Source: Clostridia bacterium
Lineage (GTDB): Bacteria > Bacillota > Clostridia > Oscillospirales > CAG-272
DNA: 32,286 nucleotides
Direction of reading: 5' to 3'
Assembly: GCA_017452545.1 (NCBI GenBank)
Contig: JAFTME010000030.1
Coordinates: 1-32,286, forward strand
In this document: positions 1-32,286 of the stretch, one piece after another
How the letters are laid out: every line of letters starts with the position of its first letter
How positions within the stretch are numbered: position 1 is the first letter of the stretch
Notes under the pieces: model-generated
Database searches by the model: none
What the model was told of the DNA's origin: nothing
The model's input: the letters and a program-made list of their open reading frames with translations, nothing else
Program-made: the position numbers and the translations under genes

Positions 1-539
1 CCGAAGATACCGAAGATATCAAAGTAACGGAAGCTCATGAACATCGAGAGCTGCAGCGTCTGGTGAGGAATGATCATGGTCAGCATGACCAGCATGAACA
101 GAAGCTTGTTGCCCTTGAAGCGGAACTTTGCAAAACCGTATCCAATCAAGCTACAGATGAAGGTCTGGATCAGAGCCGTGCTGAAGGAGAGGAAGAAGGT
201 GTTGCGAAGTGCCGTCCAATAACCCAGCTCGCTGAGAACGGCTTTATAGGTTTTCAGCGTGAAGTTCTTGGGGATCAGGCGAACCGTTACGTCAACGAAG
301 TCCTCCTGGCCCATGAAGGAGCTGGCAATCTTGGTAAAGAAGGGGAACAATACGACGTATGCGATACCGATCAGCAAGCACAGACGGAAGATGTACCAAA
401 CGACATTCTTCAGGAAGTACATGGAGAGGAATTTCGCCTTGAGACGTTCTTTGAGAGGGGTTCTCTCAAAATCAACACGAATCTTGTTCTTAGTCTCACG
501 CTTAATGGTGGGCTTGGACTGTGTATTTTGTGCGTTCAT
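1..539 (-). CDS. Carbohydrate ABC transporter permease, MalG type (C-terminus beyond window)
   Basis: Inner-membrane permease half of a sugar ABC importer, probably pairing with the MalF-type permease just upstream. The start ATG (537-539) has a strong GGAGGAG site 9 nt ahead. About 179 codons are visible. A charged N-terminal tail of about 50 residues leads to a first membrane segment (YIFRLCLLIGIAYVVLFPF), then a periplasmic stretch ending in the family's TLKTYKAVLSELGYWTALRNTFFL-like region, then further membrane segments (FICSLIGYGFAKFRFKG, LFMLVMLTMIIPHQTLQ). This is the usual MalG/CUT1 pattern. The EAA loop that contacts the ATPase lies past the window edge. It is the seventh gene of the operon, 21 nt after the preceding stop. 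The family is clear; the substrate is not. Confidence 0.9.
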   Translation of the reverse strand, partial: MNAQNTQSKPTIKRETKNKIRVDFERTPLKERLKAKFLSMYFLKNVVWYIFRLCLLIGIAYVVLFPFFTKIASSFMGQEDFVDVTVRLIPKNFTLKTYKAVLSELGYWTALRNTFFLSFSTALIQTFICSLIGYGFAKFRFKGNKLLFMLVMLTMIIPHQTLQLSMFMSFRYFDIFGIF

Positions 540-560
540 TCGTTAATTCTCCTCCTTTCC

Positions 561-1547
561 TTACATATCTTTCTTCTGGTAGAAGACATACGCCGAGAAG
601 ATACCGCCGATAATGGCAACGATCACGATAATGATCAGGAAGTAGATCCATGCCATTGCCGAGCTGAGCGTTTGTCCGTCTGCGTCGCCGTAAACCTCGG
701 CAACGTATTTCATGACTTGGTTAGAGTCGGTCGTAAACGAGTCGATGATGGTATAGACGCCGTTAACCAGGATCATCGGGCTGATCATCGGAAGGGTGAT
801 CTTCCAGAAGGTTTCCCAAGAGGTTGCGCCGTCGATGCGGCAGGACTCGTAAATTGCGGGAGAGATGGACTGCAGGGCTGCCAGGAAGATCAGCATCTGT
901 ACGCCGGAACGGTTAACGATATTGAAGATATTGTTAACTGCGTTTGCAACGTAGGTAACGATGCCCTGACCGACCTTCATGCCGGAGAACAGTCGCTGGA
1001 TATCCATAGCGGAGACGATTTCCGATGCCGCGCTGGATTCTTCACCCGTTTCGATACCCTCCGTGCTACCCATGTAGTCGCTCAGCGTGTTCTGTGCCTC
1101 GATGCCCTCCATGATACCGGTTGCAAGAACAACAGGCAGGAAGAAGATTGCACGGAATGCTGCACGGCCGACCATCTTCTGGTTCAAGAGAACTGCCATG
1201 AACAGAGAGAAGATCAGAATTGCGGGGATATCAAACGCCAACTGGGTCAAGCCGGAGGTCAGCGTTCTGAAGAAGTTGGGGTCGTCAAAGAGTGCGTCGT
1301 GGTAGTTTTTCCAACCGACGAACTCCAGCTCGTAGCCACCGCCCTGGACGATATTGACCGTATTGAAGCTCATGACGATAGAGTCATAAACCATCGGCAG
1401 GTAGACCAGGACAAAGCCAATGACGAACGGGAGGACAAAGAACCAACCCGCACGAGCCTTACGGCGATCGAGAGATGCGATTTTGCGCTTTTTGGGCGCA
1501 GCTTTATTTGCGCTTACTGTTGTTTTCAGCTTTGCTTCGTTTGTCAT
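561..1547 (-). CDS. Sugar ABC transporter permease, MalF/UgpA type (second permease pair)
   Basis: Integral membrane permease of a CUT1-type carbohydrate importer, 328 aa. The ATG at 1545-1547 is preferred over the adjacent TTG (1550) because AGAGGTG sits at proper distance from it. After a basic N-terminus (PKKRKIASLDRRKARAG) the first membrane segment is WFFVLPFVIGFVLVYLP. The EAA loop is visible near residue 240: YESCRIDGATSWETFWKITL, with the conserved D-G-A and I-LP pattern. Between the third and fourth core segments lies an unusually long, acidic extracytoplasmic stretch of about 50 residues (around 150-200, NTLSDYMGSTEGIETGEESS), which could contact a binding protein. It is 18 nt after the DUF5696 gene and 21 nt before the MalG-type partner, so it is co-transcribed. 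It stops with TAA. Confidence 0.92.
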   Translation of the reverse strand: MTNEAKLKTTVSANKAAPKKRKIASLDRRKARAGWFFVLPFVIGFVLVYLPMVYDSIVMSFNTVNIVQGGGYELEFVGWKNYHDALFDDPNFFRTLTSGLTQLAFDIPAILIFSLFMAVLLNQKMVGRAAFRAIFFLPVVLATGIMEGIEAQNTLSDYMGSTEGIETGEESSAASEIVSAMDIQRLFSGMKVGQGIVTYVANAVNNIFNIVNRSGVQMLIFLAALQSISPAIYESCRIDGATSWETFWKITLPMISPMILVNGVYTIIDSFTTDSNQVMKYVAEVYGDADGQTLSSAMAWIYFLIIIVIVAIIGGIFSAYVFYQKKDM

Positions 1548-1565
1548 CAATTACACCTCTCTTTC

Positions 1566-4500
1566 TCAATGCTGAATGACGACGTACTCATTCGCGGGGA
1601 TCGTGTAAACCTTTGCTACGCCATCAACATCATAGTTGACGGTAACAGCAAAGTTGTTATAGTTGAGAATGAAGGTCTTGTAAGGAGTTACGGTCAGGCC
1701 GTCCTTATCACCGTAGGTAACGGCAACGATATTACCGTTATTGATGAGATAAGGATTGACTTCCTCTTCAACTTCCTCTTCCTTCTCTTCCTCATCGGTG
1801 ATCAGGTATTCGTCGATCTCTTCCTTGGTAATGTTACCGGCGGCAGCCTTTTCGTAGATGGTAGATACGTAGGACTGGCAGATCTGAACCTGCTCTTCGA
1901 TTGCGGACAGGTAAGAAGCGGTATCCTCTGCACACTTCTGTGCATCCAGAATCAGCTCCTCTGCTGCACCTGCTGCGGTCAGCAGATCAACTGCCTTTGC
2001 AGCGTCAGCCTGCAGCTGCAGAACCTCATCATAGGTCTTGAGTGCATCCTGAGCCATCTGGATACCGTTGGTTGCTGCCTTACGGGCGTCGGTCAGCTGC
2101 GTTCTGTAGGACTTGAGTGCAGCCTTGATCTGGCCCTCGGTAGCGTTGGGTCTGTTCAGATAGTTCTGGTATGCTTCCCACTTGCTGATACTGTCGCGCA
2201 GCTTCTTATCGATCTCTGCGGTAGCAGTCTTGATCTTCTTTGCATCATCCTTAAGCTGCTCCAGGATCTTCTCCATGGTTTCTACACCGCTCTTGGCTGC
2301 AGCTCTTGCTGCGGCGATCTCGCGGATGCGCTCCAGAGCCATCTGCTCGTCGTACTGAGCCTCGTACTTTGCGCGCTCAGCCTCAGCAGCAGCGATCTCT
2401 GCCTGGATCTCGTCGGCATCCAGAATACGGATACCCTCGATGAACTCATGGTCAACGATCAGTTTGGTCTGAATATCGCCCATGACGCTATTCAGCTCAT
2501 TGTAAAGGGAGATCACGTCTTCCTTCCAAATTGCGTAGTTGATGGAGTAATACTGGGAGAGCTGGAAGAATTCCTTCAGCTCGCTGGTATTGCGGTAAGA
2601 GAGCGTGAAATACAGGGAGGAACCGTTTTCGATTGCCTTCAGCATTGCATAGTTAGCGTCGCCTTCCATGTTGATCGGCGTGCCTGCAAACTGGATATAA
2701 CCGTGCAGGACCAAACCGACGAACGGAATAGAACGGCTTGCCTTCATGAAGCGGGAGGAATCAAGGTCAACGTTGAGGATATGATCCAGATACTTCCAGG
2801 TGTATGCATTCGCGCCGTCAGCCATGATGCCGTTGACGTTTGCATCGGAGGAGATAGCAGCCAGTGCATTCTCAAGGAAGGTCTTGTTATCCTCGCGGTT
2901 GTAAGGCTCATCCTCATCGAAGTCGGTATTCAGGTCAGTACCCATGGTACTGAGCGAAATACCCATGCCGCCGAGGTCTGCATATTCTGCATACTCACCC
3001 AGCAGCTTGGTGTAGATGCGATCGATATACGCGGGAGAGATTGCTCTCTCGAAGTAACCGACATGAGTCTGCCAGCAAGGATCGTAATATCTCTTGGAGG
3101 TATAACGGTTATCGATGGTGCGGATCAGGTCGCGCTTGGGTCTGATGCCGTCGAACATCTCGGTCATGGACAGGTACTGCAGCTCAAACTCAGGGAAAAT
3201 ACCCAGGTGGCCGTCGCCCTTATTGACCGTGTTCGCGTAATCCAGCAGGCCCTCGAACTCAGCCTTGCCGCCGACCGACTTTTCCCACTTCAGCTTGGTG
3301 GGAGCAGTTGCGTACATACCGCCGTTTGCATAACCGGTCAGCTTGAAGTTGATGTTCTTAACGCCGGCCTCGGACAGCTCCTTATACATCAGCTCAATGT
3401 CGTCGAAGGTAGCCAGGGGCTTCATGACTTCTACGGGGAAGGACATGATCTGCTCCGTTACCTCGATGGCACCGAAGGACTCGATGTACAGGGGGATATC
3501 GTCGGTTACGTCAGCGTCGGTCAGGCGAGAGAGGATCTCCTTCTCTGTCAGATAATCGGTGTAGGCGGATGCCATGCCGACGTAATCTGCTGCGTAGAAG
3601 TTACCGCTCTCGGTATAACCGGTCTCGGTAGCCAGTGCGGGATCGGACAGCATGACGTAGCGGATCTTGAAGTTTCCGGTGTACTTTCTGTCGGAAACGA
3701 TAGTCATCGTGTTAGACTCGGAGACCGAGATTGCGTCGGACAGGTCGTAGGAATCCTTGGGACGGGGGTTGAAGTAGTTCATGATGGTGTGATAGTCGTT
3801 CAGGGAGCCGGCGTGATAGGTTGCCAGCTTACAGAGCGACTCACCCTCTTCAATGATTGCGAAGTAACCGTTCTGGTAGACGACCTCTTCAATTGCGGAG
3901 TAGTCGTCGTAGGTACCTGCGGTTACCTTCTCGTCCAGCAGGGTTTCCAGCTTTTCGATGCTCTTTGCAACCGTTGCGGAGATGGAGTGCTGCTCCTCGA
4001 CGAGCTCGGTTTCACCGGTCTCATCGTTCTCTACCTCGGTCGTGGTGGTGTAGGTGTAGAACATCTGGTCTTCCTTAATGCCGAAGACGGGCATACGCAG
4101 TGCCTTCTGATAGGTACCGCCATCCAGGTTATGGTAAGCGTAGTCAAGGCCGTAGATACGACGAGAGGTCGTATAGGTCTGCTTACCTGCCAGGTCCTCG
4201 AATGCGAACAGCGCACCGGAGCCGTCGGGATAGAAGGTATAACCGGTGTTATAGCTGTTACCTGCGCCCATGTAGGGCAGGATGCTGATGTGCTCCAAGG
4301 AGTACAGCGTGGAGTTAAAGCGAACGCCGTTTGTAGGCAGACGAACGGTAAAGCCGTCCTCGTTCAGCGTATACTCCAGTGCCATCTTAAAGACGGGAGA
4401 AAGCTCATTTTCGCTCTCGTAGCCGGTCTCTGCATGGTCAGCGTCCATCTGGTCGAAGGTGTAGTCAGGGCAGTAACCCTTGATCTGCTCCTCGATGAAG

Positions 4501-5228
4501 TTCAGCTCGACCGAGCTGATGGTGGGGTCAAGGCTGTAAACGTCCATCTCTGCGCAGATGGGGTACTTCTGCAGCAGCGCCTCTTTACCCTTCTTAGAGG
4601 TAGCGGTATCAAGATCCTGCAGCGTATAGAATGCACATACACGCTCGAAAGAGTGCGTACCGCCGATTGCCTCCTCCATGGGAGCCTTAATCAGCGTATC
4701 GAAGTTAGTACGGGAAATCAGGCGGGGTGCGAGCTTTCTCGTAGCCTCGTCACCGATGGTGTACTCTACGCGGACACCGGTCTTGATCTTCTTGACCTTG
4801 AGCTGATTGTTCAGCGCGGCATCCTTATAGGAATACATTTCCTTTTGCTGATCGTTATCTACATATTTGATAATGATCTGCGACAGGATCTGCTGCTTAT
4901 AGTTAGCAGAACCGATCGAGCTTGCGACGTCATAGGGGTTGGACAGAGAGATCTGACCGGTCTTCTTATTGACGATGGCAAAGGCTGCGGTAAAGTCGTT
5001 GAAATACATCTGGAAGTTGTCGTTTTCCATGTACAGCGTCATGTACTCGAGAACTTCCTCGGGCTTATTGAACACCTCAGTAGTGTAATCGATGGTGGAA
5101 GCGGTCTTGACCTCTTCCTCCTCTTCCGTTTCTGCTGCGCTGACGTTAAGCACAGAGAGGCAAGTCATAGAACCAAGCACCATCAAAACAGCTAAGAGGG
5201 TCGAGATTGTTCTTAAAAACAGTTTCAT
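1566..5228 (-). CDS. Secreted DUF5696 protein with coiled-coil insert
   Basis: Large exported protein of 1220 aa. It has a cleavable signal peptide (hydrophobic core at residues 8-27, likely cut after NVSA near residue 31) and then a run of glutamates. The body matches my recollection of DUF5696, a family typically coded beside CUT1 sugar importers in Firmicutes. The stretch at about 560-930 has alternating strand/helix segments reminiscent of a TIM-barrel glycosidase, but I cannot name catalytic residues. Residues about 937-1157 are an Ala/Glu/Lys/Gln-rich coiled coil ending in an acidic EEEKEEEVEEE run. It interrupts the domain before a final beta segment (about 1158-1220, with FILNYNNFAVTV). 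The start has AGGAG 9 nt upstream. It is fifth in the transporter operon, 23 nt after the Yip1 part. A role in handling the sugar outside the membrane is inference. Confidence 0.85.
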   Translation of the reverse strand: MKLFLRTISTLLAVLMVLGSMTCLSVLNVSAAETEEEEEVKTASTIDYTTEVFNKPEEVLEYMTLYMENDNFQMYFNDFTAAFAIVNKKTGQISLSNPYDVASSIGSANYKQQILSQIIIKYVDNDQQKEMYSYKDAALNNQLKVKKIKTGVRVEYTIGDEATRKLAPRLISRTNFDTLIKAPMEEAIGGTHSFERVCAFYTLQDLDTATSKKGKEALLQKYPICAEMDVYSLDPTISSVELNFIEEQIKGYCPDYTFDQMDADHAETGYESENELSPVFKMALEYTLNEDGFTVRLPTNGVRFNSTLYSLEHISILPYMGAGNSYNTGYTFYPDGSGALFAFEDLAGKQTYTTSRRIYGLDYAYHNLDGGTYQKALRMPVFGIKEDQMFYTYTTTTEVENDETGETELVEEQHSISATVAKSIEKLETLLDEKVTAGTYDDYSAIEEVVYQNGYFAIIEEGESLCKLATYHAGSLNDYHTIMNYFNPRPKDSYDLSDAISVSESNTMTIVSDRKYTGNFKIRYVMLSDPALATETGYTESGNFYAADYVGMASAYTDYLTEKEILSRLTDADVTDDIPLYIESFGAIEVTEQIMSFPVEVMKPLATFDDIELMYKELSEAGVKNINFKLTGYANGGMYATAPTKLKWEKSVGGKAEFEGLLDYANTVNKGDGHLGIFPEFELQYLSMTEMFDGIRPKRDLIRTIDNRYTSKRYYDPCWQTHVGYFERAISPAYIDRIYTKLLGEYAEYADLGGMGISLSTMGTDLNTDFDEDEPYNREDNKTFLENALAAISSDANVNGIMADGANAYTWKYLDHILNVDLDSSRFMKASRSIPFVGLVLHGYIQFAGTPINMEGDANYAMLKAIENGSSLYFTLSYRNTSELKEFFQLSQYYSINYAIWKEDVISLYNELNSVMGDIQTKLIVDHEFIEGIRILDADEIQAEIAAAEAERAKYEAQYDEQMALERIREIAAARAAAKSGVETMEKILEQLKDDAKKIKTATAEIDKKLRDSISKWEAYQNYLNRPNATEGQIKAALKSYRTQLTDARKAATNGIQMAQDALKTYDEVLQLQADAAKAVDLLTAAGAAEELILDAQKCAEDTASYLSAIEEQVQICQSYVSTIYEKAAAGNITKEEIDEYLITDEEEKEEEVEEEVNPYLINNGNIVAVTYGDKDGLTVTPYKTFILNYNNFAVTVNYDVDGVAKVYTIPANEYVVIQH

Positions 5229-5251
5229 TTCGTTGTTCTCCTATCTGTATA

Positions 5252-5683
5252 TTATACGCGGTACTGGATTTCTACTACGATATTGGTAATCAAGCTGATG
5301 ATCTTACCGACCAGCGTCGAGAAGAGCAGAGCGACGAAGATGATCAGTGCCATACCAACAATGGTGCCTACGAAGGTGATCAGGTTCTTACCCATGGAAT
5401 AATCGTGTGTAACCATCGTTCCAAAGAAGACCAGGATACCCATCCAGAACAGTGCGATGGTAAATACCAGCGCGATGAGCGAGGCTTCCGTCGTAATAAC
5501 GAAGTTAGACAGGAAGACTGCGGGGATCATCAGCAGCGGTACGGGAACTAGGGAGTAGGAAACGGCGATAAAGATATCCTTAAAGCTGCCTTCACCCTCG
5601 AAGAGCGTGGTCAAACACCAGTTTGCGGTTACGAACAGGAACAGCGGAACCAGTACGCCGATCAGCTGTGCCAGACTGGTGGA
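5252..5683 (-). pseudogene. C-terminal continuation of the NHL-Yip1 protein after an in-frame TAG
   Basis: These 143 codons follow directly and in the same frame from the TAG at 5684-5686 and end in TAA. They encode the rest of the Yip1-like membrane domain: four hydrophobic segments (for example LIGVLVPLFLFVTANWCLTT and FTIALFWMGILVFFGTMV) and the family's EGEGSFKDIFIAVSYSLVP motif. No base is inserted or lost. With the TAG read as an amino acid the whole protein would be 713 aa. I see no ribosome site or convincing start inside it, so separate translation is unlikely. It is either the dead tail of a truncated gene, a sequencing or assembly error, or part of a product made by reading through TAG. 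Confidence 0.7.
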
Positions 5684-7393
5684 CTAGCTGTTGGTGGGGT
5701 TCATAACGTAACCGATACCGATGGACTGATAGTAGAATGCGACAATGGTAAGGCCGACGAAGACGAGAGATGCACGCAGCGAGCCGCGCTTTTCGTGCTT
5801 CAGATCCCAGAAGCCATCGAAGGGATGGAACATGGTATGGAAGCCGAACAGGATCTCCTGCCAGAAGGTCTTGCGCTCACGACCGTCGGTCGAGACCTTT
5901 TTGTTGACCTTCTTTGCGTAGCCGAAGAACTTAACGACGATAACGATAGCAGCAACGACGATCAGGATCAGCAGGAGGAAGTAGCGAGACATCCACTCCT
6001 TACGAACCTCCTTATAGGCGTTGGACCAGTTGGTGGTATCGTATGCGGTTTCGTAGTACTCCAGAGCCTCGGCGTAGTCACCGCTGCGGTACAGTGCGTT
6101 ACCGATACCGATGTAGGCGGCGTCGAAGTTGGAGTTATGCTGAAGAACGCTTCTCCAGCAGGTGATAGCGTAGGTATAATCGAGCGAGTTCTCTGCGGCG
6201 ATTGCTTCCATGAGCAGGTCACCGTAGGGGGTTCTCTCGTAGACGACGACACAGTTACCGGACTTATCCAGAACCAGCATGGTATCGTCCTGATAGGTGA
6301 TCGCCTCAATGTTGGAGATGGAGCCCAGCATGGAGCCCTTATCACCAAAGGCAAACAGCAGATTACCGTTGAAGTCGTAGGTGTAGATCTTACTTCTCTT
6401 CTCGTCGATGATAGACCAGGTCTGATCGGGACCGCAGGCTACGTCGATGACACGGGAAACGCCGTTATAGGTTTCGGTGGGGTCGGTGGTATAATCGATC
6501 TCACCGGCGGGAGCGAAGAAGCCGTTACGTCTCATAATTTCGGAGCCGGCTGCGTTCAGCATCTTGACGGGAAGCTGATCGCCGTTCTTGGAACGGATTG
6601 CACCGGCGACCGTGCCCTCATCGATAGAGGAGGTGGTTACGTAGATATAACCGCGGTTCTGCTCGTTGGTGGTGATGGTGATGTTGTTAAACTCGGTGGA
6701 AACGTATTGCTGCTGCTGCTTTCTCTGTGCTTCGGTCTGGAATCTTCTCCAGATGATGTCCAGGAAAGAGATGGTAACCTTCTGTGCACCGATGAACTTA
6801 ACGAAGTCGCCGTTCTCCGTCAGAACGATAACGCCCTGATAGGTGGTAGAGGATACGACATACAGACGGTTCCAGTCGTCAACTGCAATCGCAACGGGCT
6901 TATAAACGCTGTCCTCTTCGAACAGTGCGCTTTCGGGCTCTTCAATCTGCTTGATGAAGTTACCGTCGCGGTCGAACACGACGATACGGCTCTTACCGGT
7001 ATCGCAGACCCAAATGCGGTCCTTGGTAACGTAGAGGCCCTGGGGGTTGGACAGAGCATCGTCGATACCCTGCTCGTTGATAAAGGTGCTGATATAGAAC
7101 TTAGCCTTATAATAACGGTCCAGTGCGATGATTCGGTTATTACCCGAGTCTGCGATGTAGACGTTATCATCCTCGTCGGTGATCAAGTCTGCGGGGTTAT
7201 TCAGACCCAGCTCGTCGATGCCCATTGCTGCAGCATCAAGCGAGATATACGCGGAGTACGCGTCGGGAGAGTTGACCGCATTACCATTGATATCGTAGGT
7301 ATAGCTCTTGTACGCCGAGGACGCGCTGACGGGAACGGACAGCAGCGTAATCATTGCAAGGACGACTGCAAGAACAGATATAATCTTTTTCAT
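5684..7393 (-). CDS. NHL-repeat/TPR/Yip1-domain membrane protein, ended early by TAG
   Basis: Exported, membrane-anchored protein read here as 569 aa. It has a signal peptide (residues 1-25, ending PVSAS), then NHL-type beta-propeller repeats (about 50-390) with recurring ADSGNNRIIALD and CDTGKSRIVVFD motifs, then TPR-like helices (about 395-465, GNALYRSGDYAEALEYYETA). One membrane span follows (471-490) and then the first part of a Yip1 domain. The reading frame stops at a TAG after NPTNS, in the middle of the Yip1 domain, and continues open beyond it. The start has GGAGG overlapping the preceding stop, 11 nt after the MalG-type permease. Proteins of this build are coded with sugar importers and DUF5696 proteins; their function is not established. 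A sensor or scaffold for the importer complex is my inference. Confidence 0.85.
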   Translation of the reverse strand: MKKIISVLAVVLAMITLLSVPVSASSAYKSYTYDINGNAVNSPDAYSAYISLDAAAMGIDELGLNNPADLITDEDDNVYIADSGNNRIIALDRYYKAKFYISTFINEQGIDDALSNPQGLYVTKDRIWVCDTGKSRIVVFDRDGNFIKQIEEPESALFEEDSVYKPVAIAVDDWNRLYVVSSTTYQGVIVLTENGDFVKFIGAQKVTISFLDIIWRRFQTEAQRKQQQQYVSTEFNNITITTNEQNRGYIYVTTSSIDEGTVAGAIRSKNGDQLPVKMLNAAGSEIMRRNGFFAPAGEIDYTTDPTETYNGVSRVIDVACGPDQTWSIIDEKRSKIYTYDFNGNLLFAFGDKGSMLGSISNIEAITYQDDTMLVLDKSGNCVVVYERTPYGDLLMEAIAAENSLDYTYAITCWRSVLQHNSNFDAAYIGIGNALYRSGDYAEALEYYETAYDTTNWSNAYKEVRKEWMSRYFLLLILIVVAAIVIVVKFFGYAKKVNKKVSTDGRERKTFWQEILFGFHTMFHPFDGFWDLKHEKRGSLRASLVFVGLTIVAFYYQSIGIGYVMNPTNS

Positions 7394-7404
7394 TGTAATC
7401 CTCC

Positions 7405-8277
7405 TTAATCTTTCATACCACTGGAACCCATGGTTTCAATGATATTGGACTGCGAAATAACGAATACGATGATCGGGACTGCCATCATCAGTACCAGAGA
7501 TGCTGCGGAAGCACCCGCACGCTTGATACCGCCGGCAGTGATCTGACCGATTGCATAGTTGAAGGTCTTGAGCTGCTCGGAGTAAATAAACACGGAAGCA
7601 CCTGCGTTCCAGAGGCCCTGGAAGGAGTAGATGATCAGCGTCAGCCAAGCGGGCTTAACCATGGGCATTGCGATGACCCAGAAGGTACGGAACTCGCTTG
7701 CACCGTCAAGTCTTGCACTCTCCAAAACGGCGTCGGTAACGTTGGTATCCATGAACTGCTTCATCAGGTACAGACCCAGCGTGGAAGCCCATGCGGGAAC
7801 GATGATTGCCCAGTAGGTATCGATCCACTTGAAAGCAGCCATAACGATGAACAAGCAGAGCGCGGTAACGGTCTGATGGAACATCAGCGACATCTCAACG
7901 GTCTTGAACATCAGGACGCGGCCCGGGAACTTGATCTTTGCCAGTGCGTAAGCACACATGGAGGCGAGGAGCAGGTGTCCGAAGGTACCGGCAATGGAGA
8001 TGAAGACGGTGTTGAAGATGTAACGGGTGAAGGGCACCCAGGAGGTGTTCATCAGGATGAACAGATCCTTAAAGTTATCGAGTGTGGGGTTGATTACGTA
8101 AAAACGGGGAGGATACATCCAAAGCTCGTCAAGAGGCTTCAGCGACTGCATGATAACGTAGATCATAGGCAGGAACATGAAGGCACCCAAGATCACCAGC
8201 ATGAATGTAATTCCGGCGTCGCCTCCCGCAGAGCGGGAGAGGACGACCTTATGCTTTCTTGTTCTAAGTTTTGCCAT
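7405..8277 (-). CDS. Carbohydrate ABC transporter permease, MalG type (first permease pair)
   Basis: Inner-membrane permease of 290 aa, the usual size for MalG-type CUT1 proteins. The first span is ITFMLVILGAFMFLPMIYVI, followed by QSLKPLDELWMYPPRFYVIN, a typical periplasmic start. The ATPase-contacting EAA loop is LESARLDGASEFRTFWVIAM near residues 185-205. It starts only 1 nt after the stop of the MalF-type partner, so the two are translationally coupled. A weak AAGGTAGG-like site lies within the partner's end. It ends in TAA just before the ribosome site of the NHL-Yip1 gene. It forms a heterodimer with the product of 8279-9229 by analogy with MalFG; the substrate is unknown. Confidence 0.93.
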   Translation of the reverse strand: MAKLRTRKHKVVLSRSAGGDAGITFMLVILGAFMFLPMIYVIMQSLKPLDELWMYPPRFYVINPTLDNFKDLFILMNTSWVPFTRYIFNTVFISIAGTFGHLLLASMCAYALAKIKFPGRVLMFKTVEMSLMFHQTVTALCLFIVMAAFKWIDTYWAIIVPAWASTLGLYLMKQFMDTNVTDAVLESARLDGASEFRTFWVIAMPMVKPAWLTLIIYSFQGLWNAGASVFIYSEQLKTFNYAIGQITAGGIKRAGASAASLVLMMAVPIIVFVISQSNIIETMGSSGMKD

Positions 8278-8278
8278 A

Positions 8279-9229
8279 TTAAGTACCTACCTTCGACAGC
8301 ATTCTCTTGATCAGCATATTGGAGCCGATCATGACTGCGAACAGCACGACGGCGATCGCAGAGGCGTAACCCATTTCATAACGCTGGTTTGCAAAGTCTT
8401 CCAAATGGTGCATGATGGTATGTGCGGAATAGTCAACCGAGGGGAAGCCGCACAGTGCGGTTACGACGCCACCGAAGCCGAAGGCACCGGTGATTGCCAT
8501 GACTGCACCGAACATCAGCTGCGGACGCATGGAGGGCAGCGTGATGTACCAAAGCTCCTGCCAACGGTTACGGATACCGTCAACGGCACCTGCCTCGAAC
8601 AGTGCGCGGTCGATACCCTGCAGACCTGCGATAAAGGACAGGAACGCGGTACCGAGCGACGTCCAGAGGGCGACGATGATACAAAGCGGCATGACGTACT
8701 CGGCATTCTGGAACCATGCGATAGGCTCAACGATGATACCAAGCTCGATCAGAGATGCGTTGACCCAGCCGTAAGCGTCGGCGGAGAACAGCGTACCCCA
8801 AATCAGATACACCTGACCGGAGATGGACGGTGCGTAGAAGATCAGAGTAACGATAGCACGGACACGGGGATCCAGCTCGTTGATGAACCATGCAACGAGG
8901 AACGACAACAGGTAGGACACAGGACCTACGACGCACGCGAACAGCAGCGTGTTCTTACATGCGATCAGGAAGATGTCGTCGTCGAAAAACAGGGTGATGT
9001 AATTGTCCAGCCAAACGATATTGGGGGGCAATTGCAACATATTAAAGTCGGTGAAGCTGATGAACGCCGACAGAATGACGGGCATGACGGTGAAGATGGT
9101 GAAGAGGATCATGTAGGGTGCAACCATGAGGTATGCGACCTTATTGACCTTCATTTCCTTCCATATCCACTGAGCACGAGTCATATCTGTACGGGACACC
9201 GCTTTCAGTTCTGCAGTTTTCTGTGACAT
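8279..9229 (-). CDS. Sugar ABC transporter permease, MalF/UgpA type (first permease pair)
   Basis: Integral membrane permease of 316 aa. After a cytoplasmic tail the first span is VAYLMVAPYMILFTIFTVMP, followed by the LSAFISFTDFNMLQLPP region and the family pattern W.DNYITLF. The EAA loop near residues 215-240 is FEAGAVDGIRNRWQELWYIT, then LPSMRP. AAGGAG lies about 9 nt before ATG. It begins 43 nt after the substrate-binding protein gene and is overlapped closely by the MalG-type partner. The visible hydrophobic segments fit six spans. No nucleotide-binding subunit is coded nearby, so it must use a shared ATPase (MsmK/UgpC-like) from elsewhere or one to the left of the window. Confidence 0.93.
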   Translation of the reverse strand: MSQKTAELKAVSRTDMTRAQWIWKEMKVNKVAYLMVAPYMILFTIFTVMPVILSAFISFTDFNMLQLPPNIVWLDNYITLFFDDDIFLIACKNTLLFACVVGPVSYLLSFLVAWFINELDPRVRAIVTLIFYAPSISGQVYLIWGTLFSADAYGWVNASLIELGIIVEPIAWFQNAEYVMPLCIIVALWTSLGTAFLSFIAGLQGIDRALFEAGAVDGIRNRWQELWYITLPSMRPQLMFGAVMAITGAFGFGGVVTALCGFPSVDYSAHTIMHHLEDFANQRYEMGYASAIAVVLFAVMIGSNMLIKRMLSKVGT

Positions 9230-9272
9230 TTATGCTCTCTCCTTTTATGATAGTAATTCAAGCAAGCGCAGA

Positions 9273-12200
9273 TCAGTACGTGCTCAGTGCCTCTGCAGCG
9301 TCGGACAGACACTCGGCTGCGAAGAAGAGGAGCTGATCGTAGGTAAGACCGTCGATATCATAACCGCCGTTCTTCTTTTCCTGATCCTGTCTGGAAACCT
9401 TGACATAGTAATCATCTACATTCTTGGATGCAAGGCGTTCCATCAAAGCATCTGCACAATCCTGCAGAATAATGATTTCTTCATCTGCAATCGCATTGGA
9501 TGCGGTGATCATAATTGTTTCAAGCTCTGCACTCTGCTCTACCAGGAGCTCAAGTGCAACCATTGCCTGCTCACCGCGCTTATCGGCCAGCGTCTGACCG
9601 ACCTCAAGCGTCTCAAGCAGGAACTCTGCACGCTTACGGGTAATCTCCTTGTTGATGGTGTTGATGTAGCCCAGCAAGCTTGCAACGGGATCGGCATCCT
9701 TGTTGTAAGCAGCAAGGAATGCAAAGTTGGTATAACGGTCGATGTAGTAGGTACCGGGGTAGTTGGGGATTGCTGCGAGGTTTTCGAACTGCTTGGAAAC
9801 CTCAACGTACTCCTCGGTGGTCCAAGGCAGCGATCTCAGAGCTTCTCTGTTTGCGGTGTTGTGCTTTGCAGAGTCACCCATGATAGCAGCCATTTCGTTT
9901 GCGTAGTCAGCCTGGCAGGTAGCGCCGGTAAACCACTTCAGATACTCCCAAGCCTCGTCTTCCTGGTCGCAGCCCTTGACGATAACGTCGGCGAGGACAC
10001 CGGAAACGGAGCAGTTGTTGATTGCGCCGGTCTCTTCATCCAGGGTACCGGGCATCGGAACGAACTTCCACAGACCGTCGATCTCGGTTGCGAAGACCTT
10101 GAGCTGGTTGTACATACCGGTATAGTCGGCAACCAGGATAGGCATCTCACCCGTTCTGAAACGGTTTGCAGCATTGTAGGTGTAGGGGAAGCCGCGCATG
10201 GTGAACAGCGTACACATGGTCTCGAATGCATCCAGACCCTCCTTGGAGTCCAGATTGATTCTCATACCGCCGTCAGCGAACAGGTCGCTGCCGCCCTGGT
10301 ACAGGAACACCTTGTAGTCGGTCGTCAGACCGATCTCCATGTTGTTACCCTCAAGGACCGTCTGTGCCTCGTAGATATCGTCCCAGGTTTTGGGGATCTC
10401 GATACCCATATCGGCAAGAACGTCGATACGAACGAACATCATGCTGAAGCCCTGCGTTTCGGGCAGACCGTAGTAGTGCAGCTCATCGTCTGCGTTTGCA
10501 ATACCGAGAACCATCATTGCGGAGTCGGTAAAGTTCTTGGTGACCTCTTCGAAGTCCTCGCGGACGGTGCCGTCGGACTTAACGTCCAGCGTTTCCAGCG
10601 CACCGCGGATCGCGTAGTTGATGATGGTACCTGCGTCAATTCCCAGGAAGACGTCAGGGCCCATGCCTGCCAGGATGGAAGGCATCAGCGTACCGCCGGC
10701 AACCAGCTTAAGGTCGACGGGGATACCGGTCGTGGGTGTGAAGCCGTCGGTGGTCAGCGCACGGATGACCTGAGACTGGTCACGTGCGGTCTGCAGCCAA
10801 ACCTCAAGAGAATCCTCGGTCGTCTCAGCCATAGCACCCATGGAGTTATAGTCACGGATGAAGGACTGGATAAAGGAGGAGATCTCGTGTGCGATCTTCT
10901 TGAAGAAGCCGGGCTCAGCTACGGGCAGCTCCGAATCAACGGGCTGGATCAGAATGTAGTCAAGCTGCAGGGGCTGTTTCTTTGCGTCGGAGAGGAAGGT
11001 ACCCAGCGAACCGATGTGGGTCTTGAGCTGCTCCAGGTTGGGAGCGATCTCGTCCTCTTCGTGCATCTTAAACAGCGTTTCGGCAACCTTCTCCAGCGTA
11101 GCAACGGTGGAGGAGCTGGAGCCCGCGATTGCCTTCAGCTCAGCTGCGACCTCGTACAGTCGGCGGGACTGCTCGACCATATCGGACAGCGTCTGAGGCA
11201 TAACGCGCGTGAAGTTATAGTCACGGTAATCGTCGGGGGAGGTACCGGTCAGACGGAGGATGTTCAGGTAGTCTGCGTTGACGCAGTTCAGAACGTTCTC
11301 GATCTTTGCGATGACCTCAGCCATGCTACCCAGCGTAACGTCAAGGCGCAGCGTGTAGGTAACGCCCTCGACGAAGTAGAACTGGTATTTGATCAGGTTA
11401 CCGTTTGCATCCACGTCACCGTTGACGGTGCTGGTGGACTGCCAGTAACCGGAATAGTTAAAGCGTGCAGCAGCGACCTCTGCGAAGGGGTAGCCGTTAT
11501 AGTAGCCGTCGTCGCCTTCCTTCAGACCGTCGCTGTACAGCTGAATTGCACGGCTGACGAACAGACCGTCAAGCACGGACTGTTTAAAGCGGAAGTCCAG
11601 CGTATAGAGACCGGTGGAGTCTACCTCGAAGGTATACTCGACGCTCTGACCGGGAGTTCCCCACTTCTCACCGCCGTTACCGCCGATGGTGTTCAGCAGC
11701 GTACGGGTGGTATCCGTAGGAGAGTTTGCGGCAGAAGCGCGGTCCTCTGCGGGATACAGCGTGTTGGAGGACAGGTTGGTGGGATACTCAGCCTCGAGCT
11801 TAATGGTGGAGGCACCCTTGGGAGCGTTCGCGTACTTTGCGATGTACTCCTCGTAGGTGATCAGGTCCTCGTGAGGATACAGCTCGATCTTGGAGATCGC
11901 CATAGCCTCGTTGACGCCCTTGAGCGTCAGAGTGACCTTACCCTCGGCATCGGGCTCGATGATGTACTCGAAGGACTCGGCGTTATAGCCCTGGCTGTCG
12001 CGCAGCTCGTATACGCGCCACTCGGGAGTCTGAACCGTCGAGGGACGCAGCTCGTTGCGCTGCAGGTCGATGGTCATAAAGCGAACGCCGAGCGTATCGT
12101 TCAGATACGTGGAAACGGCTTCCGTCCAGACCGTCGGGAAGGTATATATAATGTAGGTGCCATCCTCGCGGGTCTCCTCGGTTGCAACGACGCCAATATC

Positions 12201-12824
12201 CTTAGCAGCGTTGAGGAGCTCGCTTGCACTCTCATCCTTGCCTACCTTATAAGCAGCGCTTGCGTACTCGTTTGCCCAAACCTTCTCGAAGCTCAGCGAA
12301 CGAGACTCCTTGAAAGCAGCACTGCCGTTGATATAAAACTCTCTCTCCACAGCCGCGGACTTACCGGCGACGGGATAGTAGTAGACGCGTGCGCTGTACA
12401 GACCGGCGGGGACATCGGTCAAGGTCCAGCTGACGGAGCCGTCTCCAGGCGTATACAGGCCCTTCTGGCCGTCGAATTCACCGGCATAAATACCCTTGGG
12501 GTTATTGGCGGCATCGTCGTCATTCAGCAGCGCCCACTGCTCATCCGTCAACCACTCCAGCGTGGTCTTTTCCTCGTCAAGATCCTTGATTGCATCGAAT
12601 ACGACGGTTTCCTTCGCTCTTTCGTAATATTCGAAGCTATCGTTGTACTCATCGTACGAAATCGACTCGAGCTCTTCCTTATAATCAGCAATCGTCTTTT
12701 CGGTGACGGTGCTGTTGATCACAACGTCGCCTTCCTGCGCGGATACAGTAAAGATACTGCAGCCGAGGAGAAGCGTCATTGCGAGCAAGAAAGAAGCCAC
12801 TCTTTGAAATTTCGTTTTTCTCAT
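9273..12824 (-). CDS. Giant extracellular solute-binding protein with carbohydrate-binding-like domains
   Basis: Exported sugar-binding protein of 1183 aa, more than twice the usual 400-450. The N-terminus is a signal peptide; LLGC at 19-22 could be a lipobox, although TVSA followed by Gln could instead be cut by signal peptidase I. Residues about 110-320 and 341-505 look like beta-sandwich carbohydrate-binding modules (the second opens with IKLEAEYP, as in CBM6/35-type domains). About 540-660 is helical. Residues about 660-1070 are the binding-protein core, with the RDQSQVIRALTTDGFTPTTG start, GPDVFLG and TWDDIYEAQTVL motifs typical of CUT1 binding proteins. A helical tail follows. GGAGGAAAG precedes the ATG. 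It is the first gene of the operon and is preceded by a roughly 360-nt leader. It would deliver substrate to the permeases; the ligand is unknown. Confidence 0.92.
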   Translation of the reverse strand: MRKTKFQRVASFLLAMTLLLGCSIFTVSAQEGDVVINSTVTEKTIADYKEELESISYDEYNDSFEYYERAKETVVFDAIKDLDEEKTTLEWLTDEQWALLNDDDAANNPKGIYAGEFDGQKGLYTPGDGSVSWTLTDVPAGLYSARVYYYPVAGKSAAVEREFYINGSAAFKESRSLSFEKVWANEYASAAYKVGKDESASELLNAAKDIGVVATEETREDGTYIIYTFPTVWTEAVSTYLNDTLGVRFMTIDLQRNELRPSTVQTPEWRVYELRDSQGYNAESFEYIIEPDAEGKVTLTLKGVNEAMAISKIELYPHEDLITYEEYIAKYANAPKGASTIKLEAEYPTNLSSNTLYPAEDRASAANSPTDTTRTLLNTIGGNGGEKWGTPGQSVEYTFEVDSTGLYTLDFRFKQSVLDGLFVSRAIQLYSDGLKEGDDGYYNGYPFAEVAAARFNYSGYWQSTSTVNGDVDANGNLIKYQFYFVEGVTYTLRLDVTLGSMAEVIAKIENVLNCVNADYLNILRLTGTSPDDYRDYNFTRVMPQTLSDMVEQSRRLYEVAAELKAIAGSSSSTVATLEKVAETLFKMHEEDEIAPNLEQLKTHIGSLGTFLSDAKKQPLQLDYILIQPVDSELPVAEPGFFKKIAHEISSFIQSFIRDYNSMGAMAETTEDSLEVWLQTARDQSQVIRALTTDGFTPTTGIPVDLKLVAGGTLMPSILAGMGPDVFLGIDAGTIINYAIRGALETLDVKSDGTVREDFEEVTKNFTDSAMMVLGIANADDELHYYGLPETQGFSMMFVRIDVLADMGIEIPKTWDDIYEAQTVLEGNNMEIGLTTDYKVFLYQGGSDLFADGGMRINLDSKEGLDAFETMCTLFTMRGFPYTYNAANRFRTGEMPILVADYTGMYNQLKVFATEIDGLWKFVPMPGTLDEETGAINNCSVSGVLADVIVKGCDQEDEAWEYLKWFTGATCQADYANEMAAIMGDSAKHNTANREALRSLPWTTEEYVEVSKQFENLAAIPNYPGTYYIDRYTNFAFLAAYNKDADPVASLLGYINTINKEITRKRAEFLLETLEVGQTLADKRGEQAMVALELLVEQSAELETIMITASNAIADEEIIILQDCADALMERLASKNVDDYYVKVSRQDQEKKNGGYDIDGLTYDQLLFFAAECLSDAAEALSTY

Positions 12825-12844
12825 GTAACTTTCCTCCTACAAGA

Positions 12845-13110
12845 TTTTCGCAAAAGCGCATGGAAACGTGCGCCTTGCGGCCTGGGTGCGCATCCACAAA
12901 TGCCGGATTCCTGCCGATTATCCGTCCCGGGTAAAGACGGCGGCAAGATCGCCACTCCACCTTGAAAAATCAAAGAAATTTCAAGGGAGCGAACGGATTT
13001 GGACAGTTGTCCCGACTGTACCGTATCCGCTCGGCATTGGAACGCCACCGGTCACCGACCCAGAAGTCGGCATGATTGTGGTATAGGCAGAACTCGCTCC
13101 GCACCCCGGG
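12845..13110 (-). ncRNA. Candidate structured leader RNA of the importer operon
   Basis: No gene fits here, but the minus-strand transcript can form many stems. A 7-bp closing helix joins 13094-13100 to 12986-12992. Inside it are GCCGAC/GUCGGU (13066-13071 with 13054-13059), GGCGU/AUGCC (13042-13046 with 13033-13037), CGGAU/AUCCG (13025-13029 with 12994-12998) and, within that, ACAGU/ACUGU (13015-13019 with 13003-13007). Next comes CUUGAAA/UUUCAAG (12979-12985 with 12961-12967), which can extend by pairing 12986-12989 with 12955-12958. That extension competes with the closing helix. Further small stems include CCGUC/GACGG (12936-12940 with 12922-12926). Class unknown to me; a raiA-type RNA or a riboswitch are possibilities. 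It could also be a stand-alone RNA. Confidence 0.5.
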
Positions 13111-13167
13111 GAACGATTTCCGCCTCGCAAAAATAAGGATTTTCGGCGTTTTTTACGCAAAAGCGCA
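12849..13167. repeat. 12-bp direct repeat bracketing the leader RNA
   Basis: CGCAAAAGCGCA occurs at 12849-12860 and again at 13156-13167 in the same orientation, at the two ends of the structured leader. Each copy contains a CGC-AAAA-GCG mini-hairpin. The repeats could be part of the RNA structure, binding sites, or traces of an insertion. Feature limits span from the first copy to the second. Confidence 0.4.
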
Positions 13168-13192
13168 GAACTCCCTACTTTGAGATGGTAAT

Positions 13193-13221
13193 ATGATAGC
13201 ACAACCGCAAGTCAATGTCAA
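13193..13221 (-). promoter_or_regulatory. Sigma-A promoter of the importer operon leader
   Basis: On the minus strand TTGACA (13216-13221) is followed after exactly 17 nt by TATCAT (13193-13198). Transcription would start near 13186, giving a leader of about 360 nt before the binding-protein ATG at 12824. The box match is five or six of six in each element. Confidence 0.7.
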
Positions 13222-13580
13222 TAGCGCCTATAATATGAAAAGTTTTCCCGCGGGCTCCTTTTTGTTGCATTTTTTCGACAATCCGCGCTGCTTTTCAAAA
13301 AACGGTCAAAAAATAATCTACATGACAAAGTTGCACAATTGTGATTGGTAATTTTTATTTACTATGTTTTAATTTTTTAAAGACAATAAGTCTTATTTTT
13401 CAAGGATTATCGCAGACAGTGATGTTTCTCTCGTTATTTTCGCCCCAATGTTAAACAGTTTTTACCCGTTTCGATTGCGGTTTGTTGCGCCCGCAACAAT
13501 TAAGCAAATATCAAACCTATGCAACTTGCACAAATTTGAGCAAGAATTTTCTACATCGAAAATTTTTAAATTTTTTTCGC
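13222..13580. other. AT-rich intergenic stretch with two palindromes
   Basis: No gene is visible between the operon promoter and the cysteine desulfurase terminator. It holds a perfect 8-2-8 palindrome TTGTTGCGCCCGCAACAA (13482-13499) and a 10-bp palindrome CACAATTGTG (13334-13343), both upstream of the importer promoter and so possible regulator sites. A TATAAT at 13229-13234 on the plus strand lacks a matching -35 box. Confidence 0.35.
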
Positions 13581-13616
13581 AAAAAAGCGACACTTTACTA
13601 CAACAAGTGCCGCTTT
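13581..13616 (-). terminator. Intrinsic terminator of the cysteine desulfurase gene
   Basis: On the minus strand a 12-bp stem (13605-13616 with 13584-13595, one G-U pair, 9-nt loop) is followed directly by six T residues (13581-13586). It lies about 54 nt after the stop codon at 13670. Confidence 0.8.
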
Positions 13617-13669
13617 CATGGTGATAAATACCATTTTTTTACATTATTTCATTATTATTTACATATTTT

Positions 13670-14860
13670 TTATTTCGTTCCATTTTGAGGATATTTAGAG
13701 GAGCCGACAAGGTCCAAGGAGCGCAGAATTTCGACTCCTGCGCGCACCTCATCGGCGATATAGGTGAGCTGCTCATCGGTGTTTTGCGAAGAGATCGAGA
13801 TGCGGACAGCCGACATTGCCTGTTTCTCTTCCCTGCCCATGGCAAGCAGAACCGGCGAGGGGTGCTTGCCTGCAGAGGAGCAGGCGGATCCTGCCGAGAT
13901 GCAGATGCCTTTGCGATCCAAAAAGGAGACGAGTGCCCCGCCCTCGACGCAATCCACGCTGACGTTGACCGTCCCGGGGAGCTGCTTGTCGGCATCCGTC
14001 CAGCCGTTGGCGCAAACGCCCGGCAGGGTGAGCAGGCGGGCGAGCAAGTGCTCACTTCTTTTCTTTATCGCATCGTTTTGGGCACGCTGCTCGGCGCAAA
14101 GCTCCAGCGCTTTGGCAAGCGATACGGCAAGCGCGACCGATTCCGTTCCGCTGCGTTTGCCGTTTTGCTGTCCGCCGCCGCTGATGAGCGGTGGGAGGGT
14201 TACTCCGCGGCGAACGTACAAGGCGCCGATGCCGCGCGGTGCGCCCAGCTTATGCCCTGAGATTGAAAGAAAATCGACGCCGAGGGCATGAGCATTGATC
14301 GGCTGCGTCGGGGCTGCCTGCACGGCATCGCAGAGCAGCGTTGCGCCGTGGGCATGCGCAAGGGCAGCTGCCTCTTTGACGGGCTGCAGCACGCCGGTTT
14401 CATGGTTGGCGTACATCAGCGTGACCAGCGAGCAGGATGGCATGGCTGAAAGGTGTGCTGCGAGCGAGGGCAACGAGAGCTCTCCCGTCGGCAGGACGTC
14501 GGCATAGGCGACGGTCTTGCCTGCGGCGGCGAGGCGGCGGCAGGGCTCGATGACTGCGGGGTGCTCCAGCGCAGAGGTGAGCACGCCTCCCCGATCTGCG
14601 GCGGCGCAGTGAATCGCCCAGTTATTCGATTCCGTCGCGCCTGAGGTGAAAAAGATCTCATCGGGATCGGCGCCGAGCTGCGCGGCGACGCGCTCACGGG
14701 CGCGGTCGAGGGCGCGGCGGGCAGAAACGCCCTCGGTGTACGCCGCGGAAGGATTTCCGTACGCCTCCCCGAAATAGGGCAGCATTTCCTCCAGTACGGC
14801 GGGATGCACCGCTACACCTGCGGCGCAGTCGGCATAAATACGTTGGTTTGGCAAGTCCAT
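13670..14860 (-). CDS. Cysteine desulfurase (NifS/IscS family)
   Basis: PLP enzyme that takes sulfur from L-cysteine to form alanine and a persulfide, feeding Fe-S cluster or thio-cofactor synthesis in the cytoplasm; 396 aa, a normal length. Visible landmarks are the cofactor region SGATESNN (73-80), ANHETG with His153, Asp178 in LLCDAVQAAP, the PLP lysine Lys204 in SISGHKLGAPRGIGALY, and the catalytic Cys327 in ISAGSACSSAGKHPS on the mobile loop. The short SACSS loop without a long insert suggests the IscS-like group I form. GGAGGG lies 7 nt before ATG. The gene has its own promoter (14896-14924) and terminator and no IscU or ThiI partner beside it, so the acceptor cannot be named. Confidence 0.95.
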   Translation of the reverse strand: MDLPNQRIYADCAAGVAVHPAVLEEMLPYFGEAYGNPSAAYTEGVSARRALDRARERVAAQLGADPDEIFFTSGATESNNWAIHCAAADRGGVLTSALEHPAVIEPCRRLAAAGKTVAYADVLPTGELSLPSLAAHLSAMPSCSLVTLMYANHETGVLQPVKEAAALAHAHGATLLCDAVQAAPTQPINAHALGVDFLSISGHKLGAPRGIGALYVRRGVTLPPLISGGGQQNGKRSGTESVALAVSLAKALELCAEQRAQNDAIKKRSEHLLARLLTLPGVCANGWTDADKQLPGTVNVSVDCVEGGALVSFLDRKGICISAGSACSSAGKHPSPVLLAMGREEKQAMSAVRISISSQNTDEQLTYIADEVRAGVEILRSLDLVGSSKYPQNGTK

Positions 14861-14895
14861 ACCCTTTCCCTCCTCGATGACGATTGATATGCATC

Positions 14896-14924
14896 AGTTT
14901 ACCACACTGTGGCGGCGGAGTCAA
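14896..14924 (-). promoter_or_regulatory. Promoter of the cysteine desulfurase gene
   Basis: Minus strand TTGACT (14919-14924), 17-nt spacer, TAAACT (14896-14901). It lies about 35 nt before the start codon, divergent from the DUF362 gene. Confidence 0.65.
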
Positions 14925-14975
14925 GTTTTTTTTGCGTATTTTCCGCTTTACGTTCACAACGTGTTCGCATTTATC

Positions 14976-14984
14976 TGTTATACT
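14976..14984 (+). promoter_or_regulatory. Extended -10 promoter of the DUF362 gene
   Basis: TGT followed directly by TATACT (14979-14984) fits the extended -10 form. The nearest -35 candidate, TTCACA at 14953, has a too-long 20-nt spacer. The start codon is about 40 nt downstream. Confidence 0.45.
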
Positions 14985-15021
14985 GTAAAAAATCCGCAAT
15001 CCATCTGCAAGGGGAGGAAGT

Positions 15022-16176
15022 ATGATGCCCACAGACGTTTCTATCGTGGCTTGTCGAAGCTATGACGATGCCGAGGTTCGGACGGCACTTGAAAAGGTAC
15101 TTGAGCCGATCGGAGGGTTGGACTGGGTGAGCGAGGGGATGACCGTTGCCATCAAGGCAAATCTTGTGACCTTCGCCAAGCCGGAAACCGCCACCACAAC
15201 GCACCCTGCGCTGCTTTGCGCACTGATCCGTATGCTTCGCGCACGCGGTGCTGCGGTGATTCTGGGCGACAGCCCGGGGGGACTATACAACGCCGCTTTT
15301 TTGAACAAGGTATATTCCGTTACGGGCATGAAGGCCGCTGAGGAGGCGGGAGCAGAGCTCAACCGCGATTTTTCGCAAGGAGAGGCGCAATTTCCCGAGG
15401 CTGCCGTGGCGCACACCTTTGCCTACACGGCTTACCTGGATCGCGCTGATGCCATCATTGATTTCTGCAAGCTCAAGACACACGGCATGATGGGCATGTC
15501 GGCGGCTGCCAAGAATATGTTTGGTGTCGTTCCCGGAACGATCAAGCCGGAGTATCATTTCCGTTTTCCCGATCCGGCGGACTTTGCCCGCATGATCGTG
15601 GATCTGAACGAATATTTCAAGCCGCGGCTTTCCATCGTTGATGCGGTCGTCGGCATGGAGGGCAACGGTCCGACGCAAGGAACGCCGCGCCCCATCGGTG
15701 CGATTGCCGCTTCCCTCTCGCCGCACAAGCTGGACATGGTCTGTGCGCGCCTGATCGGGCTTAGCGCCGACAACGTCCCCACGCTGCAAGCGGCGCAGGA
15801 GCGCGGGCTGATCCCTGCGCACTACGATGAGCTTTCGATCGTGGGCGACGTAGAGTCGCTTTGCGTCAAGGATTACAAGAACATTGCGGTACGGACAGGC
15901 TTACTGTTTGACAGCCGCTCCAAGCTGTTCGGCAAGATCGCGCTGAGTGCGCTGGCTTCCCGTCCTCGCATCCACAAGCGGGATTGCCGTGCGTGCAAAA
16001 AATGCTACGAGCTTTGCCCTGCGCGGGCGATCAGCATGAAGGGCGGCAAGCCCGCGATCGATCGGTCGGCTTGCATTCGCTGCTTCTGCTGTCAGGAATT
16101 TTGTCCGTTTGGCGCGATCAAGGTTCATCGCCCGTTACCGGCGCTGCTGCTCTCGCGCGGCAACAAGCGGTCGTAA
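15022..16176 (+). CDS. DUF362 domain protein with two 4Fe-4S clusters
   Basis: Cytoplasmic iron-sulfur protein of 384 aa. The DUF362 domain covers about residues 5-300 (KANLVTF, ILGDSPGG, DFCKLKTHGMMGMSAAAKNMFG, VDAVVGMEGNGPTQGTPRP are typical stretches). The C-terminus carries a ferredoxin domain with two cluster motifs, CRACKKCYELCP and CIRCFCCQEFCP. The family is widespread in anaerobes and its reaction is not established; an electron-transfer role is likely. Two ATG codons are adjacent in frame; the second (15025) has the better 7-nt spacing from GGGGAGG, the first only 4 nt. It is transcribed alone, with its own extended -10 promoter and a strong terminator at 16188. Confidence 0.92.
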   Translation: MMPTDVSIVACRSYDDAEVRTALEKVLEPIGGLDWVSEGMTVAIKANLVTFAKPETATTTHPALLCALIRMLRARGAAVILGDSPGGLYNAAFLNKVYSVTGMKAAEEAGAELNRDFSQGEAQFPEAAVAHTFAYTAYLDRADAIIDFCKLKTHGMMGMSAAAKNMFGVVPGTIKPEYHFRFPDPADFARMIVDLNEYFKPRLSIVDAVVGMEGNGPTQGTPRPIGAIAASLSPHKLDMVCARLIGLSADNVPTLQAAQERGLIPAHYDELSIVGDVESLCVKDYKNIAVRTGLLFDSRSKLFGKIALSALASRPRIHKRDCRACKKCYELCPARAISMKGGKPAIDRSACIRCFCCQEFCPFGAIKVHRPLPALLLSRGNKRS

Positions 16177-16187
16177 GCAAAAGCATA

Positions 16188-16229
16188 CTGCCGCAGAGGC
16201 GTTCTGTGAACGCCTCTGCGGCAGCTTTT
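16188..16229 (+). terminator. Strong terminator after the DUF362 gene
   Basis: Perfect 16-bp stem (16188-16203 with 16209-16224) with a 5-nt loop, then C and TTTT. It begins 12 nt after the TAA stop. Confidence 0.85.
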
Positions 16230-16275
16230 CCCCATGGGCGGAGATCATCCGCCTTTTTCTTTCGTCAGACAACTT

Positions 16276-16521
16276 TCATTTATAGGATGCGCTGTCGGCA
16301 AACTCCGACATATGGTCCACGAGGCGGCGCATCGGCTCGCCGGGGCGTGTCAGGCTTGCCTCGTGCAGCAGCCGCTCACGCGCCTCCTTGGACAGCGAGG
16401 CGTAGGTTTCCATTGCGTGCATATTTTGTGCCACCGCCATCATAAAGCCGCGCGGCAGGGGTGGGTCCTCGTAGCCGGGGCAGCGGAGTGCGCGTTTCTC
16501 CTCTTCATCCGTGATCGTCAT
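16276..16521 (-). CDS. Small unknown protein, 81 aa
   Basis: Hydrophilic, mostly helical small protein that I do not recognise. It has an acidic start (MTITDEEEKRALRCPGYEDP), a middle PRGFMMAVAQNMHAMETYASL, and a C-terminal half rich in Arg, Glu and Leu (SKEARERLLHEA, MRRLVDHMSEFA). No signal peptide or membrane span is seen. It ends in TGA. An AAAGGA site is about 12 nt before the ATG, rather far, so the start is not certain. It follows tadA on the same strand after 99 nt that contain a large inverted repeat. Codon choice looks coding (many third-position G/C). It is probably a real gene of unknown function. Confidence 0.6.
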   Translation of the reverse strand: MTITDEEEKRALRCPGYEDPPLPRGFMMAVAQNMHAMETYASLSKEARERLLHEASLTRPGEPMRRLVDHMSEFADSASYK

Positions 16522-16567
16522 CGGTCGTCACCGTCCTTTATTTTTATGGTTCGATCCGATGATAGTA

Positions 16568-16607
16568 TATGACCGCTGCGGGGCGAATATACCCTGCAGC
16601 GGTCATA
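16568..16607. repeat. 16-bp inverted repeat between tadA and the small gene
   Basis: Arms 16568-16583 and 16592-16607 pair over 16 bp (one G-T) around an 8-nt loop. Neither side is followed by a T run, so it is not a standard terminator. It could halt or protect the tadA transcript or control the small gene. Confidence 0.6.
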
Positions 16608-16620
16608 CAAATATTACCGA

Positions 16621-17094
16621 TTATTTGGGCTGCAACTCACGGTCGCGGCGTTTTTTTTCAAAAAAGGCTGACAGAATGGCTGCGCATTCACGCTCCAGCA
16701 CACCGCCCTCGGCTTGCAGGCGATGGTTGAGTGGATAAGCGTCCACGTTCAGAAGGCTACCGCAGGCGCCGGCCTTGGCGTCCTTGGCACCGTAGACCAC
16801 CCGACCGATGCGTGCGTTGATAAGCGCACCTGCGCACATAGGGCAAGGCTCGAGAGTGACGTAAAGCGTGCAGTCGGACAGTCGCCAGCGGGAAAGCGCG
16901 CGGCACGCCTGCTCGACGGCGAGCAGCTCAGCGTGGGCGGTTGCCACGCGGTCGGTCTCTCTGCGGTTTCCGCAGGCGGCGATCAGGACGCCGTCGCGCA
17001 CAAGGACGGCGCCGACGGGAACCTCATCCCGCTCCATGGCTTGCTCTGCCTCGCGCAGGGCAAGTGACATCCAATATTCATCCGTATGCTGCAT
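16621..17094 (-). CDS. tadA: tRNA-specific adenosine deaminase
   Basis: Zinc deaminase that converts adenosine 34 to inosine in the anticodon of tRNA-Arg(ACG); 157 aa. The zinc and catalytic motif HAE is at His54-Ala55-Glu56 (TAHAELLAVEQA) and the PCxxC motif gives Cys84 and Cys87 (LEPCPMCAGAL). Other family marks are DEVPVGAVLVRDG and GRVVYGAKDAKAGACGS. The start MQHTDEYW at 17094 is chosen because GGAGG lies 6 nt upstream, inside the end of the CPBP gene; an in-frame upstream ATG (17127) has no such site. It begins 2 nt after the CPBP stop, so it is translationally coupled to it. Confidence 0.95.
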   Translation of the reverse strand: MQHTDEYWMSLALREAEQAMERDEVPVGAVLVRDGVLIAACGNRRETDRVATAHAELLAVEQACRALSRWRLSDCTLYVTLEPCPMCAGALINARIGRVVYGAKDAKAGACGSLLNVDAYPLNHRLQAEGGVLERECAAILSAFFEKKRRDRELQPK

Positions 17095-17096
17095 GG

Positions 17097-18113
17097 TCAA
17101 CCTCCGTAGGACAGCGCGAGCATCCAAAGCATGATCATTTCCACGACGGTAATGGCGACGAACGCCGTCATCAGCGGAGAGAAAAAGCCGCGAATGCGAT
17201 AGTGGGGAGAGACACAGCTTTCGTTTTCCTGCCCCTCGGAGCTGCTCTCACCCGCTTGCTTCGTCCGCTCACGGCGTCGGATCAGCACGATCAACGCGAC
17301 CATACCGCCGCCGATCAGCACAAGCTCGAGCAGAGCGATCACGCGATTGGCGCTGACGGTATCCAGGCGATCCCAGAGGATACTGTTGATGACGGAGGAG
17401 AGGTTATTGAGAAAATGCATCAGCGTCGATGCCCAGATGGAGCGCGTTTCGACATAGATGATGCCGAGCACCACGCCTGCCATGGTTGCGTACAGCATCT
17501 GACCGAGGTTTTGGTGCATCAGTCCAAAGAGCAGCGCACTGCTGAGAATGGCGGACGTTTTTCCGTAGGGCAGAAGATTTCCGAGCACGAGACCGCGGAA
17601 CAGCAGCTCCTCGCAAAAGGCGGGAACGATGGCAGTACCGATAAACATCAAGATGCCCTGGTAGTCGGTCAGCGTGGAGGTATCCCAAAGCACCTCGGAG
17701 GAAAATTCGGAATACAGCAGCAGATCGGAGATCCAGGAATTGATGATCGCCGTACAGTGGATGACGGCGATCCCCGCGAGCAGCAGTAACGGCGTGTGGC
17801 GCGGAAGCACGGGGGTGAGCTTGATTGGAACGCGGTCTTCCTTTTTGGCAAGAAAACGGAACAGCACGACGGGGGTGGCAAACGAAACGAAATACCGCAG
17901 GCTGCCGAGCAGATCCTCAACGGTGTACGCCACCTCGTGCGGCAGAACATTGTTTGCCCAAAGGACAATGGGGGAGGTCAGAACCGACAGCGTGGAAAAC
18001 AGCGCGAGAAAAATGAGCAGCGCTGCGCCAAGGCGGTTGGTCATGCGACAGTATGCCGCATCCTTTGCCGTCGGCTGCGGTCTCGCAATGACATCGCGTA
18101 TGCTTCTTTTCAA
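17097..18113 (-). CDS. CPBP family intramembrane metalloprotease (first copy)
   Basis: Multispan membrane protein of 338 aa in the CAAX protease/bacteriocin-processing (Abi) family. The catalytic motif EExxxR is at Glu168-Glu169 and Arg173 (PAFCEELLFRGLVLG), with His200 in FGLMHQN and His233 in HFLNNLSS. I choose the TTG start at 18113 because GGAGGGG stands 7 nt ahead and because the perfect promoter at 18150-18178 lies downstream of any longer ATG start (18302). The upstream extension would translate repeat DNA. The substrate of this family is generally unknown; roles in peptide processing or self-immunity are documented for some members. It heads an operon with tadA. Confidence 0.88.
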   Translation of the reverse strand: MKRSIRDVIARPQPTAKDAAYCRMTNRLGAALLIFLALFSTLSVLTSPIVLWANNVLPHEVAYTVEDLLGSLRYFVSFATPVVLFRFLAKKEDRVPIKLTPVLPRHTPLLLLAGIAVIHCTAIINSWISDLLLYSEFSSEVLWDTSTLTDYQGILMFIGTAIVPAFCEELLFRGLVLGNLLPYGKTSAILSSALLFGLMHQNLGQMLYATMAGVVLGIIYVETRSIWASTLMHFLNNLSSVINSILWDRLDTVSANRVIALLELVLIGGGMVALIVLIRRRERTKQAGESSSEGQENESCVSPHYRIRGFFSPLMTAFVAITVVEMIMLWMLALSYGG

Positions 18114-18149
18114 GGTCGCTCCCCTCCTCTCCCGTAATACATTATAAAT

Positions 18150-18178
18150 ATTATAAACGACTTCGATCCGTATGTCAA
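18150..18178 (-). promoter_or_regulatory. Consensus sigma-A promoter of the CPBP-tadA operon
   Basis: Minus strand TTGACA (18173-18178), 17-nt spacer, TATAAT (18150-18155), a perfect match. Transcription would start near 18143, giving a leader of about 30 nt and settling the CPBP start at 18113. Confidence 0.85.
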
Positions 18179-18232
18179 GAGCGCTTTCGTATCTTTTATA
18201 TCGGGGCGCTGCCCGATGGAGAATTAAATTGA

Positions 18233-18773
18233 GGCGGGGGGAACTTTTTTGAAAAAAAGTTTCCCCCGCACCCCCTTTAAAAAACTTTGAAAAGAAAATC
18301 ATTTTCTTCTTTTCAAAAGTTCTTTGGGATCCAAGCCCTTTCTTTCAAGAAAGGGCTTGGCGGGGCTTGGGGCAGCGCCCCATTGAGCGAAAGATAAAAA
18401 GGCGGGGGAAACTTTTTTGAAAAAAAGTTCCCCCCGCACCCCCTTCAAAAAACATTCAAACGAAAATCATTTTCTTCTTTTCAAAAGTTCTTTGGGATCC
18501 AAGCCCTTTCTTTCAAGAAAGGGCTTGGCGGGGCTTGGAGCAGCGCCCCATTGAGCGAAAGATAAAAAGGCGGGGGGAACTTTTTTTAAAAAAGTTCCCT
18601 CCGCACCCCCTTCAAAAATCTTTGAAAAGAAAATCATTTTCTTCTTTCCAAAAGTTCTTTGGGATCCAAGCCCTTTCTTTCAAGAAAGGGCTTGGCGGGG
18701 CTTGGGGCAGCGCCCCATTGAGCGAAAGATAAAAAGGCGGGGGGGAACTTTTTTTCAAAAAAGTTCCCCCCGC
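18233..18773. repeat. Tandem array of a 168-bp palindromic unit, 3.2 copies
   Basis: Copies start at 18233, 18401, 18569 and (partial) 18736, spacings 168, 168 and 167 bp, with only scattered differences. Each unit opens with a long palindrome (GCGGGGGGAACTTTTTT and its complement), then ACCCCCTTCAAAAA, an AT-rich part, a second hairpin AAGCCCTTTC-TTTCAA-GAAAGGGCTT, a GGCAGCGCCCC stretch and GCGAAAGATAAAAA. No coding sense is convincing. It separates the DUF2500/glnN operon from the CPBP promoter. The palindrome also occurs at 31230 and 32087, so it belongs to a dispersed family. Confidence 0.9.
18731..18773 (-). terminator. Intrinsic terminator of the glnN-DUF2500 operon, within the repeat array
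   Basis: On the minus strand the GC-capped palindrome (18736-18773) is followed by TTTTT (18731-18735), 17 nt after the DUF2500 stop. The copies at 18569 and 18401 are also followed by TTTTT, making backup terminators. Confidence 0.75.
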
Positions 18774-18789
18774 TACTAATTATTAATCA

Positions 18790-19155
18790 TTAAATTCGTT
18801 CAAAGCTGATATAGCGTGTACCTTGGAGGGTGAGCTTACCGGTATCGCCTTCGACGAGCATACCGTATTCGGTACCCTGCACGCGCAGCTCCTGGCGGTC
18901 GCCGCTCTCGAACTGGAAGGTGACGTAATAGCTATAGGAGGTAGAGCGATGATAGACGCCGTTACTTCCGTGTCTATGATGCCCCGACACGCTCATGCGC
19001 TTGGTCACCACGGTGGCATCGACGATCAGGCGCGGGGAGTGGTTATTTTTATCCCACTGGACAAGGCTTTTGATCAGCGAAACGATGACAACGGCGAACA
19101 CCAATCCAAAGATGAAGAAAAAGAAGATCGGGAAGATAGATGCAACAACACCCAT
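18790..19155 (-). CDS. DUF2500 membrane-anchored protein
   Basis: Small protein of 121 aa with one N-terminal membrane span (VASIFPIFFFFIFGLVFAVVIVSLI) and a soluble beta-rich domain. The sequence fits DUF2500: WDKNNHSPRLIVDATVVTKR, YYVTFQFESGDRQELRV, EYGMLVEGDTGKLTLQGTRY. The function of the family is unknown. AAGGAGGAG lies 8 nt before ATG. It begins 25 nt after the glutamine synthetase stop and has no promoter of its own that I can see, so it is the second gene of that operon. It ends in TAA, with the terminator palindrome starting 17 nt further. Confidence 0.92.
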   Translation of the reverse strand: MGVVASIFPIFFFFIFGLVFAVVIVSLIKSLVQWDKNNHSPRLIVDATVVTKRMSVSGHHRHGSNGVYHRSTSYSYYVTFQFESGDRQELRVQGTEYGMLVEGDTGKLTLQGTRYISFERI

Positions 19156-19180
19156 AAGAAAGCTCCTCCTTACTGTTTAT

Positions 19181-21283
19181 TTATCGGATACCGAACAGCA
19201 GCTCACCGTAAGCGGGGACGGGCCATGCGTCCTCGGCGGTCAGCGTTTCCATTTCGTCGACGATGGTGCGCAGGTCCTCCATGGCGGGAATGACGTCATC
19301 GCGGTAGGAATATGCCTGCGCCTCGAAGGTATCCAGGTGCTTGAGGTCATCCGCCAGCTTATCCAGCGTTTGCACCTTGATATACGCCTGCGAATTGAGA
19401 GCGGACAGGCGTTCGATCAGATCGACCTCAACGGACAGATCGACCGTTTTGAGTACGGCGCGCTTGGCAGCTGCCGTTTGTGCCAGTTGCTGCGTATAGC
19501 GGGAGACGGCGGGAATGATCTGCTTGCGCACCATTTCCACCATAGTCAGAACCTCGATGTTGACGACCTTACAGTAGTTTTCCATCATGATCTCAAAGCG
19601 GGAGCGCATTTCCGTTTCGCTGAACACGCGGTTTTCGGTGAACAGGCGGATATTTTTTTCGGAAAGCAGGTGCGGCAGCGCGTCGGGCGTGGTGCGCAGA
19701 TTGAGCAAACCGCGCTTTTGCGTTGCCTCGCGGATCCATGCATCGTCGTAGCCGTTTCCGTTGAAAATGATGTGCTTATGGTTGCGGATGGTCGTGCGGA
19801 TCAGCTCGTGCAGCGTTTGCTCGAAATTATCCGAGCTCTCCAGTGCGTCGGCATACTCGCGCAGCACCTGTGCCACGGCGGTATTGAGCACGACGTTGGC
19901 ATCCGAGATGGAAGCGGAGGAGCCCAGCATACGGAACTCGAATTTATTACCGGTAAAGGCGAAGGGGGAGGTGCGGTTGCGGTCGGTGGTATCCTTGGGG
20001 AACTTGGGAAGGATATGTACACCGATGCGGAGCAGCTCCTTTTCCTTGGAATCGTAGGCGGCATCGTTTTCCACGGCCTCCAGAATGGCGGTCAACTCGT
20101 CGCCAAGGAACATGGAAACGACGGCGGGAGGTGCCTCGTGTGCGCCGAGGCGGTGGTCGTTACCGGCGGAGGCAACCGAAATACGCAGCAGATCCTGATA
20201 CTCATCCACGGCGCGCAGCACGGCGGTCAAGAACAGGAGGAACTGTGCGTTTTCTGCGGGCGTTTCGCCCGGCTCCAGCAAATTGATGCCGGTATCGGTC
20301 GATAGTGACCAGTTATTATGCTTGCCCGAGCCATTGACGCCCTTGAAGGGCTTTTCGTGCAGCAGGCAGACCATATCGTGGCGCTTTGCCACCTTCTGCA
20401 TGATCTCCATGGTCAGCTGGTTGTGGTCGGTGGCAAGGTTGGTGGTCGAGAAGATGGGTGCCAGCTCGTGCTGGGCGGGGGCTGCCTCGTTATGCTCGGT
20501 CTTGGCGAGAATGCCAAGCTTCCAGAGCTCAACGTCCAGCTCCTTCATAAATGCGGCGACACGGGGCTTGATCGAGCCGAAGTAATGATCGTCCAACTCC
20601 TGTCCCTTGGGAGGCTTGGCACCGAAGAGGTTTCTGCCGGTATAGATCAAGTCGCGGCGGCGGTCGTACAGCGCTTTATCCACAAGGAAATATTCCTGCT
20701 CTGCGCCCACCGTGGTACGGACGGCGCCGACGTCGGTCTTGCCAAAGGCGCGCAGCACGCGCAGCGCCTGCTTATTGATGCACTCCATGGAGCGCAAAAG
20801 GGGTGTTTTTTTATCCAATGCCTCGCCGCCAAACGAGCAAAAGGCAGTGGGAATGCACAGCGTGCCTTCCTTGATAAAGGCATACGAGGTGGGGTCCCAC
20901 GCGGTATAGCCACGCGCCTCAAACGTTGCGCGAAGGCCGCCCGAGGGGAACGAGGAGGCATCGGGCTCGCCCTGCACCAGCTCCTTGCCCGAGAACTCCA
21001 TGATCACACGGCCATCCTCCAGGGGGCTGATAAAGCTGTCGTGCTTTTCTGCGGTGATTCCCGTCAGCGGCTGGAACCAGTGGGTAAAATGCGTCGCACC
21101 CTTTTCAATCGCCCAGTCCTTCATGGCGTTGGCAACGACGTTGGCGACTGCCAGATCAAGATGCTTGCCGTTTTTCATGGTTCGCTGCAGCAGGCGGTAG
21201 GTCTCCTTGGGCAGCTTTTCCTTCATGGTAGCATCATCGAACACCATACATCCGAACAGCTCCGTTACTCTCATATCACTCAT
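19181..21283 (-). CDS. glnN: Glutamine synthetase type III
   Basis: Cytoplasmic enzyme making glutamine from glutamate, ammonia and ATP. At 700 aa it has the length of the type III (GlnN) form rather than the roughly 450 of type I. Type III landmarks are FGCMVFDDATMKEKLP at the start, THWFQPLTGITAEKHDSF, VGAEQEYFLVD, NEAAPAQHELAPIF, KGVNGSGKHNNWSLSTD and ISVASAGNDHRLGAHEAPP. The start MSDMRV (21283) is chosen over the in-frame ATG 27 nt upstream because AAGGAGAGA is well spaced for it. It has a perfect promoter at 21347-21375 and a hairpin in its short leader. It leads an operon with the DUF2500 gene. The symbol follows usual naming for this type. Confidence 0.96.
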   Translation of the reverse strand: MSDMRVTELFGCMVFDDATMKEKLPKETYRLLQRTMKNGKHLDLAVANVVANAMKDWAIEKGATHFTHWFQPLTGITAEKHDSFISPLEDGRVIMEFSGKELVQGEPDASSFPSGGLRATFEARGYTAWDPTSYAFIKEGTLCIPTAFCSFGGEALDKKTPLLRSMECINKQALRVLRAFGKTDVGAVRTTVGAEQEYFLVDKALYDRRRDLIYTGRNLFGAKPPKGQELDDHYFGSIKPRVAAFMKELDVELWKLGILAKTEHNEAAPAQHELAPIFSTTNLATDHNQLTMEIMQKVAKRHDMVCLLHEKPFKGVNGSGKHNNWSLSTDTGINLLEPGETPAENAQFLLFLTAVLRAVDEYQDLLRISVASAGNDHRLGAHEAPPAVVSMFLGDELTAILEAVENDAAYDSKEKELLRIGVHILPKFPKDTTDRNRTSPFAFTGNKFEFRMLGSSASISDANVVLNTAVAQVLREYADALESSDNFEQTLHELIRTTIRNHKHIIFNGNGYDDAWIREATQKRGLLNLRTTPDALPHLLSEKNIRLFTENRVFSETEMRSRFEIMMENYCKVVNIEVLTMVEMVRKQIIPAVSRYTQQLAQTAAAKRAVLKTVDLSVEVDLIERLSALNSQAYIKVQTLDKLADDLKHLDTFEAQAYSYRDDVIPAMEDLRTIVDEMETLTAEDAWPVPAYGELLFGIR

Positions 21284-21310
21284 AGGTGCGCTCTCTCCTT
21301 GATATTGCAA

Positions 21311-21328
21311 GCTGCCGCGTGCGGCAGC
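21311..21328 (-). promoter_or_regulatory. GC-rich hairpin in the glnN leader
   Basis: GCTGCCGC and GCGGCAGC (21311-21318, 21321-21328) form a perfect palindrome about 12-30 nt after the expected transcription start and before the ribosome site. It may stabilise the transcript or bind a regulator. Confidence 0.45.
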
Positions 21329-21346
21329 AAAACTTCTTTACAGGAA

Positions 21347-21375
21347 ATTATACCCCCTGCGGCTATATTTGTCAA
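21347..21375 (-). promoter_or_regulatory. Consensus sigma-A promoter of the glnN operon
   Basis: Minus strand TTGACA (21370-21375), 17-nt spacer, TATAAT (21347-21352): a perfect match, about 57 nt upstream of the ATG. Confidence 0.85.
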
Positions 21376-21428
21376 GGGGGGCAGCGAAATTTGTCGCAAT
21401 TATGTCTGCTCTTCTCCTTCGATGACGA

Positions 21429-21457
21429 TTGACAAAGCGGCTGCGGTGTGGTACAAT
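21429..21457 (+). promoter_or_regulatory. Promoter of the DJ-1/CPBP operon
   Basis: TTGACA (21429-21434), 17-nt spacer, TACAAT (21452-21457); divergent from the glnN promoter with 53 nt between the -35 boxes. The TTG of the -35 box is not a start codon. Confidence 0.8.
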
Positions 21458-21494
21458 TAAGCATCAACGTTACACGGTACGGAGGGTATTATCT

Positions 21495-22064
21495 ATGGTC
21501 GTATTGTTTCTTGCCAACGGATTTGAGGAGGTCGAGGCGCTGATGCCGCTGGATCTTTTGCGCCGCGCAGGTGTCGAGGTGACGACGGTTGCCATCGGCG
21601 GCAGCGGTGCGGATGAGCGCTGCATCACGGGCGCACACGGTATTTCCGTGCTGGCTGATATCTCAGCGGCCGATTTTGCTCTGCCCAACAACGTAGAAAT
21701 GGTCATTCTGCCCGGCGGCATGCCCGGTGCGAGCAATCTGGATGCATCACCGCTGGTGGACAGCGTTTTACGTGCTGCGCATAACCGCGGCGCCTATCTT
21801 GCCGCCATTTGTGCTGCGCCGCTCATTCTCGGTCGCAGAGGCTATCTTGACGGCAAGCGCGCCACCTGCTATCCCGGCTTTGAGCAAGAGCTGATCGGTG
21901 CAACGGTGGTCAAGGGAGGCTGCGTGGTTGACGGCAAGGTGATAACGGCTGCCGGCATGGGGGTTGCGTACGCGTTTGGCATGGCACTGGTCGAGGTGCT
22001 TTGCGGCGGCGCGTGTGCTGACCGTATCCACGCTGCCGTAATGGCACCGGGGGCACGCGCATGA
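21495..22064 (+). CDS. DJ-1/PfpI family protein
   Basis: Small cytoplasmic protein of 189 aa of the DJ-1/ThiJ/PfpI superfamily (YajL-like branch), members of which act as glyoxalases, chaperones or redox-sensing proteins. It opens with MVVLFLANGFEEVEA, where Glu14 matches the conserved glutamate, and has the reactive cysteine Cys106 in the nucleophile elbow AAICAAPLILG. GGMPGASNL and CYPGFE are also family features. GGAGGG lies 8 nt before the ATG; the promoter at 21429-21457 rules out earlier starts. Its stop overlaps the start of the next gene (ATGA at 22061-22064), so the two are translationally coupled. The specific activity cannot be told from sequence. Confidence 0.93.
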   Translation: MVVLFLANGFEEVEALMPLDLLRRAGVEVTTVAIGGSGADERCITGAHGISVLADISAADFALPNNVEMVILPGGMPGASNLDASPLVDSVLRAAHNRGAYLAAICAAPLILGRRGYLDGKRATCYPGFEQELIGATVVKGGCVVDGKVITAAGMGVAYAFGMALVEVLCGGACADRIHAAVMAPGARA

Positions 22065-23035
22065 GCGCACAGGGCTCCGGCAAGGGCAGTTTTTTGACGT
22101 CGGTTCGTCGGCTGCTGCGCAGCCCTCGCTTTCGCGCTGAAAATGCGCTTACAACGCTGGTGCTTGCGACCTATCTTCTGCTGCTGATCTCCCGGCTGCT
22201 GGATGCGACGGTCATCTCGCGCGAGGACGAATATCTGAGCATCATTTTGCTGCAGATGCTCATTTTTCTCGTGCCTGCCGTCGTTTTCTGCAAGCTGCGC
22301 GGCAACGATTTCACGCACCGTTTGCAGCTGCGGATGTTCCGTCCCTCGCACATTCTTTTGCTGATCACGGCGCTGCTTGTCATGATCTCGGGCTGTCTTC
22401 TGATCGGCATTTACACGGGAGGACTTGAGAGCAGCCGCGACGGCTTTGTACTCTACGACACCTTCTCCGCCGACACCACGCGCGGTGCGGGAGCTGTACT
22501 TTACCGCCTGCTTGCCTTTGCCGCTCTGCCTGCGCTATGTGAAGAGCTGGTGTTCCGCGGCATCGTGTGCGCTTCGCTGGAGGAGCGCGGCACGGTATGC
22601 ATGGTAGCATTTTCCTCGCTGTATTTCGGTATGCTGCATTTTCATCCCGCGCAGTTGCCGGTATATATGTTTGCGGGCATCGTGCTCTGCCTTGTTTTGT
22701 TTATCACGCGATCGCTGGTCGCCTCTATGGTGGTACATTTTCTGTACAACGTATTCGGTCTGTTCGGGCAGACGGCGCTATCGCGCTTTCACGCCTACAC
22801 GGGCAACGACGAAATGTTTGCCTTTCTTGCGACGCTCGTGCTGCTGATCAGTGCTGCCGTGTTCTGCGGTGAGGCAAGTCGCATTTATCATCGCTATGCC
22901 CGTGCGACGCTCCCCCCGCCCGACCGCCCCGCCGTTCCGCTGCGCGAGCTGCCTGCGGCGCTTTTGCGCACGCTGTTTCCTTTGGTGGGTATTATTTGTG
23001 TTTTCGTTTATATCATTGCCGCGATTTTTGCCTGA
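22061..23035 (+). CDS. CPBP family intramembrane metalloprotease (second copy)
   Basis: Polytopic membrane protein of 324 aa. The protease motifs are Glu161-Glu162 with Arg166 (ALCEELVFRGIVC), His193 in FGMLHFHP and His226 in VVHFLYNVFG. Several long hydrophobic segments come before and after them (for example NALTTLVLATYLLLLISRLL and the C-terminal span near 305-324). It overlaps the DJ-1 gene by the ATGA tetranucleotide, so it relies on coupled translation; I see no separate strong ribosome site. It ends in TGA just before a bidirectional terminator. It is only distantly like the CPBP protein at 17097-18113, so it is not a recent duplicate. The substrate is unknown. Confidence 0.9.
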   Translation: MSAQGSGKGSFLTSVRRLLRSPRFRAENALTTLVLATYLLLLISRLLDATVISREDEYLSIILLQMLIFLVPAVVFCKLRGNDFTHRLQLRMFRPSHILLLITALLVMISGCLLIGIYTGGLESSRDGFVLYDTFSADTTRGAGAVLYRLLAFAALPALCEELVFRGIVCASLEERGTVCMVAFSSLYFGMLHFHPAQLPVYMFAGIVLCLVLFITRSLVASMVVHFLYNVFGLFGQTALSRFHAYTGNDEMFAFLATLVLLISAAVFCGEASRIYHRYARATLPPPDRPAVPLRELPAALLRTLFPLVGIICVFVYIIAAIFA

Positions 23036-23053
23036 CGGGCAAAGGGCAAGTAG

Positions 23054-23093
23054 AAAAACGGGGAGAGAACCCAACGGTTCTCTCCCCGTTTTT
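23054..23093. terminator. Bidirectional terminator between CPBP and spoIIR
   Basis: Arms 23054-23071 and 23076-23093 pair perfectly over 18 bp (4-nt loop), flanked by five A and five T residues, so it works on both strands. It overlaps the first base of the spoIIR stop codon. Confidence 0.88.
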
Positions 23094-23725
23094 CAGGACG
23101 CGAACAGTTCCTCAAACACCTCAAGCAGCCGAAAGCGCAGGCGGTATTTTTTATTTTGCGTTTCGGTGATGATGCTGTACTGATCCTTGCTGAGTCCGAC
23201 CGAGATGAGTGCCTCCTCGGCGCTCTCCTTGGGCACCGAGGCTGCCGACATACACATGGGCGGAAAGAGGACGCACCAGAAGTTTTGCCCCTCGGACTTG
23301 CCGATCATAACGCGCAACGAAAGGTAGTTCCCTGCGGGAAAGCAAAAGCCGTCATAGCTGCGGGTGGGATAGGACTCCTCACCGAGTGTAACGATAACGT
23401 TGTCCTCGCAGCCGCTTGCGCGGAGCGTTTGCTCTGCGATCTGCTCCAGCGACGGCAACAGCGCTTGCAGACGTGCCTTTGCCTGCTCGCGGGTGGTGCA
23501 GTCCGACAGCTGCGCCGACGCTTGCGAAAGCACGGCGTCGCGCACCTGCATTTTGAGGGCTTGATCCTCGGCGCTGTCTGAATTGGCAAGCACGTGCAAG
23601 CGAATAACGGCATCATAGACGGCGCCCTCACCGTGAACAGGCAAATAGGCTGCGCCGAGGCAAAGCAGGAGAGTAAGGCAGCAGAGTGCTGCGATCAGAC
23701 GTGAATATGTTTGCTTGGCTATCAT
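23093..23725 (-). CDS. spoIIR: Stage II sporulation protein R
   Basis: Secreted forespore signal protein of 210 aa that, in Bacillus, triggers SpoIIGA-dependent activation of pro-sigma-E in the mother cell. An N-terminal hydrophobic segment (LIAALCCLTLLLCLGAAYLP) is the export signal. Family motifs are VIRLHVLANSDSAEDQALKMQVRDAVL, YPTRSYDGFCFPAGNYLSLRVMIGK and NFWCVLFPPMCM. Its presence marks an endospore-forming lineage. AGAGAGG lies 6 nt before the ATG but is part of a terminator-like hairpin (23726-23769). A sigma-F-like promoter sits in the same hairpin. It follows nrnA on the same strand. Confidence 0.95.
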   Translation of the reverse strand: MIAKQTYSRLIAALCCLTLLLCLGAAYLPVHGEGAVYDAVIRLHVLANSDSAEDQALKMQVRDAVLSQASAQLSDCTTREQAKARLQALLPSLEQIAEQTLRASGCEDNVIVTLGEESYPTRSYDGFCFPAGNYLSLRVMIGKSEGQNFWCVLFPPMCMSAASVPKESAEEALISVGLSKDQYSIITETQNKKYRLRFRLLEVFEELFAS

Positions 23726-23769
23726 AAAAAACCTCTCTTTCCATGGGCATTATTGCCGGGAAAGAGAGG
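23726..23769 (-). terminator. Terminator hairpin directly before spoIIR
   Basis: On the minus strand CCTCTCTTTCC (23759-23769) pairs with GGAAAGAGAGG (23732-23742) over 11 bp, with a small inner GGCA/TGCC stem, and TTTTTT (23726-23731) follows. The T run touches the spoIIR ATG and the 3' arm contains its ribosome site. It ends the rbfA-nrnA transcript. Confidence 0.75.
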
Positions 23770-23777
23770 CTTTATTC
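23749..23777 (-). promoter_or_regulatory. Sigma-F-like promoter of spoIIR
   Basis: Minus strand GAATA (23773-23777), 15-nt spacer, GGCAATAAT (23749-23757). The -10 fits GGNNANAHT fully and the -35 fits GYWTA in four of five. Transcription would start near 23742, leaving a leader of about 17 nt without the 5' hairpin arm. Confidence 0.55.
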
Positions 23778-23780
23778 ATT

Positions 23781-24797
23781 TTATGCATCCTGCAGGGCAA
23801 TTTCCTCGTCAAGGGCTGCGGACAGGATAGTGAGCGCTTCCTCCATGCTTTGAGCCATGACCGTACAGCCGGCAGCCTTGGCATGGCCGCCGCCGCCAAA
23901 GCGGGCGCAAAGGGAGGACACGCAAAAGGCGCCACTCGATCGGGTGGAAACGCGGAAGCTGCCCGTATCGGCAGGCTGGCGCACGACCAGAACGATCTCC
24001 ACGCCGGCAACCGACCGCCCCACGTCAACAAGCGTTTCCAGCTGAGCATCTGCGATGCCGTGCTCTGTCTTAAGTGCGTAGGGGAACGGAATGACGGCGA
24101 CTCTGCCGCCGTGCCACAGCTGCATACGCGCAAAGCCGAGATGCTCGGCGCGAAGCTGCGCCATCGGCTTGCACTCGAACAGCAGGTGATTGACCGTCGG
24201 TGTGTCCACGCCGCAGCGGCGCAGCTCGGCAGCACAAAGAAAGGTGCGCTCGGTCACATTGGAATAGCGGAAGCCACCGGTATCGGAGGCGATGGCGGCG
24301 TACAGACAGGTATCTACCGCTTCGGGAATGCTGTCGATCACGCCGCTCTCAAGCCAAAGGCGCGAGAGTGAGAACAGCAGCTCGCCCGTCGCCGACGCGG
24401 CAGGATCTACCCATGCGGGGGCGTAGGGGGTGCCGACGGCGTGATGGTCGATCATCATATCAACACGCGTCAGCCAACGGTCGGCAAGCGAGCCGAGCTG
24501 GGCGGGGGAGGCGGTATCGACGCTGACCACGCGCTCGATCCGGAAATCGTCTGGCAGCGCACTCTCCAGCACGCTCTGCTGCACGCCGTCCGTCAAAAAG
24601 CGAAGTCTTGCGGGCACCTCGTCGGCGCACAGGCAAAATGCCTGCATCCCCATCTTTTGCAGCAGGGCGCGCAGGGCAAATGCCGAGCCAACGGCATCGC
24701 CGTCCGGGCGGGCATGAAACAGGATAACGGTATTCTTTGGCTCGGACAGCAATGCAGCCGTCTGCTGCGCTGTCAGCACGGGATGATTCTCGTTCAT
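23781..24797 (-). CDS. nrnA: DHH/DHHA1 phosphoesterase, NrnA (nanoRNase/pAp phosphatase)
   Basis: Manganese-dependent cytoplasmic enzyme of 338 aa that degrades very short RNAs and dephosphorylates pAp. Metal-binding motifs are in order: His28 and PDGD (31-34) in FHARPDGDAVGSAF, Asp94 in VSVDTASP, and the signature Asp117-His118-His119 in MMIDHHAVG. The C-terminal DHHA1 domain has the RNA-binding GGGGHAKAAG. The start MNENHPVL is 22 nt after the rbfA stop, with a modest AGCAGG site; a longer frame reaching into rbfA lacks a proper start. The rbfA-nrnA order is the one usual in Firmicutes. Its transcript ends at the hairpin at 23726-23769. Confidence 0.93.
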   Translation of the reverse strand: MNENHPVLTAQQTAALLSEPKNTVILFHARPDGDAVGSAFALRALLQKMGMQAFCLCADEVPARLRFLTDGVQQSVLESALPDDFRIERVVSVDTASPAQLGSLADRWLTRVDMMIDHHAVGTPYAPAWVDPAASATGELLFSLSRLWLESGVIDSIPEAVDTCLYAAIASDTGGFRYSNVTERTFLCAAELRRCGVDTPTVNHLLFECKPMAQLRAEHLGFARMQLWHGGRVAVIPFPYALKTEHGIADAQLETLVDVGRSVAGVEIVLVVRQPADTGSFRVSTRSSGAFCVSSLCARFGGGGHAKAAGCTVMAQSMEEALTILSAALDEEIALQDA

Positions 24798-24819
24798 GGT
24801 TCGCCTGCTGACACGGACG

Positions 24820-25218
24820 TCAGCTCTCCTTTTCGTCGTTTTGCTCTGTCGGCTCGCTCTCCTCTGCCGCATCGCTGCGCTCGCTCTCGATCTGATTGAG
24901 CAGCGAGGAGATATGAGCGCCGTATGCGATGGAGGTATCGCGGATAAAGGTCAGCTCGGGGGTAATACGCAAATTCATGCGACGGGCAAGTGCGCCACGA
25001 ATAAAGACGGCGGCAGCCTTGAGTCCGCGGCTGATCTCTTTATCGTCACCGCTGAGGGCAGAATAGTAGATCTTGGCGTATTTGAGGTCGGGTGTGACCT
25101 CGGCGCCGGTGATGCTGACGAAGGCATCACGCACGCGGGGATCCTTGACCTCGCGCAGCACCTGTGCCACCTCCTTGACCATCTCGTCGTTGATGCGTCC
25201 TCTTCTGTAGTTTGCCAT
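24820..25218 (-). CDS. rbfA: Ribosome-binding factor A
   Basis: Small KH-fold protein of 132 aa that binds the 30S subunit and helps mature 16S rRNA. The N-terminus MANYRRGRINDEMVKEVAQVL and the VKDPRVRDAFVSITGAEVTPDLKYAKIYYS segment are typical. An acidic tail follows (SDAAEESEPTEQNDEKES). The start MANYRR (25218) has AAAGGA 9 nt ahead and is preferred to an in-frame ATG 27 nt upstream. It has its own promoter at 25258-25286. The nusA-infB genes that usually precede rbfA are absent here; a divergent GH38 gene lies there instead. Confidence 0.95.
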   Translation of the reverse strand: MANYRRGRINDEMVKEVAQVLREVKDPRVRDAFVSITGAEVTPDLKYAKIYYSALSGDDKEISRGLKAAAVFIRGALARRMNLRITPELTFIRDTSIAYGAHISSLLNQIESERSDAAEESEPTEQNDEKES

Positions 25219-25257
25219 ATATCGGGTTCCTTTCGTAAAATTCATTCTCTGCCCTAT

Positions 25258-25286
25258 ATTTTAGCACACAAATCGCAATTTTACAA
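25258..25286 (-). promoter_or_regulatory. Promoter of the rbfA-nrnA operon
   Basis: Minus strand TTGTAA (25281-25286), 17-nt spacer, TAAAAT (25258-25263), about 40 nt before the rbfA ATG. Confidence 0.7.
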
Positions 25287-25334
25287 GGGGTAGAAAAAAA
25301 TCCTTGAAAAAAGCAACATTTTTTTCGCGCGCTA

Positions 25335-25363
25335 TTGAAAAGACGGACAAAAAACGATATAAT
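25335..25363 (+). promoter_or_regulatory. Promoter of the GH38 gene
   Basis: TTGAAA (25335-25340), 17-nt spacer, TATAAT (25358-25363). The ATG at 25394 follows after a short leader. It is divergent from the rbfA promoter. Confidence 0.8.
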
Positions 25364-25393
25364 GGTAGCAACCAAATGAAAGGAGCATATCCT

Positions 25394-27820
25394 ATGAAGC
25401 AAGTACATCTGGTTTGCAATGCACACATCGACCCCATCTGGCAATGGGAATGGCAGGAGGGCGTCAGCGTTGTGCTGTCCACCTTCCGCTCTGCCGTCAA
25501 TCTTGCGGCGGAATTCGACTATATTTTCTGTCACAACGAGGTCACCGTTTATAAATACGTAGAGGAGTACGATCCCGCGCTGTTTGAGGACATCAAGCGC
25601 TTGCACCGCGAGGGCAAGTGGCACATTATGGGCGGCTGGTATCTGCAGCCCGACTGCAATATGCCCTCGGGCGAGAGCTTTGTCCGTCAGATTTTGGAGG
25701 GTAAGCGCTACTTTATGAGCCGCTTTGGCACCTTCCCCACCACAGCCATCAACTTTGACCCCTTTGGTCACACGCGCGGCTTGGTACAGATCATTAAAAA
25801 ATGCGGCCAAGACAGCTATATCCACTGCCGTCCCTGGCAGCACGAGTGTCCTCTGCCCTCCAACCAATTTTTGTGGAAGGGCTTTGACGGCAGCACCATC
25901 AAGGTCAACCGCGCCTCCGACGGCGGCTACGGAACACCGCTGGGCGGTGCTGTGGGCGGCATTCGCGCAAAGGCTGCGGCACAGCCGCAGGATACCGTTT
26001 GCGTGCTTTGGGGCGTAGGTAACCACGGCGGCGGCCCGTCGCGCAAGGATCTTGCCGACATTGAGGAGCTGATTGCGGCGGGAGAGATGGAAATCCTGCA
26101 CTCGACCCCCGAGCAGTTCTTTGCACGCATTCACCCTACTGAGATCGTCGATCACTCGCTTCGCATTTCGATGCCCGGCTGCTACACCTCCATGGGTCGC
26201 ATCAAGCGCAAGCACATACAACTGGAAAACGAGCTGTACATGGCAGAAAAAATGCTGACGATCGCCATGCTCGCCGGTGCGCTGCGCGAGTATCCGGAGG
26301 ATATGATCCACACCATTACCGAGGACCTGCTCAACGCAGAATTCCACGACGTGCTGCCGGGCAGCAGTGTTCAATCGGGAGAGGACAACGGTCTGAAGCT
26401 GCTGGATCACGGTCTGCTTGAGGCAGAGCGCCTCAAGACACGTGCCTATTTTGCGCTTGCTGCCGCGCAGCCCGTCGCTGCGCCCGGCGAGTATCCCGTG
26501 CTGGTATTCAATCCGTCGGCGATGGAGATCACCGAAAACGTCGAGGTGGAGTTCATGCTTGCCGATCAGAACTGGAACGGCGAGCTGATTCACGAGATGT
26601 CTGTTTTTGACAAGGACGGCAAGCCGGTGCGCAATCAGACGATCAAGGAGGAGAGTAATCTCAACCTCGACTGGCGCAAGCGCATCATCTTTGAGGCGAC
26701 GCTGCCACCCATGAGCATCACGCGCTTCAGCGTTTACACCAAGGTCGTACCCAAGGTGGTCATCGAGCAAGGTGACGCGCTGGTGTTTGACAACGGACAC
26801 AAGCGTGTGGAGATCGATCGCACGACAGGCTTACTTAAGTCCTATGCGCTTGACGGCGTGGAATACGTCAAGGATGCCTTTGCGCTTTGCATGCTTGACG
26901 ACAACCCCGACCCGTGGGGCATGAGCGGTCAGCAGCTGGTGCGTCTTGGCACCAACGAGCGTGCATTCTCGCTCTCGGAGCAGCCGGACGGTGTATTCCG
27001 CGGGCTCAAAAGCGTTTCCGTTGCCGAGGACGGTGAGGTATATCTCGGCGTGGAGGCGTTGTTTGAACTGGACAACACGCGCGCGCGCATATTCTACAAG
27101 ATCTACAAGAACAACGATGCGGTAGACGTGGACGTCAACGTATTTATGGGCGACATCAACCGCATGGTCAAGCTCAAGGTTCCCTTCTCCACCGAGGGTA
27201 CGCTGATCGGTCAGACGGCGTTCGGCACCGAGGAGCTGTACATGGATGCGAGGGAGAACGTATCGCAGCGTTTTATCGCGTTGCGCGGTACGGACGGCAA
27301 GTGTCCCGCCATTCTCAACAACTGTCTGTACGGTAGCCATTTTGAGAACGGTGCGCTGTATCTTTCGCTCATTCGCGGTGCCAGCTACTGTGCGCATCCC
27401 ATTCACGATCGCCCCATCATTCCGACCGATCGCTTCGTCAAAAAGATCGACCAGGGCGAGAACAATTTCTCCTTCCGCCTCGGCGTTTATGCGGAGGGAG
27501 CGCTGGAAAACGCAGCGCAGCTGTTCAATCAAAAGCCGTATGCGCTCAACGTATTCCCCACGGGCAGTCCCAGCGCGCATGGCTGCGAGCCCTTCCCCAT
27601 CAAGTCGGACGATGCCGAGATCAGCATTGTGACCATGAAAAAGGCAGACGGCTGCGATGACACCTACATTGTTCGTCTGCTCAACAACACGCCCGAAGCG
27701 AAATCGACCGAGTTTTCGCTGTGCGATGCCAAGATCGCGCTGGAGTTTGTGCCCTACGAGGTCAAGACGTTGCTGCTCAAGAACGGTACTCTGACGGAGT
27801 CGGAGGCGCTGCTGATCTGA
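25394..27820 (+). CDS. Alpha-mannosidase-like glycoside hydrolase family 38
   Basis: Zinc-dependent retaining glycosidase of 808 aa with no signal peptide, so probably cytoplasmic and acting on imported mannose-containing oligosaccharides. Zinc and catalytic residues fit the GH38 pattern: His11 and Asp13 in NAHIDPIWQW, the nucleophile Asp122 in NFDPFGHTRGL, and His318 in AEFHDVLPGSSV. The C-terminal half is the all-beta part found in the family (for example VFDNGHKRVEIDRTTGLLKS). AAAGGAG lies 8 nt before the ATG. The first catalytic motif varies at NFDPFG, where many members have a PDSFG form. Specificity is inferred from family only. The promoter at 25335 drives it; no terminator follows, so the next gene may be partly co-transcribed. 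Confidence 0.92.
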   Translation: MKQVHLVCNAHIDPIWQWEWQEGVSVVLSTFRSAVNLAAEFDYIFCHNEVTVYKYVEEYDPALFEDIKRLHREGKWHIMGGWYLQPDCNMPSGESFVRQILEGKRYFMSRFGTFPTTAINFDPFGHTRGLVQIIKKCGQDSYIHCRPWQHECPLPSNQFLWKGFDGSTIKVNRASDGGYGTPLGGAVGGIRAKAAAQPQDTVCVLWGVGNHGGGPSRKDLADIEELIAAGEMEILHSTPEQFFARIHPTEIVDHSLRISMPGCYTSMGRIKRKHIQLENELYMAEKMLTIAMLAGALREYPEDMIHTITEDLLNAEFHDVLPGSSVQSGEDNGLKLLDHGLLEAERLKTRAYFALAAAQPVAAPGEYPVLVFNPSAMEITENVEVEFMLADQNWNGELIHEMSVFDKDGKPVRNQTIKEESNLNLDWRKRIIFEATLPPMSITRFSVYTKVVPKVVIEQGDALVFDNGHKRVEIDRTTGLLKSYALDGVEYVKDAFALCMLDDNPDPWGMSGQQLVRLGTNERAFSLSEQPDGVFRGLKSVSVAEDGEVYLGVEALFELDNTRARIFYKIYKNNDAVDVDVNVFMGDINRMVKLKVPFSTEGTLIGQTAFGTEELYMDARENVSQRFIALRGTDGKCPAILNNCLYGSHFENGALYLSLIRGASYCAHPIHDRPIIPTDRFVKKIDQGENNFSFRLGVYAEGALENAAQLFNQKPYALNVFPTGSPSAHGCEPFPIKSDDAEISIVTMKKADGCDDTYIVRLLNNTPEAKSTEFSLCDAKIALEFVPYEVKTLLLKNGTLTESEALLI

Positions 27821-27901
27821 CAGACATAAAAACGCCCGTCGGAATATGATGCGAGTTCTTTATATTGTCAATTATTTCGGATTGAAACGGTTACCTGGCT
27901 T

Positions 27902-27917
27902 TCAAAGCATGCTTTGA
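27902..27917. promoter_or_regulatory. Perfect 16-bp palindrome upstream of the GH127 gene
   Basis: TCAAAGCATGCTTTGA is a perfect 16-bp palindrome lying between a weak TTCAAA and a TATTAA box (27924-27929), about 30 nt before the ATG. A second partly symmetric site, GAAACGGTTAC, lies some 20 nt upstream and resembles LacI-family operators. It is a plausible repressor site. Confidence 0.45.
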
Positions 27918-27947
27918 TCAACGTATTAATTCAAAAAAGGGGAGCAT

Positions 27948-29813
27948 ATGGTTAAAAATATTGTTTGTGAAGCAGATCATGCGCGCGTGCTTTCTTGGGA
28001 CATGGACGCTCGTATGAAATTTGATGGGCTTCTGTCACAGGCGGTCAAGTTTATAGAGAGCAATCAAATATGTGATGTTGGCCTTTGGAAAAAGTGCGTT
28101 GACGTTTTCCGTTGGCAAGACGACGGCTGTGGCGACGTTTGGGTCAGTTGGAGAAGTGAATACTGGGGTAAAATGATGCGCGGCGCTTCTATGGTCGTAA
28201 GGTACACCGGCGACGACGGTATGTACAAGATACTTGAGAGGGCTGTTCGCGACATTCTTACCGCAGAGGACGAGCTTGGACGAATATCGGGTTACTCTGT
28301 TGAGAAAGAGTTTATTCGCTGGGATCTTTGGGGACGCAAATACGTTATGCTCGGCATGCAATACTTCATGGAGATCTGCCGCGATGAGGAATTGACAGCA
28401 GCTATGATCGCTTCCATGCGCCGCCAAGCAGACTATATAATCGAGCGCATAGGTCCCGACAAGATTGACATTCGCACCTGCTCGAACGACTGGGAGGGAC
28501 TCAACTCCTGCTCAATCCTTGAGCCGATCGTTCGTCTTTACCGGTTAAGCAACGAGAAAAAATATCTTGATTTTGCCGAATACATTATCTCCACCGGCTT
28601 TATTCAGTCGGCCAACCTCATCGAGCTGGCGTATGCGGATGAGGCATCGCCTCACGATTATCCCGTTGTCAAGGCTTACGAGATGATGTCCTGCTTTGAG
28701 GGACTTTTGCAATATTATTACGTTACGGGCATTGAAAAATACCGAACGGCCGTACTCAATTTCGGACGCAGGATCATTGACTGCGAGTTGAGTGTTATCG
28801 GCTGCAGCGGATGCACCCATGAGCTTTTTGACCATACCTCCGTGCGTCAGACACAGACAGATTACGAGGGCATCGTTCAGGAAACCTGTGTTACCGTAAC
28901 CTGGATGAAGCTCGCGGCAGCTCTTCTTGAGCTTTCGGGCGACTCTGTTTTTGCAGATCGCATTGAAGAATCCTATTACAATGCTTATTACGGCGCGTTC
29001 AACACACATCGCGTGCCCGTGAGCCACGAGAGCTATGACGATCTGCCTCAGGTTCTGCCCTTTGACAGCTATTCACCGCTTACAGCAGATCGCCGCGGCC
29101 GCCTGGTTGGAGGTTATAATTACTTCCCCGACAAGACATTTTACGGCTGTTGTGCTTGTATCAGTGCAGCCGGGGCCGGCTTGATCCCGCGCATTGCGGT
29201 TATGAGAAAGAGCGGCGGAATCGTGATAAATTATTATGAGTCGGGTATGATTGAAACAAAAACTCCTCTCGGACGGCCTTTGAAAATCACGATGGATACG
29301 GCATATCCTTATAGCGGTGAGATAAGACTTTCGTTTTCCCCCGCGCGTGCCGAGGTGTTTGAAATCGCACTCCGCATTCCCGATTGGTGTGAGAGCGCGG
29401 ATGTTGTAGTCTGCGGCAAAAAGAAGGAATTTGGCGCAGGATATGCTCGGCTTTGCGGTGAGTGGCAGGACGGTGATGAGATCGTTATGGATCTGCACAT
29501 GGGTGTAAAGCGTGTTCTTCCGCCGGAGTGCGCCGTGAATCGAGAGCTCTTTGCGGCTTACAAATACGGACCTTTGGTTCTTGCTGCTGACAAACGAATT
29601 GCCGATCCGGACGAGGTGATTGACGTTGTTTGCGACAGAGAGGGCAGCGTGGAATTCCGCAAGGTATATTGCCCTGAGATCCGCGATGCGTGCATCTGTC
29701 TTGAGCTTCCCACGACAAGCGGATCGGTCAGGCTTATTGATTATGCGTCCGCAGGAAAGACGTGGACAAACGAATCGCGCTGCGCGGCGTGGCTTTACAG
29801 AAAAAAGCAATAA
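27948..29813 (+). CDS. GH127-like beta-L-arabinofuranosidase (DUF1680 family)
   Basis: Putative zinc-thiolate glycosidase of 621 aa without signal peptide, so cytoplasmic. An alpha-helical barrel makes up the first about 420 residues, followed by beta-sandwich segments. The metal and nucleophile cluster known for Bifidobacterium HypBA1 (Glu, Cys, and a Cys pair) is seen as Glu312 and Cys314 in QETCVTVTWMKL and Cys401-Cys402 in FYGCCACISAAG. An extra Cys404 is present. The usual size of the family is 620-660 aa. AGGGGAG precedes the ATG closely. Codon use is more mixed and AT-richer than in the GH38 gene. Substrate (arabinofuranosides) is inferred from family; related GH families 142/146 are alternatives. 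Confidence 0.88.
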   Translation: MVKNIVCEADHARVLSWDMDARMKFDGLLSQAVKFIESNQICDVGLWKKCVDVFRWQDDGCGDVWVSWRSEYWGKMMRGASMVVRYTGDDGMYKILERAVRDILTAEDELGRISGYSVEKEFIRWDLWGRKYVMLGMQYFMEICRDEELTAAMIASMRRQADYIIERIGPDKIDIRTCSNDWEGLNSCSILEPIVRLYRLSNEKKYLDFAEYIISTGFIQSANLIELAYADEASPHDYPVVKAYEMMSCFEGLLQYYYVTGIEKYRTAVLNFGRRIIDCELSVIGCSGCTHELFDHTSVRQTQTDYEGIVQETCVTVTWMKLAAALLELSGDSVFADRIEESYYNAYYGAFNTHRVPVSHESYDDLPQVLPFDSYSPLTADRRGRLVGGYNYFPDKTFYGCCACISAAGAGLIPRIAVMRKSGGIVINYYESGMIETKTPLGRPLKITMDTAYPYSGEIRLSFSPARAEVFEIALRIPDWCESADVVVCGKKKEFGAGYARLCGEWQDGDEIVMDLHMGVKRVLPPECAVNRELFAAYKYGPLVLAADKRIADPDEVIDVVCDREGSVEFRKVYCPEIRDACICLELPTTSGSVRLIDYASAGKTWTNESRCAAWLYRKKQ

Positions 29814-29850
29814 AAGCGCCTCGGCCGTATAGAGCATTATCTAAAGCAAA

Positions 29851-29894
29851 AAAAAATAGCCGATAGGGGTTTCATTCCCTATCGGCTATTTTTT
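29851..29894. terminator. Bidirectional terminator between GH127 and MFS genes
   Basis: Arms 29851-29868 and 29877-29894 pair perfectly over 18 bp with an 8-nt loop, with A and T runs at the ends. It serves the convergent genes at 27948-29813 and 29935-31104. Confidence 0.88.
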
Positions 29895-29934
29895 GCACTT
29901 CAGAACCCGATGCGCATATTCGTCTGAGTTTCTT

Positions 29935-31104
29935 TTATTCCTTATGGTACAACACGCCACGCACGCACTCGGTCATGATCAGCATGACGACGGTAAAGAG
30001 CAGCATATAGTAGGGGTAGAGTGCGATATGGACATGCTGTGCGATCAATCCGAAGATAGATGGCATGAAGGTACAACCGATATAGGCACTTGCCATTTGA
30101 ATGCCGACGATCGCTTGTGAGTTCTGCTTGCCGAAGTGATCGGGGGTGGAGTGAATGATGGAGGGGTAGATCGGTGCGCAGCCGACGCCGAGCACGACCA
30201 AGCCAAACAAAGAGAGCGTGGCACTCGGCAACGGTGCGAGCACCATAAGCAGGCCCACAATGGCACCGATGCAGCCGATACGCAGCATTTGCTTGTCACC
30301 GAGGCGGTCGGCAACAAAGCCGCTGAGAAATCTGCCCGACATCAAGCCGAGATAAAACAACGAGGCAAAATGCGCCGCCGTTTCCGCGTCGACGCCGCGA
30401 TATTCGACGAAGTAGCTGGACGCCCAAAGTCCTGCCGTCGCCTCCATGGAGCAATAGCAGAAAAAGGCGATCAGCACCAGCGGTACGCCGCGAATGCGCA
30501 GGGCGCCGCGAAGGCCGGGAGAAACGTAATCCTCGGCGCTCTCGCCTGCCACGGCTGCCTGTCGTTTCCACAAGGGCAACGAGGCAATGAGAATGACAGC
30601 AAGGACAATCTGCACGGCGGAGACGGTGATATAGCCGCTGCGCCAGCCGTGCTCGCTTGCCAAGGCAAACGCCATGATATTGGGGCTGAGCGTTGCACCG
30701 ACGCCCCAAAAGGCGTGCAGCCAGCTCATATGACGCGAGGAAAAGTGCAACGCGACGTAGTTATTCAATGCCGCGTCTACCGCGCCCGCGCCGAGGCCGT
30801 ACGGAATTGCCCAAAGGCAAAGCTGCCAAGGGGCGCTGACCGTTGAATAGCCAAAGAGGGCAAGCGCCGTCGTGGCTACGCTGATTGCGGTCACGCGTCC
30901 TGCACCAAAGCGGTGGATCATATAATCAGACGCCAGGCTGGACAGCACCGTCCCCGCCGACACGATCATACTGATCACGCCGGCAAAGGAAAGCTGGCTG
31001 CCAAGCTCCAGGTGCATGACGGGCCACGCCGCGCCGAGCAGCGAGTCGGGCAAACCAAGGCTGATAAATGAAAGATAAATCAGAGCAAGTAAAAGTGATA
31101 CCAT
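29935..31104 (-). CDS. MFS transporter, sugar-permease-like
   Basis: Polytopic inner-membrane carrier of 389 aa with about twelve hydrophobic segments. It begins MVSLLLALIYLSFISLGLPDSLLGAAWPVM, which is typical of the fucose-permease-like MFS branch in Firmicutes. The two-half layout is clear, with a hydrophilic loop near residues 185-210 (LWKRQAAVAGESAEDY). LASDYMIHRFGAGRVTAIS and ADRLGDKQMLRIG are the conserved loop 2-3 and loop 8-9 motifs. GAGGT lies 6 nt before the ATG. A perfect 18-bp hairpin (31121-31158) is directly upstream. The substrate is not known; a sugar is suggested by the family and the neighbouring glycosidases. Confidence 0.9.
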   Translation of the reverse strand: MVSLLLALIYLSFISLGLPDSLLGAAWPVMHLELGSQLSFAGVISMIVSAGTVLSSLASDYMIHRFGAGRVTAISVATTALALFGYSTVSAPWQLCLWAIPYGLGAGAVDAALNNYVALHFSSRHMSWLHAFWGVGATLSPNIMAFALASEHGWRSGYITVSAVQIVLAVILIASLPLWKRQAAVAGESAEDYVSPGLRGALRIRGVPLVLIAFFCYCSMEATAGLWASSYFVEYRGVDAETAAHFASLFYLGLMSGRFLSGFVADRLGDKQMLRIGCIGAIVGLLMVLAPLPSATLSLFGLVVLGVGCAPIYPSIIHSTPDHFGKQNSQAIVGIQMASAYIGCTFMPSIFGLIAQHVHIALYPYYMLLFTVVMLIMTECVRGVLYHKE

Positions 31105-31120
31105 ATATTACCTCATTCTT

Positions 31121-31158
31121 TTGGGAGGGAAACTTCTTGTAAGAAGTTTCCCTCCCAA
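31121..31158. repeat. Perfect 18-bp palindrome ahead of the MFS gene
   Basis: Arms 31121-31138 and 31141-31158 pair perfectly, with a core GGGAAACTTCTT. It resembles the palindromic element found at 18233 and 32087 but is shorter and less conserved. It lies 17 nt upstream of the MFS start, within its leader. Confidence 0.65.
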
Positions 31159-31229
31159 ACCCTGCCTTCAAGAACTTTACTCCGGGTCATGGCTACGCAG
31201 TTCTGATGAACACGGCCTATCAATTGATA

Positions 31230-31286
31230 CAAAGTTTTTTGAAGGGGGTGCGGGGGGAACTTTTTTTCAAAAAAGTTCCCCCCGCC
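31230..31286. repeat. Inverted copy of the dispersed palindromic element, downstream of tpiA
   Basis: The palindrome (31250-31266 with 31269-31285) plus the GGGGGTTCAAAAAAC-type flank matches the array unit on the opposite strand. It begins 17 nt past the tpiA stop. On the minus strand it is not followed by a T run, so it would be a weak terminator at best. Confidence 0.75.
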
Positions 31287-31302
31287 ATCTTATTCGTTTC
31301 TA

Positions 31303-32058
31303 TTACTGTGCAGCGTCTACGATTGCGGTAAACTTTGCAGCAACCAGAGATGCGCCTCCGATCAGACCGCCGTCAACGTTGGTCTTAGCGAGCAGCTCTG
31401 CTGCGTTCTTTTCGTTCATGGAGCCACCGTACTGGATGATGGTAGCCTCGGCAACCTCAGCGCCGTAGATCTCGGCAAGAGCCTCGCGGATCTGACCGCA
31501 GGTCTCGTCTGCCTGCTCGGGGGTAGCGGTAAGACCGGTACCGATTGCCCAAACGGGCTCGTAAGCGATAATGACGTTCTTCATGTCCTCAGCGCTAACG
31601 CCTGCCAGGTCGAGCTTGGTCTGCATGGAGACGATCTCACGGGTGATGCCGGCAAGTCTCTGCTCCTTGACCTCGCCCAGGCAAAGGATAACCTTCATGC
31701 CTGCAGCAAGCGCAGCCTTGGTGCGCAGATTGACGGTCTCGTCGGTCTCGCCAAAGTACTGTCTTCTCTCGGAGTGACCGATGATGACGTACTCAACGCC
31801 GATCTCCTTGAGCATCTCGGCGCTGACCTCACCGGTGTACGCACCCTTTTCAGCAAAGTGTACGTTCTCGGCGCCGATCTTGATGTTGGAGCCCTCTGCT
31901 GCCTTCATTGCAGCGTCGATGGTAACGTAGGGTGCGCAGAAAATGATGTCGCAGTTGTCCTTGCCCGCAACCATCGGCTTGATCTCGTTGATGAAAGCGG
32001 TTGCCTGGGAAGGCGTGAAGTTCATCTTCCAGTTGCCCGCAATTACATATCTTCTCAT
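31303..32058 (-). CDS. tpiA: Triosephosphate isomerase
   Basis: Glycolytic enzyme interconverting dihydroxyacetone phosphate and glyceraldehyde 3-phosphate; cytoplasmic, 251 aa, a usual length. Catalytic residues are Lys11 in GNWKMN, His95 in IIGHSERR and Glu167 in AYEPVWAIGTG, with YGGSM and GGLIGGASL near the end. AGAGG lies 8 nt before the ATG. Codon use (GCA/GCT for Ala, AGA/CGT for Arg) is typical of a highly expressed gene here. No promoter is visible in the 228 nt upstream; the usual pgk partner would lie to the right of the window. Confidence 0.97.
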   Translation of the reverse strand: MRRYVIAGNWKMNFTPSQATAFINEIKPMVAGKDNCDIIFCAPYVTIDAAMKAAEGSNIKIGAENVHFAEKGAYTGEVSAEMLKEIGVEYVIIGHSERRQYFGETDETVNLRTKAALAAGMKVILCLGEVKEQRLAGITREIVSMQTKLDLAGVSAEDMKNVIIAYEPVWAIGTGLTATPEQADETCGQIREALAEIYGAEVAEATIIQYGGSMNEKNAAELLAKTNVDGGLIGGASLVAAKFTAIVDAAQ

Positions 32059-32086
32059 TTCTTATACCTCTTAGATGTTTTTATGT

Positions 32087-32286
32087 GCGGGGGAAACTTT
32101 TGTGAACAAAAGGTTTCCCCCGCGCCCCCTTCAAAAAACTTTATGAATTTTGAAGATGGAATTTGTTAGTCAATTCTTTTCCCAAAAGTTTTTGGGAGAT
32201 TCTTAAGAACCCTTTTTCAAAAGGGGGTGACAGGCTTGCCTGTCGGACGCCGGAGGCACCCTCTCTCCTTTTTGTTTCATTCAAAG
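32087..32286. repeat. Copy of the dispersed palindromic element and further hairpins upstream of tpiA
   Basis: A palindrome at 32087-32102/32107-32123 (one bulged base) is followed by CCCCCTTCAAAAAAC in the same orientation as the array. Further on are CCCAAAAG-TTTTTGGG-type (about 32181-32196) and GACAGGC-TT-GCCTGTC (about 32229-32244) palindromes. No gene is visible to the window end. It may hold the 3' end signals of a gene to the right on the minus strand. Confidence 0.55.

Follow-up and report, generated by a model that had tools for sequence, protein, structure and literature searches.

Closest described systems

The MsmX-type CUT1 importers of Bacillus subtilis have MalF/MalG-type permease pairs that lack a dedicated ATPase gene, an MBP-like binding protein (SBP) domain and a single MsmX-type ATPase encoded elsewhere in the genome (PMC5730181, PMC7658222). 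The locus described here resembles these systems in each respect and differs in that two unlike permease pairs lie in one operon with an NHL-TPR-Yip1 protein and a protein of GH129 fold, and in that the translocator, beyond the ATPase alone, appears common to many SBPs (see below). Dozens of paralogous SBPs with very few membrane components are known from the TTT orphan SBP expansions of Bordetella (Bug proteins) and Rhodoplanes, with 79 such SBPs in B. pertussis and at most four membrane components in Bordetella, and a sensing or surface-binding role for such SBPs is debated (PMC5994714). This likeness is one of genomic pattern alone, TTT being an ATP-independent class with TctC-type periplasmic SBPs whereas the proteins considered here are CUT1-type lipoproteins. 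The GH129 and GH129-like enzymes, including NagBb and DagB (ZGAL_3152), combine a beta-sandwich, a TIM barrel and a C-terminal domain and carry a catalytic Asp, D435 in NagBb and D486 in DagB (PMC5698469). The literature consulted held no description of many orphan SBPs sharing one translocator among ABC sugar importers, and no paper on DUF5696 or on carbohydrate systems combining NHL, Yip1 and ABC components.

Organization of the operon

The window, the whole stretch of 32,286 nucleotides analysed, carries a seven-gene operon wholly on the minus strand from 12824 to 3, with intergenic gaps of 1-43 nt, in the order giant SBP-MalF1-MalG1-NHL/Yip1-DUF5696-MalF2-MalG2:

9273..12824, minus strand: giant binding lipoprotein of 1183 aa, matching PF01547 (SBP_bac_1) at residues 690-968 (E 2e-16)
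8279..9229, minus strand: MalF1-type permease of pair 1, PF00528 (E 4e-6), UgpA-like NCBIfam match, EAA loop
7405..8277, minus strand: MalG1-type permease of pair 1, PF00528 (E 3e-6), UgpE-like
5684..7393, minus strand: protein with an NHL propeller, TPR and a single transmembrane helix that breaks off at the TAG early in Yip1, PF01436 (E 1.5e-12) and TPR_2 (E 2e-7)
5252..5683, minus strand: remaining part of Yip1, a membrane domain, lying after the TAG in an unchanged frame, PF04893 (E 1.2e-9, profile 67-173)
1566..5228, minus strand: DUF5696 protein, PF18952 (E 2e-128)
561..1550, minus strand: MalF2-type permease of pair 2, PF00528 (E 7e-8), EAA loop, kept immediately after DUF5696
3..539, minus strand: 5' part of the MalG2-type permease, cut by the contig end

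No Rfam families, riboswitches included, were found in the window. The tight seven-gene operon of the preliminary description is confirmed with three corrections, namely an in-frame TAG in the NHL-Yip1 gene, a partial MalG2 and an ATPase that is present in the genome but unlinked. MalG2 is partial because the window begins at a contig end; contig C57, overlapping by 456 nt with 7 mismatches, carries the complete gene (L213:6544-7578), the protein of which matches PF00528 (E 2e-9).

The TAG, at 5684-5686, breaks NHL-Yip1 into two parts that share one reading frame. At this site relatives often have Tyr and none of 31 aligned relatives has the TAG, with the fused, intact gene of locus L045 matching Yip1 positions 2-172 and full Yip1 domains (PF04893) recognized in relatives (E 3.7e-13 in L045, E 6e-24 in L088). 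An alternative code reading TAG as sense is not supported, because the codon is absent from the aligned relatives and the 50 ABC-ATPase matches of the genome have no internal stops.

The two permease pairs are distinct, as had been proposed at the outset, with MalF1 and MalF2 sharing 36% identity over 58 aa and MalG1 and MalG2 23% over 263 aa. The EAA coupling loop is kept in all four permeases, as is PF00528 with MalG2 read from C57, and the MalG1 loop is conserved in 15 relatives. Recent duplication of one pair is ruled out by this 23-36% identity over the aligned parts, together with the distinct orthologous groups that the pairs form across families.

Conservation and modular make-up

The gene order was kept in 39 of 39 chosen loci across the window's order whose contigs reach all genes, with a MalF1 orthologue in every complete locus. 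The exact order was found in 67 of 80 named loci, most of the others being cut by contig ends, and occurs also in other families of Bacillota. The recurrence exceeds chance and supports a functional link among the genes; the preliminary description is borne out in calling the grouping recurrent in Firmicutes (Bacillota).

The cassette is made of two modules, the first comprising the giant SBP, MalF1 and MalG1 and the second NHL-Yip1, DUF5696, MalF2 and MalG2. Outside the order, module 2 is usually adjoined by an SBP of ordinary size (S2), seen in several families; the S2 of L088 matches SBP_bac_1 (E 1.6e-27). Three loci (L079, L080 and L081) have NHL-Yip1-DUF5696-MalF2-MalG2-S2 with no giant SBP, MalF1 or MalG1 nearby, while in L090 the modules are swapped in position. 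In L132 and L164, from the same order as the window, an S2-like gene directly follows MalG2. These arrangements go part of the way to giving each pair its own SBP, which the preliminary description had taken as the sign of two fused independent operons, but within the order the modules were never apart in any complete locus read.

The S2 genes beside module 2 outside the order adjoin enzymes of pectin, rhamnose, apiose, galactan and xylan type, whereas within the order S2 is the one gene that recurs in the cassette flanks, so that these offer no other hint at a substrate and no other carbohydrate gene that recurs. Flanks of this kind would suit a MalF2-MalG2 that is no importer and works with NHL-Yip1 and DUF5696 in mechanotransmission or export, for example of the cell's own envelope glycans; set against the S2 genes and their enzyme neighbours outside the order, which fit import, such a device is very improbable.

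The giant binding protein and DUF5696

The giant SBP has an LLGC lipobox and was modelled by AlphaFold2 with pLDDT 88 and pTM 0.81. The model has two N-terminal beta-sandwich regions, a helical region, an SBP domain at residues 670-1069 and a C-terminal helical bundle. The SBP domain is of the MBP-like (cluster D) type found in CUT1 systems, its best structural match being 5ysb, a beta-1,2-glucooligosaccharide-binding protein (Z 36.3, rmsd 2.5 over 368 residues).

The predicted structure of the DUF5696 protein (pLDDT 87, pTM 0.78) has a GH129/GH101/GH36-like fold, with Z 29.0 to 5opq and 27.8 to 5wzn over more than 570 residues. Its core has the whole three-domain fold of the GH129 and GH129-like enzymes (PMC5698469), from which it differs by an identity of only about 14% and by a long coiled-coil insert. 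The sequence alone gave no match in the PDB and a family profile was needed, which matched DagB (E 4e-10), with a second profile match at E 1.5e-5. The candidate nucleophile position, T761, was equated with NagBb D435, assumed to sit at the end of beta-4, by spacing in a short profile alignment rather than by superposed coordinates. Of 115 sequences of the order, 100 carry Thr or Ser there, and of 20 sequences from outside it 14 carry Asp. DUF5696 of the window's order has probably lost the nucleophile that GH129 enzymes carry and, with Thr or Ser at the probable nucleophile position, may be a scaffold. No relatives of DUF5696 were found in viral contigs.

These observations bear on the model first proposed for the locus, in which a single envelope machine relies on the giant SBP for both permease pairs while DUF5696 hydrolyses a polymer. 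The tight conserved operon and the GH129-like fold speak for it, the latter giving partial support to polymer processing by DUF5696, while the non-acidic residue probably standing at the nucleophile position in this order speaks against processing. The claim of a single SBP is not supported in its original form, given the second SBP family that adjoins module 2 in other families and the 16 unlinked S2-like lipoproteins of the window's own genome. This model appears improbable.

Orphan S2-like lipoproteins

The 16 S2-like loci of the window's genome are scattered and unlinked to the operon, with no permeases found near those examined, and its only two MalG-type permeases are both of the cassette. 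Counts of SBPs, permeases and ATPases rest on sequence searches of genomes, mostly draft assemblies, and by these the ratio of S2-like proteins to MalG-type permeases was 66:2 in G029, 24:3 in G087, 9:2 in G217 and 5:2 in both G060 and G091. In the window's genome, G029 and G087, the cassette accounts for every MalG-type permease or leaves just one over, and no permeases were found in six stretches of G029 with 12 S2 genes. Further MalG-type permeases occur in G010, G108, G034, G020, G087 and G188 and could take orphan SBPs.

The orphan S2 proteins are homologous to the cassette-linked S2 (hhalign E 2e-32 over 430 columns), the homology to SBPs being full-length and the lipobox Cys invariant, and most of them go unrecognized by the Pfam SBP families when searched singly. 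Some adjoin glycan-degrading genes. S2-like proteins and the cassette, represented by DUF5696, co-occur in 115 of 122 genomes (Fisher p ~1e-34 in a test that ignores shared ancestry). Orphan S2 is not obligatory, because 46 genomes of the order have DUF5696 with no S2-like protein detected, 36 of these with strong DUF5696 matches.

The operon itself lacks an ATPase gene, as the preliminary description had it, and a single ATPase of the OB_MalK (MsmX) type, encoded on contig C80 of the window's genome, most likely energises the cassette permeases. Most genomes in which S2 was counted likewise have one such ATPase, with two in G029 and no OB_MalK match found in G034.

Some of the orphan SBPs could serve in sensing or in binding at the cell surface, by analogy with the roles proposed for orphan SBPs of other transporter families (PMC5994714). 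Taken further, the operon would hold two ordinary CUT1 importers that are merely co-transcribed, the giant SBP serving MalF1-MalG1 and one unlinked S2 serving MalF2-MalG2, with the other S2-like proteins binding or sensing glycans and feeding no importer. The separable modules with SBPs of their own outside the order are in keeping with this arrangement, yet it would leave the unbroken pairing of the modules within the order to be accounted for and would demand another common function for the 66 full-length SBPs of a genome without other CUT1 permeases. We regard it as unlikely, if the most serious of the alternatives.

A probable shared translocator

The mechanism we favour, and consider probable, is a dual translocator with a single ATPase that many interchangeable SBPs use in common. 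Modules 1 and 2 would be two CUT1-type ABC importers, most likely run by the one unlinked MsmX-type ATPase, with module 2 ancestrally paired with an SBP of ordinary size. In the window's order S2 would have multiplied into a scattered family of orphan lipoproteins, each catching a different oligosaccharide and delivering it to the shared translocator, where we infer MalF2-MalG2 to be the receiving pair and to carry out the transport. The NHL-TPR-Yip1 protein, as a membrane-anchored propeller, and DUF5696, as a secreted protein of GH129 fold, would form a surface platform that receives or docks the loaded SBPs. The fuller picture is put forward more tentatively, namely that uncultured gut Clostridia possess a hub of tens of interchangeable SBP lipoproteins (16-66 in the richest genomes counted), one dual CUT1 translocator, one ATPase, an NHL-TPR-Yip1 organiser and a catalytically lapsed GH129-fold platform.

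Among the genomes counted, a single conserved cassette seems to carry the CUT1-class sugar uptake of a large group of Clostridia from herbivore guts. Standard annotation recognizes a single binding protein and overlooks the majority of the orphan SBPs. The hub, if true, would be a modular system comparable in extent with the SusCD repertoires of Bacteroidota, served by a single shared channel complex. Should the hub be real, the S2 repertoire of these uncultured bacteria would tell which substrates they can take up, and it would raise the question of how dozens of SBPs can work with a single ABC translocator and by what means NHL-Yip1 and DUF5696 make this possible.

Organization of the operon in the window

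The preliminary description of a tightly spaced seven-gene sugar importer operon is borne out: all the genes are on the minus strand, beginning at 12824 and reaching the end of the contig, and 1-43 nt separate them. It overlooked three details, namely the truncation of MalG2, an in-frame stop in NHL-Yip1 and an ATPase elsewhere in the genome. MalG2 breaks off where the contig ends, and its remainder lies on contig C57 of the same genome, which shares 456 nt with the start of the window, 7 of them mismatched. The NHL-Yip1 gene holds a single in-frame TAG (5684-5686), located in the loop that follows the first Yip1 helix, at a site that is a sense codon, often Tyr, in relatives and a stop in 0/31 of those aligned; the stop reflects an error of sequencing or assembly, or else a newly arisen nonsense mutation. 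Past MalG2 on C57 (L213:2407-6372) the same strand continues with genes for a response regulator, a histidine kinase and a heparinase II/III-like protein, which may regulate the operon or form an extension of it. The claimed lack of an ATPase holds for the operon itself but not for the genome, in which contig C80 carries one unlinked MsmX-type ATPase (domains ABC_tran, OB_MalK and TOBE). Other genes in the window include:

17097-18302, Rce1-like CAAX protease gene
18995-20305, protein with no Pfam family match
20318-21460, protein with no Pfam family match
22061-23035, second Rce1-like CAAX protease gene, near the first
27948-29813, GH127 beta-L-arabinofuranosidase-like gene, apart from the importer operon

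Conservation and modular structure of the cassette

DUF5696 was detected in 161/295 genomes sampled from the Oscillospirales and 46/398 from the Bacillota, some of these genomes having weak matches alone. The cassette order (giant SBP-MalF1-MalG1-NHL-Yip1-DUF5696-MalF2-MalG2) is kept on one strand in all of 40 loci picked across the order, bar one cut by a contig end, and in 67 of 80 further named loci found independently using MalG1, these coming from MAGs, mainly of herbivore gut. The other 13 are mostly contig-end truncations; a split gene or an additional hit occurs in isolated cases. NHL and Yip1 are separate genes in distant members, and none of the loci compared showed an ATPase gene within the cassette.

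Outside the order the cassette recurs with exceptions marking its joints. Three loci (L079, L080, L081) have NHL-Yip1-DUF5696-MalF2-MalG2 with no giant SBP, MalF1 or MalG1 nearby, and in L090 the two halves are swapped. An ordinary-size SBP, S2, precedes the giant SBP in L073-L077 and lies directly behind MalG2 or one gene further in L078-L082, L084 and L086-L088. The flanking enzymes vary (GH30, GH31, GH26 with CBM35, GH43, GH3, GH106, pectate lyase, apiosidase-like protein), suggesting that a range of plant-type oligosaccharides, not a single substrate, is imported. At L091:12920-17091 the cassette has a BamA-like Omp85/POTRA protein just downstream, so this genome probably belongs to a diderm member of the Bacillota.

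The giant SBP and DUF5696 proteins

An MBP-like domain occupies residues 670-1069 of the giant SBP (Z 36.3 to 5ysb, a beta-1,2-glucooligosaccharide-binding protein), and the roughly 640 residues before it are predicted to form two beta-sandwich regions plus helices. The DUF5696 model (pLDDT 87) has the GH129/GH101/GH36 architecture, with Z 29.0 to DagB (5opq) and 27.8 to NagBb (5wzn) and family-profile E values of 4e-10 and 1.5e-5, respectively. DagB and NagBb have a common catalytic Asp, D486/D435 (PMC5698469), whose DUF5696 counterpart, mapped approximately by its distance from an aligned VPF/VPL motif, falls in x-Asp-Leu-Gly at the end of beta-4. By this approximate mapping the site is Asp in 14/20 sequences outside the order and Thr or Ser in 100/115 within it, including T761 of the window, suggesting that DUF5696 of this order may have lost catalysis.

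Orphan S2-like lipoproteins

In the window's order S2 is usually absent beside the cassette. The window's genome has S2-like lipoproteins on 12 contigs (14 intact full-length genes, one split and one divergent copy), with no permease in the neighbourhoods examined, where GH31 with CBM35, GH38, a CE2-type esterase and carbohydrate-binding proteins occur. Since most of these orphans give no Pfam SBP match, PF01547 counts only three SBPs in the genome. They are identified as SBPs by their alignment with cassette-linked S2 proteins (hhalign E 2e-32, 430 columns), among which members match SBP_bac_1, and by an invariant lipobox Cys. On contig C118 (L175:3839-6100) an SBP_bac_5 lipoprotein adjoins the top-profile-scoring orphan, Opp permeases being absent from the locus.

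The window's genome has two MalG-type permeases, and both are cassette members. Counts for other genomes are listed below.

S2-like proteins and MalG-type permeases per genome
G029: 66 S2-like, 2 MalG-type
G087: 24 S2-like, 3 MalG-type
G217: 9 S2-like, 2 MalG-type
G091: 5 S2-like, 2 MalG-type
G060: 5 S2-like, 2 MalG-type
G178: 4 S2-like, 2 MalG-type
G626 (usual kind of genome, for contrast): 3 S2-like, 58 MalG-type

Six G029 stretches carrying 12 S2 genes contain no permease. Several of the 66 G029 matches hold one TAA each, perhaps just the gene's normal stop or perhaps a sign of gene decay, and many of the genes stand in tandem pairs or triplets. DUF5696 is also present in 115/122 order genomes having S2-like proteins (Fisher p about 1e-34, uncorrected for phylogeny). 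Most genomes counted have one OB_MalK ATPase.

A proposed shared import hub

That several CUT1 importers can share one ATPase is well established (PMC5730181, PMC7658222). The TTT systems of B. pertussis, with 79 SBPs and at most four membrane components (PMC5994714), are a genomic precedent for dozens of SBPs on one translocator, although sharing is unproven there too. In the literature searched, no account of such a pattern among ABC sugar importers was found, and one may exist elsewhere. What the analysis establishes is gene content, gene order, folds, counts and co-occurrence, from which delivery, docking and substrates are inferred. The best-supported reading is that the cassette is a shared import hub, in which loaded orphan S2 lipoproteins would dock and hand oligosaccharides to the cassette translocators, the giant SBP would likewise bring them to pair 1, NHL-TPR-Yip1 and DUF5696 would form a surface platform, and a common MsmX-type ATPase would power the translocators.

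What the first reader, a model, noticed from the sequence alone, without database searches (positions are those of the whole stretch)
5684..5686. Single in-frame TAG in an otherwise intact NHL-TPR-Yip1 gene, in a window where no gene ends in TAG
The reading frame is open on both sides of the TAG and the 143 downstream codons complete the Yip1 domain, so only one base separates a truncated from a full 713-aa protein. All 22 other complete genes stop with TAA (13) or TGA (9). If TAG were normally 15% of stops, none in 22 would be seen about 3% of the time. This suggests TAG avoidance, as happens when TAG is reassigned (pyrrolysine or suppressor tRNA). A nonsense mutation (for example CAG to TAG) or a consensus error is equally possible.
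Basis: partly seen in the sequence, partly recalled or inferred. Interest (0 to 1): 0.72.

Follow-up and report, generated by a model that had tools for sequence, protein, structure and literature searches.

The report
Single-base premature stop, not recoding
A gut Clostridia gene carries one stop codon where its relatives have an ordinary codon (usually tyrosine), most simply a recent one-letter mutation or an assembly error; the rarity of TAG stops nearby is normal for this bacterial family and does not show that the genetic code has changed.

Summary
In detail: codon 570 of a 713-codon NHL-TPR-Yip1 gene (5252-7393, minus strand) is TAG, open on both sides, and the other 22 complete genes end in TAA (13) or TGA (9). 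No relative has a stop at this site; the usual residue is Tyr (TAT/TAC), so TAY->TAG is the simplest history, not CAG->TAG. Sequence after the stop is as conserved as before it, so the stop is recent, read through, or an error. TAG makes up only 2% of stops in a 0.9-Mb sample of this genome and 3-5% in relatives, so none in 22 is expected about 65% of the time. Recoding is poorly supported: RF1 is present, PylS absent, none of 39 tRNAs has a CUA anticodon, and some TAG ends sit directly before terminators. One surprise: three more in-frame TAGs, and no clear in-frame TAA or TGA, turned up in the sample, in RNase Y, a Gfo/Idh enzyme and a histidine kinase. They replace Gln, an invariant Trp and Tyr. 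Mixed residues, each one base from TAG, fit nonsense changes or consensus errors at about 2e-4 per base. A UAG suppressor is not excluded, because part of the genome is missing.

The parts
5252..7393 (-). NHL-TPR-Yip1 gene, 713 codons plus TAA, interrupted by TAG at codon 570
   Evidence: Translation; Pfam Yip1 1.5e-14, NHL 4e-12, TPR_2 3.9e-7
5684..5686 (-). In-frame TAG, codon 570; Tyr in 71 of 107 aligned loci, then Thr, Phe and others; no stop at the site in any relative
5252..5683 (-). 143 codons after the TAG (plus TAA), completing the Yip1 domain and still constrained: 77.5% identity to the closest relative, differences at codon positions 1/2/3 of 0.22/0.07/0.46
5672..5677 (-). Codons 573-574, AGT CTG (Ser-Leu), where the nearest relatives have ATT/ATC/CTG TGG (Ile or Leu, Trp); looks like a compensated +G/-G pair or a small complex change just past the TAG
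   Evidence: mechanism inferred
1566..5153 (-). DUF5696 protein, conserved downstream neighbour
7405..8277 (-). ABC transporter permease, conserved upstream neighbour
8279..9229 (-). ABC transporter permease, conserved neighbour
9273..12824 (-). Extracellular solute-binding protein, conserved neighbour

Best explanation
The TAG is a single-base nonsense change, read as a stop, in a gene that is intact in the relatives. It most likely arose by TAT/TAC->TAG. It is either a consensus error or minority-strain base in a metagenome-type draft assembly (slightly favoured) or a recent true mutation; which of the two is inferred, not shown. If true, the cell makes a 569-residue protein that keeps the propeller and TPR parts but loses most of the Yip1 membrane domain.
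For: None of the relatives aligned at the site has a stop there, and Tyr codons prevail (71 of 107). The family-wide search shows no other TAG in this gene; in-frame TAA or TGA is reported only in eight matches of six genomes, low-identity, split or partial. The sequence after the stop has not decayed. Three further in-frame TAGs in the sampled 0.9 Mb replace Gln (CAG), invariant Trp (TGG, 29 of 29) and Tyr, different residues all one base from TAG. By single-base supply 59% of nonsense changes in this genome would be TAG, so four of four has probability 0.12; four in 0.71 Mb of coding sequence implies about 1.7e-4 substitutions per base, plausible for such an assembly (plausibility is my judgement). 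RNase Y being hit favours error over true loss. RF1 is present; some TAG ends lie beside terminator-like hairpins; no CUA tRNA among 39; no PylS. The RNA after the stop folds no better than shuffles (z -0.18). The published code screen describes the same artefact: pseudogene stops read as recoding (PMC8629427).
Against: All four clear in-frame stops are TAG and none is TAA or TGA. No frameshifts were found in this genome in the comparison with its genus mate, whereas true pseudogenes usually show both. RNase Y is found in 56 of 59 genomes searched, so its loss would be surprising. The assembly is about 90% complete and lacks Asn and Ile tRNAs, so a missing suppressor tRNA cannot be ruled out. 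No reads could be examined.
Confidence: 0.87

Rival explanations
1. A UAG-reading suppressor tRNA makes the cell insert an amino acid at in-frame TAGs part of the time, while UAG still ends some genes.
For: Four of four clear in-frame stops are TAG; TAG is rare as a stop (2%), against about 20% on average in bacteria (PMC3549826); the post-stop sequence is conserved; one hit gene is RNase Y.
Against: Low TAG use is shared by relatives without in-frame TAG in the genes searched. Replaced residues are mixed: Tyr, Tyr, Gln, Trp. No CUA tRNA was found, RF1 is present and several TAG ends look genuine. TAG-only has probability 0.12 by mutational supply, so it is not strong evidence.
Confidence: 0.07
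2. Pyrrolysine is inserted at UAG.
For: Low TAG use only.
Against: No PylS over cut-off in this genome or 58 relatives. The in-frame TAGs are in genes with no known link to pyrrolysine, and the aligned residues vary.
Confidence: 0.01
3. A programmed stop regulates a short and a long form of the protein.
For: Both sides are under constraint.
Against: No relative has a stop at the site, no other TAG in this gene in the family, and there is no notable RNA structure after it.
Confidence: 0.02

Closest known systems
Nonsense mutation or consensus error in an otherwise intact bacterial gene
   Same: One base from the codon of relatives, open frame and conserved sequence on both sides, species-specific
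   Different: The four clear cases in this genome are all TAG, which mutational supply explains only moderately well (p 0.12)
UAG suppression or pyrrolysine use
   Same: In-frame TAGs in conserved genes and rare TAG stops
   Different: No suppressor tRNA or PylS found, RF1 kept, mixed residues, relatives equally TAG-poor without in-frame TAG

Membership tests
UAG codon reassignment | A tRNA with CUA anticodon | tested here: inconclusive
   None among 39 tRNAs, but the assembly is about 90% complete and lacks Asn and Ile tRNAs
UAG codon reassignment | In-frame TAGs consistently aligned with one residue | tested here: not met
   Tyr, Tyr, Gln, Trp; only four sites
UAG codon reassignment | RF1 lost or UAG no longer used as a stop | tested here: not met
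   RF1 present; several TAG ends directly before terminator-like hairpins or overlapping the next gene
Pyrrolysine insertion | PylS | tested here: not met
   No match over cut-off in 59 genomes
Pyrrolysine insertion | pylT, pylB, pylC, pylD | not tested
   Not searched, since PylS was absent
Nonsense change in an intact gene | Relatives keep a sense codon one base away | tested here: met
   Tyr TAT/TAC in 71 of 107; no stop at the site in relatives
Nonsense change in an intact gene | Base confirmed or rejected by reads | not testable with these tools
   No reads available

The most novel reading that the evidence does not exclude
This uncultured Clostridia species carries a natural UAG suppressor tRNA (in the missing tenth of the genome or on a mobile element) that keeps in-frame TAGs in conserved genes, RNase Y included, tolerable: an early stage of stop-codon capture in a family that hardly uses TAG.
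Probability: 0.07. Interest if true: 0.75.

Novelty: already known. Interest (0 to 1): 0.17.

Why it matters
As it stands it matters mainly as a caution: rare TAG stops plus a broken frame do not show recoding when the whole family is TAG-poor. If the four in-frame TAGs proved real and were translated, the species would catch UAG capture in progress, and a genome with 2% TAG stops is where that change would cost least.

Tried and rejected
Pyrrolysine (no PylS). Single-residue reassignment to Tyr: raised when two in-frame TAGs fell on Tyr sites, dropped when the other two fell on Gln and invariant Trp. CAG->TAG for this gene: Gln is at the site in 1 of 107 aligned loci. A structured read-through signal after the stop. 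A possible in-frame TGA on another contig (L145 8056) lies in a frame with a second TGA and antisense-like sequence, so it was set aside. TAA and TGA candidates in the coding-continuation scan were judged by eye to be next-gene starts or antisense frames, apart from one weak TAA near a contig end (L143 8977) that was not followed up. Formal dN/dS mostly failed numerically and is not used.

Full report
Check of the observation. The TAG at 5684-5686 (minus strand) is codon 570 of a frame that runs from 7393 to a TAA at 5252. Pfam finds NHL repeats, a TPR and a Yip1 domain at 519-689, so the stop falls inside the Yip1 domain.

The statistic. In a 0.9-Mb sample of the same assembly (G000, 2.22 Mb, 159 contigs, about 90% complete) TAG is 13 of 638 stops, 2%; it is 2.7% in a sample of the nearest genus mate and 4.8% in family loci. 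With 12 of 634, none in 22 has probability about 0.65. TAG is thus scarce compared with the bacterial average of about 20% (PMC3549826), but scarce throughout this family.

Relatives. The gene sits in a conserved run, solute-binding protein, two permeases, this gene, DUF5696, in that order in 74 of 80 loci. In the search of 97 genomes the window's copy is the only one with a TAG. Eight other matches in six genomes do contain a TAA or TGA: five are below 36% identity, two are partial or low matches in one genome with several diverged copies (G068), and one (G057, 52%) is a gene split into two matches with one TGA. None of these was examined further. At the site itself no relative aligned has a stop: Tyr in 71 of 107 aligned loci, then Thr 13, Phe 9 and others; some loci are the same genome fetched twice, so the counts are not all independent. 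The four genus mates that span the site have Tyr, Tyr, Phe, Phe. The simplest history is TAT or TAC to TAG.

After the stop. The 142 compared codons after the TAG are 77.5% identical to the closest relative, with differences at codon positions 1, 2 and 3 of 0.22, 0.07 and 0.46, much like the part before it. The frame has not decayed, so the stop is recent, read through, or not real. The next few codons are odd: AGT CTG (Ser-Leu) where close relatives have Ile or Leu followed by Trp, which could be a +G/-G pair; codon 560 (Ile where Gln is commonest) is odd too. Over the gene as a whole this stretch is not an extreme outlier (rank 94 of 693 windows).

Other in-frame stops. Of the 13 TAG-ended calls in the sample, four are clearly internal: this gene, RNase Y and a Gfo/Idh oxidoreductase 3.3 kb apart on one contig, and a histidine kinase near its end. 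No clear internal TAA or TGA was found. RNase Y has no stop in any of the 55 other genomes where it was found. For Gfo/Idh, no relative in the table has a TAG, and the matches at 54% identity or more have no stop at all; eight matches in seven genomes, at 31-39% identity, do contain a TAA or TGA and were not examined. The aligned residues are Gln (CAG) in the genus mates' RNase Y, Trp (TGG) in all 29 relatives read for Gfo/Idh, and Tyr in the histidine kinase against its genus mate.

Weighing. A reassignment would be expected to place TAG at one residue; here there are three kinds, each one base from TAG. Codon use makes TAG 59% of possible single-base nonsense changes, so four of four TAG has probability 0.12; four in 0.71 Mb of coding sequence implies about 1.7e-4 substitutions per base. 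RF1 is present, PylS absent, and 39 tRNAs include no CUA anticodon, though Asn and Ile tRNAs are missing too. Several TAG ends are followed at once by terminator-like hairpins or overlap the next gene. I therefore hold a nonsense substitution, error or recent mutation, at 0.87, and suppression at 0.07.

Noticed in passing
L207 1938-3494 (-) (G000 contig C57): RNase Y gene with an in-frame TAG at codon 179, where genus mates have CAG (Gln).
   Followed up: partly
L207 5871-7046 (-) (G000 contig C57): Gfo/Idh/MocA oxidoreductase with an in-frame TAG at codon 279, where all 29 relatives read have TGG (Trp).
   Followed up: partly
L146 1833-3341 (-) (G000 contig C4): Histidine kinase with an in-frame TAG at codon 474, Tyr in the genus mate.
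   Followed up: partly
G000, G001 and family loci: TAG is only 2-5% of stops across this Clostridia family, against about 20% in bacteria on average.
   Followed up: partly
window 3-5195 (+): A 1730-codon open frame antisense to the DUF5696 gene, probably a by-product of codon bias.
   Followed up: no
window 5672-5677: Codons 573-574 differ from relatives in a way that suggests a compensated +G/-G pair beside the TAG.
   Followed up: partly
L143 8977 (+): A weak TAA candidate inside a coding-like frame near a contig end.
   Followed up: no
G007, G008, G017, G033, G073, G077, G078; G057, G067, G068, G078, G091, G095: In-frame TAA or TGA reported inside mostly low-identity matches of relatives to the Gfo/Idh and NHL-Yip1 queries; not examined.
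   Followed up: no

Follow-up and report, generated by a model that had tools for sequence, protein, structure and literature searches.

Between a near-consensus promoter and the start codon of an importer operon, the 32,286-nt stretch of clostridial DNA analysed here (the window) carries a leader of about 360 nt, and the question raised by this locus is whether that leader is a regulatory RNA and, if so, of what kind. The analysis favours, as the probable answer, a clade-specific structured leader RNA of an ABC operon whose first gene encodes a solute-binding protein (SBP), which would act in cis on its own mRNA. This reading stands on the promoter, the position, the predicted fold, the conservation between two species and the covariation seen in a sister clade.

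Locus, promoter and predicted fold

The promoter (13193–13221, on the minus strand, as are all leader features below) is of the sigma-70 type with an extended -10 element (TTGACA-17-TGcTATCAT) and matches the consensus at 11 of 12 positions. Judging from this promoter, the leader is presumably transcribed from a start at about 13186. It fills the interval 12825–13186 that separates the promoter from the ATG of the first gene at 12824, and contains a Shine-Dalgarno AGGAGG at 12833–12838. The first gene (9273–12824, minus strand) encodes an extracellular solute-binding protein (SBP_bac_1) of 1183 residues and is followed by genes for two ABC permeases, an NHL/TPR protein, a Yip1-domain protein, a DUF5696 protein and a third permease, the operon being roughly 12 kb long. 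Within 561–9229 (minus strand) there are three ABC permease genes and, among the Pfam-scanned frames, no ATPase gene. No paper on DUF5696 was found in the literature search, and the substrate of the operon poses a concrete ligand question. Elsewhere in the window, open frames of 838 and 621 residues (25304–29813, plus strand) resemble, by eye, alpha-mannosidase-type and GH127-type glycosidases, and an MFS-like transporter frame (29935–31104, minus strand) adjoins both.

Promoters of this form are common in the same genome, where 267 sites are found at up to one mismatch versus a single site for the reversed pattern. A downstream gene could be assigned, by the rule applied, to 17 of the 30 such sites that were checked, with leaders of 24–529 nt; the leader studied here (361 nt) is the third longest of these 17, and the two longer ones are possibly misassigned. 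Three other strong promoters of the genome (L164, L169 and L175) each have an apparent leader of 310–529 nt.

The leader is predicted to fold with a minimum free energy of -144.7 kcal/mol versus a mean of -120.4 for shuffled sequences (z = -4.60; none of 100 dinucleotide shuffles was as low). Together with the promoter and the position of the SBP start codon, this bears out a previous sequence-only reading of the segment as a multi-helix leader of about 360 nt before the importer operon. The predicted helices comprise 5' hairpins, a six-helix multibranch core and a hairpin proximal to the ribosome-binding site (RBS). The first 5' hairpin, SL1 (13130–13181), pairs AAAGUAGGGA with UCCUUAUUUU and has a local z of -2.65 here (4 of 300 shuffles) and -1.51 in the sister species introduced below (27 of 300); its 5' AGGG is also found in other genera. 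SL2 (13085–13125) appears in the folds of both species as a strong hairpin (z of -3.4 and -4.5) built from different sequences, and its loop carries a GGGUGCG segment (13100–13106).

The core domain, P1–P6 (12894–13081), is the section of the leader that the sister species shares; it is supported by the folds, by the alignment of the two cores (A1) and by a covariance model built on them (R1). From the folds and the comparison of pairs, P1 is formed by a 5' arm, CCACAAuCAUGCCG, at 13068–13081 and a 3' arm, CGGCAUUUGUGG, at 12894–12905; P4 (12991–13032) bears the invariant loop CGGGACA, and P6 (12906–12950) is a long stem with a conserved internal loop. P5 (12955–12990) is a variable stem: its sequence is not conserved, and its pairing is predicted in both species (fold z of -4.0 and -1.8). 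A linker containing CGCACCC (12884–12890) lies between the core and the RBS-proximal hairpin (12853–12876), which consists of AAGGCGCA/UGCGCUUU here and of AAAACGCA/UGCGUUUU in the sister species; the fold z of this last region is -0.63 in the window and -3.67 in the sister species.

A core shared with one sister species

A close DNA search of 146 relatives returned 16 with matches at E ≤ 0.01. Besides the genome of origin, only one of the 146, a species of the same genus (G001), matched over more than 45 nt, and its leader is 76% identical over positions 110–366. The matches in G002, G004 and G005 are confined to the RBS end. The G004 locus (L028) has a single in-frame TAG within the SBP gene, which may be an assembly error or mark a broken gene; the fourfold-site count between G004 and G005 covers 31 sites, since this codon ended the G004 frame.

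When folded separately, the cores of the window and of G001 give the same domain, with P1 closing P2, P3, P4, P5 and P6. The two folds have 42 pairs in common, of which 36 are unchanged, five are changed on one side and one is changed on both; all six changed pairs still pair, and the compensatory one (n = 1), in P4, is A-U here and G-C in the sister species. Sequence differs between the species in P5, in SL2 and in parts of P4. Columns 1–48 of the alignment are identical at 45 positions, compared with 62% identity at the fourfold sites of the neighbouring gene, and the GGUGACCGGUGG tract to which the sequence-only reading had drawn attention is present within this block. The core thus presents near-invariant blocks together with stems whose changes compensate. 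Identity is lower in its 5' part (61/106), and over the whole core, variable stems included, it reaches 134/188 (71%), little above the 258/417 (62%) of the fourfold sites in the adjacent gene. Covariation for this exact core is thin, because only two sequences carry it. A coding explanation of the core was rejected: the gaps between the two versions measure 2, 6 and 1 columns and therefore do not fit a reading frame.

The core is rare. A pattern taken from its most constant block, allowing up to three mismatches, was found in 2 of 395 genomes of the family, namely the genome of origin and G001, and the same two gave the strong matches of model R1 among 196 genomes. Weak R1 matches in five further genomes (E of 0.05–0.9) were taken as noise. 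In each positive genome the core occurs once, always before the SBP-first ABC operon. The suggestion of a conserved class is consequently sound within the clade and does not extend to the family.

Alternative pairings and their possible output

The sequence-only reading had proposed a switch in which 12986–12992 alternates between pairing with 13094–13100 and extending the downstream stem, thereby controlling the operon. The two segments are indeed exact reverse complements over 7 bp, but a helix of this kind is expected by chance: the leader contains four Watson-Crick helices of at least 7 bp versus 3.6 expected, and 29 of 60 shuffles reach four. Furthermore, the exact seven pairs are not kept, the helix being absent among the sister-species helices of at least 7 bp. 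This particular switch is therefore regarded as very improbable. The more general idea of mutually exclusive helices fares better, since conserved pairings of this kind are predicted elsewhere, within 12885–13081, in both species.

In the global minimum of both species P1 is open, and the hairpin GCCGACUUCyGGGUCGGU (GCCGACUUCUGGGUCGGU at 13054–13071), exclusive with P1, is formed; the same minimum contains a helix between the GGUGGCG region of the core and the linker GCGCACC. Forcing P1 to form costs 3.2 and 4.2 kcal/mol in the two species. Apart from the core GGUGGCG, the linker has a second candidate partner, as its CGCACCC (12884–12890) is exactly complementary to the GGGUGCG of the SL2 loop in both species, which would make the latter a possible pseudoknot arm. 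The folding program is pseudoknot-free, and the energies above are those of structures in which this pairing cannot be added to P1.

Neither of the two usual outputs was recognised downstream of these pairings. The terminator scan of the leader found none, and in the thermodynamic ensembles of the window and of G001 the GGAGG remains mostly unpaired with or without P1 forced. The last four bases of AGGAGG are unpaired with a probability of about 0.86–0.91 in the window and 0.62–0.87 in G001, regardless of whether P1 is forced, and its first two bases are mostly paired in both P1 states. According to these models, the conserved exclusive pairings would reach no obvious output at a terminator or at the ribosome-binding site, and, given the lack of a terminator and the mostly unpaired GGAGG, control of the operon by the proposed switch logic is not supported.

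These observations bear on whether P1–P6 might be the aptamer of a new metabolite riboswitch class, binding a sugar or a related small molecule and altering importer expression through its folding. The leader shares several traits with riboswitches as a kind: near-invariant blocks surround a junction of several helices whose stem tips vary, it precedes a transport operon, and the exclusivity between P1 and the hairpin at 13054–13071 with the 3' linker helix is conserved in two species, the alternatives being 3.2 and 4.2 kcal/mol apart. As regards an aptamer-like architecture, the same P1–P6 fold with compensating changes is found, in two sequences only. In contrast to riboswitches, no recognisable expression platform was detected by the terminator scan or the thermodynamic models, and no second locus or Rfam match accompanies the leader, which is confined to one small clade. 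It does not recur before several genes of one pathway, a single copy being present in its own genome, and four of the six genus members lack the core. Taking this into account, a riboswitch appears unlikely.

The search of Rfam 15 gave no match at the gathering thresholds in the whole window, and relaxing the limit to E values of 10 added one chance match (E of 7.9), to a family other than raiA. The leader thus matches none of the Rfam families, the T-box and the known riboswitches among them, and 12 loci of two other genera likewise gave no match. It belongs to no catalogued RNA family. The raiA motif RNA is a long structured RNA whose family is in Rfam, and the leader resembles it in being long and structured; the missing match leaves the earlier guess of a raiA-type RNA without support.

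RNAs of processive antitermination, of the EAR or LoaP type, head long polysaccharide operons, and the EAR element is also in Rfam. An element of this sort, which would be loaded within the leader and then act over the operon of about 12 kb, would agree with the single copy that always heads a long operon and with the failure to find a local terminator or RBS occlusion, by analogy with known leaders that likewise head a long operon and have no terminator of their own. The lack of any Rfam match to the leader, EAR included, stands against this analogy, and the idea is rated as distinctly unlikely, somewhat below the riboswitch.

The preferred explanation, a cis-acting structured leader, would most likely operate by influencing how stable the transcript is, how it is processed or how elongation proceeds along the long operon; a bound protein or ligand may or may not take part. 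The regulated step would then be a shift from one to the other of two states, the core closed by P1 and the alternative hairpin with its linker helix. Such a mode is preferred over that of a textbook riboswitch because the terminator scan was negative and RBS occlusion is not predicted, as far as thermodynamic models can tell.

In titles and abstracts of the literature on orphan riboswitches near sugar transporters and on raiA-like structured RNAs, no description of the leader was found. The accessible parts of two screens (PMC8040213, PMC11109978) do not mention it, and it may figure as an unnamed motif in their supplementary tables. Among the closest likenesses, judged by description, are the large orphan motifs of intergenic screens, such as the idnO motif: this is another sizeable RNA with partial covariation that lies close to genes for sugar transport, and it is classed there only as a candidate and reported mostly from Streptococcus, between manX and idnO (PMC11109978).

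Leaders at the same position in other clades

Of the 97 genomes searched, 74 contain SBP relatives, and 55 upstream regions were compared (14 of the first loci, L055 and 40 fetched stretches). A promoter score of at least 11 was obtained for 48 of these 55 orthologous or related regions, and seven regions were dropped from the listing. Leader length after the -10 element ranges from 37 to 504 nt, some of the start codons among the 55 being doubtful. The other four of the six genus members carry a different core, designated type B, and share with the window the promoter, the 5' start and the RBS end of the leader. In two further genera 22 of 23 loci yielded a leader, with lengths between 326 and 551 nt, and L140 gave no start. 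Equally long and internally conserved leaders occupy the same place in the other genus members and in these two genera, and their cores cannot be aligned to that of the window.

Another account would be a fast-evolving 5' untranslated region that merely stabilises or insulates the mRNA of an abundant SBP and folds without a specific partner. It would fit the placement before the SBP gene, with a promoter close to consensus in 48 of the 55 regions, the wide range of leader lengths (37 to 504 nt), the rapid turnover between clades and the behaviour of SL2 and the RBS-proximal hairpin, which keep their structure and not their sequence. The near-invariant, partly unpaired blocks within clades, however, exceed what a plain stabiliser would need. 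This account is considered the least improbable of the alternatives, while still rather doubtful.

Stronger covariation was obtained in a sister clade. In the genus g48a nine leaders align with conserved blocks, and 89.5% of the cells of their consensus structure are paired. Eight pairs are changed on both sides versus 2.5 in shuffles, none of 500 shuffles being as high, and the slid controls are lower; the test is favoured by the fact that its structure comes from the very alignment to which it is applied. Covariation across homologous leaders is accordingly present in the sister clade and limited, for the core of the window, to a comparison of two sequences. A model of the g48a leaders (R2) has one match per genome in 9 of that genus's 12 genomes, each at the place of these leaders before the same gene; among the other 230 genomes searched, no credible match was obtained. 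One R2 match, in G063 (E of 0.004), was taken as chance, as it falls on the strand opposite a long open frame. Two further members of the g48a genus, G052 and G355, have yet another core.

A common origin of all leader cores is not claimed. The initial cross-matches between group HMMs (best E of 7e-9) were lost once the leaders had been trimmed of their RBS end and of 28 nt next to the promoter, and across groups the trimmed models reached at best 5.4 bits versus 6.4 for the best shuffled comparison. Since the trimmed cores do not align above shuffled controls, a single shared RNA family is not proposed. Also rejected as a common feature was a helix that would close the leader as a whole (5' AGGGU with 3' ACCC), the ranks of own versus swapped duplexes being weak (median 0.35). 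A short-arm test backs it in part of two genera (e.g. L133, L134, L136, L141–L144 and L146) and leaves it unsupported in the window, in G001, in type B and in most single genera.

On the SBP tree (32 rows), the seven leader labels need six changes, which is the minimum. The leader types follow the tree, and the leader therefore appears to evolve fast but vertically; transfer from one species to another is less likely than rapid divergence, or replacement, along a few branches, because the types follow descent. Collectively, these sequence comparisons support a leader that is folded, under selection and confined to a small clade, with leaders under equal constraint in the corresponding position of other clades. 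For the family as a whole, it may tentatively be suggested, as an attractive idea short of an even chance, that the structured leader of the orthologous importer operon is rebuilt too fast for its cores to remain alignable between sister clades, under strong structural selection within each of them. If so, the leaders would form a group of cis-acting RNAs absent from the catalogues, perhaps a new class of riboswitches or of antitermination elements. Wide sequence conservation is the normal route to structured leaders, and family-based searches would overlook leaders of the present type, since no version of them extends beyond about one genus. Upon confirmation, position-anchored comparison within genera would reveal RNAs that Rfam-style searches miss.

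Two observations concern the genus g3. In L136–L144 the loop of the RBS-proximal hairpin is near-constant and contains UCCCG, with a stem of changing sequence, and in the leaders of this genus a 3' CAUACCC can pair either with a local GGUAUG or with a 5' GGGUGU.
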